Of a stretch of DNA of 64,000 nucleotides, positions 1-64,000 are shown in pieces. The notes beneath the pieces were generated by a model. It was not told the DNA's origin. It saw nothing but the letters and a program-made list of their open reading frames with translations, and ran no database searches. The stretch is from NCBI RefSeq assembly GCF_020532705.1, contig NZ_JAJAVD010000004.1, forward strand, positions 620,001 to 684,000, written 5' to 3'. The translations under genes and the position numbers were made by a program. The first letter of the stretch is position 1. Every line of letters starts with the position of its first letter. The stretch is from Methylobacillus caricis (GTDB lineage Bacteria > Pseudomonadota > Gammaproteobacteria > Burkholderiales > Methylophilaceae).

Positions 1-2122
1 TCAAACCAACATTGACCGAGCGGCCCATGCCAGCAACCGGCCCGATTGCGCCTTGTGAATTGTCGGCTTTCCAGTCTGCATAGTTCACGCCACCCAATGG
101 TAATGCGTAGTAACGATCAAACAGGTTGGTGACGCTGAAGTCCAACCTGGCTTTCTGCCATTGGTAACTGCTGCGCAGGTCCACCAAGGTATAGCCCCCA
201 GTTTCACGTTCAAAGCGCGCATCGTCCACCCGGGTCTTGCTGTCGACAAACTGCAAATCCAACCCATTGGACCAGGCATTCTTCTTGTGCTCCAGGCTAA
301 TACGCACATTGAGCGGCATGATCTGGTAGAGCGAATCCCCATTGGTGCGTTCGCCACGCGTCCACGCCAGGTTGCCACGCAGGCGGCCTTCGCCAAGCGA
401 AGTATCTTCCCAAAGCTGTTTGGCAGCCTCCATGTTGATGCCATAAAAACGGGCATCTTGATTATCAAAGCGCAGGAATGCATTAGTGGTACCAACACGG
501 TTCAAGGGATTAAACGTACCAATCTGTTCAACACCAATATAATCCTGCACATAGGTAAAGTAGGGCGTCACCCTGGCCTGCCAGGATTTTTTCTCAGCGT
601 CATGCCAATCCAAGGTAGCGCTCAAAGTATTGGCCTTCTCTGGGTGTAGCCCAGGATTGCCCTCATAACCATTGGCATCGCCAAACCAGCCAATCATGGT
701 ACGGGCCATGGTTCCGGTTCCCCATGAGTAACGCTCGTAAAGGTTAGGAGAACGGGTTTTGCGGGCATAGCCAAACTCCACGCTGGCAGTCTCGGAAAAT
801 TCATACTTCCCTGTTGCAGTGAGATCCAGGTGATTATCACTGGCAGTGCGGCTGCCCCCATTGAATCGCTGGGCTGCAGCATTATCGGCAGCATTCATGC
901 CCATGGTGGAATACGCCTGCACCTCTCCCGTGCTGGTGCGCACATGGTCTACACGTGCACCGAGCAAGGAACTCCAGCGGCTGTCCCATTTGGACTCCAC
1001 CTCGGCAAAGATGCCAATGCGATCCCGGCGGCCATCGTTGATATTCACATAGGTACGCGGGCCCATCATCATGCTGCCTGCCACAGGCGGCCAGACATCA
1101 TTCAGGGTATTGCGGTGAAAGTCATGTCCCAAGCGCAGGGTATGTACATCATCCAGTGGAATCGTTGCCTTGATGTTGTAACCCATATCCTTGCCATGGG
1201 TCTTCATCGGCATCATCCCGGTCTTCTCGGAGGAGAAGAATCCCATTTCATGCTGCACTTCTTGCCAATAAACGCGCGTATCCAGGTCACCCCAGCCAAG
1301 ATGGCGGCTGTAACTTGCGTTGATCGAATCAGCTTGGTTGCCCACCAGATCCATGTACTGGTTAGGAAAGCCCTGATGCGGCACTTCCTGATGGCTGAGC
1401 CTTAATACAAAATCCTCGTTGTCGCCCCTGGCGCCGATGGTCAAGGTCTGGATGTGACGCTCAAACTGGGTAGCGCGCACCTTGCGGCCATTGCCATCCT
1501 CGTAACTCTGTCCGCGATCCATGGTGCTCGTGAAATTGAGACTGAGATTGTCGCTGGCAGCCGTCGCGTTCAGTGCGGTGCTCAGGCCATTGTTATTGCT
1601 GCGGTATACGGTAGAGAAACTGCCCTTATAAAGCCAGGCATCAGGATTGCTGGCATAAATGGGCTTGGCAGAATCCACAGTAATGGTGCCTGCAATACTG
1701 TCACCTCCCATACTGACCGGGGTAATGCCTGCCAGCACGCTGACATTTGCCACTGCCGTTGGTGAAATATAGGTTAGCGGCGCATTCATGTTATTGGCAC
1801 AGGCCGCGGTCAATTCTGCTCCATCCACCAGAATACGAATACGGTTGTCATTCATGCCGCGAATATTCGGCAGGGCGGAGATACCGCCTGCCTGATAGGA
1901 ATAGGCCCCGACGTAATCCTGTAATAACGATGCTGTATCGGCACTATTGATCATGTGCCGGTGGAGGCTGCTATCGCTAGCATGGGCATGGGCTTTCACC
2001 TCGACTTCAGGCAGCTCCTGCATTTCTTCGGCCTGGACCAATGCGCTCCATACCGGAGTTAGCAACAATATAGTCCATTTGATGCGACTACCTGGGATAT
2101 GGCGAACAATAGGATGGCTCAT
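1..2122 (-). CDS. oprC: TonB-dependent copper receptor, OprC-type (C-terminus off the window)
   Basis: This is an outer-membrane beta-barrel receptor, open at the left edge with 707 codons visible. I translated it from the complementary strand. It starts at ATG 2122, followed by a signal peptide of about 31 residues ending VQA. A TonB-box-like segment (LPEVEVKA) and a plug with NIRGMNDNRI follow. The plug carries C108-A-N-N-M112 and an early extracellular loop carries H291-E-M293. These match the CxxxM / HxM pair known to bind copper in Pseudomonas OprC. A barrel segment SPNLYERYSW is also typical of that family. Met- and His-rich stretches occur in the loops (GMMPMKTHGKDM). Copper specificity is inferred from these motifs. 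The neighbouring tRNA and MFS gene give no functional context. Confidence 0.8.
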   Translation of the reverse strand, partial: MSHPIVRHIPGSRIKWTILLLTPVWSALVQAEEMQELPEVEVKAHAHASDSSLHRHMINSADTASLLQDYVGAYSYQAGGISALPNIRGMNDNRIRILVDGAELTAACANNMNAPLTYISPTAVANVSVLAGITPVSMGGDSIAGTITVDSAKPIYASNPDAWLYKGSFSTVYRSNNNGLSTALNATAASDNLSLNFTSTMDRGQSYEDGNGRKVRATQFERHIQTLTIGARGDNEDFVLRLSHQEVPHQGFPNQYMDLVGNQADSINASYSRHLGWGDLDTRVYWQEVQHEMGFFSSEKTGMMPMKTHGKDMGYNIKATIPLDDVHTLRLGHDFHRNTLNDVWPPVAGSMMMGPRTYVNINDGRRDRIGIFAEVESKWDSRWSSLLGARVDHVRTSTGEVQAYSTMGMNAADNAAAQRFNGGSRTASDNHLDLTATGKYEFSETASVEFGYARKTRSPNLYERYSWGTGTMARTMIGWFGDANGYEGNPGLHPEKANTLSATLDWHDAEKKSWQARVTPYFTYVQDYIGVEQIGTFNPLNRVGTTNAFLRFDNQDARFYGINMEAAKQLWEDTSLGEGRLRGNLAWTRGERTNGDSLYQIMPLNVRISLEHKKNAWSNGLDLQFVDSKTRVDDARFERETGGYTLVDLRSSYQWQKARLDFSVTNLFDRYYALPLGGVNYADWKADNSQGAIGPVAGMGRSVNVGL

Positions 2123-2266
2123 TAAAGTCTTCTTTTATTCCTGACGGGTTCCTGCGACATGACACATGCCATGCCACAACAAAAAGGCAAAATTGTAGAG
2201 CCAAATACAAGGCGGGCAGATGCGGCATAATGTCGCATGCGGGATAGATGTATCGGGATAAACGGG

Positions 2267-2272
2267 TATAAT
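2267..2272 (+). promoter_or_regulatory. Candidate -10 box of the tRNA-Gly gene
   Basis: A perfect TATAAT ends 10 bases before the mature 5' end of the tRNA, where a tRNA -10 box is expected. No convincing -35 box is seen 16-18 bases upstream. Confidence 0.5.
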
Positions 2273-2282
2273 GGCGCCCTGC

Positions 2283-2356
2283 GCGGGCGTAGTTCAATGG
2301 TAGAACGGCAGCTTCCCAAGCTGCATACGCGGGTTCGATTCCCGTCGCCCGCTCCA
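2283..2356 (+). tRNA. glyU: tRNA-Gly (anticodon CCC)
   Basis: This is a 74-base cloverleaf with the CCA end encoded. The acceptor stem is GCGGGCG / CGCCCGC with discriminator T. The anticodon stem is GCAGC / GCTGC around loop TTCCCAA, which gives anticodon CCC reading GGG codons. The T-arm is GCGGG-TTCGATT-CCCGT with one G-T pair. It is nearly identical to the E. coli glyU type. It sits alone between the divergent copper-receptor gene and the MFS gene. No second copy of its 3' end, which would suggest an attachment site, was seen. Confidence 0.97.
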
Positions 2357-2439
2357 TCATTCCATGCAAATGCCGCCTTTGGGCTGGTGCATCAATTATC
2401 CAACCCTCCAACCTCCAGTCAGTAGACTTGCCACTCACA

Positions 2440-3615
2440 ATGCCTTATTTTCCGCTCCATCGTCGTCGTGCCTTGTTCGTGTTTTTCCTGGTGACCGGGC
2501 TTGCCGTCGCTTCCTGGGTTACGCGCACTCCAGCCATCCGTGACCAACTTGAGGTCTCATTGACGGAGATGGGGTTGATACTATTCAGTATTTCCATCGG
2601 AGCCATGACCGGCATTCTCAGCTCAGGCAAGCTGGTGCAGAAACTCGGCACTAAACCAGTGATTACAGCAGGCATGCTCATGATGTTGTCCGGGCTATTG
2701 GTGCTGGCTGCAGGGTTGGCCTTAAAGCTGGTACCAGGCGTGGCTGCTGGCCTGATGATATTCGGGCTGGGAATAGGAGTAGGTGAGGTTGCGCTCAATA
2801 TTGAAGGGGCAGAAGTGGAGCGCATCATGCGTAAACCTGCTCTTTCAACGCTGCACGCAGGATTCAGCCTGGGGACCTTCATTGGAGGAGTTATAGGGAT
2901 AGGCTTGAGCAGCATCGCATTCCCTGTCAGCTGGCATGTGGTACTCACTGCCGTAGTGACCCTGCCGCCCACTTTATGGGCATTCCAGGCAATCCCACCC
3001 AAAGTTGGGCAACAAACAGAAAACACCAGCCCCGCTAATATCCGCATGCTCGCCATATGGCAAGACAAACAACTTTTATGTATTGCCTTGATCGTGCTTG
3101 GCATGGCGTTGGCTGAAGGCTCCGCCACGGATTGGATCCCACTCCTCATGGTAGACGATCACGGTTTTGATGCTGCCATAGGCTCCATGATTTACACCGG
3201 TTTTGCCGGCATGATGGCGTTGGGGCGTTTTTCAGGCGATTTCTTCCTGGCCCGGTTCAGCCGGGCTGCCGTGATCCGGACCAGCGCGCTACTAGGCGTG
3301 ATAGGTATAGGCTTGGTCATCTTTTCCCACCATCCTTATATTGCAGCCGGTGCCGTGCTGTTCTGGGGCCTGGGAACCTCACTGGGCTTCCCGCTCGCGA
3401 TCTCGGCAGCTGGCGATACTGGCAGTAACCCAGCGGCCCGCGTCAGTGTGGTGGCGACCGCCGGCTATGTCGCATTTCTGGTAGGCCCGCCCTTGCTGGG
3501 CTTTCTTGGGGAACATTTCACCTTGCGCTACGCGCTACTGGTAGTATTGTTTTTCGTTGGCCTGGCTTTTATGTTGTCGCCTGCCGTCACTCCCGGCAAA
3601 CATCAACCAAACTAA
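2440..3615 (+). CDS. MFS transporter (YbjJ-like)
   Basis: This is an integral membrane protein of about 391 residues with roughly 12 hydrophobic helices, in line with the major facilitator superfamily. It has the conserved loop after helix 2 (GKLVQKLGTK) and a second-half GRFSGDFF motif between helices 8 and 9. The overall pattern resembles YbjJ-type permeases, whose substrates are poorly defined. I chose ATG 2440; a TTG at 2428 is the only alternative and neither has a strong ribosome-binding site. It follows the tRNA without an obvious promoter and may be cotranscribed with it. The substrate cannot be named from the sequence. Confidence 0.75.
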   Translation: MPYFPLHRRRALFVFFLVTGLAVASWVTRTPAIRDQLEVSLTEMGLILFSISIGAMTGILSSGKLVQKLGTKPVITAGMLMMLSGLLVLAAGLALKLVPGVAAGLMIFGLGIGVGEVALNIEGAEVERIMRKPALSTLHAGFSLGTFIGGVIGIGLSSIAFPVSWHVVLTAVVTLPPTLWAFQAIPPKVGQQTENTSPANIRMLAIWQDKQLLCIALIVLGMALAEGSATDWIPLLMVDDHGFDAAIGSMIYTGFAGMMALGRFSGDFFLARFSRAAVIRTSALLGVIGIGLVIFSHHPYIAAGAVLFWGLGTSLGFPLAISAAGDTGSNPAARVSVVATAGYVAFLVGPPLLGFLGEHFTLRYALLVVLFFVGLAFMLSPAVTPGKHQPN

Positions 3616-3630
3616 ACCATCTCTTTGTCT

Positions 3631-3670
3631 GGTTGAACAATATGTTACCGGTCTCAACATATGTACAACC
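3631..3670. repeat. Imperfect inverted repeat in the 322-base gap before rpfG
   Basis: Arms GGTTGAACAATATGTT and AACATATGTACAACC are complementary apart from one mismatch and one bulge, around a 9-base loop. It lies 15 bases after the MFS stop codon. It could be a terminator, but no T-run follows on either strand; it could also be a protein-binding dyad. The rest of 3616-3937 shows no gene. An RBS (TAAGG) precedes the rpfG start. Confidence 0.4.
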
Positions 3671-3937
3671 AGCTACCATACCCATCTGCTGGCCTTAAAT
3701 ATTGCACGAAAGCAATTAGTACGGTCTCATATCGATTTTTCAGTCAAATATCCCAAGGCATTAGCTTGGTACTCATGTAAATTCCTGGTTTGCCGTTATT
3801 CAAAACACGGTCTCTGGTTTATGATGCTAATGAGACTGAATCTCTGCAATACTTATCAACCGAAGTGATGCTGGCTTCAGCTTTAAAAGGAACAGGCAAT
3901 ACAAACTCCCTCCCCCAGGACTAGTAATAAGGTGTTT

Positions 3938-4999
3938 ATGAAGAATCTGAATCTCGTGGATGCTGCCAAGGTTTTGATTTTGGACGACCAGGCCGTTAGC
4001 CGTTCAATTCTGTCAAAAATTGTCAGGAACCTCGGGCGCGGCATCAAAACTTTTGAGTTTTCCTCTCCCACCGAAGCATTGTTATGGGCACAAGACAATA
4101 CTGTTGACTTGTTGTTGGTGGACTATGAAATGCCCGGCATGAACGGCCTGTGTTTCATTAGTGAAATCACTCGCTTGCCACAGTATCAGTCGGTCCCCAC
4201 CATCATGATCACGATCAAGCAGGACGTGGAAATCCGCTATGCGGCACTGGATGCCGGCGTGACCGACTTCCTTACCAAACCTGTAGATATGCATGAATGC
4301 ATGGCTCGCTGCAAGAACCTGATTACATTGCGCCAACAAAGGCTGAATCTGGAAGATAAAAGCCGCCTGCTGGAAAGCATGGTGCGCGAAGCCACCGAAA
4401 ACATCCTCATGCGTGAGAAAGAAACCCTCATGCACCTTGCACGTGCGGGGGAATATCGTGATTACGATACTGCCCAGCATTTGCTGCGCATGTCACTTTA
4501 CAGCCGCGTATTGGCCGAGGCACTGGGCTTTCCCGATGATGAGACAGAGCTGATTGAGCTTGCCTCCCCCTTGCACGACATCGGCAAGATCGGTATCCCG
4601 GACAGGGTACTGCTGAAACAGGGCCCGTTTACTCTGGAAGAAAAGAAAATCATGCAGCAACACCCGCTGATTGGTTATGAAATTCTGCAGGGCAGTCCAT
4701 CCAAATATCTGCAAAAAGGCAGCGAGATTGCGCTTGCCCACCATGAAAAATATGATGGCTCTGGCTATCCTTATGGCCTTTCTGGGCAGGAAATCCCGCT
4801 GTCTGCCCGCATTGTAGCTATTGCAGATGTCTTTGATGCCCTCACCAGCAGCCGCCCTTACAAGGACGCATGGAGCGTGGACAGTGCGGTGGATTACCTG
4901 CTTGCGGAGAGCGGCAGGCACTTTGACCCGGAGCTGGTCAAGCTGATCCCCGAAGTACGGGTACTGTTTGAGGCAATCCACAAACGTCATGCCTCCTGA
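3938..4999 (+). CDS. rpfG: RpfG-type response regulator with HD-GYP cyclic-di-GMP phosphodiesterase domain
   Basis: The protein has about 353 residues. An N-terminal receiver domain (about 10-125) carries the acidic pair DD near 16, phospho-acceptor D62 in LLVDYEMPG and lysine in LTKP. A helical linker leads to an HD-GYP domain (about 165-345) with HD in SPLHDIGKIG (about 212) and the signature HHEKYDGSGYP (about 267-277). Proteins of this layout degrade cyclic-di-GMP to GMP when phosphorylated. ATG 3938 has TAAGG five bases upstream and is preferred to the in-frame GTG at 3932. It lies 129 bases before a hybrid kinase of RpfC layout with rpfF beyond, so RpfG is the natural assignment: it would be the output of DSF perception. 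Confidence 0.88.
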   Translation: MKNLNLVDAAKVLILDDQAVSRSILSKIVRNLGRGIKTFEFSSPTEALLWAQDNTVDLLLVDYEMPGMNGLCFISEITRLPQYQSVPTIMITIKQDVEIRYAALDAGVTDFLTKPVDMHECMARCKNLITLRQQRLNLEDKSRLLESMVREATENILMREKETLMHLARAGEYRDYDTAQHLLRMSLYSRVLAEALGFPDDETELIELASPLHDIGKIGIPDRVLLKQGPFTLEEKKIMQQHPLIGYEILQGSPSKYLQKGSEIALAHHEKYDGSGYPYGLSGQEIPLSARIVAIADVFDALTSSRPYKDAWSVDSAVDYLLAESGRHFDPELVKLIPEVRVLFEAIHKRHAS

Positions 5000-5128
5000 A
5001 GTTGTAAATTTCCCCATTAGGGGACTTGAATATAACTTTATCTAAGCGCACCCTATACAAAAATAAATGACGATAGTGAGCTGTAACCTCATTACGGTGC
5101 TTTCCAACCTTTAAAAAGCTTGACCAGC

Positions 5129-7270
5129 ATGATGCCATTAATACAACCCTTCAAGCGGGCCAGGCAATACTGGCTGACGCTACGCAAACATTGCGATCCG
5201 CTGGAGCTTGAGCAGGCCACGATCCGCATCTGGCTATGCATGGCATTTCTTTCCTTCCTGGTCTATCGGCAAATAGCAGGGCTCAATGCAGACAGCCATG
5301 CCTTCCCGCTGGCCATTGCGATGACACTGGCATTCCAGTTGTTATCGTTTGTCTTACTCTGGCTCATTCTGTTCACAAGAAAGTACCCGACCCTGCGCAG
5401 GCTTTCCGGTGCGTGGCTGGATATAGGCCTTCCCACCATGTTCATGGCCATGACAGGTGAAATGGGCGTCATTCTGGTCGGGGTCTACCTATGGGTAACC
5501 TTCGGCAATGGTTTCCGCTTTGGCAAGAAATACCTGATCCATTCCCAGCTATTGAGCCTGGCTGGCTTTCTCTACACCATCAACGTCAATCCGTTCTGGC
5601 TGGAGCACAAAGCCATCAGCTACAGCCTGCTGCTCATGCTGGCGGCGCTGCCGCTCTATGTTGCCACCCTGATCACCCGGATTGAGGAAGCCAGGCAAAA
5701 AGCCGAAGTGGCCAACCACGCAAAAACACGCTTCGTTGCCAATATGAGCCATGAAATCCGCACCCCGCTCAATGGCATCATCGGCATCAGCACGCTGCTG
5801 CGCAACACGCAACTCAACAGCGAGCAGGATGAACTGCTACGCACCCTGGAAAGCTCATCCAAACTATTGCTCGCGCAACTCAACAATGTGCTGGATTTCT
5901 CCAAGATCGAGCAGGAAAAGCTGCAGGTGGAAAAAACCGAACTCTCCCTGCGCGAACTGGTGGAACAAACCGTGGAAGTATTCAGGGGCCAGGCGCTCAA
6001 CAAGCGGATTGCCCTCGAGAGCATCATTGACATGAACGATGCTTATGTCAAAAGCGACCCTTACGTCCTGCAGCAAATCCTCGCCAACCTGGTAGGCAAT
6101 GCCGTGAAGTTCACTGAGCGCGGCTCAGTCACTCTGGCTGTGCATACCCTGCAAACCTGGGATGGCCAAAGCACATATCGCTTTGAAGTAATCGATACCG
6201 GTGTGGGCATATCTACCGAACACCGCGACCGCATCTTTGAAAGTTTTACCCAGGCGGATATTTCCACCACACGTAAATTTGGCGGCAGCGGCTTGGGACT
6301 AACCATTGCAAAACGCCTGGTGGAAGCGCTTGGTGGCCATCTCGACCTGAATAGCGCACCCAATGTCGGCAGCCGCTTCTGGTTCGACCTCACGCTGGAA
6401 ACCCTGGCCCCCGCACCTGTCGTCCCTTTGAATCCTACAGACACCAGCGCGCCTGCTACCAACCAGGCCCTCAAGATTCTGGTGTGCGAAGATAACGCCA
6501 CCAACCAGACCATCATCGTCAAGCTGTTGCAATTGCCCGGCCACCAGGTTGCGGTTGCCAACAATGCTGACGAATTGCTGGACAAACTTGAGCTTGAACA
6601 GTTTGACCTGGTCATCTCCGACCTCAACATGGCGGAAATGAATGGCATTGATGCCTTGAAACTTTACCGGTTCCTGCGGCCGGACGACACTGAAACCAAA
6701 TTCATCCTGTTCACTGCCGATGCCACGGTAGAAACTAAGACTGCAGCCGAAGTGGCAGGGTTTGACGCATACCTGACCAAGCCGATTGAAACCAAGCTGC
6801 TGTTTGATACCATTGCCAACCTGAAGGGCAGCATACCGGTTTCCAGCCAGGTGGCCCAGCTTTATGCAAGCCAAAACACCGCCCCGCGGCAGGATGCGTT
6901 GGACAATGATGTACTATCCGGTTCAACGCTGTCAGAGCTGGAGCTTTTGGGAGGCAAGGATAGTATGTTTGTACCCCGCCTGCTCGGCAAATATGTCACT
7001 GACTGCGGAGCCCTGATCAAGCTCATCAAGCAAAACCTCGGTGCCAGGCGTTACGGCGAACTTCATGAGTTCTGCCATGCGCTCAAGGGCAACAGCCTGA
7101 GCATAGGCGCCCTGACCGTCAGCAAGCAAGCTGATCTCATGGACAAAGCCAGTCCGGAGGAGCTGCGTTTCCGCGGCGCCATCATGCTTGAACAATTGGA
7201 AAATGAATTTGAGGCAGCCAAGCATGCCATCAACGACTATCTGAGTAGTCGCCAGGCTGCCTCCAGTTAG
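5129..7270 (+). CDS. rpfC: RpfC-type hybrid sensor histidine kinase
   Basis: This membrane sensor of about 713 residues is close in length to Xanthomonas RpfC (726). After a short charged N-terminus there are about five membrane helices (about 33-185) with almost no periplasmic domain, as in RpfC. Next come the phospho-acceptor histidine in [11 protein letters not shown] (about 208), an ATPase domain with DTGVGIS and GGSGLGL, a receiver domain (ICED-like start, [14 protein letters not shown]) and a C-terminal Hpt domain with [12 protein letters not shown]. Family knowledge: RpfC binds the fatty-acid signal DSF, relays phosphate to RpfG and restrains RpfF. Start ATG 5129 is tentative; TTG 5120 and ATG 5132 are in frame. 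The stop is only four bases from that of rpfF on the other strand. Confidence 0.88.
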
Positions 7271-7274
7271 GCAT

Positions 7275-8168
7275 TCAACCTGCTGCCTTTACAATCACTT
7301 CTTCCTGTTCGCCCACCTTGCTGTTCTGGGCGCGTACCAGGCGCTCCATCACCTTGAGATTGCGATCCGTCAGACGCATGGCAGCGTCCACCCAAATCTC
7401 CGTAATATCAAGCAGCTCTTGTTTGGTGAGCGGGTTGACACGCTGCTTGGCTTTTTGGATGGCCTGGAATGAGTTCAGGGACTTATGGGTCTTGCGCACC
7501 CAATCATGTAATGCCTTTTCACCCTGACCCGCTTCGGCCAGCACATCCACTACACCCATCTCGTACAATTCTTCTGCCGTGTAGATCTTGCCTGAACGAA
7601 TCATCTTCTCAGCAGCATTCAAGCCAATACGACGGGAAAGGAAACTCATTGCCCCCATGCCGGGAAACAAATTGAAAAGTACTTCCGGCAAGCCCATGAG
7701 TGCGCCTTTCTCTGCCACCAGCACATGTGCAGACAAGGCAGACTCAAAACCGCCGCCCATGGCCTGGCCCTTGACCAATGCAATGGTGGTGATCGGGGCC
7801 TGCATGTTATAAAAGGTCCACACATTATCTATGCACAAATGTGCATACTCCAGCAGCTTGCTCCTTTCCTGTTTCTCTATCGCCTGCTTGAATATTGCCA
7901 GGTCGCCGCCAAGATTGAATATGCCTTCCACATCCGATGCCAGCACCAGATAGTTGGTAGGCTGTTGAGGGCGATGTTGCGGATTGGCATGCAAGGCTTC
8001 AATTTGCGTTTGATTGATCAAGAGCTCGCTCATGCAAATTTTATTGAAGCATGGTCGTGGGCTGGGCTGCATAAACAACCAAGTAATACCAAACTCAGGC
8101 TCATAGTGGGCACGCACTTGCTCAAACTGGATATTGCTTAAAGGATTGAAATCAACGATGGCATTCAT
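7275..8168 (-). CDS. rpfF: RpfF-type DSF synthase (crotonase family)
   Basis: The product has 297 residues in the enoyl-CoA hydratase/isomerase fold. It carries the RpfF hallmarks: SDVEGIFNLGGDLAIF, GGGFESALS and MGLPEVLFNLFPGMG. Glutamates E142 and E162 correspond to the two catalytic residues (141 and 161) of Xanthomonas RpfF, which make cis-2-unsaturated fatty-acid signals by dehydration and thioester hydrolysis of acyl-ACP. The C-terminal RITEIWVD-like segment (ITEIWVDAAMRL) also fits. The start ATG has GGGGAG eight bases upstream. It is convergent with rpfC and divergent from a FadL-type channel. No rpfB-like acyl-CoA ligase is adjacent. Confidence 0.9.
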   Translation of the reverse strand: MNAIVDFNPLSNIQFEQVRAHYEPEFGITWLFMQPSPRPCFNKICMSELLINQTQIEALHANPQHRPQQPTNYLVLASDVEGIFNLGGDLAIFKQAIEKQERSKLLEYAHLCIDNVWTFYNMQAPITTIALVKGQAMGGGFESALSAHVLVAEKGALMGLPEVLFNLFPGMGAMSFLSRRIGLNAAEKMIRSGKIYTAEELYEMGVVDVLAEAGQGEKALHDWVRKTHKSLNSFQAIQKAKQRVNPLTKQELLDITEIWVDAAMRLTDRNLKVMERLVRAQNSKVGEQEEVIVKAAG

Positions 8169-8241
8169 AAGTAACTCCCCATAACATTAAGTTAAAAAAG
8201 CACTACATGAATAGACGTAGCACAATTATCCTCCAAGGTAA

Positions 8242-8254
8242 ATGAATGATTCAT
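8242..8254. promoter_or_regulatory. 13-base perfect palindrome between rpfF and the fadL-like gene
   Basis: ATGAATGATTCAT reads the same on both strands around a central G. It is roughly midway in the 162-base divergent intergenic region (about 75 bases from each start codon), where a shared operator would sit. No regulator can be named. Confidence 0.35.
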
Positions 8255-8330
8255 CATTGATATTTATTAACAAACATGGATTTTTGCCGTTAATATCGGG
8301 AATGAAACTCTTGAACGTAGGACATAATTA

Positions 8331-9674
8331 ATGAGCAATCGCACTGCTTTAGCTATTTTAATGGGGATGATCACAGTCCCTGCCTATGGGGCCGGGTTTG
8401 CACTGATTGAACAAAGTGCTTCAGGTTTTGGCAATGCCTATGCCGGCATGGCTGCGCGTGCCGATGACGCCAGCATCCAGTTCTTCAATCCGGCCAGCCT
8501 TTCATGGCTGCCTGCAGGCAGGCAAATCGTGTTGGGCGGCAGCGCCATTCTCCCTAGCGCCAAGCTCAGGAATGCCAATGCGAGCTATCTCGGCAACGGC
8601 GCTTCCGTTTCCGGCAACAATGGGGGAGATGTAGGGTCGCTGGAACTGGTGCCCAATTTCTACCTGGCCACTGACCTGGGCCAGGATCTCAAGTTTGGCT
8701 TGGGTGTGACGGTGCCATACGGGCTCACCTCAGAATACGACGATGGCTGGAAAGGACGCTACCAAGGGTTGAAATCCGAGGTGATGACCATCAATGTCAA
8801 CCCGGCCTTGTCGTTCAAGGCCAGCGATAAGCTCTCGATTGGCGGCGGCGTCAGCCTGCAATACGTCAAGGCGGAATTGACCAGCGCCCTGGACTCGAGC
8901 GCGATCTGTTTGCAGAATGTAAACCAGGGAACGTGCAACGCGCTGGGACTTGGGCAAGCCGGTAATGCCGCCGTGGATAGTTACAGCAAGTTGAAGGGTG
9001 ATGACCTCAGCTGGGGATTCAACCTAGGCGTGATTTATAGGCCGTGGGAGGGGACGAGCCTAGGGGCAAGCTACCGTTCGCATATCAAGCACAAGCTGGA
9101 AGGCGAGGCCAGCTTCCGGCGCTCTGGCGCCATTGACCAGATCGCGCCGCTTGCCGCACGGCTGAGCGGTTCCGATATCACCGCAAACCTCTCCATGCCT
9201 GAGAACGTTTCGCTCAGCGTAGTACAAAGCTTGACTGAAAGGCTGGAATTGCTGGCTGACGTGACTTGGACGAAGTGGAGCCGCTTCAAGGAACTCAGGG
9301 TCAAATTTGACTCCGGCGTTGAGGACAATGTCACGACGACCAAATGGGATGACAGCTACAGGGTTTCGCTCGGCGGCAACTATCGCTATAACGACCAGCT
9401 CACCCTACGCGCGGGCGTTGCGTATGACCAGACCCCGGTCCCCAGTTCCAGCCATCGCACCCCGCGCATTCCGGACGCTGATCGCACCTGGTTTGCAGTC
9501 GGGGCAAGCTGGAAACTGGATCCCTTCAACACTATCGAAGTCGGCTATGCCTATCTCCGTATGAAGGACTCCGGCATGAACCACAGTAGCGAAGGAGCTG
9601 TTCGCCACAATGTGCAGGGCGAATTTTCCTCCAGGGTGGATATACTGAGCGCGCAGTGGAACCGCTCGTTCTGA
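8331..9674 (+). CDS. FadL/OmpP1-type outer-membrane fatty acid transport protein
   Basis: The precursor has 447 residues with a signal peptide ending about residue 21 (PAYGA, then GFALIEQ). The mature N-terminus with EQSASGFGNAYAGMAA and FFNPASL is the hatch-region signature of the OMPP1/FadL/TodX family. The remainder is an alternating beta-barrel pattern ending in aromatic F. Family members move long-chain fatty acids or hydrophobic compounds across the outer membrane. ATG 8331 has TAGGA eight bases upstream. It is transcribed divergently from rpfF, whose product makes a fatty-acid signal, so a role in DSF or fatty-acid uptake is a reasonable but unproven inference. Confidence 0.85.
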   Translation: MSNRTALAILMGMITVPAYGAGFALIEQSASGFGNAYAGMAARADDASIQFFNPASLSWLPAGRQIVLGGSAILPSAKLRNANASYLGNGASVSGNNGGDVGSLELVPNFYLATDLGQDLKFGLGVTVPYGLTSEYDDGWKGRYQGLKSEVMTINVNPALSFKASDKLSIGGGVSLQYVKAELTSALDSSAICLQNVNQGTCNALGLGQAGNAAVDSYSKLKGDDLSWGFNLGVIYRPWEGTSLGASYRSHIKHKLEGEASFRRSGAIDQIAPLAARLSGSDITANLSMPENVSLSVVQSLTERLELLADVTWTKWSRFKELRVKFDSGVEDNVTTTKWDDSYRVSLGGNYRYNDQLTLRAGVAYDQTPVPSSSHRTPRIPDADRTWFAVGASWKLDPFNTIEVGYAYLRMKDSGMNHSSEGAVRHNVQGEFSSRVDILSAQWNRSF

Positions 9675-9701
9675 TCAGCAGTTCATGCTAGAGGATTACT
9701 G

Positions 9702-9953
9702 CTAGCTGTCAAGCTTCTCCGGCAAGGGACTGGTGGACCAGTCCTGCATTGCTTGCTTGCCGGGACGATCCACCGTAACTTCGGCATTGTCCGTGGCAGT
9801 TACCCAGCTCACGGGTATATAGTGATGCTGGCCGCTTTCATCCTTTTGCAACTTGATCTGGTTGCTGCCTTCCATATGATCCACTGTGGCAAAACGGCCA
9901 CCTTGTGAACAGACCACTGGCATACCGGGTAAAATTCCATGTGAAAGACCCAT
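9702..9953 (-). CDS. DUF2171 domain protein
   Basis: This is a small soluble protein of 83 residues. It has the DUF2171 pattern: an N-terminal GMPV segment, then a TVDHMEG turn, a basic strand and HHYIPVSWV. The fold resembles PRC-barrel proteins and the function is unknown. AGGAG sits seven bases before the ATG. It is the last of a minus-strand series after the ATPase, stress protein and M15 peptidase; the 91-base gap leaves open whether it shares their transcript. It is convergent with the fadL-like gene, 27 bases away. Confidence 0.75.
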   Translation of the reverse strand: MGLSHGILPGMPVVCSQGGRFATVDHMEGSNQIKLQKDESGQHHYIPVSWVTATDNAEVTVDRPGKQAMQDWSTSPLPEKLDS

Positions 9954-10044
9954 GATGTTCTCCTGACAAAGAATGAACCTTCATGTTAACCGTCATCCTA
10001 TATTTATATGATAGGCAACATGCTGAAAGCCTTGTCAGAATTGC

Positions 10045-10590
10045 TTAGGATCCAGAGCCTTTACTGTGGAAACACCAATGCCAAGGCTCATAGATATAGC
10101 CATACCTGTTATTTCTGGGATAAGACATGAAAAAGCCGTAAGTGGACGCGTGCTGTGTCAACCATTGAAATGCCGGAGTATGTTCAAATGCAGCATCCAG
10201 GCTCAAACATTCTGGGCTAACAATATCCAGGGCCTTTCCTGAATGATGCTCGCTATATCCCGGGATCGCACTGACCGATAAGATTTCCTCGAGACTTCTG
10301 CCTTGTTGCAACTTGCGACGAATGATGTCGGCTTGATAATCAAGACTACGAAACGCGGACAACACCACCAGCTTGATTTCATTACGGTTCGCGGCTTGGC
10401 ACATGGCTTGCCAGGCGCTTGCCGTGCTGGGCTCCAGAAGAAATGGCCTGCCATCTTTACCGACAGAGGAAGTCTCGACCAAAACCTCTGCCTCAGGAAA
10501 TAATGGCAAACCCCTATCCACTACAATATGCATCGGGATACCAAGCTCGCACATGACCGCATCAATCCGTGCCAAGTAATCTGCTCGCAT
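10045..10590 (-). CDS. M15 family D-Ala-D-Ala carboxypeptidase (VanY/LdcB-like)
   Basis: The protein has 181 residues with the metallopeptidase M15B signatures: SAFRSLDYQ, the zinc-site segment YSEHHSGKALDI and the C-terminal EPWHW. Zinc-binding H, D and H plus a catalytic E are therefore present. Enzymes of this family trim the terminal D-alanine of peptidoglycan stem peptides. No signal peptide or membrane segment is visible at the chosen ATG, which has AGGAAAG upstream. The product could therefore be cytoplasmic and act on precursors or recycled muropeptides. It starts 15 bases after the universal stress protein gene, so the two are probably cotranscribed. Confidence 0.8.
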   Translation of the reverse strand: MRADYLARIDAVMCELGIPMHIVVDRGLPLFPEAEVLVETSSVGKDGRPFLLEPSTASAWQAMCQAANRNEIKLVVLSAFRSLDYQADIIRRKLQQGRSLEEILSVSAIPGYSEHHSGKALDIVSPECLSLDAAFEHTPAFQWLTQHASTYGFFMSYPRNNRYGYIYEPWHWCFHSKGSGS

Positions 10591-10605
10591 CCGGCTTTCC
10601 TGGTA

Positions 10606-11472
10606 TCAGCTCCGTGCAATCAGCACATCACATGGCACGGTATCCAGTATGCGCGTTGCCACGCTTCCCAGCAGCGCTCCCAGCAACCCACTGCGTCCCT
10701 TGGTAGCCACCACCACTAAATCTATTCCTTTATCCAGCACATATTTTTCCAGCAACAGGTCAGGCTCGCCATATTCCACTAGCACCTCCATCTGCGCGGC
10801 CACTCCATCCCCAGCCACGCTTGCAATAAACTCCTTGCAGTTCTTGATTGCGTCGCTGCGCAATTCGCTTTCATAACCAGTTCTGTCATCCATGCGGCTG
10901 GCAAAATGGGCATAGGCAGCATGGAACAACACGATATTGTCCGGGCCGAACAGATCAAGTGCGCGTGCCAGGGCCGGACGGGACACTTCTGAAAGGTCGG
11001 TAGCCACCACGATTTTGCGGTAAGGCACCCGCGCGCGTTTCTTGACGACCAGTACCGGAACGCTGGAGCTGCGTGCAAGCTCGGTCACCGTATCTCCCAG
11101 CAAAGCTTTCTCAAAAGCGCCGTCTCGCTTGATGCCGGTCAATATCAAATCCGCCTGTTCCTCCTCGGCCACCTTGAGCACGGCTTCGGCAGGCCTGCCG
11201 CGCACCACTCGCGCGCTGACGCCCGGCAGCACTGTGGCTCCCAGCTCCTGTTCCAATGCTACCTGGATTGCAAGCGCAGGATCTTCAGGATGTCGCCAGC
11301 GTGGCTGGTCTGAATAATCATGTTCTGATTCAAACGCATGTACCAGGGTGAGTTTGGCCTGCCAGGCCTGTGCCAGCTGTATCGATCGGTCCAGCGCACG
11401 GTCGCAACGGGCCCCAAGGTCGGTAGCCAGCAAGATATGTCGTGGTTTATTGGTCTTGTAATCAACAGTCAC
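10606..11472 (-). CDS. Universal stress protein, two UspA domains
   Basis: The 288-residue protein has tandem Usp domains (about 10-143 and 150-287). Each starts with a strand-Asp segment (LLATDLG; VVATDLS) and ends with a glycine-rich nucleotide-binding loop (TGIKRDGAFEKALLGDT; TKGRSGLLGALLGS). The domains would pair within one chain. The start is GTG 11472 with AAAGGA seven bases upstream; the nearby ATG is out of frame and closes at once. It lies 13 bases after the P-type ATPase stop, so the two are almost certainly one transcript. Coupling of a cation pump to a stress protein suggests a role in ion or energy stress. Confidence 0.85.
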   Translation of the reverse strand: MTVDYKTNKPRHILLATDLGARCDRALDRSIQLAQAWQAKLTLVHAFESEHDYSDQPRWRHPEDPALAIQVALEQELGATVLPGVSARVVRGRPAEAVLKVAEEEQADLILTGIKRDGAFEKALLGDTVTELARSSSVPVLVVKKRARVPYRKIVVATDLSEVSRPALARALDLFGPDNIVLFHAAYAHFASRMDDRTGYESELRSDAIKNCKEFIASVAGDGVAAQMEVLVEYGEPDLLLEKYVLDKGIDLVVVATKGRSGLLGALLGSVATRILDTVPCDVLIARS

Positions 11473-11485
11473 TGCATTTCCTTTC

Positions 11486-14203
11486 TTAAACTTCAGACAG
11501 TATGTTTGTCTTGCCCCTACGGCGTATCAATGCCTTCTCGGCTTCCAGCACCAGCATGAATACCACGCCTATCAGAATAATCACCAGCCCATCCAGCAAT
11601 GCAATAGCTGCGCTGGAGAACAAGGCCTGCAAAGGAGCAGCATAGGTGAAAGCCAATTGGGCGACAACCACCACTGCCAGCGCAATCAGTAGCACTGGCG
11701 TGCCCAGCATGCCGCGCCAACTGAATGAACGCGTATTGATATACCGTACATTGAACAGATAGAAAATTTCCATGACCACCAGCGTGTTCACCACCATGGT
11801 ACGCGCAACGTCTTCTCCCAGCGCACGCTGCATGGCGTATTCAAAAATGATGAATACCCCGATGGTGAACAGTACCGACACAAACCCGACACGCCATAAC
11901 AAAAACCTGGAAAGCAACGGCGCATTGCGCGAGCGTGGCGGACGCTCCATCACATCCCGTTCGGCAGGCTCGAAAGCCAGCACCAGGCCCAGTGTCACGG
12001 TAAGTATCATATTAATCCAAAGAATCTGCGCTGGCGTCATCGGCAGGGACATGCCCAGCATCAATGCCACAATCACGGCCAGTGCCTCACCACCGTTGGT
12101 GGGCAACGTCCAGGCAATTACCTTGCGTACGTTGTCATACACCGTTCTGCCAGCATGCACCGCAGACACGATAGTGGCAAAGTTGTCATCCGCCAGCACC
12201 ATTTCAGAAGCCTGCTTGGCGGCCTCTGTTCCCTTGAGGCCCATGGCAATTCCGACATCCGCCTGTTTGAGGGAGGGCGCATCATTGACGCCATCCCCGG
12301 TCATTGCCACTACCTCGCCGTTTTCCTGTAAGGCACGCACAATCCGCAGCTTGTGTTCAGGGCTGGTCCGTGCAAACACGCTGGTTTTTTGCACAACATG
12401 CCGCAAATCCTCATCCGACACCTGCTCCAGCTCTGCGCCTGTTATCACGCCGGGCTGGTCTGCCAGCTTGAGTTGTTTGGCAATCGCCGTGGCTGTGGCT
12501 GCATGATCACCCGTGATCATCTTGACGGATATGCCTGCCGAGCGACAGCTGGCAATGGACTGCAACACCTCGTCCCGCGGCGGATCTATAAATCCCATGA
12601 CGCCAAGAAATTCCAGCCCATGCTCCACCTCGTGGTTACTCAGGCTATGCTGCCCATCATCTTTGCACTTGAGTGCCGCAAACCCCAACACGCGCTCTCC
12701 CTGGCCTGCTGCTTCGGCAATTCGCTGGCTCCAGTAATCACTATCCGGCTGGCCGGATAAACCTGATTGCAAAGCGCATTTTTCCAGCACGCTTTCCGGC
12801 GCTCCCTTCATGAATATCCAGGTGCCGTGCTGGGCATGGCGGTGAAGCGTCGCCATGAATTTGTGCCGGGTATCAAAGGGAATTTCATCCAGGCGCTGCC
12901 AGTCATTACGCACTTCCTCCGTTGTCCAGCCAGCCTTCATGGCCAATGCCACCAGCGCGCCTTCCATGGGGTCCCCCAGCACCTGCCAGTGCTTTTCCTC
13001 CTGTTTGACCTTGGCGTCATTGCAGAGCAATCCAGCCAGTATCAGGCGGTCTCGCATGGCTTCATCCGAATCCTGCTGTTGCGGAACTATATCGCCTTCG
13101 GGCTGGTAGCCTGTCCCTTCCACCAGATACTCCTGCTCACCAGACACCATCCTCTTTACCGTCATTTCATTGCGTGTCAGTGTCCCGGTCTTATCAGAAC
13201 AAATCACCGAAGTCGCCCCCAGTGTTTCCACTGCCGGCAACCTGCGCACAATCGCATTGTGTCTGGCCATGCGTTGTACACCGATGGCAAGTGTGATGGT
13301 AATCACGGCAGGCAGGCCTTCAGGCACCAAGCCGACAGAAATCGCCACCACCACCATGAAACCGTCTATCCAGCTGTAACCCTGTACCAACTTTGCAAAC
13401 GCCAGCAAGGTGGCAGCCAGACCCAGCGCAAACCAGGTGAAGATCCGGCCAAACTTGTTGATCTGCTGCAACAAGGGGGTTTCCAATGCCTGCACCTGCG
13501 AGATCATGGTGCTGATGCGGCCTATCTCCGTAGCGGCACCCGTCTCCACCACCACGGCCCGTCCCTGGCCAGCTGCCACAATCGTACCGGAGTAGACCAT
13601 GGAGAGCCTGTCACCAAGCGCAGCGTCTTTGTTTACCTGCTGTTCCTGCTTGTGCACAGGCACGGACTCGCCGGTAAGTATGGCTTCTTCCAGCAATAGG
13701 TGTTTTGCCTTCAGCAAACGGGCATCGGCAGGCACGCTGTCACCTGCTTCCAGCACTATCACGTCGCCGGGCACCAGGGCCGCAATCTCAAGCTGTTGCC
13801 GATGACCGTCGCGCATCACTGTCACATGCGGCACCATCATGTTCCGTATGGCATCCAGCGCCTGCTCTGCCTTGCCTTCCTGGATATAACCAACAATGGC
13901 ATTGATCAGCACCACAGCTACAATCACTGAAGCATCCACAACGTGATTGAGGAATGCAGCCACTACGGCAGCGCTCAGCATGAAGTAAATCAATGCATTG
14001 TTAAACTGCGAGAGAAAACGCATGAACGGGTGCTGCTTCCTGGGGGCAGGCAACTCATTCGGCCCATGCTTCTGCAGGCGCTTTTCTGCTTCTGCCGTTG
14101 ATAGCCCATGTCTGCTGGATTGCAAATGGTCAAGAACTTCATGCTCCCCAAGGGCATACCATTCACGGGGCTGGCTGGAATCATTCTGGCTGGATTGCTG
14201 CAT
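11486..14203 (-). CDS. P2-type cation-transporting ATPase (calcium-type)
   Basis: This is a P-type ATPase of about 905 residues. It has an N-terminal cation-ATPase domain, the actuator motif LTGESVP, the membrane motif VGLVPEGLPAVIT, the phosphorylation site SDKTGTLTRNE, hinge TGDGVNDAPSLKQADVGIAMG and C-terminal membrane helices. The PEGLPA motif in helix 4 resembles calcium pumps (P2A) and PMR1-like bacterial ATPases more than heavy-metal pumps; no N-terminal CxxC metal domain is present. Start ATG 14203 has AAAGG ten bases upstream; an upstream TTG (14221) is less likely. It heads the run ATPase, stress protein, M15 peptidase. Calcium as substrate is a family-level inference. Confidence 0.85.
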   Translation of the reverse strand: MQQSSQNDSSQPREWYALGEHEVLDHLQSSRHGLSTAEAEKRLQKHGPNELPAPRKQHPFMRFLSQFNNALIYFMLSAAVVAAFLNHVVDASVIVAVVLINAIVGYIQEGKAEQALDAIRNMMVPHVTVMRDGHRQQLEIAALVPGDVIVLEAGDSVPADARLLKAKHLLLEEAILTGESVPVHKQEQQVNKDAALGDRLSMVYSGTIVAAGQGRAVVVETGAATEIGRISTMISQVQALETPLLQQINKFGRIFTWFALGLAATLLAFAKLVQGYSWIDGFMVVVAISVGLVPEGLPAVITITLAIGVQRMARHNAIVRRLPAVETLGATSVICSDKTGTLTRNEMTVKRMVSGEQEYLVEGTGYQPEGDIVPQQQDSDEAMRDRLILAGLLCNDAKVKQEEKHWQVLGDPMEGALVALAMKAGWTTEEVRNDWQRLDEIPFDTRHKFMATLHRHAQHGTWIFMKGAPESVLEKCALQSGLSGQPDSDYWSQRIAEAAGQGERVLGFAALKCKDDGQHSLSNHEVEHGLEFLGVMGFIDPPRDEVLQSIASCRSAGISVKMITGDHAATATAIAKQLKLADQPGVITGAELEQVSDEDLRHVVQKTSVFARTSPEHKLRIVRALQENGEVVAMTGDGVNDAPSLKQADVGIAMGLKGTEAAKQASEMVLADDNFATIVSAVHAGRTVYDNVRKVIAWTLPTNGGEALAVIVALMLGMSLPMTPAQILWINMILTVTLGLVLAFEPAERDVMERPPRSRNAPLLSRFLLWRVGFVSVLFTIGVFIIFEYAMQRALGEDVARTMVVNTLVVMEIFYLFNVRYINTRSFSWRGMLGTPVLLIALAVVVVAQLAFTYAAPLQALFSSAAIALLDGLVIILIGVVFMLVLEAEKALIRRRGKTNILSEV

Positions 14204-14464
14204 GGGGCAATGGCCTTTCAAGGATGGTGATTCTTTTTATTGTGCAGTTTTGTATGGAAGAGGTAAAACCATTTTATAAAAATGGAATATTTTCCTGACC
14301 ATTAACTAGCCATGATAGTTCAGCCTCACAACAGTTTTCTGCATTTTCAATGATGTTAAAGAACGATTAGGCTAAAATACCTTTCTCGATTGCATTTGTG
14401 CGCGGCCAAGCATCGGATAATCCCTGATCGGCCGCTGCCGCATTTACAGGACAACCTAGCAGCC

Positions 14465-15301
14465 ATGGATATAATGAACCTGATGCCCCCAACCGTATTG
14501 ACTTTTGCTGCCAGCGACCCCAGCAGTGGCGCTGGCTTGCAGGCTGACCTGCTGGCGCTGGCGAGCATAGGATGTCATCCCTTGTCGGTAGTCACCGCCA
14601 TTACTGTACAGGACACGGTAGGGGTGGAAAATGTAGTCGCACTGGATGCCGACCTGGTCAACGAGCAAGCGCGTACACTGCTTGAGGATATGCAGGTTTC
14701 CGCATTCAAGCTGGGTATGCTGGGCAGTGTGGAAAATATTGCCGTGATTGCAGAAATTGTCGCCGACTATCCCGATGTACCCTTGCTGATAGACCCGGTG
14801 CTTTCGTCAGGCCGTGGCGATGAACTTGCCAATGATGCCATGCAGGAAGCCATGATAGACCTGCTGTTTCCGCAAGCCACGCTAATTACGCCCAATAGCC
14901 TGGAAGCCCGCCGCTTGGCCTACGCCATTGATGATAACGACGACATGGAAAATGCCTCGCTGGACGACGTGGTTGAGAGGCTACTGGCACTTGGCCCTGA
15001 ATATGTATTGGTGACAGGCACGCATGAACGCTCGCCCCAGGTCATCAACAATCTATACGGTTCACAGAAGCTCTTGCGTTCCTACCCTTGTGAACGCCTA
15101 CCGGGCAGCTACCACGGTTCTGGCTGCACGCTGACCTCCGCGATTGCGGCATGCATTGCGCATGGCCTGGGTATGGAAGAGGCCATAGCAGAAGCGCAGG
15201 AATACACCTGGCAGTCGCTCAAGCATGCCTTTCGTCCCGGCATGGGACAGTACATCCCGGACCGCTTGTTCTGGGCACGTGAAGAAGATGGCGCAGAATA
15301 A
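14465..15301 (+). CDS. thiD: Hydroxymethylpyrimidine/phosphomethylpyrimidine kinase ThiD
   Basis: A ribokinase-fold kinase of about 278 residues that makes HMP pyrophosphate for thiamine synthesis. Seen in the sequence: the N-terminal FAASDPSSGAGLQADL substrate loop, LIDPVLSSGRG, TPNSLEARRL and the C-terminal anion hole GSYHGSGCTL. The start is uncertain. ATG 14465 keeps a short leader before the first strand (PPTVLTFAA); ATG 14477 or 14483 are possible. Its last 14 bases overlap thiE, so the two are translationally linked. Confidence 0.92.
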   Translation: MDIMNLMPPTVLTFAASDPSSGAGLQADLLALASIGCHPLSVVTAITVQDTVGVENVVALDADLVNEQARTLLEDMQVSAFKLGMLGSVENIAVIAEIVADYPDVPLLIDPVLSSGRGDELANDAMQEAMIDLLFPQATLITPNSLEARRLAYAIDDNDDMENASLDDVVERLLALGPEYVLVTGTHERSPQVINNLYGSQKLLRSYPCERLPGSYHGSGCTLTSAIAACIAHGLGMEEAIAEAQEYTWQSLKHAFRPGMGQYIPDRLFWAREEDGAE

Positions 15302-15932
15302 TTCCACCCTGCGTATTCGCGGACTCTATGCGATTACGCCAGATGAAACCGACCTTAAACGCTTGCTGAAAAATTCCGAGGCTGCGCTCGCAGGAGGCGC
15401 CTCGATCCTGCAATATCGCAACAAGCGTGTGCACGGGTCAGCGGCAAAAGAGCAGGCACAGGCGCTGCTGGCTTTATGCCGGCGTTACCAGGTACCCTTC
15501 ATCGTCAACGATGATGTCGGCCTGGCTGCAGAACTGGATGCTGATGGCGTACACCTGGGCATAGATGATGGCGACATCGCTCAGGCACGAGTGCGCCTGG
15601 GAACCGGCAAGATAATTGGGGCATCGTGTTACAACAATCTGGCGCTCGCCCAGCATGCCAAACACCTAAGCGCGGATTATGTAGCCTTTGGCGCATGTTT
15701 CCCTTCATCGACAAAACCCAATGCCCCGCGGGCAGACCTTGCGCTTTTTCAACAGGCGGCTGTTCTCGGCTTGCCTGTGACAGCCATCGGCGGCATCACC
15801 CTGGAAAACGCCAGTACGATCATCAATGCAGGTGCCCATGCCATTGCTGTAATCGGCGCCCTGTGGAATACGCCGGACATAAGCAATACCGCTGAACAAT
15901 TTACCCAACTTTGTACAGAGTCACCTCAATGA
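15288..15932 (+). CDS. thiE: Thiamine-phosphate synthase ThiE
   Basis: A TIM-barrel enzyme of 214 residues that joins HMP-PP and thiazole phosphate to form thiamine phosphate. Motifs present: LQYRNK (phosphate and metal site), [22 protein letters not shown], the loop [13 protein letters not shown] and phosphate-binding AIGGITLEN. The ATG is within the 3' end of thiD (overlap 14 bases) and the stop codon overlaps the hemL start (ATGA), giving one tightly coupled unit. The start used here gives the normal family length; an earlier in-frame start at 15225 would only add sequence overlapping thiD. Confidence 0.93.
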
Positions 15933-17218
15933 GCAGAAACCAGCAATTATTTGAAAAATCCAGAACCCTGATTCCTGGAGGCGTAAATTCACCGGTGCGT
16001 GCATTCGGATCAGTCGGCGGCACCCCTGTATTTTTCAAGCGCGGCCTGGGTTCCAGGTTGTGGGATGAAGATGGCAAGGAATACATAGACTATGTGGGCT
16101 CATGGGGGCCGATGATTCTCGGCCATGCCCAACCTGATGTCATTGCCGCAGTGCAGCAAGCAGCTGCCAACAGCCTGTCTTTCGGTGCGCCGACAGCACT
16201 GGAACTAGAAATGGCGGAGCTGCTCACGCAACTGGTGCCCAGCATGGAACAGGTTCGCCTGGTGAGTTCGGGGACTGAAGCCACCATGAGCGCCATCCGC
16301 CTGGCGCGTGGTTTTACCGGTCGCTCCAAGATAATCAAGTTTGAAGGTTGCTACCATGGCCATGCAGATTCCCTGCTGGTCAAGGCAGGCTCCGGTGCAT
16401 TGACTTTTGGCCAACCCAGCTCGGCTGGCGTGCCGCCAGAGCTGGCCGCCCATACCCTGACCCTGCCATATAACGATAGCGCTGCGCTGGATCAATTGTT
16501 CAGCCAGGTAGGTCACGAAATTGCCTGTGTCATCCTGGAGCCAGTGGCAGGCAATATGAACCTGATCAGACCCAAACCTGAATTCCTCAAAACCCTGCGC
16601 GAGTTATGTACCCAATCTGGCGCCCTACTGATATTTGACGAGGTCATGACAGGTTTTCGCGTGGCTCTGGGCGGCGCACAACAATTGTTCAACATCAAGC
16701 CCGACCTGACCACGCTGGGCAAGGTCATCGGCGGCGGCTTACCCGTGGGCGCATTTGGCGGGCGGGGCGATGTCATGGCGTATCTTGCGCCGCTTGGCCC
16801 GGTCTACCAGGCCGGCACGCTATCGGGCAATCCGGTCGCCGTTGCTGCAGGGCTAGCCACTCTCAAGCTATTGCAACGCCCCGGATTCCACGCTGAGCTG
16901 TCTGCCAGCACAAGACTGCTGACTGAGGGGCTGAGCCAGGCAGCGCATGAAGCAGGCCTGGCCTTCAGTGCACAAAGCGTGGGTGGCATGTTCGGCATTT
17001 ATTTCAGCGAAGAGTGCCCAACCAGCTTTGAAGAGGTCATGCAAGCCGACAAGCCGGCCTTCAACCGCTTCTTCCACGCCATGTTGGAAGCTGGCGTTTA
17101 TCTTGCCCCGTCCGCCTTTGAAGCCGGCTTTGTATCAATTGCGCATAGCCAGGCAGACATTGACCAGACGATAGACGCAGCACGAAACGCCTTCAAACAC
17201 ATGGGCAAAAACAGCTGA
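15929..17218 (+). CDS. hemL: Glutamate-1-semialdehyde 2,1-aminomutase HemL
   Basis: A class III PLP-dependent enzyme of 429 residues that converts glutamate-1-semialdehyde to 5-aminolevulinate in C5 tetrapyrrole synthesis. Visible motifs: N-terminal [57 protein letters not shown] and the PLP lysine in [19 protein letters not shown] 15929 overlaps the thiE stop. The thiD-thiE-hemL order is common in betaproteobacteria. hemE, a later step of the same pathway, lies 6.4 kb downstream. Confidence 0.96.
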
Positions 17219-17405
17219 CCCCTTCTCTTCCTCTGCCGTATCTTATTGAAATAATTATCATTTACTGAAAAATTTATTGCTGTCCCTTCTTGCAATTTAA
17301 CCGCAGTAATACTAAGGTTAAAGGCTTTCCAGGCATCGCCCGCGTAGCCGGTTCAAACGTGGGCGAAAGTGCCGTTGGCCACAGATATGCAAGAGGGTAA
17401 CCACA

Positions 17406-22064
<4,659 letters not shown>

Positions 22065-23492
22065 ATGGGCAAGGTCACTGGATTTCTTGAATTTGAACGC
22101 CTGTCCGAGGCCAACCTGCCGGTCATGGATCGTGTGAAAAACTATCGTGAGTTTGTACTTCACCTGAGTGATGCAGAAGCCGGTATTCAAGGTGCACGCT
22201 GCATGGATTGCGGCATCCCGTTCTGCATCACCGGCTGTCCCGTCAACAATATCATTCCTGACTGGAATGACCTGGTCTACCAGCAGGACTGGCACCAAGC
22301 TATTACAGTCCTGCACTCCACCAACAACTTTCCCGAATTTACCGGCCGCATTTGTCCCGCACCCTGTGAAGCCGCCTGTACCCTCAACATCAATGCCGAT
22401 GCCGTGGGCATCAAGTCAATTGAGCACGCAATCATCGACAAGGCCTGGGATAACGACTGGGTGCAAGCACAACCTGCTGCCGATAAAACCGGTAGGAAAA
22501 TAGCCGTGGTCGGCTCTGGCCCTGCCGGGCTGGCGGCCGCCCAACAACTGGGGCGGGCCGGGCATAATGTAGTGGTGCTGGAAAAAGAAAGCCGCATCGG
22601 CGGGCTATTGCGTTATGGCATTCCCGATTTCAAGCTTGAGAAAAGCCAGATAGACCGCCGCATGGAGCAAATGCAGGCGGAAGGGGTGGAATTCCGCGTC
22701 AACCAGCATGTAGGGGAAAACGTGGATGCAGACGAACTGGTTGAGGATTATGACGCCGTGATCCTGGCTGGCGGCGCCGAGTACCCGCGCGACCTTCCTA
22801 TCCCCGGCCGTGAACTTGATGGCGTGCATTTCGCCATGGATTTCCTGGTCGCACAAAACAAGGTCGTCGCAGGGGACAATATTCCCAACCAGATCATGGC
22901 CACCGGCAAGCACGTAGTCGTGATTGGCGGGGGCGACACAGGGTCTGACTGCGTAGGCACATCCAATCGCCACGGCGCAGCCTCCATCACCCAGTTCGAA
23001 TTGATGCCACAGCCACCAGCCAGGGAAAACAAGGAGCTGGTCTGGCCCAACTGGCCGATCAAGATGCGCAGCTCCAGTTCCCATGAGGAAGGCTGCGAAC
23101 GTGACTGGTCGGTGCTCACCAAGGAACTGATTGGCGAGAATGGCAAAGTGACTGGCCTCAAGGCCGTGCGGGTGGAGTGGAAAGACGGGAAGATGATTGA
23201 AGTGCCCGGCTCGGAATTTACCCTCAAGGCAGACCTGGTACTGCTGGCCATGGGCTTTGTCAGCCCCATGCAGAAAGTGCTGGATGCGTTTGGCGTGGAA
23301 AAGGACAACCGCGGCAATGCCAAGGCCACAACTGAAGGCAACCACAGCTATGCCACATCGCAACCCAAGGTATTTACCGCAGGAGACATGCGCCGAGGCC
23401 AGTCGCTGGTGGTATGGGCGATCCGCGAAGGCCGCCAGTGCGCCCGTTCGGTGGATGAGTTCCTCATGGGAAGCAGCACCCTGCCAAGATAA
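22065..23492 (+). CDS. gltD: Glutamate synthase, small (beta) subunit GltD
   Basis: A flavoprotein of 475 residues that feeds NADPH electrons to GltB. The N-terminal iron-sulfur region has [15 protein letters not shown] and CPAPCEAAC. The FAD site is [13 protein letters not shown] and the NADPH site is [12 protein letters not shown]. The C-terminal FAD segment reads [17 protein letters not shown]. It abuts gltB with no gap. A clear intrinsic terminator follows 41 bases after the stop, closing the gltBD unit before hemE. Confidence 0.97.
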
Positions 23493-23533
23493 TCCGGGAT
23501 TTGCCACTATCAAGAGCTGCCTGTTACTAATCC

Positions 23534-23563
23534 AGGGCTACCGATATTCCAGGTGGCCCTTTT
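23534..23563 (+). terminator. Intrinsic terminator after gltBD
   Basis: A nine-pair stem AGGGCTACC / GGTGGCCCT (one T-G pair) around a nine-base loop is followed by TTTTC. It lies between the gltD stop and the hemE start. Confidence 0.75.
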
Positions 23564-23609
23564 CATTTCACCGCCATAGAATATAGCCTCACATACGGAA
23601 CCAGCTGCA

Positions 23610-24674
23610 ATGACTTCATTGAAAAACGATACCTTTCTGCGCGCACTGCAACGCCAGCGCACCGAATACACCCCAGTCTGGATGATGCGCCAGGCAGGCC
23701 GCTACCTGCCTGAATACCGTGCCAGCCGCAAGAATGCCGGTAGTTTCATGAGCCTCTGCCAGAGCCCGGACTTTGCCACTGAAGTCACCTTGCAACCGCT
23801 GGACAGGTATCCACTGGACGCCGCCATTCTCTTTTCCGATATCCTGACCATTCCCGACGCCATGGGGCTGGGACTGTATTTTGAAGAGGGCGAAGGCCCT
23901 AAGTTTGAGCGGACATTGCGCGAGGAAAGCGACATTCTCAAGCTGGCGGTCCCTGACATAGGCACAGATCTCAAATATGTCACTGATGCCGTCAGCCAGA
24001 TTTACAAGGCTCTGGATGGTCGCGTTCCCTTGATCGGCTTTTCCGGCAGCCCATGGACTCTCGCGACCTACATGGTAGAAGGCAAGGGTGGCACTGACTT
24101 CCTCACTATCAAGCAGATGGCCTATGCCCGTCCGGACTTGCTGCATCACATTCTCAGTATCACTGCACAAACCGTGACGGCATATCTCAATGCACAGATT
24201 GCAGCAGGTGCCCAGGCTGTCATGATTTTTGATTCATGGGGCGGGGCGCTTTCGCACCATGCCTATCAGGAATTCTCGCTGCAATACATGAAACAGATTG
24301 TCAGTGGCCTCACCAAGGAAAACGCAGGGCGCACCGTGCCAAGTATCGTGTTTACCAAAGGCGGTGGGCTATGGCTGGAAGCCCAGGCGGACACGGGTGC
24401 CGATGCCCTGGGACTGGACTGGACCATATCACTGGGCGAAGCCAGGAAACGGGTAGGCAACAAAGTTGCCCTGCAAGGCAATATGGACCCAGCTATCCTG
24501 CTTTCCACACCAGAGGCAGTGGAAAAGGAAGTGGCGCGCATCCTGGCTGATTACGGCATCGGCAATGGCCATGTGTTCAACCTGGGCCACGGCATCACCC
24601 AATTCACCCCGCCAGAAAACGCAGAAGCCATGATCAAAGCCGTTCATGCGATCAGCAGCAAATACCATTTATAA
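23610..24674 (+). CDS. hemE: Uroporphyrinogen decarboxylase HemE
   Basis: A 354-residue enzyme that removes four carboxyl groups from uroporphyrinogen III to give coproporphyrinogen III in heme synthesis. Signatures: [16 protein letters not shown] near the N-terminus, [29 protein letters not shown] and GNMDPA, with C-terminal NLGHGI. The length is normal. It has its own leader after the gltD terminator. The ATG start matches the family N-terminus ([10 protein letters not shown]). Confidence 0.96.
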
Positions 24675-24821
24675 CTGCTCAACCCGGGGCCGGAATAGCC
24701 ATGGTTGGAATTCAGGATAAAACTATTAGCGCTTACACTGGTCGTAACGGCACAAGCATGTGCAATCCGCCTCTCGCTTCAATAAGAGTATGATAGCCAT
24801 GCCATCCCGCAAGATGATTAG

Positions 24822-24839
24822 GCCTGGCAAATGCCAGGC
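24822..24839 (+). other. Short perfect hairpin in the leader of the lipoprotein gene
   Basis: GCCTGGC-AAAT-GCCAGGC is a perfect seven-pair stem with a four-base loop, 64 bases before the lipoprotein ATG and 147 bases after hemE. No T-run follows, so it may be a leader structure or a weak hemE terminator. Confidence 0.4.
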
Positions 24840-24902
24840 TGGCCGGATTGCCCACCAATCTGGGGCCCTGTGTCCCGTCAATAAAACCAACAGGAGACTC
24901 AT

Positions 24903-25157
24903 ATGAAACTGGTTTCAAAGTCCGTTCTAGCCTTATTCCTTGCCAGCCTTGCACTCAGTGCATGCAGTAGTAAAGAAGAAGAAAATGTGGAGGCCGCTGC
25001 CGCCCAAGCGGTTGAAGAAGCAAAAGATGCCGCTGAACATGCCGAGCATAAAGCCGAGGAAGCCGCTGAACATGCGGAACACAAGGCTGAAGAAGCTACT
25101 GATAAAGTAGAAGATGCTGCCGAGCATGCAGAGGAAAAAAGGGACGCTGCCGACTAA
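24903..25157 (+). CDS. Small Ala/Glu/His-rich lipoprotein
   Basis: The 84-residue precursor has a signal peptide and lipobox LSAC, giving a lipid-anchored protein of about 64 residues. The mature part is low complexity: AEHAEHKAEEA occurs twice in tandem, followed by diverged copies, and the pattern predicts a long amphipathic charged helix or coiled coil. No enzyme motif is present. It resembles small envelope-spanning or stress lipoproteins only in general character. AGGAG precedes the ATG and a strong terminator follows 26 bases after the stop, so it is a single-gene transcript, probably well expressed. Confidence 0.75.
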   Translation: MKLVSKSVLALFLASLALSACSSKEEENVEAAAAQAVEEAKDAAEHAEHKAEEAAEHAEHKAEEATDKVEDAAEHAEEKRDAAD

Positions 25158-25182
25158 TCCCCCTGATAAATAACAAAGCAAG

Positions 25183-25212
25183 AAGGCCATCCCATGATGG
25201 CCTTTATCTTTT
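25183..25212 (+). terminator. Intrinsic terminator of the lipoprotein gene
   Basis: A perfect nine-pair stem AAGGCCATC / GATGGCCTT with loop CCAT is followed by TATCTTTT. Confidence 0.85.
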
Positions 25213-25337
25213 CGAAGACCTGCAATTTGGATATACGTCAGGGTAGCCTGATTCCTACACCAGGATCAGCAGGTTACCGATAATCCTTTATGTATCCGGC
25301 TCATACACTATCCTCATCAATAAATGAGGATAACAAA

Positions 25338-25625
25338 ATGAAAATCCGCACATTATTCAGCACCCTTTCATTCCTGACTGCCAGCACCTTGCTCATGAGC
25401 AATCCCGTACTGGCTGGTTCCGAATTCAAGGGCCGCATAGATTCACGCCCTGCGGGCAACCTGGGCATTTGGACAATCAGCGGCCAGCAGGTGGAAGTTA
25501 CCGAGAAAACAGATATTGATCCCGACCAAGGCCCTCTAGTGGTTGGCGCCTGTGTAGAAGTGGAACATAAAAAGGGCGTGGCGTCAGAAATTGAAACCAT
25601 CAAGCCAGAAAAATGCGGTAAGTAA
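25338..25625 (+). CDS. Secreted DUF5666-like protein
   Basis: The precursor has 95 residues with a signal peptide ending near NPVLA-G. The mature region has the pattern FKGRIDSRP..LGIWTISGQQVEVTEKTDI. This is the small beta-rich DUF5666 repeat found in periplasmic proteins of unknown role. A cysteine pair (GACVEV and EKCGK) could form a disulfide. GAGGA stands eight bases before ATG 25338; an upstream in-frame start at 25290 would destroy the signal peptide. It is convergent with priA. Confidence 0.65.
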   Translation: MKIRTLFSTLSFLTASTLLMSNPVLAGSEFKGRIDSRPAGNLGIWTISGQQVEVTEKTDIDPDQGPLVVGACVEVEHKKGVASEIETIKPEKCGK

Positions 25626-25629
25626 ATAT

Positions 25630-25670
25630 CCCGCGTAGTTCTTAGTTACCCTGCCTAGAACTCCTGCGGG
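25630..25670. terminator. Imperfect hairpin between the convergent DUF5666-like gene and priA
   Basis: CCCGC-x2-AGTTCT pairs with AGAACT-x3-GCGGG, overlapping the last codons of priA. There is no T-run, so a role as a two-way terminator is tentative. Confidence 0.35.
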
Positions 25671-27868
25671 TCCACATCCAATGCCCAGCGTATTTTATTG
25701 CTGAGTGGATGGGCTCGCAGCAATGGCACCAATTGCCGCAAGACCACTTGTAGCACTTGGCGATTGTTTGCCTGGAACAGGAGCTGTCCACGCTCCATGC
25801 CCTTTAATCGCTCCATTTGCGGCCTCACCGGGTCATATACCAATACCTCATTGCCCAATTCGCGCGCCGTATCGCTGGCGTATTGCAGGAAGCGATGTAC
25901 CGGGCTGTAATCATTCGCCTCAGCCTTGACCAGCGCAAGAAACTCATAAGGCGGGAATTGGGCGGTTTCACGTTCATGCAGCAAGCTCACCGCATAGGCT
26001 GGAAAATCTTGCCTGCGTAAGGCATTGAACAGGCTATGTTCTGGAAAGGTGGTCTGGATCAGCACTTCTCCCGGCTTATCAGCACGCCCGGCTCGTCCTG
26101 CCACCTGCATCAGTTGCGCAAACAGGCGTTCTGCAGCCCGGAAATCCGGGCTGAACAGCGCGCTGTCAGTATCCAGCACGCCGACCAACGTGAGATTGGG
26201 AAAATCATGCCCCTTGGCCAACATCTGCGTCCCCACCAGGATATCTACCTCGCCCGCATGTACAGCCACCAGCATATCGCTCAGGGCGTTCTTGCGCCGC
26301 GTACTATCCCGGTCCACGCGCAAGACGCGCGCCTCCGGCAATAGCTTGGCCAGGGTTTCTTCCAGTCTCTGAGTGCCATGGCCGGTAGGATGCAGGTCTG
26401 GATTTCCGCAACTCGGGCACTGCCGCACGATCTTCTGCTCATGCCCACAATGGTGGCAACGCAGGAAGCCTTGGCGCAAATGTACCACCAGCCTGCTGCT
26501 GCACCGCATGCAAGGTGCTATCCATTGGCAGGCAGTACATAACAGGACGGGTGAATAACCGCGCCGGTTGATGAACAGCAGGCTTTGCTCGCCCCGGTCC
26601 AGCCGCTCCCGCATGGCTTTGATCAAATGGGGAGAAAGGCCATCCCGTAATTCCACCTTGGATACATCCACACATACCACTTTGGGCAATTGCGACTGGC
26701 TGACCGCGCGCTCATGCATGGACAGCAGGCCATAGCGTCCACTCTGGGCATTGTGCCAGGTCTCCAGCGCAGGCGTGGCTGACCCCAACAGGATGGGGAT
26801 GTTACGCCGCTGCGCCCGCACCAGCGCGACGTCACGGGCGTGATAGCGCATGCTGTCCTGCTGCTTGTATGAGGTGTCGTGTTCCTCATCCACAATCACC
26901 AGCCTAAGCCTTGGCAATGGCGTGAAGACGGAAAGACGGGTGCCGATGATAATCCTTGCCGCTCCCGATTGGGCCAAACGCCAATTTTGCAAGCGCTCAC
27001 TCTCGCCAAGATTGCTATGCAGCGAGACCAAAGGAAATTCCGGCAAGCGACTGCGGAAACGCGCTTCCAGTTGCGGCGTCAGGTTTATTTCGGGCACCAG
27101 CACCAATGCCTGACCGTCGTTATCAGCCAGCATTGCCTGCAGCAAGCGGATGTAAACCTCGGTCTTGCCGCTGCCGGTAATGCCGTGCAGCAACCAGGGC
27201 TTGAAGCTGCCAGACTCGGCGAGGATAGCATTCACCGCATGCGTCTGCTCCTGGTTGAGCTCGGGCTGCACTGATGATGCCGTCAGGCTCTGGCGCAAGC
27301 CAGCAAAGGTTTCTTCTGCCTTTACCCAGCCGTTTTCCAGCAAGGCGTTGATCGCCTTGCGCCAACAGGAGCTGACCTCGGCCAGGGCGCTCTCGTTCAG
27401 GCTGCAATGCTCCAGCAAGGCAGCATACACGCGTCGCTGGACTGCCTGCCGTGCAGGAATGGCATCGACCCCTGCAACCATCCCCGCTGGAGTCAGCGCA
27501 TAGGAAAATTGCTTCCGAGTGGTGGCAGGCTCAGTCTGGCGCAAGCGGCCCGGCAGGGCCGAAAGCAAGGCCTGTCCGTAAGGATATTGATAATAATCTG
27601 CACAAAATTTAAGCAGCGCAAATATCTCGCTATCCAGCGGGGGCTCGTCTTCAAATGATTGCAGGATGGATTTGAGTTTTGCGGCAGGAACATCGGTGCT
27701 ACCGGTGACTTCCAGCACAATGCCCACCTGTTTGCGCGGTCCGAACGGCACCACCACACGCTGGCCAACCGCAACACCGGAACCATTGCCACGGTAGTCA
27801 AACACGCCGTCAACCGGGACATCCAGGGCGACCCTGAGGATTTCACCCATGGTTTCAGTCATGGGCAT
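25655..27868 (-). CDS. priA: Primosomal replication restart helicase PriA
   Basis: A 3'-to-5' DNA helicase of 737 residues that reloads the replisome at stalled forks. The N-terminal DNA-binding region includes FDYRGNGSGVAVGQRVVVPFG. The helicase core has Walker A GITGSGKTEVY (about 228), DEEHD and SATPALE. Zinc-binding cysteines CTAC, CMRC, CHHC and CPSCGN sit mid-protein, followed by GTQMLAKGHDFPNLTLVG and QVAGRAGRADKPG. The length is normal for the family. It starts at ATG 27868, divergent from argS with 89 bases between starts. Confidence 0.96.
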   Translation of the reverse strand: MPMTETMGEILRVALDVPVDGVFDYRGNGSGVAVGQRVVVPFGPRKQVGIVLEVTGSTDVPAAKLKSILQSFEDEPPLDSEIFALLKFCADYYQYPYGQALLSALPGRLRQTEPATTRKQFSYALTPAGMVAGVDAIPARQAVQRRVYAALLEHCSLNESALAEVSSCWRKAINALLENGWVKAEETFAGLRQSLTASSVQPELNQEQTHAVNAILAESGSFKPWLLHGITGSGKTEVYIRLLQAMLADNDGQALVLVPEINLTPQLEARFRSRLPEFPLVSLHSNLGESERLQNWRLAQSGAARIIIGTRLSVFTPLPRLRLVIVDEEHDTSYKQQDSMRYHARDVALVRAQRRNIPILLGSATPALETWHNAQSGRYGLLSMHERAVSQSQLPKVVCVDVSKVELRDGLSPHLIKAMRERLDRGEQSLLFINRRGYSPVLLCTACQWIAPCMRCSSRLVVHLRQGFLRCHHCGHEQKIVRQCPSCGNPDLHPTGHGTQRLEETLAKLLPEARVLRVDRDSTRRKNALSDMLVAVHAGEVDILVGTQMLAKGHDFPNLTLVGVLDTDSALFSPDFRAAERLFAQLMQVAGRAGRADKPGEVLIQTTFPEHSLFNALRRQDFPAYAVSLLHERETAQFPPYEFLALVKAEANDYSPVHRFLQYASDTARELGNEVLVYDPVRPQMERLKGMERGQLLFQANNRQVLQVVLRQLVPLLRAHPLSNKIRWALDVDPQEF

Positions 27869-27957
27869 TACTCAGGAACTTCGATAATTGCATATCAGTG
27901 CAAGCGTCCAGTAGGTTAAAATAGCTTTTTTATTCACGTTCTTAATTGTAGCTCGCC

Positions 27958-29616
27958 TTGAAAGCACATCTTACCGAATTACTGCATGCGGCCGCAAACA
28001 GCCTTGCATCTGATGCTGGAACGCTCTCCATCCAGCTGGAACGCCCCAAGACCGCCCAACATGGCGACTTTTCCACCAACCTGGCCATGATGCTGGCCAA
28101 GCCCTTGCGCCAAAACCCGCGCGCGATTGCCGAAAGCCTGATCAAGGCCTTGCCCGCCTCGCAATATGTCAACAAAGTGGAAATTGCTGGCGCCGGTTTC
28201 ATCAACTTCTTCCTGAGCCCCGCTGCCAAGCAGGCTGTGGTCAAGGAAATCCAGAAGCAAGGTCCCGCCTTTGGCCGCAATGCGCACGGCAAAGCCCGCA
28301 AGGTACAGGTAGAATTTGTCTCCGCCAACCCCACCGGACCATTGCATGTCGGCCATGGCCGTGGGGCAGCGGTCGGCGACTGTCTGGCGCGGTTGCTGGA
28401 TGCCAACGGTTGGGATGTCACTCGCGAGTTTTACTATAACGATGCAGGCGCCCAGATCGATAACCTGACGGTTTCCGTGCAATCCCGTTGCAAGGGCATA
28501 CATCCCGACCATGCAGAATGGCCGGAGGCAGGCTACCGTGGCGATTACATTGCCGATGTCGCTGCAGCCTACATGGCCAGGCAAACTGTAACGGCCGATG
28601 ACCAGGAAGTCACAGGGGTTGGCGACGCGGACAATGCTGAAGCCATACGCCAGTTTGCCGTGGCTTACTTGCGTCACGAACAGGATCTGGACCTGAAAGC
28701 TTTCCAGATCAATTTTGACGTGTTTTCCCTGGAATCCGCGCTATACAGTGACGGCAAGGTAGAAGCAGCCGTACAGAACCTCATCAAGAGCGGCCATACC
28801 TATGAGCAAGATGATGCGCTATGGCTACGCACCACGGATTTCGGCGATGACAAGGACCGCGTGATGCGCAAGCGTGAAGGGGGCTACACCTACTTCGTGC
28901 CTGACGTGGCCTACCACCTGGATAAATGGCAGCGCGGCTTTGAGCGCGTCATCAACGAGCAGGGCGCGGACCACCACAGCACCATCACCCGTGTGCGTGC
29001 AGGCTTGCAGGCGCTGAACGTCGGCATTCCACAAAACTGGCCGGATTATGTGCTGCACCAGATGGTAACCGTGATGCGCGGCGGCGAGGAAGTAAAGATT
29101 TCCAAGCGTGCCGGCAGCTATGTCACCCTGCGTGACCTGATTGAGGAAGTCGGCTGCGATGCCACGCGCTACTTCCTGGCCGCACGCCGTGCCGACTCGC
29201 AGCTGGTGTTCGATATCGACCTCGCACGTGCACAAAGCAACGACAACCCGGTGTATTACATCCAGTATGCCCATGCACGCATCAACAGTGTGTTGAACGA
29301 ATGGGGCGGTGAGGCTACCAGCCTAGCGCAAGCTGACCTGGCTCCTTTGAGCACCGAACATGAAGCCGCACTGATGCAGCGCCTGGGCGAGTTTCCCGAA
29401 ACTGTTGAAAATGCCGCTGCAGAACTGGCGCCGCATATCATTGCCAATTACCTGAAGGAGCTGGCAAGCGATCTGCACAGCTATTACAACGCACACAAGT
29501 TCCTGGTAGAAGATGCCACACTGACCACTGCCCGGATGGCGCTGGTCAGCGCCACCCAGCAGGTGTTGAAGAACGGCCTGTATTTGCTGGGTGTCAGCGC
29601 GCCAGACAAGATGTAA
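27958..29616 (+). CDS. argS: Arginyl-tRNA synthetase ArgS
   Basis: A class I aminoacyl-tRNA synthetase of 552 residues. The N-terminal tRNA-recognition domain is followed by [14 protein letters not shown] (HIGH motif, about 130), the KMSKS-equivalent [12 protein letters not shown] (about 378) and the anticodon-binding domain ending GLYLLGV. TTG 27958 is used because an in-frame TAG lies six bases before it and no ATG precedes the conserved start. No clear ribosome-binding site is seen. It appears to lead a set with the SPOR protein and dsbA. Confidence 0.95.
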
Positions 29617-29711
29617 CGCGGTCAATATGCGAAATTATTAAAGCCTACCGGTTGTCTCTAGTCAGCATCTGGAATCACCAGCCGGCGCAACCTGTTTAAA
29701 GAGGAATTATC

Positions 29712-30323
29712 GTGAGTCGAGATTACAAGCCAGCACAGCGTAAAGCCAGTACCAACAGCAAGGGCAGCCCCTTCTTTACAGGCCTGCTGGTCGGCCTGTT
29801 GCTGGGTGTTGGCATTTCCGTTGTCGTAGCCGTACTGGTCATGGGCAGCAGCAGCCCCTTTGTCAACAAGGTGGGCAAGAACAATAAAGAAGATGGCCAG
29901 CTTGAACTGCCCAAGGCTGAGCCTGACACCAGCAACAAACAGAATGCCGACAACCAGCAAGGCGCCAGCGAAAAGCCACGTTTTGATTTCTATACCATCC
30001 TGCCAGGCAGTGAAAGCCAGGTAACGGAGCAGGAAATCAAGCAGAAGGAGTCCGATGCAGCTCCTGCACAGACCCAGGAAAGTTATTTCCTGCAGGTAGG
30101 CGCTTTTCAGACTGAGCAGGAAGCCGATAACATGAAGGCCAAGCTGGCATTGCTGGGACTTGAAGCGATTGTACAAACCGCGACCATTCCCGACAAAGGG
30201 GTATGGCACCGTGTGCGCGTAGGCCCGTTCACCGATCTGGACCAAATCAACAATGCCAAGTCTGAGTTGGCACAAAATGGTTTCAAGGCAGATTTGATCA
30301 AGGTGAACAGCCCGGGCCAATAA
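29712..30323 (+). CDS. SPOR-domain cell division protein (FtsN-like)
   Basis: A bitopic inner-membrane protein of 203 residues. It has a basic cytoplasmic tail, one membrane helix (about 22-44) and a Lys/Gln-rich periplasmic linker. The C-terminal SPOR domain (about 122-200) contains YFLQVGAFQTEQEAD and WHRVRVGPF. SPOR domains bind denuded septal peptidoglycan. The layout matches the FtsN family, and proteins of this kind commonly follow argS in betaproteobacteria. GTG 29712 has GAGGA seven bases upstream. Confidence 0.85.
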   Translation: MSRDYKPAQRKASTNSKGSPFFTGLLVGLLLGVGISVVVAVLVMGSSSPFVNKVGKNNKEDGQLELPKAEPDTSNKQNADNQQGASEKPRFDFYTILPGSESQVTEQEIKQKESDAAPAQTQESYFLQVGAFQTEQEADNMKAKLALLGLEAIVQTATIPDKGVWHRVRVGPFTDLDQINNAKSELAQNGFKADLIKVNSPGQ

Positions 30324-30407
30324 AGTAAGCTGTATGCAAAATCAGGCTTGTGTGCGTTATAACAAGCCGGAATCAACACAACATAAACAAACCAATAAGG
30401 ACCAACC

Positions 30408-31046
30408 ATGAAAAAGTTTCTCGCCGCCCTGATGCTGCTGGCTTCTGCGACGGTAATGGCCGAACCGCAACTTGGCAACGAATTCAACCAGACAGCAAAA
30501 ACCATCAAGACGGATACGCCAGCCAAAATCGAAGTGCTGGAGATTTTCTGGTATGGCTGCCCCCATTGCTACCATCTGGAACCCATCCTGGAACCGTGGG
30601 TGAAAAAGCTGCCGGCTGATGTCTACTTCAAGCGTGTACCCGGTGTGCCACGTCCTGATTGGGCGCCAGCAGCCAAGGCATTTTATGCCCTGGAAGCCCT
30701 GGGCCTCACCAACAAACTGCATACGCAATTGTTTGACGCTATCCACAAGGCACGCACCCTCAACCCAACCGTTGATGCTCCACTGATTGATTGGATCAGC
30801 CAGAAGGGTGGCCTGGATCGCAAGAAGGTGGAAGAAGCCTTCAACTCATTCTCCACCAATAACAATGTGGTCAAGGCCATGAACACCTTCCGTGACTCAG
30901 GTGCGACTGGCGTACCGGCACTTATTATCGATGGCCGTTACATCACTTCCAGCTCAATGGCTGGCGGCAATCAGGCCGTGTTGAAAGTGGCTGACTACCT
31001 GATTGAGAATGTACGCAGGGAAAAAACCGGCGGCACTGCTAAATAA
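30408..31046 (+). CDS. dsbA: Periplasmic thiol:disulfide interchange protein DsbA
   Basis: A 212-residue precursor with a signal peptide ending VMA-EP. The thioredoxin-fold active site C51-P-H-C54 sits in FWYGCPHCYHLEP, and the cis-proline loop is GVPALIIDGRY. It oxidises exported proteins. AAGGA precedes the ATG. It follows the SPOR gene by 84 bases. A hairpin with T-run 46 bases after its stop lies inside the next reading frame. Confidence 0.95.
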   Translation: MKKFLAALMLLASATVMAEPQLGNEFNQTAKTIKTDTPAKIEVLEIFWYGCPHCYHLEPILEPWVKKLPADVYFKRVPGVPRPDWAPAAKAFYALEALGLTNKLHTQLFDAIHKARTLNPTVDAPLIDWISQKGGLDRKKVEEAFNSFSTNNNVVKAMNTFRDSGATGVPALIIDGRYITSSSMAGGNQAVLKVADYLIENVRREKTGGTAK

Positions 31047-31069
31047 GCCTGGTTCAAACTCTCCCTTTA

Positions 31070-31870
31070 ATGCTGAATCAGCAAACAAGAAAACCCGCTG
31101 CCAACCAGCGGGTTTTTATTACTGGCGCTTCCAGCGGCATCGGCCTGGCGCTGGCACGCCATTACCTCAGGCAGGGTGCAACCGTGGGCATTACGGGACG
31201 CAGGCTGGCACCATTGGAAGCGCTGGCTGCCGAGTTTCCTGCCAAGCAGTGCTCCATTTACCAAGCGGATGTGCGTGACGCCAAAGCCATGCAAGCCAGT
31301 GCACAGGCTTTTATTCAGACAGTAGGTGTGCCGCATATCGTCATCGCCAATGCAGGCGTAAGCTGCGGCACGCTGACCGCCGAAGCAGAAGATATTGCAG
31401 CTTTCCATACCGTGTTCGAAATCAACGTCTTCGGCATGGTGCATACCTTCCAACCGTTTATTGCTGTCATGCGCGGATCAGGTACGCCCGGCCAACTGGT
31501 AGGCATTGCCAGTGTGGCAGGTATACGTGGGTTGCCTGGCGCCGGCGCCTACAGCGCCTCCAAGTCGGCCGCGATTACCTATCTCGAAAGCCTGCGCACC
31601 GAAATGCAGCATTACGGCATTGCCGTCACCACCATCGCTCCCGGATACATCCGAACTCCCATGACGGATGTAAATAATTACCGCATGCCTTTCCTGATGG
31701 ATGTGGAAATCGCTGCAGCCAGGTTTGCCGACGCCATCGCCAAGCGCAAGCGCTTTATGATCATTCCCTGGCAAATGGGCTGGGTGGCGCGCATATTGCG
31801 CATCATTCCGCGCTGGCTGTGGGACAGGCTTACCCGCAATGCCCCGCGCAAGCCCAGAACTATCAGTTAA
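31070..31870 (+). CDS. Short-chain dehydrogenase/reductase
   Basis: A classical SDR of 266 residues. The nucleotide-binding motif TGASSGIG is at 19-26, NAGV follows strand 4, and the catalytic triad is S in GIASVAG with Y/K in YSASK. The C-terminus is hydrophobic and basic (MGWVARILRIIPRWLW), suggesting membrane association as in SDRs acting on lipids or quinones. The substrate is unknown. The start ATG lacks a strong ribosome-binding site. Codons 8-17 form a terminator-like hairpin, so expression may depend on readthrough from dsbA. Confidence 0.8.
   Translation: MLNQQTRKPAANQRVFITGASSGIGLALARHYLRQGATVGITGRRLAPLEALAAEFPAKQCSIYQADVRDAKAMQASAQAFIQTVGVPHIVIANAGVSCGTLTAEAEDIAAFHTVFEINVFGMVHTFQPFIAVMRGSGTPGQLVGIASVAGIRGLPGAGAYSASKSAAITYLESLRTEMQHYGIAVTTIAPGYIRTPMTDVNNYRMPFLMDVEIAAARFADAIAKRKRFMIIPWQMGWVARILRIIPRWLWDRLTRNAPRKPRTIS
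31092..31120 (+). terminator. Terminator-like hairpin inside the start of the SDR gene
   Basis: AACCCGCTG-CCAAC-CAGCGGGTT is a perfect nine-pair stem followed by TTTATT. It lies 46 bases after the dsbA stop and within SDR codons about 8-17, whose product still encodes the first Rossmann strand. It may end most dsbA transcripts. Confidence 0.65.
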
Positions 31871-32144
31871 AACCCGCCAGACATGTTGATGCATCACTGC
31901 ATTACACATATGTTGCCGCCGCATCAAAAATTCATCCATACACTCTCAATTATCAGTTTCCTACTGCCGTTAATGTAATGTAGGCATCGTCCTACAGACG
32001 CAAGCAGCAGTGCAGGTATTGGCAGTCCAATTAATAAAAACACATTTTCTTGCAACATAACCTCATGTCGCTCTCGACCTCCCGCATCGGTGTTGCCGAC
32101 ATAAGAATAAATTGCTTAAGCAAATAATAAGAAGGAGATTTTCA

Positions 32145-33719
32145 ATGTCGTTTTCCCGCCTGACAGTAGCAAGACGCCTATATGTAGGGTTTGGCCTGAT
32201 CCTGCTGGTATTGGTCGTGGTGACGGGTATCGCCATCGTGAAGGCCAGCATTATCAATAGCGCATTGCGGGCGAATAGCGACCAGCATGTATTGATACAG
32301 CGTTATGCCATCAACTTCCGTGGCTCGGCGCATGACCGTTCGATCGCCGTACGCGATGTCGTGCTGAGCAAGACACCTGCCGAGCGCCAAAAGGAAATCT
32401 CGACCATCAATGCTCTGGCCGCTTTCTATGCGGAAGCAGCAACCCCATTGGAGAAACTCATCGCATCACGCGGCGCCGCCCCCGAACTGGTCAAGCTCTA
32501 TGACGATATCCGCCAGATCGAAGCCCAGGCGGTGGCCACAACGCAATCCATCATAGCGCTGGCAGAGGCCGGAGATGCCTCTGCAGGCGAATCATTATGG
32601 ACCCTGGCCAAGCCTCAATATGTGCAATGGCTGGCAGCCATCAACAAGCTGATCGACTTCGAGGAAGCGCGTATCCAGGCGGAGAACAAGACCGCCCTTG
32701 AACAGGCGGCAGGCTTCCTGACCGTGATGCTGACAGCACTGGTCCTGGCATTGCTGCTGAGCGGCATGGTGGCCTGGTTGGTGTCACGGAGCATACTGGA
32801 CCAGCTGGGTGCTGAGCCGAATGCACTTGCCGAAGTGGCAGGCCATGTGGCTAACGGTGACCTGAGTCCCGTACCGGGTTCAAGCCGGGCGAAATCCGGT
32901 AGCGTGCTTGCATCGCTGGGCGCGATGCAGGCAAGCCTGGCCACCGTGGTAGATAAAGTACGCCGGGCTTCCGATATCATGACAACAGGTTCAATGGAAA
33001 TTGCCAACGGCAATTCAGGCCTGCTGCAACGTACCGAGGAGCAGGCTGCCAATCTGCAACAGACCAGGTCTTCAATGGAACAGATGACCGACACCGTCAA
33101 GAACAATGCCGATTCCGCACGGCAAGCAACACAATTGGCAGCATCCGCCAGCACTGCAGCAGAAAAAGGGGGCGTAGTAGTCGGCCAAGTCGTCACCACC
33201 ATGAACGATATCACCGATAGTTCACGCAAGATTGCCGACATTATCAGCGTCATTGACGGCATCGCGTTCCAGACCAATATCCTGGCATTGAATGCCGCAG
33301 TGGAAGCAGCACGAGCCGGAGAACAGGGCCGGGGATTCGCCGTAGTGGCGAGCGAAGTGCGTAACCTGGCACAACGCAGTGCGGTCGCGGCGAAGGAGAT
33401 CAAGACGTTGATTGACAGCAGTGTATCGAAGGTTGAGGAAGGTTCACGCCTCGTGGGAGATGCGGGTACAACCATGACCGATATCATGACGCAGGTGCAA
33501 CGCGTAGCCAGCCTCATCAACGAGATCAGCACTGCCACCATCGAGCAAACCGACGGCATTGCGCAAGTAGGCGATGCCATCGCTCACCTGGACCAGTCCA
33601 CGCAACAAAATGCCTCGCTGGCCGAGCAGAGTGCGATGGCAGCAGACAGCCTCAAGGAGCAGGCAGCTCACCTGTCCGAGGTGGTAAGCGTTTTCAAACT
33701 GGATCGACGCATCGCATAG
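32145..33719 (+). CDS. Methyl-accepting chemotaxis protein
   Basis: A transducer of 524 residues. A first membrane helix (about 11-33) is followed by a four-helix-bundle periplasmic domain (about 34-190), a second helix (about 192-215), HAMP and a signalling domain. The signalling tip reads [44 protein letters not shown]. No C-terminal CheR-binding pentapeptide is present. AAGGAG precedes ATG 32145. The 274 bases upstream hold no gene and I see no convincing flagellar sigma-28 promoter. The ligand cannot be predicted. Confidence 0.93.
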
Positions 33720-34069
33720 CGCATACGCCGTTGCCGAACGAAAGCAACAGAGCGAGGTATCGGAGGCCGGATATTGTGATCTTTGAAATAATCGAGTGCG
33801 GCGTAATACTCCATTTAGGTTGATATTGCTCTGCATCGGCAAGGGCAGGCCGGGAGTGAGCATGGACAGAAAAAACCGGCGGATATTTTTGCCAATTTAA
33901 TCCATGGATTGGATGTCTGGCAGAACAGAGGAAAGAGCGTTAAAAGCGCTGACTGCTACACTCGGATACGAGCAAAGACAAGATTTACTTTAGCATTTGC
34001 TAGTCAGCCTGCTTCCCCGACCTCTTGCCAGAAGCGGAAGCAAACACCTGTCAGATGGGCAAGACGCGC
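33720..34069. other. Intergenic region, no feature found
   Basis: These 350 bases separate the forward MCP gene from the reverse DUF2789 gene. I see no convincing gene, RNA, terminator or repeat. Plus-strand frames across it run antisense through the DUF2789 gene and have no recognisable domain. Confidence 0.5.
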
Positions 34070-34318
34070 TCAATCCGCCGAGTCGGCAGACCGCAAGGCA
34101 ATATTCAGTTGGTCAATCATTTCTGCCCAGTCTGCATCCTTCAACAATTCTTCACGCAAGAAGGTTGCCTGGGCGGTTGTCCAGAAAGGTGCGTCAGGCA
34201 AGGCAACATCATGTGGCAATGGAGAATGCGTCGCCAGGAAATGGCTGATACCTTGTTCGTCAGCAGGCAGGCCAAGCTGGGCAAACAGCTCGGAGAAGCG
34301 GTGAAAGGTCTGGCTCAT
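34070..34318 (-). CDS. DUF2789 family protein
   Basis: A soluble acidic protein of 82 residues with the DUF2789 pattern: LFAQLGLPAD near the N-terminus, FLATHSPLP, then LPDAPFWTTAQATFLREELLKDADWAEMID. The function is unknown. AGGAG sits seven bases before the ATG. It stands alone: the next minus-strand gene starts 112 bases further left, and no sigma-factor element precedes this gene. Confidence 0.8.
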   Translation of the reverse strand: MSQTFHRFSELFAQLGLPADEQGISHFLATHSPLPHDVALPDAPFWTTAQATFLREELLKDADWAEMIDQLNIALRSADSAD

Positions 34319-34430
34319 GACTGGCTCCTACTCTGGAAGATGTGCAAATTGCACAGAAGATCAAGGACTAGGCCATTTAAGCACAGCCCGCAATACCATT
34401 CAACAACATGGCGTGAACTGTGTGCCTTGA

Positions 34431-34766
34431 TCAAATCCCCTTGATGTCTTTCCAGTCGATTTCTATGACTTGCCCCGGCCCCGCATCGATCAGGATGTAG
34501 AACTCGCCTTGAGGACGCTTGAAGCGGATGCGGGAATGGTCGTCCAGCTTGCCGGAAAACTGCATGTTTTCATCGTAGTCGATCACTTCCACCAGCGCGT
34601 TCAGCAGCGGATGGCCATCGGATTCGCCGCCCTCGCAGACGATTTCCCTGGCTTCCGTCCAGCATTTGCCTATTGGGATATGCACGCCGTGCGCCCATGC
34701 TGCTGAACTACCGAACAGTGCCAGCAGCATGATGACACGGGAAATGAAGGTGTTGACAACTTGCAT
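34431..34766 (-). CDS. Small periplasmic protein of an iron-uptake operon
   Basis: A precursor of 111 residues with a signal peptide ending AAWA-HG. The mature part begins HGVHIPIGKCWTEAREIVCEGG, with one cysteine pair, and continues as a compact beta-rich domain (LNALVEVIDYDENM, GEFYILIDAGPGQVIEIDW). It has no catalytic motif that I recognise. Its start lies one base after the stop of the DUF3325 fusion gene (TAG-C-ATG), so it is translationally coupled as the last gene of the PepSY operon. Such small proteins recur next to PepSY/DUF3325 genes; a role as periplasmic chaperone or metal/siderophore binder is a guess. Confidence 0.6.
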   Translation of the reverse strand: MQVVNTFISRVIMLLALFGSSAAWAHGVHIPIGKCWTEAREIVCEGGESDGHPLLNALVEVIDYDENMQFSGKLDDHSRIRFKRPQGEFYILIDAGPGQVIEIDWKDIKGI

Positions 34767-34767
34767 G

Positions 34768-35571
34768 CTATCTCTTCCCCTTGATGAACATTGCCGTAGC
34801 GGGAGATAGCCGCTCGATATCGAACGCCTGGTGATACACCTCGCCGTTCTTGCTTTCCACCGTCAGCCAGATCTGGTCTTCCAGCGTGGCAGCGGGAGGA
34901 ATGTAAATGGCCACTTCCCTTGTCCACCTTGCACCCTGGAACGCCAGGCCTGCAGCGCGCAGGGAACGCGGCTTGCGTATCTTGAGATAGGCGGCGCGGA
35001 TTTCGCCATCGCAGGCTTCGCAGAAGCGCAGATGGAATTCCTTGACCGGCGTCTTGCCGGCAAAAAACTCCGGGCCATCCTGGTTTTCCTCGGCGATCAC
35101 GAACGTCCAGGGGCCGATCTTGCCATGGATGGCGTCCTCGCGCAGCACGGCCTGCTCCGACATTTTCCAGGCGTTGAACGCCACCCATGCCGGCAGGGCA
35201 ATCAACGCCAGGACCAGCAAGGCCCGCAAAGGCAAGGGCAGGACTGTATCCCGCAATGGCGGCAGCGGCTTTTCCTTGCGCGGCGCATGCCTTGGCTGCA
35301 AAGGCCACCAGGGCAGCATGAACGCGATCAATACGCCCGCCACGCTCAGCCAGCCGAGCAGCACGACCGGGCCGATATTCCAGTGCCATCCTGCCACGCC
35401 GCATGCCAATGCGGTTGCCAGCAGGCTCCAGCCCAGCCAGTACACCCGCTTGCGCTGCCCTGCGGTCAGTGCGCGCCCGGTCAGCTCCCTGCCGTGCTTC
35501 TCCATGCTGGCGGCCAGCGCGGCAAAGCCTGCCAGGGCGAACAGCAGCACGGCGACATGGTATGCGGTCAT
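34768..35571 (-). CDS. DUF3325 membrane protein fused to a periplasmic CxxC domain
   Basis: The protein has 267 residues from ATG 35571. The N-terminal third carries three membrane helices of the DUF3325 type (MTAYHVAVLLFALAGF onward, to about 92). A Lys/Pro linker and a fourth helix (about 110-130) lead to a periplasmic domain of about 130 residues with F-C-E-A-C and a beta-rich end (VAIYIPP, QIWLTVES). DUF3325 proteins are usually only about 110 residues, so this is an apparent fusion. The four-base overlap with the DUF3649 stop (ATGA) shows coupling. The earlier in-frame start at 35925 lies inside PepSY and gives nonsense composition. Confidence 0.65.
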   Translation of the reverse strand: MTAYHVAVLLFALAGFAALAASMEKHGRELTGRALTAGQRKRVYWLGWSLLATALACGVAGWHWNIGPVVLLGWLSVAGVLIAFMLPWWPLQPRHAPRKEKPLPPLRDTVLPLPLRALLVLALIALPAWVAFNAWKMSEQAVLREDAIHGKIGPWTFVIAEENQDGPEFFAGKTPVKEFHLRFCEACDGEIRAAYLKIRKPRSLRAAGLAFQGARWTREVAIYIPPAATLEDQIWLTVESKNGEVYHQAFDIERLSPATAMFIKGKR

Positions 35572-35858
35572 GCGGCGCCTCCCGGCATCAATAGCCAGCA
35601 AGCCAGCGAAATCACGGCCAGGGGAACCAGCAGGCCGATCCAGGCCCGCGTCGCACTGCGTGCATGAAACACCCAGATGACGATGCCCGCGTAGACGGCA
35701 AAGCTCAACATGGTGGAAGCCAGCACTGCCTCGGCCCTGGGGACCGGCAGCAACAGCGCGAACAATATGGATACCGCGGAAGCCAGGGCATAGCCAGCGA
35801 CGACCGCGGCTGCTATGCGCGAGGCGACCGCCAGGCGGTAACGCGCCGTTTCGCTCAT
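35568..35858 (-). CDS. DUF3649 small membrane protein
   Basis: The protein has 96 residues with three hydrophobic helices. The DUF3649 pattern is SRIAAAVVAGYALASAV, then PRAEAVLASTMLSF and ARSATRAWIGL. Members are encoded beside PepSY proteins in iron-uptake loci. ATG 35858 has GGAGGG eight bases upstream and overlaps the PepSY stop by four bases. Confidence 0.75.
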   Translation of the reverse strand: MSETARYRLAVASRIAAAVVAGYALASAVSILFALLLPVPRAEAVLASTMLSFAVYAGIVIWVFHARSATRAWIGLLVPLAVISLACWLLMPGGAA

Positions 35859-37453
35859 GCCTTGCCCTCCTGCGTGAGCCACCTCTTCTTGAGTTTATGG
35901 GCAATATAGGCGAAGGCGGCGGCAAACGCCAGCATGGTCAGGTCGAAGCCCGCCAGCACCCAGTCGCCATGGGGCAGGGTGACGCCCAGGTGCTTGTCGG
36001 TGGTGAGGAAATTCAGCACGGGGATCAGGCCGAACGCCGCCACGGCGATATATAGGCTTTCCAGCCAGGAACGCTTGAGCGGGCGCAGGCCGGCATAGAT
36101 GAACATCCAGCCCCAGGCGGCAAACAGGCAATGCATTTCCCATTCGCCGCGGTCCGCCATTTCTATCGGCAGCAGGCGGTTGGCCCAAAAGTAGGCGGCC
36201 ACGGCCACCGGCAGGCCGACGATGGTGCCGACGTTGAGCACTTCCACCAGACGGTGGCCCAAGCCCGGCGTGACGCCGTGCTTGCCAAGGTAGTTGTTGC
36301 GGCGCTTCACCGTCCACAACACGAGGCCGGTGCCTATCATCGCGCAGCCGAGCACGCCGGAGAGGAAATACAGCCAGCGCAGCCACCACCCGGCAAAATG
36401 TCCTTCATGCAAGGCCAGCATGACGTTGCGCGTCAGCATGGAGGCATTGGTCTCATTGTCGAATTCCACCGGCTCGCCCGTCACCGCGCTGAAGCGTAGC
36501 TTGGGCGGAAAGCCGCGGTTGAGCGTGGTGGAGTAATCGCCGATGATGTCCACATACGGCCCTTCGGCGGCCGGGTGGCGCAACATCACCGTGGCGACGG
36601 GCACCTTGCCCCATGCCGCCTGGGCCGTCGCGATCATGTCCTCCACGGAAGCGGCAGGACGCTTCACCGGTTCAAAGACTTTATCCACCGGGTCGCGCTT
36701 GAACAATTCATCGTACAGCTGCCGCAAATGTTTTTCTGAAGAGCCGTAGACGACATTCTTGACGACCGGCATGTATTGGAAGGTGTAAAACACCAATCCG
36801 CTGTAGGTGATCATGAGGAAGAACGGCAATGCCATGACGCTCACCAGGTTGTGCGCGTCCAGCCAGCTGCGCTGGCCCTTGCCCGGGCGGAAGGTGAAGA
36901 AGTCCGTGAAAATCTTCTTGTGCGTGATCACGCCGCTGATGATCGCCAGCAGCATGAACATGGTGCATACGCCGACAATACGGAACGCCACGTCGTAATC
37001 GATGTAATGCAATGCGTAGTGCATTTCGTACAGCTCCCAGCCGCCGCCTGTTTCACGGCCTTCCACAGGCTGGTCCGGCACGCCGGTCACCGGGTCGAAA
37101 TTCTCGTTGCCGCGCCGTCCGCGCTCCAGCCCCGGGCGGGGCATGTCTTCCCAGGCGATACCGGCTTCGCGGTCCGTGCGTTCGGCCAGCCCGCGATGCG
37201 GCAAGGTGATGCTCCACATCCTGGCATCGGGCGCCACCTGCTCGAGCCGGCCGAAGGCCAGGTCCAGCACTTGCGCCGGCGGCACCTCGACCACTTTCTT
37301 GGGCAAGGGCAGTTCCGGCTGCATCCAGCGCGTAATTTCGGCATTCACATAGCCTGTCGTCCCGGTCACGAATACGAAAAACAACACCCAGCCGACCAGC
37401 AGGCCAACCCAGGTGTGCAGCCAGGCCATGCTCTGGCGAAAACCTTCTTTCAC
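35855..37453 (-). CDS. PepSY-associated transmembrane protein, putative ferric-siderophore reductase
   Basis: An inner-membrane protein of 532 residues starting at GTG 37453 (AAGGA seven bases upstream). The first helix (about 13-35) precedes a large periplasmic PepSY region with conserved histidines (MHYALHYIDY). Further helices follow (about 157-177 and 205-227), then a second PepSY-like segment with LHEGHFAGWW, and a C-terminal bundle of about five helices. Relatives such as FpvG and FoxB reduce ferric siderophores in or at the periplasm. It leads an operon with DUF3649, the DUF3325 fusion and a small periplasmic protein. A shared TGTCC-N17-GTCAT element lies about 145 bases upstream. Reductase activity is inferred from family and context. 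Confidence 0.8.
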   Translation of the reverse strand: MKEGFRQSMAWLHTWVGLLVGWVLFFVFVTGTTGYVNAEITRWMQPELPLPKKVVEVPPAQVLDLAFGRLEQVAPDARMWSITLPHRGLAERTDREAGIAWEDMPRPGLERGRRGNENFDPVTGVPDQPVEGRETGGGWELYEMHYALHYIDYDVAFRIVGVCTMFMLLAIISGVITHKKIFTDFFTFRPGKGQRSWLDAHNLVSVMALPFFLMITYSGLVFYTFQYMPVVKNVVYGSSEKHLRQLYDELFKRDPVDKVFEPVKRPAASVEDMIATAQAAWGKVPVATVMLRHPAAEGPYVDIIGDYSTTLNRGFPPKLRFSAVTGEPVEFDNETNASMLTRNVMLALHEGHFAGWWLRWLYFLSGVLGCAMIGTGLVLWTVKRRNNYLGKHGVTPGLGHRLVEVLNVGTIVGLPVAVAAYFWANRLLPIEMADRGEWEMHCLFAAWGWMFIYAGLRPLKRSWLESLYIAVAAFGLIPVLNFLTTDKHLGVTLPHGDWVLAGFDLTMLAFAAAFAYIAHKLKKRWLTQEGKA

Positions 37454-37598
37454 GACAAATCCTTGCTCGATTCAATCAAAAGGCGGATAGGGCACTAGGC
37501 CATGTCCGCCTTCAATAATAGAAAATTGATGAGATTGTATATCATTCACACCAACTACCTGCACCGAGGATGCGCTAAACAATCCCCCTCTATTAGTA

Positions 37599-37625
37599 AT
37601 GACACTTGAGAATCAAAAAAGGACA
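37599..37625 (-). promoter_or_regulatory. Candidate FecI-type sigma promoter of the PepSY operon
   Basis: On the minus strand TGTCC, 17 bases, GTCAT. The same boxes with the same spacing precede the receptor gene (40248-40274) and the DUF4198-MacAB operon (48918-48944). With the efflux-operon copy, 31 of the 37 bases from TGTCC onward are identical. Confidence 0.6.
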
Positions 37626-37730
37626 CCCTGACATGCAAAATTATTTTTGGCGGGCGGTCTGCGCCCATCCTTTAGGCAACTGCCACTTGATGGCGGGGCA
37701 TAAAGGATTGGAATTCTTCCTTGATGACAA

Positions 37731-37779
37731 CATCCCTCATCCCTGAGAATTAAATAGTGCTCGCGAGGGATGAGGGATG
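37731..37779. repeat. Perfect 14-base inverted repeat built of tandem CATCCCT units
   Basis: CATCCCTCATCCCT pairs exactly with AGGGATGAGGGATG across 21 bases. A third diverged unit (AGAGATG) follows. It lies 23 bases beyond the receptor stop and probably folds as its transcript end, though without a strong T-run. Apart from this and the promoter element, the 349-base gap (37454-37802) shows no gene. Confidence 0.6.
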
Positions 37780-37802
37780 AGAGATGCTTGAAGATGATAG
37801 GC

Positions 37803-40211
37803 TTAGAAACTACCGCGCAAGGTCAGCATGAAGTTACGCGGCTCGCCAAAGTAAGTCTGTCTTGTCCACCCTTCGACCTTGGAGAAATACTTCTTGTCGA
37901 ACAGGTTATTGCCAGTCAGGCTAAGGTCCCAATGCGGATTGATGTGGTACGCCACTTGCAGGGATGCCAGCGTATAACCGCCTTGTTTCCAGGTTGTGTC
38001 GCCATCGACCGCATAGACGCCACTATTGATATTGAGCCCGCCCCCTATGCTCCATCCCTGGGCGGTATCCCCACTGAGCTTGTACTTGCTCCATAGTTTG
38101 AACAGATGTTTGGGATTGTTGGGGGCAAATCTGGCTCCTTGCAGCGTTTCTTCTGCATCGAGGTATTTTGTGTCGGTATAAGCATAACCTGCCATCAAAT
38201 CCAACTTCGGCATCACGCGTCCGCTGATCTCGCTTTCAAAACCCTGGCTGCGGACTTTGCCGGAGGCCAGCGAGAAATCCGGGTTACTCGGATCGCTGAC
38301 GGGACGGTTTTCATCAATGATGCGGAATATGGCGGCGTGCATGTTCAGGCGCCCCTCATCGAACTCGCCTTTGATGCCTAGCTCTGCTTGCTTGCCGACC
38401 CGGGGTTTCAATATGCTGAAATCCGCTTTCTGTGCAGTTTGCGGTACGAATATGTCGCTGTAACTGCCATAAACCGAGAACTGCTGGTTCACATCGACAA
38501 TCAGGCCGGTATAGGGCGTGAATTTCTGCGTGATATTGTCGTGGGCAAGCGGGTTGTTCTTGTCTTCCGTCTTCCAGTTGCTGAGCCTGCCGCCCAACAC
38601 CAGCTTGGTGTTCTCCAGCACTTGCAGGATTGCGCGTCCATAAATGCCGGTCTGGGTAGTCTTGGTGATACTGGGGTCATCAAAAACGAAATCAGGCTTG
38701 GCAATATCGTTATCGGGGTCGAAAATGTTCTGTGTCGGCCCGCCGGCGTATGCATAGTTGGTTGAGAACCGGTAAATACGCGAGTTGATGCCCAGCATGA
38801 ATTGATGCTCGCTGCCCATCAGCTCCAACGGCTTGCTGACGTAGGCATCCATGCCATAATCATGAGCACGCGTCTTGGCACTCAAAGAGCGGGTGGCAAA
38901 ATTGCCAGTAGTACGGTCGATGTATCCATTGCCATTGATGAACTCCACATCCATGTCTCTGTCCAGGGCGCTCAACCTGAGCTTGGCTTCCCCGCCGGTT
39001 TCGAATTTACGCTCAAGTTCCACAAAGTAACTTTTACTGTGTTCGGTCTTGTTGTCCCAGCGGGCACCGATAAAGGTCGAGCGGCTGATATCAGGCAAGC
39101 CTCCATCTGGGTATGTTGGCAACCCGATGGTAGGCACGACATCCATGTTTTGGATCGTCACACCTGCCGACACAGTGGTATTGGGTGCCAAGTCATACTC
39201 CAGGGTGCCGTAGAGCAAGGGTTTGCGCGAATTGACATGATCAATGAACGATCCACGATCATCATAAGCAGCCACCAGCCTCCCTCGCAACCTGCCTTCG
39301 CCATCCAGCGCGCCTGTGATGTCAAACTCGCCGCGGTAGGTATCCCAGGAGCCAGCCAGAAAATTTGTCTTGATTGCAAAATTAGACAATGCCCGTTTCC
39401 GCACCAGGTTAATCGTACCTCCTGGTTCTCCAGCCCCTTGCAGTAAGCCTGCCGCACCGCGCAACACCTCGACTCGGTCATAGGTGGCAAGATCATAACT
39501 GCTGTTACCCCACGTCCCCTGGTCTGTGTTGACCGCGATGCCATCCACCTGCAATGCCTGGATTTGATAGCCACGCATCATGAAGGCATTGGTGCCGCTG
39601 CCATAACTCACTACCGTCACGCCAGACGTCTGCTCCATGGCTTCCGCTACAGTGGTCATGTTTTGATCCTCAATCCGTTGGCGCGTGACAATACTGATGG
39701 ATTGGGGAATATCACGCAGGCGCTGTGCTCCCTTGCCAATGGCAACCCGGTTGGATGTATAGGATCTGCTGTTTTCGGTCGTAATATCCGCTTCATTTCT
39801 TGTGGTCACAGCCACTTCCGGCAAAACATCAGCATCCCTCTGCACGCTGGTCAAGGTGACCTTCTTCAATGTATATCCGCCATCTGCGGCAGGAATCGCT
39901 TGCAGGCCTGTATCACGCAGCAAGGCGTCGAACCCTTGTTTGATGGTATAGCTGCCCTTGAGACCGTTGCTGGTCTTGCCTGCGGTCAGCGCTGGGTCAA
40001 ATGAAAGCACGACGCCGGCAGCCTGGGCGAAATTGTTGAGTACGCTGGTCAGTGAACCGGCGGGAATATCGTATGCATGTTGGCTTTCCGCTTGGCTGCC
40101 GGTGTCGGCCTTCGCCGATTGCGGTATGTAAAAAAACGTGACGGATGAAAATGCCAGCAGCATGCGCAAGGCGATGGCCAAAGGCTTCTGCTTGAGGTGG
40201 AATGACTGCAT
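37803..40211 (-). CDS. TonB-dependent siderophore receptor with N-terminal signalling domain
   Basis: The precursor has 802 residues. A signal peptide ends near SAKA-D. The secretin/TonB short N-terminal (STN) domain spans about 46-97 (HAYDIPAGSLTSVLNNFAQAAG, GSYTIKQGFDALL). Next come a TonB-box region, a plug with DIPQSISIVTRQRIEDQ and VEVLRGAAGLLQGAGEPGGTINLVRK, and a barrel ending LTLRGSF. STN domains relay ligand binding to FecR-type regulators, encoded immediately upstream (fecR 40292, fecI 41266). The plug resembles FhuE/FpvA-type ferric hydroxamate or mixed siderophore receptors. The exact siderophore is unknown. Confidence 0.92.
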   Translation of the reverse strand: MQSFHLKQKPLAIALRMLLAFSSVTFFYIPQSAKADTGSQAESQHAYDIPAGSLTSVLNNFAQAAGVVLSFDPALTAGKTSNGLKGSYTIKQGFDALLRDTGLQAIPAADGGYTLKKVTLTSVQRDADVLPEVAVTTRNEADITTENSRSYTSNRVAIGKGAQRLRDIPQSISIVTRQRIEDQNMTTVAEAMEQTSGVTVVSYGSGTNAFMMRGYQIQALQVDGIAVNTDQGTWGNSSYDLATYDRVEVLRGAAGLLQGAGEPGGTINLVRKRALSNFAIKTNFLAGSWDTYRGEFDITGALDGEGRLRGRLVAAYDDRGSFIDHVNSRKPLLYGTLEYDLAPNTTVSAGVTIQNMDVVPTIGLPTYPDGGLPDISRSTFIGARWDNKTEHSKSYFVELERKFETGGEAKLRLSALDRDMDVEFINGNGYIDRTTGNFATRSLSAKTRAHDYGMDAYVSKPLELMGSEHQFMLGINSRIYRFSTNYAYAGGPTQNIFDPDNDIAKPDFVFDDPSITKTTQTGIYGRAILQVLENTKLVLGGRLSNWKTEDKNNPLAHDNITQKFTPYTGLIVDVNQQFSVYGSYSDIFVPQTAQKADFSILKPRVGKQAELGIKGEFDEGRLNMHAAIFRIIDENRPVSDPSNPDFSLASGKVRSQGFESEISGRVMPKLDLMAGYAYTDTKYLDAEETLQGARFAPNNPKHLFKLWSKYKLSGDTAQGWSIGGGLNINSGVYAVDGDTTWKQGGYTLASLQVAYHINPHWDLSLTGNNLFDKKYFSKVEGWTRQTYFGEPRNFMLTLRGSF

Positions 40212-40247
40212 TGAAATAAGGCTCCCTGAATGTTGTATTCACTATCG

Positions 40248-40274
40248 ATGACGCACCAGTCAGGAAGAGGGACA
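40248..40274 (-). promoter_or_regulatory. Candidate FecI-type sigma promoter of the siderophore receptor
   Basis: On the minus strand TGTCC, 17 bases, GTCAT, ending 36 bases before the receptor ATG in the fecR-receptor gap. It shares both boxes and the spacing with the elements at 37599 and 48918. It also shares TAGTGA three bases past GTCAT with the latter. Confidence 0.6.
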
Positions 40275-40291
40275 GTGAATCCCGGATATTT

Positions 40292-41260
40292 TTACTTCGC
40301 AGGTTTGACGACGGTCAGCCAAGGCGTGTATTGCATCATGACAACGGGGGTTGTATCTGCGAGCACCTTGAGGGTATGGGCGGTATCATCCAGCGCGAAT
40401 ACGCCGGAAACATGGACGTTGCCAATTGCCTCGTCGTTGAAGTAGAGATGCCCGCGATGGTAGCGCTGCAACTCCTTCAGCAACAATGGCAGCGGCATGT
40501 CGTCCGCCACCAGCTTGAAGCGCGTCCAGGCGGTTTCGGCCTGGATGTCGACCTGGGCCTTGGTGAGCGCCAGGCCGCGTTGCAGGCGGGCCGACTCGCC
40601 AGGCTGCAGGGTCACGCACTCTGACTGCAAGCCGCAGGCCTCGACACTGGACTCGATGACAGTGACCTGCGTCACTTTCTTCTGCCGCCTGACGGCATAT
40701 TGCGTGCCCAGCGCCCGCGCCGCTCCTTCTGCGGTTTCGACGATGAACGGCCGCTGCTTGTCCTTGGCCACTTCCACCAGTATCTTGCCTTGCAGCAATT
40801 CTATCCGGCGCTGCCCGTGACTGAAATCCACATTCACCGCACTGTGGGTATCCAGCGTCACCCGGCTGCTGTCCGCCAACCGGATCACGCGCTGCTCGCC
40901 GATGCCGGTGTTGTAATCCGCCCTCATGACGCGGGCAGGCTGGGTCTGCGACGCCAGGCCAGCCGCCAGAATGACTACCAGCAATGACAATATCCTGATG
41001 GCCGTTTTCATACGTTTGCGACGCGCCGGCCTGAGCACTGCCTCCAGCACAGTCTTGCCTGGCCCATCCTGCACCTCGTCAAAACCCGACCAGAGCTTTT
41101 CCATACGGGCATAGGCTGCTGCATGGCTCGCATCTGCCTGGCGCCATTGTTCAAACTCTTTATGCTCTGCCTCATTGGCATCACCAGAGTGGATATGTGC
41201 ATGCCAATTGGCAGCCTGCTCGATGATGCTGGAAGGAAGATGGGAAGCGGAATCCTGCAT
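40292..41260 (-). CDS. fecR: FecR-family anti-sigma/transmembrane regulator
   Basis: The protein has 322 residues. The N-terminal cytoplasmic FecR_N region has the W-x-H and FEQWRQADASHAAAYARMEKLW pattern. One membrane helix (about 86-104) follows a basic RRKRMK cluster. The periplasmic FecR domain (about 110-215) has GEQRVIRLADSSRVTLDTHSAV and a RPFIVET strand, and a C-terminal STN-like domain reads FNDEAIGNVHVSGVFALDD. It receives the signal from the receptor STN domain and controls the sigma factor. It starts five bases after the fecI stop. Confidence 0.93.
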   Translation of the reverse strand: MQDSASHLPSSIIEQAANWHAHIHSGDANEAEHKEFEQWRQADASHAAAYARMEKLWSGFDEVQDGPGKTVLEAVLRPARRKRMKTAIRILSLLVVILAAGLASQTQPARVMRADYNTGIGEQRVIRLADSSRVTLDTHSAVNVDFSHGQRRIELLQGKILVEVAKDKQRPFIVETAEGAARALGTQYAVRRQKKVTQVTVIESSVEACGLQSECVTLQPGESARLQRGLALTKAQVDIQAETAWTRFKLVADDMPLPLLLKELQRYHRGHLYFNDEAIGNVHVSGVFALDDTAHTLKVLADTTPVVMMQYTPWLTVVKPAK

Positions 41261-41265
41261 GATGT

Positions 41266-41796
41266 TCAGGCACCCTCGGCATAGGCAATGTCATGGCAAT
41301 GCACCATTGCCGCGGCGATATATTGCTTGACCATGCTGCCAGACACCCCGAGCACCTCGCCGATCTCAGGATAAGTGAGATTTTCGAAACGGCTCAGCAT
41401 AAACGCCTGGCGCGGTTTCTCAGGCATGCTTTCGAGCATGGTTGCAACCAGGGTTAGGGTTTCCACAATAGTGAGATGCTGCTCGGGCGAGATGGCATGG
41501 ACTCCGTCCTGAGCCAGTGCCAAGGCTTCGATATAAGCTTGTTCAACCTTCTGCCGTCGCACCTGGTCGATGATCAGCCGGGTTGCCGTTGTTGTCAGAT
41601 AAGCACGCGGCGTCCTCAACGCAGCAAGATCCACGCGCGATGCCGACAGCAGGCGGCAGAACGTCTCCTGTGTCAAATCAGCCGCCTGGAAATGGCAACC
41701 CAATTTGTGGCGCAACCAGTTCTGCAACCAGCCTTGATGGTCGAGATAGAGGTTGCGCAGCAGTTCTGTCTGGGAAGGAAGATTTGCTGAAGACAT
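41266..41796 (-). CDS. fecI: FecI-type ECF sigma factor
   Basis: The protein has 176 residues. Region 2 includes LYLDHQGWLQNWLRHKLG, DLTQETFCRLL and LRTPRAYLTTTATRLIIDQVRR. Region 4 includes LESMPEKPRQAFMLSRFENLTYPEIGEVLGVSGSMVKQYI, the helix-turn-helix that reads the -35 box. A Fur-like box lies 24 bases upstream of the ATG, implying iron repression. Likely targets are the units preceded by TGTCC-N17-GTCAT. There is no clear ribosome-binding site. Confidence 0.93.
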   Translation of the reverse strand: MSSANLPSQTELLRNLYLDHQGWLQNWLRHKLGCHFQAADLTQETFCRLLSASRVDLAALRTPRAYLTTTATRLIIDQVRRQKVEQAYIEALALAQDGVHAISPEQHLTIVETLTLVATMLESMPEKPRQAFMLSRFENLTYPEIGEVLGVSGSMVKQYIAAAMVHCHDIAYAEGA

Positions 41797-41820
41797 AGCA
41801 GCGAAACTACAATCAGTAAA

Positions 41821-41835
41821 TAGTAATAGTTCTCA
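41821..41835 (-). promoter_or_regulatory. Fur-box-like operator upstream of fecI
   Basis: On the minus strand TGAGAAC-T-ATTACTA resembles the 7-1-7 Fur consensus TGATAAT-N-ATTATCA. A possible -10 (TAAAAT) overlaps its upstream edge. The position fits repression of fecI by iron. Confidence 0.55.
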
Positions 41836-42031
41836 TTTTATTCTATGAAACATATCTTAAGCAATAGAAAAACTGCCATCTCATTCTATGTAGGATGGTA
41901 GGCCATGGCTGATTTAATATTTAGTATGCCCTGACCAGCAAAAAGAAGGCCAGCAATCAATGCCAGCCTCTGGAATGACATTATTGGCGGAGAAAGTAAG
42001 AGTGCCAAGAATGTATAACCGCTATCGTGTG

Positions 42032-42074
42032 TTAAATAAGAATCATTGTCAACATTATTCGCAACAATGTTGAC
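42032..42074. promoter_or_regulatory. Fur-like site next to a long dyad in the fecI upstream region
   Basis: Bases 42032-42050 match 13 of 19 positions of the classical Fur box. They overlap GTCAACATT / AATGTTGAC, a perfect nine-base inverted repeat with nine bases between (42048-42074). It lies in the 450-base gap 41797-42246, which holds no convincing gene. Confidence 0.35.
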
Positions 42075-42207
42075 TTCATATCTCTGCGTAGTCACCAAAT
42101 CATCATTTGGTCACAATAAAAATGTCATGTTCCCATTGCAAAATGGCACCAAGTAGCGTGGGTTATATCAACATTCCCCCCGAAGGCTAAAGATCACTCC
42201 CGCTACC

Positions 42208-42229
42208 AGGCCCTGTTCAAACAGGGCCT
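42208..42229. terminator. Hairpin downstream of the receptor remnant
   Basis: AGGCCCTGT-TCAA-ACAGGGCCT is a perfect nine-pair stem, 18 bases past the remnant's stop codon. The T-rich side (TTCTTAC) is on the plus strand, so orientation is unclear. Confidence 0.55.
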
Positions 42230-42246
42230 TCTTACTTGGCAGCAGG

Positions 42247-42684
42247 TTAGAAATTGCCGCGCAGTGTCAGCATGACGCTTTGCGGTTCGCCATAAAAGGT
42301 TTGCAATGCGTCAAGATAGTAACGCTTGTCGAAGAGATTGTTGATATTCAACGCTGCCGACCAGTGCTCATCTATCCTGTAACTCGCCTGCGCACTCCAG
42401 ACCGCATATCCACTCTGCTTACGCCTGACATTATCTGGCGTTGTTGTAAATGAAGTTTCACTCTGCGATACCACCCCCTCGCCAATCGATACGCGCTCCA
42501 GCTCGCCCGGCAGCCTGTAAGTATTGTTATGGTCCCCATTCAAGCGCGCGGCTGCTATCACCCGCTGTGACATATTTGGCTGAATTGAAGGTATAGCCTG
42601 CGAAACTTGCCAGCCCGGCAAATAGTCAGCCATAGTGATCACTTGAGCCTGACCAAGCCCGGACGATCTCGGTGGAATAGACAC
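42247..42684 (-). pseudogene. C-terminal remnant of a TonB-dependent siderophore receptor
   Basis: Only the end of a receptor survives. From about 42525 to the stop it reads as the last barrel strands: YRLPGELERVSIGEGV, SAQASYRIDEHWSAALNINNLFDKRYY and FYGEPQSVMLTLRGNF. This closely parallels both complete receptors in the window. The first 50 residues of the open frame do not resemble a receptor, and there is no plug, STN domain or signal peptide. It lies just beyond the fecI promoter region, so a receptor gene was probably lost here by deletion, or a copy was left after duplication. Confidence 0.75.
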
Positions 42685-42706
42685 TCGACTGCTTGAACAG
42701 GGATAC

Positions 42707-43624
42707 TCAACTCAGGCTGATATAAAGAGAAGCTTCCTGTTGTGCCTGCACATGGCCCCGGTGTGCCGCGCAGCGCAGCCACCAGCGTCCCACGGAGAGG
42801 CTGGCGATGTCTCCCTGGCCCAATAGGAGCCCGGCGTATGCATAGGCATCATGCTCATCGCCCTGTTGCGCGCATTTGTGCAAGGCTTCCATGCCCACTT
42901 GGCGCAAAGCCGGGTGAGGGTGCTTGAGCAAGTTGGCCGCCATGGTACGGGAAAATGCCAGGTGCGCATTTTCAAGCGCTTCTCGCATCCAATGGCGTGC
43001 ATTTTCCGCCTGGCCGCGCTCCGCCAGCATGAGGGCATAGTTGTATTGCCCGCGGAAATCGCCTGCCTCGGCCGAACGGCGGTAATAGTCAAAGGCTTTT
43101 TCCTGGTCCTGCGCTCCCAGCCAGCCTTCCTCGAAGAACCTGCCGACCACGCCCAGCGACTTGGCGTGCCCCAATTCGGCAGCTTTGTGATACCAGTCGA
43201 ACGCCTGCTGCTCATTTTTCTCCACGCCCAACCCATGCAACAATAGGTTGGCATAGTTGTACATGCCCCAATCCAGCCCCTGGTTGGCTGACATGCGGAA
43301 CCAGTACACAGCGCAAGCGTGATCCACCGGACCGCCCCAGCCCTGGTCGTAGGCGCGCCCGAGCATGTTCATTCCGAGCAGATGGCCTGCTTCCGCGGCC
43401 TTGCGGAACCAGATTCTGGCCTGCCTGGGGTCTGGCTCCAGGCCATGCCCGTCAAGATAAGCCTGCCCGAGCAGCGCCTGCGCCTCTGGCTCCCCTTGTT
43501 CAGCCAACGCCCGTATCCATTGCACGGCCTCGCGCGGATCGCCCGCGAGACGGCGCTTCAGCTCTTCCGCACTGATGTTGTTCAGGTGTTCAGGGGTAAT
43601 GGATTGGGCGCTGCTGGCAGACAT
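42707..43624 (-). CDS. Sel1-repeat protein
   Basis: A soluble protein of 305 residues made of about six Sel1-like helical repeats, each with the A-xx-G-xx-xAQxxLGxxYxxG pattern (for example EAQALLGQAYLDGHG, AKSLGVVGRFFEEGW and WYHKAAELGHA). There is no signal peptide or enzyme motif. Sel1 proteins are protein-protein adaptors. It sits between the receptor remnant and the efflux operon. Whether it belongs to the iron regulon is unknown; no TGTCC-N17-GTCAT element precedes it. Confidence 0.8.
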   Translation of the reverse strand: MSASSAQSITPEHLNNISAEELKRRLAGDPREAVQWIRALAEQGEPEAQALLGQAYLDGHGLEPDPRQARIWFRKAAEAGHLLGMNMLGRAYDQGWGGPVDHACAVYWFRMSANQGLDWGMYNYANLLLHGLGVEKNEQQAFDWYHKAAELGHAKSLGVVGRFFEEGWLGAQDQEKAFDYYRRSAEAGDFRGQYNYALMLAERGQAENARHWMREALENAHLAFSRTMAANLLKHPHPALRQVGMEALHKCAQQGDEHDAYAYAGLLLGQGDIASLSVGRWWLRCAAHRGHVQAQQEASLYISLS

Positions 43625-43743
43625 GCTGAGTGAGAACAGGAATTAATCAGGAGGTGACTATACACCAAATCCTGCCCAACGATCCTGTCCAATGCCGTCA
43701 ACACGCACGCCCTGTGTTACAGCTCTTGACATTGAACGGTTTC

Positions 43744-45135
43744 CTATTGCGAGCGTTGCCAGCCTCCGCCCAAGGCGCGGTAAAGATCGACCGCGGCTTG
43801 CAGGCGTTGCTGGCGCAGCTGCAGATCCAGGTCCTGTGCCGTGAACAAGGTGCGTTGCGTATCGAGCATGGTCAGCATGGTTTCCGCGCCCGCCTGGTAA
43901 CGAGACTGGGCGAGGGCAAAGGCACGCTCGGCATTCTCCAGCGCCAGGGTTTGTGCGGTGGCCTGTTGTTCCAGCCCGGCAATCCGGTTGAGCGCCGCCT
44001 CGACGTCGCCCAGCGCGGCAATGATGGCTTGGCGGTAATTCGCCAGCAGCTCCTTGCGGCGCGCAATCGCAAAGTCGCGTTGTGCCGCCAAACGGCCGGC
44101 ATTGAAGATGGGAGCCGTCAGCCCGGCCGCCAGGTTGTACAACGGCGCATCGAAGAAGTCACGCAAGTGCTCACTATGGCTGGAGAACCCGCCCGTCAGG
44201 CGGATGCTGGGCAGCATGGCGGCGCGCGCCACCTGGATGTCGGCATCGGCGGCGAGCAGCATGGCCTCGGCCAAGGCGATGTCCGGCCGGCGGACCAATA
44301 GTTCGGAGGGCACGCCTGCGTCAACCACCGGCAGTTGCAATTGGCGCACGCTGTTCTCCATGAGCTGCAACTCTCCCACTGGCATTGACGCCAAGGTTGC
44401 CAGGGCAGCCTCGGCATTGCCTTGCTGTTGCCGCAGCAAGGCCACGGTACGGCGCTGGCTTGCCACCAGGCCCTGCTGCTGGGCCTGCTCGATAGCGGTA
44501 GCGGCCCCTGCACGGTAGCGCGACTCGACCAGGGCCAATACCCGCTCGGCGTTCTCCAGGTTGCGCCTGGCAATGCCCACTCTTTCGGCCAGGCCGACTG
44601 CCTCCACCCAGGTCATGGCGACGTTGGCGCCTAGCGTCACCCGTATGCTGTCGCGATCGAACTCGGTGGCGCGGAGATTGCTCAACGCTCCCTGGTAGGC
44701 GGCGCGGTTCTTGCCCCAGAAGTCGATTTCGTAACTCGCGAGCAAACCTGCGGAATAGGCGCTCAGGCGGTTGGCATCGCTGCTTCCCCCCAGCCGCTGC
44801 TGGCGGCCGATATTGCCTGCGGTGGAGACTTCCGGCAGCAGGGGCGCCCCGGCCACCACGGTCAAATGCTGGGCCTGCTCGACACGCGCAACGGCAGCCG
44901 CAATATCGTAGCTGTCCAGTTGCGCCTGCTGCACCATGCCCGCAAGCGCATTGCTGCCGAATGACTGCCACCAGTCGCCATCCCGCGCCTGGGCCGCTTC
45001 AAGCTCAATGCTGGACGCGTTATTGCGCCATTGCGCTGGCAGGTTGCGCAGGCCGTCCTGCGCCTGCAATTGCGGCGGTTTGACATGGGTACAGGCAGGC
45101 AATAGCAACAGCAGGAATAAACGCAGGACTTTCAT
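43744..45135 (-). CDS. Outer-membrane efflux lipoprotein, NodT/OprM type
   Basis: The precursor has 463 residues from ATG 45135. A signal peptide and lipobox LLPAC end at about residue 17. Two outer-membrane-factor repeats follow, with long coiled-coil helices. Typical segments are DWWQSFGSNALAGMVQQAQ, RRPDIALAEAMLLAADADIQVARAAMLPSI, LTAPIFNAGRL and a second-half ALAQSRYQAGAETMLTMLDTQRTLF. It forms the TolC-like exit duct for MacAB. It starts one base after the macB stop. The longer frame starting at 45237 lies inside macB and has no signal peptide at its start. Confidence 0.9.
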   Translation of the reverse strand: MKVLRLFLLLLLPACTHVKPPQLQAQDGLRNLPAQWRNNASSIELEAAQARDGDWWQSFGSNALAGMVQQAQLDSYDIAAAVARVEQAQHLTVVAGAPLLPEVSTAGNIGRQQRLGGSSDANRLSAYSAGLLASYEIDFWGKNRAAYQGALSNLRATEFDRDSIRVTLGANVAMTWVEAVGLAERVGIARRNLENAERVLALVESRYRAGAATAIEQAQQQGLVASQRRTVALLRQQQGNAEAALATLASMPVGELQLMENSVRQLQLPVVDAGVPSELLVRRPDIALAEAMLLAADADIQVARAAMLPSIRLTGGFSSHSEHLRDFFDAPLYNLAAGLTAPIFNAGRLAAQRDFAIARRKELLANYRQAIIAALGDVEAALNRIAGLEQQATAQTLALENAERAFALAQSRYQAGAETMLTMLDTQRTLFTAQDLDLQLRQQRLQAAVDLYRALGGGWQRSQ

Positions 45136-45136
45136 G

Positions 45137-47083
45137 TCACTCACTGGCAAGGGCGACCACCGGGTCAAGCTTGGCGGCCTGGCGCGCAGGCATGAAACCA
45201 AAGACCAGCCCGGTAACCACGGAACAGAAGAAAGCACCGATGATGGCGCTCAGGGAAAAGATCACGGGCATGCCCCAGAACACCAGGATGATGCCTATCG
45301 CCAGGCCGAACACCACCCCGGTGACGCCTCCTACCGTGGTGACCAGCACCGCCTCGGTGAGGAATTGCTGCAGGATGTCGCGCTGGCGCGCGCCGGTCGC
45401 CATGCGGATGCCGATCTCGCGCGTGCGCTCCCGCACTGTCATCAGCATCACGTTCATCACGCCTATGCCGCCGACACCTAGCGAAATGACGGCAATCAGG
45501 GCCAGCATCATGCTCATGCTGTCCTGTGTCTTGGCCTGGGCGGCAATCCAGGCAGCCGCGTTCTGCAGGCCGTAATCCCGGACTTGGTGCCGGGAAAATA
45601 GTAAATCATCCACGGCTTTTGCCGCTGCATCCACCTGCTTCATGTCGCCCACTTCCAGGGTGACATAGGAAGGGTCGCGCTCGCCAAACACCCGCATGCT
45701 GGCGGTGGAATAGGGAATGACAACCAAGTCGTCGTCGCTCTGGTCGCCCGTCACGGCGCCTTTTGAACCCAGCACCCCGATCACCTGGAACGGCACGTTG
45801 CCGATCAGGATAGTCCCGCCCACCGGGTTTTCCACGTCCGGCATCAGGTTCTGCGCCAGGCGCGGGCCGATGACCGCCACCGTCGCCATGCGCTGGTCAT
45901 CCTCTTCGGTAAAGAAAGACCCATTGACCACCGGCCAGTTCAACATGCGCGACATGGCCGCGCCCGACCCCTTGATGCGGGTCTGCACATCCTCGTTGCC
46001 ATAGCGTACGACCTTGCTGCCGGAGAGGTTGGGCAATACATAGGTGATCTGCGGTAGCTCGCCCAGCGCTTCAAGGTCGGCAGTGTTGATGCCGCGGCCC
46101 GGCACGCGCGAACTTTCAGGCTTGGAGTTCACGTAGATATGATTGGTGCCAAAGGCGCCCAATTCCGCCACCACGCGCTCCTTGGTACCCATGCCCACTG
46201 CCATCATCACGATCACCGAGGCCACGCCGATGATGATGCCGAGCAAGGTCAGCGCCGTGCGAAAGCGATTGACCCACATCACGCGCCAGGCCGCCCGGCA
46301 TGCCTCCAGGATGTCGCCGCGCCACTGCACCTGGCCGGCATCCGCTTCCAGCCTGAACTCAGGCGCCGCATCACCCGCGGCACGTTGCACGGACCCGGTA
46401 TCGCTGATGACGTGGCCATCGCGGATCTCTATGACGCGCCGCGCATTGGCTGCCACGTCGCGGTCATGGGTAATGAGGATGATGGTATGGCCTGCATCTG
46501 CCAGCTCGTTGAGCAGGCGCATGACTTCCTCGCCGCTGCGCGAGTCGAGCGCGCCGGTCGGCTCATCGGCCAGGATAATGCGGCCGCCGTTCATGAGCGC
46601 CCGCGCAATCGACACGCGCTGCTGCTGGCCGCCGGACAGTTGCTTGGGGCGATAGTGCAGCCGCTCCGCCAGCCCCAGGCGGCCAAGCAATGCCCGGGCA
46701 CGCTCCGCCCGCTCGTGTTCCGGCATGCCGGCATAGAGCGCCGGGATTTCCACGTTTTCCTGCGCGGTCTCGGTCGCGATCAGGTGGTAGCCCTGGAAGA
46801 CGAAGCCAAAGGCTTCCCGGCGCAGCCATGCCAGCTCGTCCGCGTCCATCTCCGCCACATTGCGCCCGGAAAAACGGTGCTGGCCCGAGCTGGGCTTATC
46901 CAGGCAGCCCAGGATATTCATGAGGGTAGACTTGCCAGAGCCGGAAGCGCCGACGATCGCCACGAACTCGCCCGCATGGATATCCAGTGAAATGCCGTGC
47001 AGGATATCCACCCGGGGCTTGTCCCCGCCGCCGTAGTGCTTGCGGATGTCCACCAGCGAGATCAGGGGCTGGCGGTCACTCAA
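45137..47083 (-). CDS. macB: MacB-type ABC exporter (PvdT-like)
   Basis: The protein has 648 residues, the same length as E. coli MacB. The ATP-binding domain has [34 protein letters not shown] and ITHDRDVAA. Four membrane helices follow: one near 290 before a large periplasmic MacB domain, and three at the end with [30 protein letters not shown] 47083 overlaps the macA stop (TTGA) and gives the family-standard start [14 protein letters not shown]. MacB exporters extrude macrolides, toxins or siderophores from the periplasm; PvdT of Pseudomonas recycles pyoverdine. Context favours the siderophore role. Confidence 0.92.
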
Positions 47084-48240
47084 AACTGGAATCTCCAGGG
47101 GCTGGGCTTGGGCGCCTTGTCCGCCGTGATCAATCGCTCGCCCTCCGAGAGGCCGGACAGCACTTCGGCGCGCAATCGCGTGCGTACGCCTGTCGTGACG
47201 CCATGCCACACCACCTTGCCGTCCCCGCTCAGCACGCGCACCTTGTGCTTGCCAGCCTTGGCATCGACTTCCGTGAGCGCCACGACCGGCACGGTGAGAA
47301 CCTGTCTGGCCGCTGCCACCACGAAAGAGGTTTGCGCGGTCATCTGCGGCATCAGCTCGCCATCGCTGTTGTCAACATCGAACAGCACGGTGTAGAGCAC
47401 GACCTTGTTGCTGCTCGGCATTTGCGTGGCGGTAGCGCTCGCCCCCTCTGGTTTGGGCGGCGCCGGTAGCACCTGGCGCACCCTGCTGCTCCAGCGGCGC
47501 TCGTCCCCGCCCAGGGTCTTGAAATAGACTTGCATGCCAGGCTTGACATGCCGCACATCGGCTTCGGAAACGTCTGTCCATACGGTCATGGTGGACAGAT
47601 CGGCAATCCGCAGCAGGGTAGGGGTCTGGTAGGTGGCATTGAGGGTCTGCCCGGTCTTGGCCTCGATGGATACCACCGTTCCAGACATGGGGGCATAAAT
47701 CTTGGTGAAGCCGAGCAGGGCTTCATTCCCCTGCAGGGTCGATTGGGTCTGGTCTATCTGCGCCTTGAGGTTGTTGACCCTCGCCGCCGCGGTTTTCAGG
47801 GCAGCCTGCGCCTGCTGCACCTCCTCGGTACGCGTCGAGCCGTCCGCCTGCATCTGCTGCTGGCGCTCATGCTGCTGGCTGGCCAGCACGTATTGCGCCT
47901 CCTGCTCCTGCAGCTGGGCCTGCAATCCGGCCAGGGCGGCACGCCCGGCATCGACGGTCGCCTGCGGCACGCGCGGATCGATCTCGGCCAATAGCTGGCC
48001 TTTCTCGACCGTATCGCCAGGCTGCACATGCAAGGCCAGGATCTGGCCGGATACCTGCGCGCCGACATCGACATAACTGAGCGGCTGCAAGGTGCCGATG
48101 GCCGTGACGTTGTGCTCGATATCCCCGCGTTTGACCAGCTCGATCTCGAAAGCATCAGCCGGGTCCTGGCCGCGTGCCAGCCAGACTGCGCCAACCACCG
48201 CCAGCACGACAGCCAGCAGTGCGATCCTCCCCCGGCTCAT
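47080..48240 (-). CDS. macA: MacA-type periplasmic adaptor (PvdR-like)
   Basis: The membrane-fusion protein has 386 residues. An N-terminal membrane anchor (about 5-22) is followed by a lipoyl half ([30 protein letters not shown]), a long coiled-coil hairpin rich in Gln/Ala (about 90-165), the second lipoyl half ([22 protein letters not shown]) and beta-barrel domains. It links MacB to the outer-membrane factor. Its ATG directly follows the stop of the DUF4198 gene, and its last bases overlap macB. Confidence 0.92.
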
Positions 48241-48867
48241 CTAGCGCTCGACCTCGAAGCTCAATGTCGCAGTATGCCGTACATCATCATACTTGGTGCC
48301 CTGGTAGGTCATGCTGCCATTGACGCGCGCAGTGACTTCAAGGATATAGATGCCCTGGAACGGGGTGGTGATCGTCACCGTGCCATCTTCCGACGGATTG
48401 AGGGTGCGGATCCAGCCCTCGCTGGTGCTGACATTGACCTGCGAGGCCGCGACCGCGTTTCCCTTCCATACCAGCCTGAAGGTGTTGCCGTTGGCTTCGG
48501 TCGGCACCAGCTCGAGGTCATTCACGGCCTTGGTTTCACTGCGACCGAATTTTGCCTGGTAGAAATGCAGCACCTTGTCCTGGCCCACCGCTTGCGCCGT
48601 CAGCCTGATATCGCCACTGGCCGGTGCCATCACCTGCACGCGATCGGCCTCAACCTTGGCTGCCAGCTCCTTGCCGTCAGCCAGCAGCCCCCGAAGGGCG
48701 GTCAAGCCGGCAGGATCGAGCCGCGCGGACTCGTAAAGCCCCAGGTAGGCTTTCGCGCCGCCCTCGTCCGGTTCCAGCCAGAGATAATTTGCACCCGCAC
48801 TGAAGCTCGTGAGCAATGCTATCGCAGCGATGGTCCAGCGGGCAGCCAGGGATTGTCTTGTTCTCAT
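48241..48867 (-). CDS. Periplasmic DUF4198 family protein
   Basis: The precursor has 208 residues from ATG 48867 (GGAAAA upstream). A signal peptide ends near FSAGA-NY. The mature start NYLWLEPDEGGAKAYLGLYESA is the DUF4198 pattern, followed by beta-rich repeats (GDIRLTAQAVG, TFRLVWKGNAV, GIYILEVTARVNG). DUF4198 proteins are often linked to metal uptake. It is the first gene of a four-gene operon with macA, macB and the OMF and has the shared sigma element 50 bases upstream. It may bind the siderophore or metal before efflux; this is inference. Confidence 0.75.
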   Translation of the reverse strand: MRTRQSLAARWTIAAIALLTSFSAGANYLWLEPDEGGAKAYLGLYESARLDPAGLTALRGLLADGKELAAKVEADRVQVMAPASGDIRLTAQAVGQDKVLHFYQAKFGRSETKAVNDLELVPTEANGNTFRLVWKGNAVAASQVNVSTSEGWIRTLNPSEDGTVTITTPFQGIYILEVTARVNGSMTYQGTKYDDVRHTATLSFEVER

Positions 48868-48917
48868 GTGTTTTCCATTCTCGTTATTGCGTGAGTAAAA
48901 ATGCGCTCTCACTAGTA

Positions 48918-48944
48918 ATGACACGCGAGAATGAAAAAAGGACA
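48918..48944 (-). promoter_or_regulatory. Candidate FecI-type sigma promoter of the DUF4198-macAB operon
   Basis: On the minus strand TGTCC, 17 bases, GTCAT, 50 bases before the DUF4198 ATG. The flanks AGGGTGTCCTTTTTT and GTGTCATTACTA are identical to the PepSY-operon element. Confidence 0.6.
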
Positions 48945-48996
48945 CCCTTGAATAGCAAATTTCATGAAATTGGGATGAAAAGCATTGTTGAGCGCC

Positions 48997-49024
48997 ATAA
49001 AAAAACGGGGCCCGAAGCCCCGTT
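48997..49024 (-). terminator. Intrinsic terminator after the diflavin reductase gene
   Basis: On the minus strand AACGGGGC-TTCGG-GCCCCGTT is followed by a T-run. It lies 28 bases after the reductase stop and separates it from the iron efflux operon. Confidence 0.85.
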
Positions 49025-49051
49025 CATTTTGCATGCTAAAAGCGTCTATGC

Positions 49052-50803
49052 TTAATAGACATCGCGCAGATAGCGTTTTTCGCGTTTAAGCTGGTTAACG
49101 TAATTGACTGCCGCCTCTGCGTCCAGGCCACCATGTTTGGCAATCACGTCATGTAGCGCCTGGTCTACATCCTTGGCCATGCGGCTGGCATCGCCACACA
49201 CATAGAAATGACCGCCTTCCTGCAACCAGGCAAACAGCTCCTTGCCATTTTCCTTCATGCGCGTCTGCACATAGATTTTCTCAGCCTGATCGCGTGAAAA
49301 CGCCAGATCCAGGCGGCTCAATACGCCCTCCTTCATCATGCCGGTCAGCTCATCTTCATAGATGAAATCGCTGGCACGCTTTTGGTCACCAAAGAACAGC
49401 CAGTTGCGCCCATTTGCCCCTGATTCACGGCGCTCCTGCAGGAAAGCGCGGAACGGGGCAATCCCGGTGCCAGGACCCACCATGATGACAGGGACACTCT
49501 TGTCAGCCGGGACACGGAATGACTTGTTGGTCGTGACGAAAATACCGGCCTGATCACCTTCAGCAACACGATCTGCCAGGTAGGTTGAACACACCCCTCC
49601 ACGCAGGCGCTCGCCGGAGCGATAACGCACGCTGGCAACAGTCAGGTGTACGCGACCCGGATTGGCCAAAGCACTGGAGGAGATCGAATATGCACGGTGT
49701 TGCAGCGGTTTCAGCAGGCTGACGAAGTCGTCCACTTCCAGCGCCAGCCCTGGATTGAGTTGCAGCAGGTCCAGCGTATCCTTGCCCCACAGCCAGTTTT
49801 CCAGGGCTTCTTTATCACCGCTGCGGACGATATTGCTCAAGTCTTCATTGCCAGCGTGTTGCTCAACCGCAGCAATCAGCTCGCGGGAGGGCGTGGAAAT
49901 TTCGAATGAGCGGGTCAACAACTCTCCCAATGGCTTGTCCTGTCTGGCAACCGCCTTATCCGCGGCAACACCAAGATGGTTCAGGATCAGTCCGACCAGT
50001 GCAGGATCATTCTCCGGCACAACATTGAGCGCATCTCCGGCTTCATAAATGAGTCCGCTATCACCAAGGTCAAATTCATAATGGCGGATTTCCTTGGCTG
50101 AATCGTTGCCAGAAAGGCGGCGGTTCACTGCCAGGGTAGAGGCATAAGGATTCTTGCGGTTATATGCAGAAACAACAGGAGCAGCCTCTTCTGCAGCGGG
50201 CGCAGCAGCCACTTCGTCAGGGCCGCCTTCCACTTCCGCAAACAGGGGCATTGCAGCGTCTATCCAGCCAGTGGCGGGTTCTTCAAAATCCACATCACAG
50301 TCGACGCGGGCCAGCAAACGCTTGGCACCCAGTTGCTCAAGGCGCATGTCAATCAGCTTGCCGGCTTCACAAAATCCGTCGTAACCGGTATCGCCTATCG
50401 CCAGCACACCAAATGTCATCTCTTCCATCCGCGCCACGGTTGGAGATGAGATCTCCTCCCAGAACAGTTCGGCGTTATCAGGCATTTCACCTTCGCCGTA
50501 AGTGGAGGTCACGATCATGACGCGGCGCATGGCGGCAAATGCTTCCAGCTCAACCTCATCCAGTGATTTCACCACTGGCTCCAAACCGTGGCTCTTGGCA
50601 GTGGCAGCAGCAGTGCGGGCAAGCCCTTCTGCATTACCGGTCTGTGATCCATAGAGGATATACACAGGCGGTTTGGCACGGGCAGTGCCAGCAGCAGGAT
50701 CACTGGCTAATAAGCGGGAGTTCATGCCAGCCATGAATCCGGCCAGCCAGGCTTTCTGGTCTGTATTGAAAGGTGAGTCTTCGGGAATGTATGGAATCTT
50801 CAT
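49052..50803 (-). CDS. CysJ-like NADPH diflavin reductase
   Basis: The protein has 583 residues. An N-terminal segment (PYIPEDSPFNTDQKAWLAGFMAG) precedes a flavodoxin domain with YGSQTGNAEGLA (about 51-62) and STYGEGEMPDNAELFWE. The FAD domain has RAYSISSSA and GGVCSTYL, and the NADPH domain has VGPGTGIAPFRAFLQERRE. The C-terminus KRYLRDVY is that of sulfite reductase flavoprotein CysJ. No hemoprotein CysI is adjacent. Instead it follows the long GltB-like gene on the same strand, 62 bases away, so it may deliver electrons to that protein. Assignment to sulfite assimilation is possible but not supported by neighbours. Confidence 0.85.
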   Translation of the reverse strand: MKIPYIPEDSPFNTDQKAWLAGFMAGMNSRLLASDPAAGTARAKPPVYILYGSQTGNAEGLARTAAATAKSHGLEPVVKSLDEVELEAFAAMRRVMIVTSTYGEGEMPDNAELFWEEISSPTVARMEEMTFGVLAIGDTGYDGFCEAGKLIDMRLEQLGAKRLLARVDCDVDFEEPATGWIDAAMPLFAEVEGGPDEVAAAPAAEEAAPVVSAYNRKNPYASTLAVNRRLSGNDSAKEIRHYEFDLGDSGLIYEAGDALNVVPENDPALVGLILNHLGVAADKAVARQDKPLGELLTRSFEISTPSRELIAAVEQHAGNEDLSNIVRSGDKEALENWLWGKDTLDLLQLNPGLALEVDDFVSLLKPLQHRAYSISSSALANPGRVHLTVASVRYRSGERLRGGVCSTYLADRVAEGDQAGIFVTTNKSFRVPADKSVPVIMVGPGTGIAPFRAFLQERRESGANGRNWLFFGDQKRASDFIYEDELTGMMKEGVLSRLDLAFSRDQAEKIYVQTRMKENGKELFAWLQEGGHFYVCGDASRMAKDVDQALHDVIAKHGGLDAEAAVNYVNQLKREKRYLRDVY

Positions 50804-50820
50804 TATTCAGTCGTTAGCAG

Positions 50821-50849
50821 TTCATGCCGTGCTGCATGCACGGCATGAA
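50821..50849. other. Strong hairpin between the GltB-like and diflavin reductase genes
   Basis: TTCATGCCGTGC-TGCAT-GCACGGCATGAA is a perfect 12-pair stem with a five-base loop, 17-45 bases after the GltB-like stop. No T-run follows on either strand, so it may stabilise or partition a two-gene transcript rather than terminate it. Confidence 0.6.
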
Positions 50850-50865
50850 ATCAGGCATATTGATA

Positions 50866-53800
50866 TCAGTTGGACTTAAGGGCAGTGGCAAGCTCGAGCA
50901 TGGAAGACTTGGCAAACAGTTCTTCCAGGCTGGGTAATGCACCAATCAGGCCACGGTTTTTGAAACTCTGGTGAATGATCCAGCCATAAGTGCCTGGACT
51001 ATCCATGGAGAGAATGTTGCGCTGGCTCAATGCTGATTTATAGTCTGAGAGGCGCTTGTCTGCAATGAGCACTGCCAGCTCTTCATCACTGTAAGTCTCG
51101 ATGGCCTCACGGGCATAGCGCTGCAGTTTCTGCATCAACACAAAGTCTTCTGTCAGCAGCAAATTGCGCACTGCCTTCTGTACTGCCGGATCAGAGGCAT
51201 CCTGGGCCTGGGGCACCTTGGCCAGGGCAACTTGCTGCGCCATGTTGAGCACGGTGTAATTGTTCAGCAACTCGAACATGTCCTGGGTATCGGTTTCGCC
51301 GTAAGCAGGCACCTTGCCCCCTGCCACAGGCTTGCCATCACGGTAAGCCAGCTTGAACTTGCGTACCTGGAATGAGGCCAGTGCTGTTGAAAGCTCTTCC
51401 AGCAAGTCCTTGCGCGGCTTGGCCTTGAGGATTTCCGTGCTGTCCTGATATAGCAACAGGGCACGTGGCATGACATAGGCAAAATTGTGTTGCTCAGCTT
51501 CCCAGTTCTCCAGCAGCCAGGCCGCGCGTTTGGAACCAGTGGCTTCCAGGTGCCATTGCAGCAATTGCTGTACGGCCTGGCTGTGCACCCGCGCCATTTC
51601 CGTCCCGTCGGTGATCGAGCCCAGCAGGACGGAATCCGCTGCCGCATTGCCTGCCAGTTCACCGTAAGGGTCATACTGGTAAGCAAAACCACCGCTCATG
51701 CCGTTGCCAAAACCCTTGCCGAATGCACCCAGGTTCAGTACCGCACCGTTAGTCATGTATTCACAAGCAAAGTCGCCCACGCCTTCAACTACGGCTGTAG
51801 TGCCCGAATTACGCACGGCAAAACGGTCACCGGCCTGGCCTTCGACAAACAGGCGGCCACCGGTGGCGCCAAACAAGGCAAAGTTACCCACCAGCACATT
51901 GCCACCAGCTTGCTCTGAACCACCGCCAGGAGAAGTGACTATGATGGAGCCACCGCACTGGCCCTTGCCCACACCATCGTTGCAGGTTCCGTTGTGACGC
52001 ATGATCATGCCATCGTTGCAGAATGCACCATAAGACTGGCCGGCAGAACCGCTGGTACTGATCACCACACTACCTGGCTTAAGGTAACGGCGACCACGTT
52101 TATCCATGGCGGCAGCTGGCAGGCTCAATGCCTGCTGTGCGTCCATCTCATGGTTGAGCATGCGCTCAATATCAATCGCCAGTTGACCACCTACACTCTT
52201 GTTACAGTTATTCAGCCTGCGGCCTTCGCCCAGATTGACTTCCAGTGCCTTGCCATCCACCAGCGCTGCGCGCAATTGGTCGATAAAGGCATCATCCAGC
52301 GTGTAGTCTTTTTCCATGTAGACCGGATTTTCAATCTTCACTTCGGGCACTACTGTCAGCATGGCACGCAAGTCCAGCTGACCAACGCTGGAGGGATGAT
52401 CCAGCAATTGCAGCAGGTCGGAACGGCCACGTGCATCTGCCAGTGAATGCAGGCCGATAGCAGCGAGAATCTCGCGAGTCTCGTGTGCCACGTTCAATAG
52501 GTATTGCGCCAGGGCACGCGGGTCGCCGTCAAACACTTCCGCATTGGTGGTAAGGCCAGCCGGGCATTTCACATTACAGTTCTTGGCCATCACGCACTTC
52601 AACATCATTAATGCAGTGGTACCGAACTCAAAGCTGTCACCGCCCAGCATGGCCGACTTCACCACATCGCTGGCAGTCTGGTGCGCGCCGGAGCAGCGCA
52701 GGATCACCTTGTCGCGCAGGCCATTGGCGCACAACGCCTGGTGCACTTCAGCAATGCCGATTTCCGCGGCACGGCCAGTGTATTTCAAGCTGGTCACAGA
52801 AGCAGCACCGGTGCCGCCAGTATTACCGGCCACGTTGATCACGTCGGCACCAGCCTTGGCTACGCCAACGGCAATCGTGCCTATGCCTTCGGAAGACACC
52901 AGCTTGACAATCACGCGGACGCGCGCGGCCTTGCAGTCATGAATCAATTGCGCCAGATCTTCAATCGAATAAGTATCATGGTGCGGCGGTGGCGAAACAA
53001 GCTCCACACCTGGCGTACCGCCCCGCGCTGCGGCAATTTCCACAGTCACCTTGGGTGCCGGCAGCTGACCACCTTCACCTGGCTTGGCACCTTGGCCAAT
53101 CTTGATTTCCAGTTCTTCCAGCATAGGGTCGGCCAAATAGCCGGCCCATACACCGAAACGGCCTGAAGCCAATTGCTTGATGCGCGAGGCACGGATAGTG
53201 CCGTAACGCGTCATATGCTCGCCACCCTCGCCGGAATTGGACATGCCGCCCACCATATTGGTACCGTGTGCCACCGCCTCATGGGCAGGTGCCACCAGCG
53301 CGCCATGGCTCATGGCGCCGGAAGCAAAGCTACGGGTAATCTCACTGGCTGGCTGGACGTCTGCCAGCGGCAGGCTTTCCGGCGCCACACGCAACAGCTT
53401 GAGGTAATCAGCGGCCTTGCCGCTAGCCTCTACCGTCAGGGCATCACTTTCCATCCAGTGGCCACTGATATCCTGGCCAAAATGCGCCACCAGGGCCTGG
53501 CCCAAGGTGGAAAGACGGGTAATGTCCGATGAAAGAGGACCGGTGAGGTGCAGGCTGAAACGCCCGTTGTCCAGTGCCACGCTCTGCAATCCCCGAATCA
53601 CCACGCTGTTATTGCCGACAATGGCAAACCGCCCCAGCACTTTGCGGAATTCCGCCTCGGTCTTGAGTTTGCTTACGTCAGCAGGGAACTCGAGCACGTC
53701 GCGCAAGGCAGCGGGGCGCTTCTCGCGCTCTTCCGCCATCATGTGTGAAAAGCTGCGATAGCTGCTGGTCACTTCAAACTGGTTAATCGTCGCATCGCTA

Positions 53801-56427
53801 AGGCGGTCAAAGCTGCCGTTGTTGAAGGCATCTTCCTTCTTCAGTGCGAAGGCATCTTCCAGGCGTGAAAGCGTCATCAAGCGCAGGAATTCATCTTCCG
53901 GACGCTTTTCCAGTTTGTCGAAATGGATTTTCTCTTCCGTCATATCTACAAAACCGCGAACAGCGATGGTGCCATAAGAGTGGCCAGCGCCTTCGGAGCG
54001 CTCCTTGAACAGGCCGAGCAATGGCACACTGTTTTCATCGGTCACAATCAGCGCGCGCTGGTGCCAGTCCACCACCATTTGTGCAATCACGGCAAAATCC
54101 GCCCCGCCCACGGTGTTTTTCAAGTTGGGGAAGTATTTCTTCAGTACGCGATCATTGGTATTAAGGAAATTCGGTTCAAAGAATTCACCACCGATATAGC
54201 TTTCCACGGTACACAGGCCCACCTTGCCCATGGTCTTCATCAAGGCTTTTTCTGCAGCCTTGGCATAGCGCTTGAAGGCCTTGTCGGCATCTGTGCCATA
54301 TTTTTCTTCAGCACGGATCTGTACACCCAGCGGATATACGCCGGAAGCGCCAAAACCCAGTGCAGCGGCGATATGGTGTGATGACACGACCTGGCCGCTT
54401 TCAGCCACAATTGACACGTCCAGGCGCAAGCCTTCGTCGATCAGGCGCTGGTTAATGGCAGAAACCACCACCAGCAAAGGCATGGCTGCCAGGGAGGATG
54501 AAACATGGCGATCAGAAATGACCGCAATACCACCTTCTTCACGTGCAAATGCCACCACGGCGTTGGCCAGTTCGTCTATGGCCTTTTCCAACACTGTGGC
54601 ATTTGCCTTGGCATCACCGACAATCGGCGCGTAGAGCATTTCGAAACAACGGTATGGTGTTTCCTGCTGATCGCGCAGCTTGAGCATATCCAGATGACTC
54701 AGGATAGGAGAATTGATCACAATCTGGCGACCACGTCCCTTACTCATATTTGGCTTGGCACCCAGCGCCACGCGCAAGGTCATGCCATCGGCTTCACGAA
54801 TTGAATCCAGCGGCGGGTTGGTCACCTGGGCAAAGCGCTGAGAGAAGTAATGCGCAACGCCGCCTTCATGGTCGGTGAGCGCATTGATGGCATTGCCGTA
54901 ACCCATGGCAGAGATTTTCTCTGCGCCGGTTGCCAGCATAGGGTCCATCATGAACTTGAAGCTTTCCTGGTTGTAGTAATAGGCCACAAAACGCTGGTAA
55001 CGCTCAAGGTTGCCGTGGTAGCGCTGTGGCGAACCTGCTGCCTCAGGGGCCACCTCGGGCAGCTCGCCCAGGCTGGCGCGGGCCCTTGTCAGCAATTCCT
55101 TGTAGTCGCGCTTGGCTGCAAGCATTTCCAGTGTTTCAAGCGTGCCAAAAGAGCGTTGCTGGGCATGGTCGAAATAAAGCATGCCGCCCGCTTCAATACG
55201 GCCACGGCGCAATACACTCTCAGGCGGGAAATTGATCTGGCCGGCCTCTGACATGACACACAGGTACTCTGCAGTTTCCACGCTGCGCAACGGGCGCAAT
55301 CCCAAACGGTCAAGGCGAGCGCCCACTACCGTGCCATTGCCGAATATCAGGGCCGCAGGGCCATCGTTCTTCTCTTCGTAAAGAGAGAAGTACTCCAGCA
55401 TTGCCTTGATATTTTCCGGCAGGGTTTCGTCATTTTCCCAGGCTGGCGGCATCATGGATACCACAGCCGTTACCAAGTCCAGGCCATCGTCCATCAAGCG
55501 GCTGTTCAGGGCCTGGTCCAGACGCGAGCTGTCTGATTGCCCCTTGGGGCGGAAAATCCTGCCATTGCGCGCACGGGCCAAGGCGGCTTCCGCAATGCGG
55601 TTTTTACGGTCTGTATTCAATTCGCCATTGTGCGCCATCATACGGAATGGCTGCGCCATGCTCGGATGGGGATCAGTGTTGGTGGAGAACCGCGTATGGA
55701 AATACATGGTATGTACGGCATGATCTTCTTCCATCAAGTCATGGAAATAGGGGATCACTTCGTTGGAGTTCAAACGCCCTTTGAGCACCTGGGTGTGTGC
55801 GGACATGGACAAGGGGTACAAGCCACCCAGCTCATCTTCGGTATAAGCCTGCTCCTCAATAACCAATAAAGCTTGGTAGATACGGCGATCAAACTCAGCA
55901 GCATCAATCTCTTTCGGAGCAACAAACACCCATTGCTGGATAGGCAACTGGTAACGCACGGCTGCAGGACGGATTGCCGTGTTATCAACGGGAACATCCC
56001 GCTTGAGCAATATATCCAAGCCCTTGGCACTCAAGGCCTCTTGGATCACCTTTTCAGCAAGTGGATGGGCAGCAATCTCATTCGGCAGGAAAAAATTGCC
56101 CACGCCAAAACGGCCAGCATCCAGCGCCTGTCCAGTCAGCTTTCGGAAGAAGGGAAGAGACAAATCAATGGATACACCCGCACCATCACCCACGCCTTCG
56201 GCAGACATACCGCCGCGGTGAGGAATGGTACACAAGGCTTCATGCCCCTTGACCAACACATCATGAGTCTGCACGCCATCTTTACGCGTAATAAAACCGA
56301 CACCACAGTTATCCTTTTCCAGGGAACTGTCGTACAGACCAAAAGTGTTTTCGCCCAAAGGACTATCGATAGTGCTCAAATGAACTTCTCCAGCAATTTC
56401 GTTAAATTCTGACAGAACGCTGATCAC
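50866..56427 (-). CDS. Long glutamate-synthase-like protein (second GltB-type)
   Basis: The protein has 1853 residues, about 300 longer than the GltB at 17.4 kb. The amidotransferase nucleophile C41 (KDNCGVGFITRKDG) follows a 40-residue propeptide. Substrate motifs PHRGGMSAEGVGDGAG, FSTNTDPHPSMAQPFR and HNGELNT are present. The FMN domain has [27 protein letters not shown] and [15 protein letters not shown]. The Fe-S ligands are C-x5-C-x3-C (about 1278-1288), one residue shorter than canonical. A GXGXG domain (about 1455-1640) precedes about 165 extra C-terminal residues. GTG 56427 lacks a ribosome-binding site; TTG 56379 has GGAG at good spacing and may be the true start. No gltD is adjacent; a CysJ-like reductase follows. 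Confidence 0.85.
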   Translation of the reverse strand: MISVLSEFNEIAGEVHLSTIDSPLGENTFGLYDSSLEKDNCGVGFITRKDGVQTHDVLVKGHEALCTIPHRGGMSAEGVGDGAGVSIDLSLPFFRKLTGQALDAGRFGVGNFFLPNEIAAHPLAEKVIQEALSAKGLDILLKRDVPVDNTAIRPAAVRYQLPIQQWVFVAPKEIDAAEFDRRIYQALLVIEEQAYTEDELGGLYPLSMSAHTQVLKGRLNSNEVIPYFHDLMEEDHAVHTMYFHTRFSTNTDPHPSMAQPFRMMAHNGELNTDRKNRIAEAALARARNGRIFRPKGQSDSSRLDQALNSRLMDDGLDLVTAVVSMMPPAWENDETLPENIKAMLEYFSLYEEKNDGPAALIFGNGTVVGARLDRLGLRPLRSVETAEYLCVMSEAGQINFPPESVLRRGRIEAGGMLYFDHAQQRSFGTLETLEMLAAKRDYKELLTRARASLGELPEVAPEAAGSPQRYHGNLERYQRFVAYYYNQESFKFMMDPMLATGAEKISAMGYGNAINALTDHEGGVAHYFSQRFAQVTNPPLDSIREADGMTLRVALGAKPNMSKGRGRQIVINSPILSHLDMLKLRDQQETPYRCFEMLYAPIVGDAKANATVLEKAIDELANAVVAFAREEGGIAVISDRHVSSSLAAMPLLVVVSAINQRLIDEGLRLDVSIVAESGQVVSSHHIAAALGFGASGVYPLGVQIRAEEKYGTDADKAFKRYAKAAEKALMKTMGKVGLCTVESYIGGEFFEPNFLNTNDRVLKKYFPNLKNTVGGADFAVIAQMVVDWHQRALIVTDENSVPLLGLFKERSEGAGHSYGTIAVRGFVDMTEEKIHFDKLEKRPEDEFLRLMTLSRLEDAFALKKEDAFNNGSFDRLSDATINQFEVTSSYRSFSHMMAEEREKRPAALRDVLEFPADVSKLKTEAEFRKVLGRFAIVGNNSVVIRGLQSVALDNGRFSLHLTGPLSSDITRLSTLGQALVAHFGQDISGHWMESDALTVEASGKAADYLKLLRVAPESLPLADVQPASEITRSFASGAMSHGALVAPAHEAVAHGTNMVGGMSNSGEGGEHMTRYGTIRASRIKQLASGRFGVWAGYLADPMLEELEIKIGQGAKPGEGGQLPAPKVTVEIAAARGGTPGVELVSPPPHHDTYSIEDLAQLIHDCKAARVRVIVKLVSSEGIGTIAVGVAKAGADVINVAGNTGGTGAASVTSLKYTGRAAEIGIAEVHQALCANGLRDKVILRCSGAHQTASDVVKSAMLGGDSFEFGTTALMMLKCVMAKNCNVKCPAGLTTNAEVFDGDPRALAQYLLNVAHETREILAAIGLHSLADARGRSDLLQLLDHPSSVGQLDLRAMLTVVPEVKIENPVYMEKDYTLDDAFIDQLRAALVDGKALEVNLGEGRRLNNCNKSVGGQLAIDIERMLNHEMDAQQALSLPAAAMDKRGRRYLKPGSVVISTSGSAGQSYGAFCNDGMIMRHNGTCNDGVGKGQCGGSIIVTSPGGGSEQAGGNVLVGNFALFGATGGRLFVEGQAGDRFAVRNSGTTAVVEGVGDFACEYMTNGAVLNLGAFGKGFGNGMSGGFAYQYDPYGELAGNAAADSVLLGSITDGTEMARVHSQAVQQLLQWHLEATGSKRAAWLLENWEAEQHNFAYVMPRALLLYQDSTEILKAKPRKDLLEELSTALASFQVRKFKLAYRDGKPVAGGKVPAYGETDTQDMFELLNNYTVLNMAQQVALAKVPQAQDASDPAVQKAVRNLLLTEDFVLMQKLQRYAREAIETYSDEELAVLIADKRLSDYKSALSQRNILSMDSPGTYGWIIHQSFKNRGLIGALPSLEELFAKSSMLELATALKSN

Positions 56428-56973
56428 GAATATGGCATAGCTTTTAGAAGAGAAAGCGGCACTATGAGTTCACTAAAACATAGTGTATTGTTGGCTTTGC
56501 CTCGCGATTCAAACGCACCCGATTTTTTGTCGGGCTTTCACCGTAAGCAAGACTTATACCATTAGGAAACGATATTGATTATTCCTCCAATATCGTTGTC
56601 ATTACGCTCATAAGGCTGTGAAATTTAAGCAATTTAATTCTTATCATTTTTTATAAATGGGAATTAAATCGTGGATTTTTCAATGCCATTTCTGCACCAA
56701 AAATAATCGCATTCTTAATTTATGCACACATTATGTGCGGCTTCAATTATCTTCATTCAATAATTTTTATTAAGTTATTGATATTAAATAATATTTGTCA
56801 ATATTCAACTGAGCAGCTTTCATCATCCATACAATAATCCTTGAATGAAACTTCCTCCCCTCGCTCTTAACTTAAATTAATTTTCAATTTAAAAACAATT
56901 ATTTATTTACTTAATACCCTGACCTGCCATAAAAATGCACGTTCACAATTGCACCAATTAAGTGCAAACTAAT
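56428..56973. other. AT-rich upstream region of the GltB-like gene
   Basis: About 545 bases, much richer in A/T than the neighbours, with no gene seen. It holds the inverted repeat at 56568-56597 and a small CCCGA/TCGGG hairpin. A weak minus-strand sigma-54-like pair also occurs (GG at 56697-56698, GC at 56685-56686, correct 10-base gap, TGGTGCA-N4-TGGCA). A TTGACA -35-like hexamer lies further out. Which promoter is used is unknown. Confidence 0.4.
56568..56597. repeat. Perfect 10-base inverted repeat upstream of the GltB-like gene
   Basis: AACGATATTG and CAATATCGTT flank a 10-base centre that, on the minus strand, contains GAGGAATAAT. It lies 141-170 bases before the GTG start and would be in the 5' leader of the transcript. 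Confidence 0.5.
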
Positions 56974-57003
56974 AAAAAGCCCCTATGGAGATGGGGCCTT
57001 TTT
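56974..57003 (-). terminator. Intrinsic terminator after the second siderophore receptor
   Basis: On the minus strand AAAAAGGCCCC pairs with GGGGCTTTTT (one bulged G) around a nine-base loop. The T-run ends the transcript 10 bases after the receptor stop. Confidence 0.85.
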
Positions 57004-57012
57004 AATAGATCG

Positions 57013-59472
57013 TTAGAACTGGTATTTCAAGGTCAGCATGGCGTTGCGCGGCGTGCCATAGAAGCCCATCCCTGCTGCGGTATTGGTGTAATAAAATTTA
57101 TCGAACAGGTTGTTCACATTCAGCGCCGCAGAGAAATGCTCATCGAACTGGTAACGCGCCATGAGATTGGCTACCACGTAGCTTCCCTGGTTGAAGCGTT
57201 CCTTGTTGGGACCGGTATCGTTGGTATAGATACGGCTCTGCCAGTTTGCACCCCCGCCTATGGTGAGTTTGTTCCAGGCACCGGGCAGGGTATAGGTAGT
57301 GAACAGCTTGAACAGGTTTTGCGGCACTACGGTTTGAACTTTGTTGCCATTGGCATCTTCCGATATACGGAAAGTGTAACCGCCACTGACTTGCCAGCCA
57401 GGCGCCAACTCACCGCTAGCCTCCGCTTCAAACCCCTTGGTGACCGTGCCTTGTATGGCACGATAACTGCCAGCAGGAGCCCCAGGAGTCTGATCCGCAA
57501 CAGCCAGGTTATCCTGCTCAACGCGGAACAATGCCAGGCTGGTATTCAGCCTACCGCTATACAAGGCATGCTTGATGCCTGCCTCGTAGCTGTCCCCTTC
57601 CTCGGGATCAAGATAATTCCTGTTGCGGTCCATCCTAGTCTGGGGATTGAATATGGCTGTATAACTTGCATACAGCGTGGCGGTATCCGTGAAGTCATAT
57701 GTCACCGCGACATACGGCGTCAGCACGCCGGTCTCGGAACGGCTCGCCAAGCTAGAAGCACTTGCATAGGGCAACGTTTCAACAGACCGATGCCAGTGTA
57801 TTACCCTGGCGCCCGCCAGGATCGCCAACTGGTCCGTAGGCTTAAACCGGGCCGTCATATAGCCGCCGAATTGGCGCGCACGATAATCACTGCGGCCGGT
57901 TGACGACATGTCAGGCTTGGTGATATCGCCGTCCCATCCGAGGTAATTGTCCACCGGCAAGTAATGCCAGAGATAATAGGTGGGTTGGTTATATTCGGTA
58001 TGCGAGTAGTTCAAGCCAAATACCAGCTCATGCTGGCGTCCTCCGAATGAGAACGGCCCGGTGGCATAGATATCCACGCCATTCTGCACCGGCTTGGCCT
58101 GCCAGCGTCCGCCCCATAGCTCCACTCCGCTGCCAGTGGCCCTATCTAGGCTACCGGAACCACCAGAGCCGATCACGCTGTCGTAACGGTTGCGCGAGTG
58201 GTTGAATTGCACTTTGGCACGCCAGTCATTGTCGAAAAAATGCTCCAGCGAGGTGAAAAAGGCAAATTTCTCGTTCTCACTGTAAGCCCATCGTGCCCCT
58301 GGATTCTTGGAACGTTTCCATTGCGTATGGCTGCCATCACTATAGAACAGAGGAAAACCGGCTTCCGGCGAATCATGCGTTTCATGGTTCTGGTATTCCA
58401 TGCCGGCCGTGAATAGAGTGGATGGCGTCAGGTCGGCCTCCAACACCCCATAAAACAAATCACGCTCCAAGCCATAGCGGTCTATATGGGATCCGCTATC
58501 CTGCTTGACCGCCACAATGCGGCTCCTCACGCTACCATCCGCATTGAGTGGAGTGGAGATATCGAGCATGCCGCGATAGTTGTCCCAGGAACCGAACTGG
58601 CCGGTTACGGTTGCCTGGAATTCCTTTGTCGGCCTCTTGCGAATATAGTTGATGCTCCCGCCTGGAGAGCCGATTCCAAACATCAACCCTGAAGAGCCAC
58701 GCAACACTTCGATACGGTCGTAAAAAGCCATATCGTTGGTCATCAGCTCAAAACTGCTGCCCAGCGGCAAACCATCCACCAGGTAATTGTTGATATTGAA
58801 TCCCCGCGATTGGAATGTATTCCAGTTCGCGCCTACATAGCCGCTCTGTACGACGCTGATGCCTACCGTCTGCTCCAGCACTTCCTGCAATTGGGTCAGG
58901 TTTTGGTCGTCCATGCGTTGGCGAGTGATCACGCTGACAGATTGCGGCGTATGGCGCAGGGACAATGCCAGTTTTGCGGATGCCGTACTTGAGCTAGTGG
59001 TATAGGAACCAGTATTTTCCGAAGTCGGATCCTTGCTGGCGCTTACCTTTACTTCTTCCAGAGTAGAAGCAGGGCCTGCCTGTGAAGTAGCCATGCCGGC
59101 CTTGCGCAGGGTGTAACCGCCATTATCCTGTCTTGACGCTTCAAGACCGGTTCCCAGCAATAGCATGCTGAGCCCGTCTCGCACGGAATAATTGCTATCA
59201 AGGCCGTTGCTCTGCAAACCGGATACTATTTCATTGGTGAAAGAGATCATGATTCCGGCTTCGCGGCCGAATCGGTTCAATACTTCTTTCAATGAACCGG
59301 CAGGAATGTGATAACGCTTGGTATCCTCTTCGGCAGCCTGAACACTGCTGGCGGCCAACATAGGCAATGCCATGAAAGGCATGGTGGCCAAGGCATGCGC
59401 TATAACAAACCCTGCCGCGCGACGCTTGAAATATTGATGTGTGATGCTTCTATGAGCTTGCTGTTGCTGCAT
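57013..59472 (-). CDS. TonB-dependent siderophore receptor with signalling domain (second)
   Basis: The precursor has 819 residues. After a long signal peptide (ending VQA-AE) the STN domain (about 51-103) reads RYHIPAGSLKEVLNRFGREAG and NYSVRDGLSMLL. The plug has RHTPQSVSVITRQRMDDQ and IEVLRGSSGLMFGIGSPGGSINYIRKRP. The barrel ends AMLTLKYQF. It is of the FhuE/FpvA group and clearly paralogous to, but diverged from, the receptor at 37.8 kb. The upstream fecR and fecI on the same strand form its signalling relay. A strong terminator closes the unit. Substrate unknown. Confidence 0.93.
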   Translation of the reverse strand: MQQQQAHRSITHQYFKRRAAGFVIAHALATMPFMALPMLAASSVQAAEEDTKRYHIPAGSLKEVLNRFGREAGIMISFTNEIVSGLQSNGLDSNYSVRDGLSMLLLGTGLEASRQDNGGYTLRKAGMATSQAGPASTLEEVKVSASKDPTSENTGSYTTSSSTASAKLALSLRHTPQSVSVITRQRMDDQNLTQLQEVLEQTVGISVVQSGYVGANWNTFQSRGFNINNYLVDGLPLGSSFELMTNDMAFYDRIEVLRGSSGLMFGIGSPGGSINYIRKRPTKEFQATVTGQFGSWDNYRGMLDISTPLNADGSVRSRIVAVKQDSGSHIDRYGLERDLFYGVLEADLTPSTLFTAGMEYQNHETHDSPEAGFPLFYSDGSHTQWKRSKNPGARWAYSENEKFAFFTSLEHFFDNDWRAKVQFNHSRNRYDSVIGSGGSGSLDRATGSGVELWGGRWQAKPVQNGVDIYATGPFSFGGRQHELVFGLNYSHTEYNQPTYYLWHYLPVDNYLGWDGDITKPDMSSTGRSDYRARQFGGYMTARFKPTDQLAILAGARVIHWHRSVETLPYASASSLASRSETGVLTPYVAVTYDFTDTATLYASYTAIFNPQTRMDRNRNYLDPEEGDSYEAGIKHALYSGRLNTSLALFRVEQDNLAVADQTPGAPAGSYRAIQGTVTKGFEAEASGELAPGWQVSGGYTFRISEDANGNKVQTVVPQNLFKLFTTYTLPGAWNKLTIGGGANWQSRIYTNDTGPNKERFNQGSYVVANLMARYQFDEHFSAALNVNNLFDKFYYTNTAAGMGFYGTPRNAMLTLKYQF

Positions 59473-59516
59473 TGATTTCCCTTATTGGCCATTGAAAACA
59501 GGTTCCCCTATTTCCT

Positions 59517-59543
59517 ATGCCACACAAAAATCAAAAACAGCTC
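59517..59543 (-). promoter_or_regulatory. Weak candidate sigma promoter of the second receptor
   Basis: On the minus strand GAGCT, 17 bases, GGCAT, with a TTTTTGATT spacer start like that of the 37.6 kb element. The boxes differ from TGTCC/GTCAT, which would fit a different FecI-type sigma. It is a single weak match. Confidence 0.25.
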
Positions 59544-59590
59544 AGTGAATATGAATTAATCTCGTTTAAATGATGCCATGCTCAGGTATG

Positions 59591-60571
59591 CTAGCTTGCA
59601 GGAAACAGCCTCACCCAGAACTTGGTCAGTGACTTCACCTTGAGTTGCAATGTATTGCACAACATATCAATTACCTTGTCTGTGTCATCCAATGGATAAG
59701 TACCTGATACTTTGAGGGCAGCAATGCTTTGATCGCAGCTCAGGCTCCCTTGCCGGTGGCGATTGAGTTCAGCAAGAAACTCTTCAAGACGCATGTCATC
59801 CGCTACGATCATATGCTCGACCCAGGCAGTATCGTTATCGTTCACAATCTCAATTGGTGTCACCATGTGCTTGGTAAATGCCAGCTGCTCGCCCTTGTCC
59901 ATACGTACACGTATGCCCATCTCGGAAGGCACGACTTCAACTGCGCCTCCCCATACGCCGACCCTGATCGGACCATCTTTCTCATTGGTCAATTGACGCA
60001 CCATGAAGCGGGTACCAAGCGCGCGTATGCTTCCCTGATCCGTGGCCACCAGGAATGGGCGCGGGGGGGCCTGCCTGTCCGGTGCTGTCGTCACCAGGAT
60101 TTCGCCATGCACCAGCATGACGATGCGTTGATGCTGTGTATAAGCGATATTGATAGCACTTGAAGAATTGAGCTCTACCTCCGTGCCGTCATCCAGCGCC
60201 ACCCGGCAGCGCTCACCCACGCCAGTGCTATGGTCGGCATTGAGTTGCCACCAGGGCAGTTTTTCCTGGGCCACAAAGGCTGAGCTGCCGGCAAACAGGA
60301 GTGTTGCCAGCATCTTGATCGCCCGGCGGCGCTTGATCGAACCTCTTGGGGCGAGTGTTGCATGCGCAAGCGGCGAAGAAAGCCCGCTCAGCTTTTCTCC
60401 CAGACGTTCTATATGCTGCCATGCACGTTCATTGTCCGGATGCGCCTCTCGCCACCTCTGCCATTGGTTACGAATCTCCTGAGTGACATGGTCTGATTGC
60501 AGCTCAACCAGCCATTCTGCCGCCTGGCGGCTGGTTTCCGCAGGTATTGATTGCGGCTCCATGGACACCAT
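59591..60571 (-). CDS. fecR: FecR-family regulator (second)
   Basis: The protein has 326 residues. The FecR_N region (AAEWLVELQSDHVTQEIRNQWQRW, NERAWQHIERL) is followed by a twin-arginine-like cluster KRRRAIKMLATLL leading into one membrane helix (about 85-103). The FecR domain has GERCRVALDDGTEVELNSSSAI and RPFLVATDQGSIRALGTRF. A C-terminal STN-like domain reads DQSIAALKVSGTYPLDD. The start overlaps the fecI stop (TAATG). It works with the receptor at 57013. Confidence 0.92.
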   Translation of the reverse strand: MVSMEPQSIPAETSRQAAEWLVELQSDHVTQEIRNQWQRWREAHPDNERAWQHIERLGEKLSGLSSPLAHATLAPRGSIKRRRAIKMLATLLFAGSSAFVAQEKLPWWQLNADHSTGVGERCRVALDDGTEVELNSSSAINIAYTQHQRIVMLVHGEILVTTAPDRQAPPRPFLVATDQGSIRALGTRFMVRQLTNEKDGPIRVGVWGGAVEVVPSEMGIRVRMDKGEQLAFTKHMVTPIEIVNDNDTAWVEHMIVADDMRLEEFLAELNRHRQGSLSCDQSIAALKVSGTYPLDDTDKVIDMLCNTLQLKVKSLTKFWVRLFPAS

Positions 60572-61107
60572 TAACTACCCTCCCCAAAACAACATTGCTG
60601 CACAGCGCGCACGATATAGCGTTTAACCGTGGAAACTGAAACTCCCAGTTGCCGCGCAATCTCTGCCTGGCCAAGGCCATCAAGCTGTGACCACAGAAAT
60701 GCCTTGCGTACATCACCAGGTAAACCATCTAGAAGACCGTCAATCTCGATCAAGGTTTCAAGAACCATCATCCGGACCTCTGGGGAGGGGATATCTTGAT
60801 CCGGCAATATCGACAGGGCATCCAGATATGACTGCTCAATTTTCCGGCGTCGGTAGAAATTGGAAAGCAGGCCACTGGCTACCGTAGTCAGAAAAGCACG
60901 TGGTTCCCGCAAAGTCGCAGTATCTGTGCTAGTTAGAACCCGCATGAAAGTATCATGGGTCAGGTCAGCTGCATCAAAACTATTGCCTAATTTCTTGCGT
61001 AGCCAATGATTGAGCCAGCTGTGATGGTCAGAATAGAGCGTTTTGAAAGCGTTTGCAGGTGATGATGGAAGCGACACAGCAGGGAAAATTGCCGGAGAAA
61101 CCAGCAT
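60571..61107 (-). CDS. fecI: FecI-type ECF sigma factor (second)
   Basis: The protein has 178 residues. Region 2 includes LYSDHHSWLNHWLRKKLG, DLTHDTFMRVL and LREPRAFLTTVASGLLSNFYRR. Region 4 includes LDGLPGDVRKAFLWSQLDGLGQAEIARQLGVSVSTVKRYI. ATG 61107 begins only about 15 bases after the predicted transcription start, so the mRNA may be nearly leaderless. An in-frame GTG ten codons in is an alternative. The Fur box over its promoter implies iron control. Confidence 0.92.
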   Translation of the reverse strand: MLVSPAIFPAVSLPSSPANAFKTLYSDHHSWLNHWLRKKLGNSFDAADLTHDTFMRVLTSTDTATLREPRAFLTTVASGLLSNFYRRRKIEQSYLDALSILPDQDIPSPEVRMMVLETLIEIDGLLDGLPGDVRKAFLWSQLDGLGQAEIARQLGVSVSTVKRYIVRAVQQCCFGEGS

Positions 61108-61112
61108 CCATT

Positions 61113-61156
61113 AATGAGAATAAATCTCATTATACTGGAATCTGAGGTTCCGGCAA
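61113..61156 (-). promoter_or_regulatory. Sigma-70 promoter with overlapping Fur box for the second fecI
   Basis: On the minus strand -35 TTGCCG (61151-61156), 16 bases, -10 TATAAT (61129-61134). The Fur-like 19-mer AATGAGAATAAATCTCATT (61113-61131) covers the -10 edge and start site, so iron-loaded Fur would block polymerase. Confidence 0.7.
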
Positions 61157-61179
61157 CTCCGCTCATCCGATGACTGAGA

Positions 61180-64000
61180 TTACAAACTATTACTCATGAG
61201 GTCCTCGCCATCAGCGATGACCAGTTTCAAATGGCTTAACCTCATTGGCTTGCCAAAATAATAGCCCTGCGCAATGCTGCAGCCCTGTATCTTGAGCAGA
61301 TTCGCCTGTTGTTTGCTCTCAACCCCTTCGGCTACCAACTCAAGACGCAATGCATGTGCAATCCTTATGATGGCGGTGATCAGCTCGAGTTTATCCTGCT
61401 TGATCGCAATATCCCGTACAAAAGAACGGTCAATCTTGACCTGGCTAATCGGGAATTGGCCAAGATAGCTCATTGCAGAATAACCCGTGCAGAAATCATC
61501 AATGGAAATTGTAATGCCCATGTTCTTGAATGCACTGAGGGTTTCTATGATGTGGCTGCTATCTTCAAGCAACAGGCTTTCGGTAATTTCCAGCTTGAGC
61601 CACTCGGGCTTGCAGCCAGTCTTAAGCAGGATACTCTGCACCGAGGAGAGGAGGTCGTTGTAAAGAAACTGTCGCGAGGACAGGTTGACCGCCATACTCA
61701 ATGGAGCAGCAGTACGTTCCCGGTTCAGGCAAACCACGGCTTCGCAGGCCTGGCGCAACACCCATTCACCAATGTCGACAATCAGCCCGCTCTCTTCGGC
61801 GACCTTGATGAAACGATCGGGCATGATCACGCCAAGTTGCGGGTTGCGCCAGCGCAACAGGGCTTCAGCTCCGATAATCTGCCCGCTGATCAGGTCCACC
61901 TGGGGCTGATAAAACAGCTCAAACTCGTCATTCTTGAGGGCTTGGCGCAAAGAAGCGCCCAGCAGTATGTATTCAGAAGCCTTGGACCCCAGCTCCTGCG
62001 AATAAAACTGGTAGTTATTGCGTCCGTAGTTCTTGGCATGGTACATCGCCACATCTGCACTCTTGAACAGCTTGGCGCTGTCCTTGCCGTCATTTGGGTA
62101 AATGGCAATACCGATACTGGTGGAAATGAACAGCTCTTTATCCTGAATGATAAATGGCTTGGCGATCTCTTCATTGATCTTTTTCGCAATCGTGGCCAAG
62201 TCATCCGCATTGCGTAACTCAGGGAGCAATATGGCAAATTCATCGCCACTGAGCCGGGCCGTAGTGTCATACGCACGCACTGATGCCTGCAGGCGCTTTG
62301 CCACCGCCACCAACAATGCATCGCCAGCTTGGTGCCCCAGGCTATCATTCACTTCCTTGAACCGGTCCAGGTCAAGCATCATCAAGCCGAACTGGTTGCC
62401 GTGCCAGCTTGCATCAGCCAGCACCTGGTTAACCCGGTCGGAGAACAAGGTCCGGTTCGGCATACTGGTTAATGCATCGTAATAAGCCAAGTAGTGAATC
62501 CGCTCGCGATACTCCATAAGTTCGGTAATATCGCGTTCCACCGCCAGCACGCCACTGACCTGGCGATTGTCGTCAAACTCGGGAACAATGCGCACATGGA
62601 TAAACCAGGCGGAGCCATCTTCGTTTTCACCCCTTAGCTCAAGAAAGTCTGGTGTTGCACTGGCAATGACTGCCTTGATCTTTTCTTCATATTTCAGGTA
62701 GATATCGCCGCCAGGAAACTCGGCAGGGGAGGTGCCTATAATTGTCTCAGTGGCCACTCCCAGGCGCTTTAGCCAAGGGGTATTGACATAGCGCCTGCGA
62801 GCCTGCAAATCATAACGGGTAATGGTATCCGGCGTGTTATCAATCAAGGATTGCAACTCGCGTTCGCGCTGGATCAGTTTATCTTCATTCAGCTTGGCCT
62901 CAGTCACATCACGTGCAAAACCGACAGTGCCAATCATCTGGTCACCCACGACCACTGGCGATTTATACGTCTCTATCCAACCGCGTTCACCAGAGGGAGT
63001 TTCAAACATATCGACCACAAAACAAGGCAGGCCGCTTTCAAGTACCCGCTTATCACTCGCGATATACGCGGCTGCCAGATCCGGCGGGAAAAAGTCGAAA
63101 TCCGTCTTGCCGGCCAGGACATCTTTGGACTCGACCCCGGCCATTCTGGCGTAGGCACTATTAGCCGACAGCAAGCGGCTCTCAAGATCCTTGAACCAGA
63201 CAACAAACGGGAAATTCTCAATCAGCGCGTTCTGGTATTGATCACGTTGCTTGAGTTTCTGCTCTGCACGCCGGATGTCTGAAATATCACGGGTAATGGT
63301 CAATATTCCAGTAATGTCTCCATCAATATTGCGGTCAGGCACTGCATGTAAGGACTGGCAGACATACTTGCCATCCTCTTCCCATTCCAGCTCGATATGC
63401 TGGGCGATGCCAGAAAGCATGACTTGCCGCAGCCTTTGCTCGTAAAGCGAAGGCTGCATTGTGGGCCTGCCCCAAAGCTCGGTCGGAGTTTTACCGAGCG
63501 CCAATGCGGCAGGAATACCAAATACCTTTTCATATCCGTCACTTAAGAAAATTCGACGGCAATCCTGATCATAACGAATAAAGATATCGGGAGAGTTTTT
63601 GACAAGCTGGCGGTATTGCAGCTCTTGTTCGCGCAGTTTGCTACGGAGGGCAATACGTGGCGTAATATTACGGACCAAGGAAACACAATATGGTGTGCCT
63701 GCATCATCTAGATAGTTGCTTTTGATCTCTACCGGGATAATTTGGCCATTTTTTGCCTGGTGCCGACTTTCATGCGTCACAACCCCATGTTCCTTCAGCT
63801 CTTGCCAAAGAGCGGGCCAACGCTCAACCGAAACATCCGGGTCGATGTCCAGTATAGTCATTTGCAACAACTCGGCTTCAGTGTATCCAAGGTGCTTACA
63901 GCTTTCGGCGTTTACAAACCGGATCCTGGCCTTTTCATCACACAAGAATATTGCTTCGCTTATTCTACTGATAGCAAAGCTTAATACCTTCAGCTGATCT
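61180..64000 (-). CDS. Multi-PAS GGDEF-EAL cyclic-di-GMP protein (N-terminus off the window)
   Basis: About 940 codons are visible; the frame is open at the right edge, where SFAISRISEAIFLCDE reads as the start of a PAS domain. Four PAS domains in series (first one cut) precede a diguanylate cyclase domain (DALTSMPNRTLF, DLDRFKEVNDSLGHQAGD, active-site variant RLSGDEF). A phosphodiesterase domain follows with GAEALLRWRNP, NLSSRQF, DDFCTGYSAMSYL, KIDRSFVRDI and AEGVES. Most EAL catalytic residues are present, so hydrolysis of cyclic-di-GMP is likely; cyclase activity with SGDEF is plausible. PAS inputs are undefined. It shares the strand of the neighbouring fecI but has no visible link to it. 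Confidence 0.9.
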   Translation of the reverse strand, partial: DQLKVLSFAISRISEAIFLCDEKARIRFVNAESCKHLGYTEAELLQMTILDIDPDVSVERWPALWQELKEHGVVTHESRHQAKNGQIIPVEIKSNYLDDAGTPYCVSLVRNITPRIALRSKLREQELQYRQLVKNSPDIFIRYDQDCRRIFLSDGYEKVFGIPAALALGKTPTELWGRPTMQPSLYEQRLRQVMLSGIAQHIELEWEEDGKYVCQSLHAVPDRNIDGDITGILTITRDISDIRRAEQKLKQRDQYQNALIENFPFVVWFKDLESRLLSANSAYARMAGVESKDVLAGKTDFDFFPPDLAAAYIASDKRVLESGLPCFVVDMFETPSGERGWIETYKSPVVVGDQMIGTVGFARDVTEAKLNEDKLIQRERELQSLIDNTPDTITRYDLQARRRYVNTPWLKRLGVATETIIGTSPAEFPGGDIYLKYEEKIKAVIASATPDFLELRGENEDGSAWFIHVRIVPEFDDNRQVSGVLAVERDITELMEYRERIHYLAYYDALTSMPNRTLFSDRVNQVLADASWHGNQFGLMMLDLDRFKEVNDSLGHQAGDALLVAVAKRLQASVRAYDTTARLSGDEFAILLPELRNADDLATIAKKINEEIAKPFIIQDKELFISTSIGIAIYPNDGKDSAKLFKSADVAMYHAKNYGRNNYQFYSQELGSKASEYILLGASLRQALKNDEFELFYQPQVDLISGQIIGAEALLRWRNPQLGVIMPDRFIKVAEESGLIVDIGEWVLRQACEAVVCLNRERTAAPLSMAVNLSSRQFLYNDLLSSVQSILLKTGCKPEWLKLEITESLLLEDSSHIIETLSAFKNMGITISIDDFCTGYSAMSYLGQFPISQVKIDRSFVRDIAIKQDKLELITAIIRIAHALRLELVAEGVESKQQANLLKIQGCSIAQGYYFGKPMRLSHLKLVIADGEDLMSNSL

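Follow-up and report, generated by a model that had tools for sequence, protein, structure and literature searches.

We have found that a promoter-like element with the core TGTCC-N17-GTCAT precedes three separate transcription units in a 64,000-nucleotide stretch of the genome of the methanol-using bacterium Methylobacillus caricis (hereafter the window), and that a 32-base form of this element occurs again outside the window, in front of a candidate small RNA. The explanation that we favor, and that we hold to be probable, is that these elements are promoters for FecI-type iron-starvation sigma factors, with TGTCC at about -35 and GTCAT at about -10, that they are shared by a siderophore-receptor unit, a PepSY unit, a DUF4198/macAB unit and the candidate small RNA, and that they are read by several FecI proteins.

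The boxes, the 32-mer and the genes behind them

The window contains exactly three matches to TGTCC-N17-GTCAT, all on the minus strand, where 0.08 would be expected and none of 100 shuffles reaches three. They lie at 37599-37625, 40248-40274 and 48918-48944, which is 145, 36 and 50 nt before the start codons at 37453 (PepSY), 40211 (receptor) and 48867 (DUF4198), just as the initial annotation had described them in orientation, spacing and distance. Its count of 31 matching bases out of 37 for the PepSY and DUF4198 copies captured a real similarity, which on recounting comes to 33 of 37 in the best 37-base window. We regard the boxes as confirmed, and most likely they are FecI-type promoters. 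A scan of the whole 2.97-Mb genome, which the initial annotation had proposed, gave 11 exact matches against 7 for the reversed pattern, and we therefore gave up searching genomes with the bare box; when a single mismatch is tolerated, the window itself holds 7 matches against 3.9 expected. The bare 5+5 box is not diagnostic beyond this locus, and is weakened by the initial annotation's own standard, under which many random genomic matches would count against it. Seven of the eight matches outside the window each fall within an open reading frame of at least 100 codons, and the eighth is the third copy of the 32-mer, an element that this weakening leaves unaffected.

The receptor copy (40248-40274, minus strand) shares only the two cores with the others and has a spacer of its own, whereas the PepSY and DUF4198 copies have in common the 32-mer TGTCCTTTTTT-NN-TTCTC-NN-GTGTCATTACTA, at 37594-37625 and 48913-48944, respectively (both minus strand). 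Exactly three copies of the 32-mer are present in the window's Methylobacillus genome, and none with one to three mismatches. Among the family's 187 genomes, a slightly looser form with up to three mismatches yields 16 copies, spread over 7 genomes from 2 of 24 genera, and the reversed control yields none; a more diverged copy in G065, detected only by a matrix, brings the element-bearing genomes to eight. In a genome collection from which records of the window's own genome may have been left out, a shortened form matched nine stretches exactly, eight from Methylobacillus and one from Methylophilus. The copies lie 5' of PepSY_TM or DUF4198-like genes, or at a third locus in the neighbourhood of a D-lactate-dehydrogenase-like gene (ldhA); in G064 the copy lies 5' of a gene that by eye resembles PepSY and is upstream of the DUF4198 gene.

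Ungapped comparison of five Methylobacillus species gives mean pairwise identities of 0.92-1.00 for the -35, T-tract, TTCTC and -10 blocks and 0.84-1.00 for the five bases just past the -10 block. Identity falls to 0.30-0.51 in the stretch 60 to 11 nt upstream and to 0.34-0.38 farther downstream. Within the 32-mer, the spacer is conserved beyond what a two-box sigma promoter would need, and a further DNA-binding protein could be involved. In G054, also a Methylobacillus, the PepSY and DUF4198 genes, the 32-mer and the RNA are all absent together. Counting against the simple picture, G174-G176, from another genus, have related PepSY (46% identity) and DUF4198 (51-54%) genes that are not preceded by the element.

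The receptor box belongs to a FecI-type system in which three minus-strand genes are encoded together: an ECF sigma factor of 176 residues (41266-41796; Pfam Sigma70_r2 and r4_2, TIGR02937 above cut-off, the FecI models scoring below theirs), a FecR-type regulator of 322 residues (40292-41260; Pfam FecR, DUF4880) and a TonB-dependent siderophore receptor of 802 residues (37803-40211; Pfam STN, Plug and barrel, TIGR01783 above cut-off), which has the N-terminal STN signalling domain (PF07660, E=2.7e-9). Behind the PepSY copy, likewise on the minus strand, lie a PepSY_TM protein of 532 residues (35855-37453; Pfam PepSY_TM, 7.6e-65), a candidate reductase of the PiuB/FpvG/FoxB type, and the rest of its operon (34431-35882), made up of a DUF3649 gene (35568-35882) and two small genes with no Pfam match. 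Behind the DUF4198 copy, again on the minus strand, are an exported protein of 208 residues (48241-48867), whose DUF4198 label is weak (E=0.0085, 16.7 bits against a family cut-off of 34), a MacA-like adaptor (47080-48240; TIGR01730 above cut-off, the MacA model below its own), a MacB-like ABC exporter (45137-47119; MacB_PCD, ABC_tran, FtsX) and an outer-membrane efflux channel (43744-45237; TIGR01845 above cut-off, OEP). The start codons of the last two are uncertain, and the channel frame as listed overlaps macB.

The number of FecI genes between the PepSY and DUF4198 operons differs: M. arboreus and M. gramineus each have five, whereas M. rhizosphaerae and the window each have one. Variable receptor cassettes sit between constant accessory operons that keep the 32-mer. 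We note several features of these loci. Islands of FecI-FecR-receptor systems, species-specific in number, surround the PepSY and DUF4198 operons at L137-L146 and at G064:C1:2129000-2180000. Just upstream of fecI, at 42247-42684, is a C-terminal remnant of another TonB-dependent receptor (a Pfam barrel match covering the final 45 positions), as though an adjacent receptor system had disappeared from this site. The PepSY leader contains a hairpin (37482-37512; AGGCGGA..TCCGCCT followed by TTTT) ~30 nt before the GTG start that is recognisable in five species, and which the terminator scanner does not report as a terminator. The PepSY gene behind the element at L158 (G055:C28) shows just 40% identity across 377 residues, with an in-frame stop inside the matching stretch.

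A candidate small RNA behind the third 32-mer

The third copy of the 32-mer (G000:C1:116043-116074) is followed by a unit of ~120 nt that consists, in order, of a 5' hairpin, a short invariant GCGA/TCGC hairpin, the run CATTTCCCTGA, unchanged across the five species, and a terminator-like hairpin with a T-tract. In an alignment of the five sequences 92% of cells are paired and 6 of 24 pairs show double changes, a covariation matched by 1 of 500 shuffles, and sliding the structure by one to three columns lowers the pairing to 40-68%; these pairing figures are tilted in favor of an RNA structure because the structure was derived from the same alignment. Folding energies lie 1.7 to 3.3 standard deviations below those of mononucleotide shuffles. 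No reading frame longer than 12 codons lies inside the unit; some run off its end, and none is shared. Judged by its sequence, the unit has what would be expected of a small RNA gene, namely its own promoter, a conserved structure with a terminator-like end and no shared frame. We therefore regard it as a candidate small RNA and as the most interesting member of the regulon, lying outside the window. The initial annotation had tied the three operons into one regulon; the regulon would be larger than was supposed, since the third 32-mer, which lies beyond the stretch available to that annotation, precedes the candidate RNA.

A search with Rfam 15 of the window and the five loci found only a tRNA and gave no match at gathering score for the RNA unit. 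A covariance model finds a single copy per genome in the five element-bearing Methylobacillus and none in G054, and among the 187 family genomes it gives no other match beyond one marginal hit, with filters that may lose weak relatives, including those in Methylophilus. We rejected the marginal match (G172, E=0.013), which overlaps the 3' end of an apparent frame, has no element and by eye is a terminator look-alike. G054 has ldhA, at 88% identity, with unrelated DNA in front and neither the element nor the RNA. Because it keeps ldhA in the absence of the element, the RNA and the operons, the RNA goes with the accessory operons and not with ldhA, an association drawn from this one genome that lacks them.

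These observations bear on an alternative that we consider unlikely, in which the third copy simply drives the D-lactate-dehydrogenase-like gene and the RNA-like unit is the untranslated leader of that gene. The gene does lie 199-268 nt past the element in all five species, but the terminator-like hairpin with its T-tract stands between the two and is kept through paired changes, conservation past the hairpin is poor, and G054 retains the gene without either element or RNA. We thus disfavor the third copy as an ldhA promoter and continue with the unit as a candidate small RNA.

Sigma factors that may read the element

Receptor leaders were taken from nine genomes: six Methylobacillus, in which 72 of 80 FecR matches were used, and three Methylophilus, in which 30 of 38 were used. 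The eight excluded Methylobacillus matches are fragments or FecR-like domains, one of them (L024) without a preceding FecI gene, and for the remaining eight Methylophilus matches only the sigma gene was taken in. The 102 FecR matches gave 97 sigma genes and 85 usable receptor leaders, and by eye related sigma genes have related leaders. The element matrix scores above zero in 22 of the 85 receptor leaders and in none of 74 regions upstream of other genes in the window's genome; the reversed matrix does so in 3 of the 85 leaders. Fisher's test (p = 2e-7, leaders against other upstream regions) overstates the difference because orthologous leaders are not independent. Nevertheless, no background region reaches the matrix level that a quarter of the receptor leaders reach, and the 32-mer resembles FecI-receptor promoters more than it resembles other upstream DNA. 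From this likeness we infer recognition by FecI-type sigma factors, with start sites to match.

Of the 85 leaders, 5 contain the exact core, TGTC[CT]-N17-GTCAT, and they are precisely the leaders of the five orthologues of the window FecI (its own, those of M. arboreus at 83% and M. gramineus at 78% identity, and two from Methylophilus at 70% and 64%). Across the five, TGTCC (0.92) and GTCAT (1.00) are kept and the 17-nt spacer drifts (0.54), so that a sigma-specific promoter is conserved 5' of the receptor gene in all five orthologues. Because the exact core is confined to the leaders of its orthologues, the window FecI is the best candidate reader of the 32-mer. It is quite unlikely, however, that this FecI alone reads all copies as a private regulon. 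G055, G057 and G063 (92%, 99% and 99% complete) keep the 32-mer, yet none of their examined sigma genes is an orthologue of the window FecI, the best match being 41-51% identical; five of the eight element-bearing genomes have the window FecI. In addition, the TTCTC-NN-GTG part of the 32-mer is missing from the receptor promoter of the window FecI and present in other FecI leaders, L020 and L109 among them. Since the 32-mer persists in these three genomes in the absence of the window FecI, another factor must read it too. The additional reader is most likely another FecI paralogue, and the 32-mer is probably read by more than one FecI. The initial annotation's proposal of a FecI-type sigma regulon thus gains from the promoter likeness, whereas the part of it in which the single sigma gene among the operons defines the regulon does not hold for the three genomes without an orthologue.

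An alternative reader may be encoded by a second FecI-type sigma gene in the window (60571-61107, minus strand), which has orthologues in all five element-bearing Methylobacillus (69-83%), with only 49-54% identity in Methylophilus. The receptor promoter of this second system (59507-59545, minus strand) has the same architecture, with GTGGCAT instead of GTGTCAT. Directly 5' of the second fecI, at 61108-61132, we observe a near-palindromic, Fur-box-like sequence, TAATGAGATTTATTCTCATTA, that overlaps a TATAAT-like hexamer; it is one of five weak matches in a Fur-box scan of the window, where 1.7 would be expected. No one sigma factor could be assigned to all copies: none of 104 FecI sequences has relatives of at least 60% identity in all eight element-bearing genomes, the widest reaching six, and at 50% identity some clades reach all eight. 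The reader of the element is therefore not fixed, and since the survey covered FecR-linked sigma genes, another sigma factor may be the reader.

We also give little credence to the idea that a non-sigma regulator binds the 32-mer, or that an ECF sigma factor without a FecR neighbour uses it as its promoter, given that element-like sequences are specific to FecI-linked receptor leaders and sit where the receptor promoter must be, even though TGTC recurs in the 32-mer 21 bp apart as a direct repeat, the spacer and the bases just past GTCAT are nearly fixed, and no FecR-linked sigma clade covers all eight genomes.

Proposed shared control of iron uptake and a possible role for the RNA

If the elements are FecI-type promoters shared among receptor systems, one core would serve the siderophore receptor, the PepSY_TM operon for ferric-siderophore reduction and the DUF4198-like/macAB/channel operon for export, and a fourth unit, behind the third exact 32-mer, would give a small RNA of ~120 nt. 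The receptor, on binding its ferric siderophore, would signal via the STN domain to FecR, which would activate its FecI. RNA polymerase carrying this FecI would then raise expression of its own receptor and, through the 32-mer, of the RNA and the common machinery for periplasmic iron reduction and export of the empty carrier. Because one or more further FecI paralogues probably recognise it as well, the 32-mer would be a shared promoter for several receptor systems.

It is possible to imagine receptor mRNAs as targets of the RNA, a speculation that we offer as a lead only. The invariant run of the RNA is complementary to CAGGGA-type ribosome-binding sites, which are common in receptor leaders: with start codons picked by a simple script, CAGGGA is found at 14 of 57 receptor starts against 3 of 174 other starts. 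Pairing with a 14-nt segment of the RNA averages -10.5 kcal/mol for the 57 receptor starts and -7.8 kcal/mol for the 174 others, and 1 of 200 permuted segments does as well. Part of the CAGGGA bias is also seen in Methylophilus receptors, where the RNA is lacking, with CAGGGA at 3 of 26 (p=0.14 for the difference from 14 of 57) and AGGGA at 10 of 26 against 27 of 57. A wobble-tolerant 13-mer search of six genomes returned 20 matches, compared with 10 when the pattern was reversed; five of the 20 are the RNA genes, so that the excess of long complements (15 against 10) is small and not clearly above the control. A fuller scheme, which we think rather doubtful, is that in Methylobacillus a new small RNA is transcribed from a FecI-type promoter common to several paralogous signalling systems, and that its invariant run UUUCCCUGA would pair with CAGGGA-type ribosome-binding sites of siderophore-receptor mRNAs; a successful uptake system would in this way induce the reductase and exporter and damp translation of competing receptors. 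We note separately that the predicted start of the receptor transcript often complements the ribosome-binding site (CCCTGAT/ATCAGGG or CCTTGTG/CACAAGG, for example in L020, L070, L114 and L019). A 6-mer complement is present in 30 of the 85 leaders, compared with 11.2 (maximum 22) in 300 shuffles, and these may be hairpins that hide the ribosome-binding site.

The system in the window resembles E. coli FecI-FecR-FecA in the order of the sigma, regulator and receptor genes, in the STN domain of the receptor and in an ECF-type promoter directly 5' of the receptor gene. Unlike in E. coli, related promoters also precede two accessory operons and the RNA-like unit, and the box sequence varies among FecI clades; E. 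coli FecI controls a single promoter, according to a review of ECF factors in iron regulation (PMC9249621), the main text of which contains neither 'sRNA' nor 'PepSY'. Two further papers (PMC10866019, PMC6954188) report periplasmic reduction of ferric siderophores for the PepSY_TM type (PiuB/FpvG/FoxB) and recycling of the empty siderophore in Pseudomonas by the ABC exporter PvdRT-OpmQ. As with FpvG and PvdRT-OpmQ in the Pseudomonas pyoverdine system, a PepSY_TM protein here accompanies an ABC exporter, an adaptor and an outer-membrane channel, and by analogy the MacAB-like pump may recycle siderophores as an equivalent of PvdRT-OpmQ. Unlike in the pyoverdine system, the two operons described here lie on either side of interchangeable receptor systems linked to FecI and have a promoter element in common.

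Small RNAs that respond to iron or are driven by ECF sigma factors, among them RyhB, PrrF, MicA and RybB, are controlled by Fur or RpoE. The candidate RNA is like them in that its RNA-like unit is short, ends in a terminator-like structure and follows a promoter of the stress type, and unlike them in that its promoter is FecI-like and it matches no Rfam family at gathering score. Among the open-licence papers listed on FecI-type sigma factors and small RNAs, overlapping FecI regulons, receptors and sigma factors of Methylobacillus, and small RNAs of Methylophilaceae, the titles and the beginnings of abstracts mention no such RNA or shared promoter.

FecI-type systems are usually drawn as one sigma factor and one receptor promoter. 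A common promoter could let several FecI systems switch on the same downstream steps, and this could explain how genomes with 8-24 FecR matches each manage with common reductase and export operons. A single signal may govern the release of iron, the export of the carrier and an RNA regulator together, and the candidate small RNA and the shared promoter bear on how bacteria might rank their receptors.
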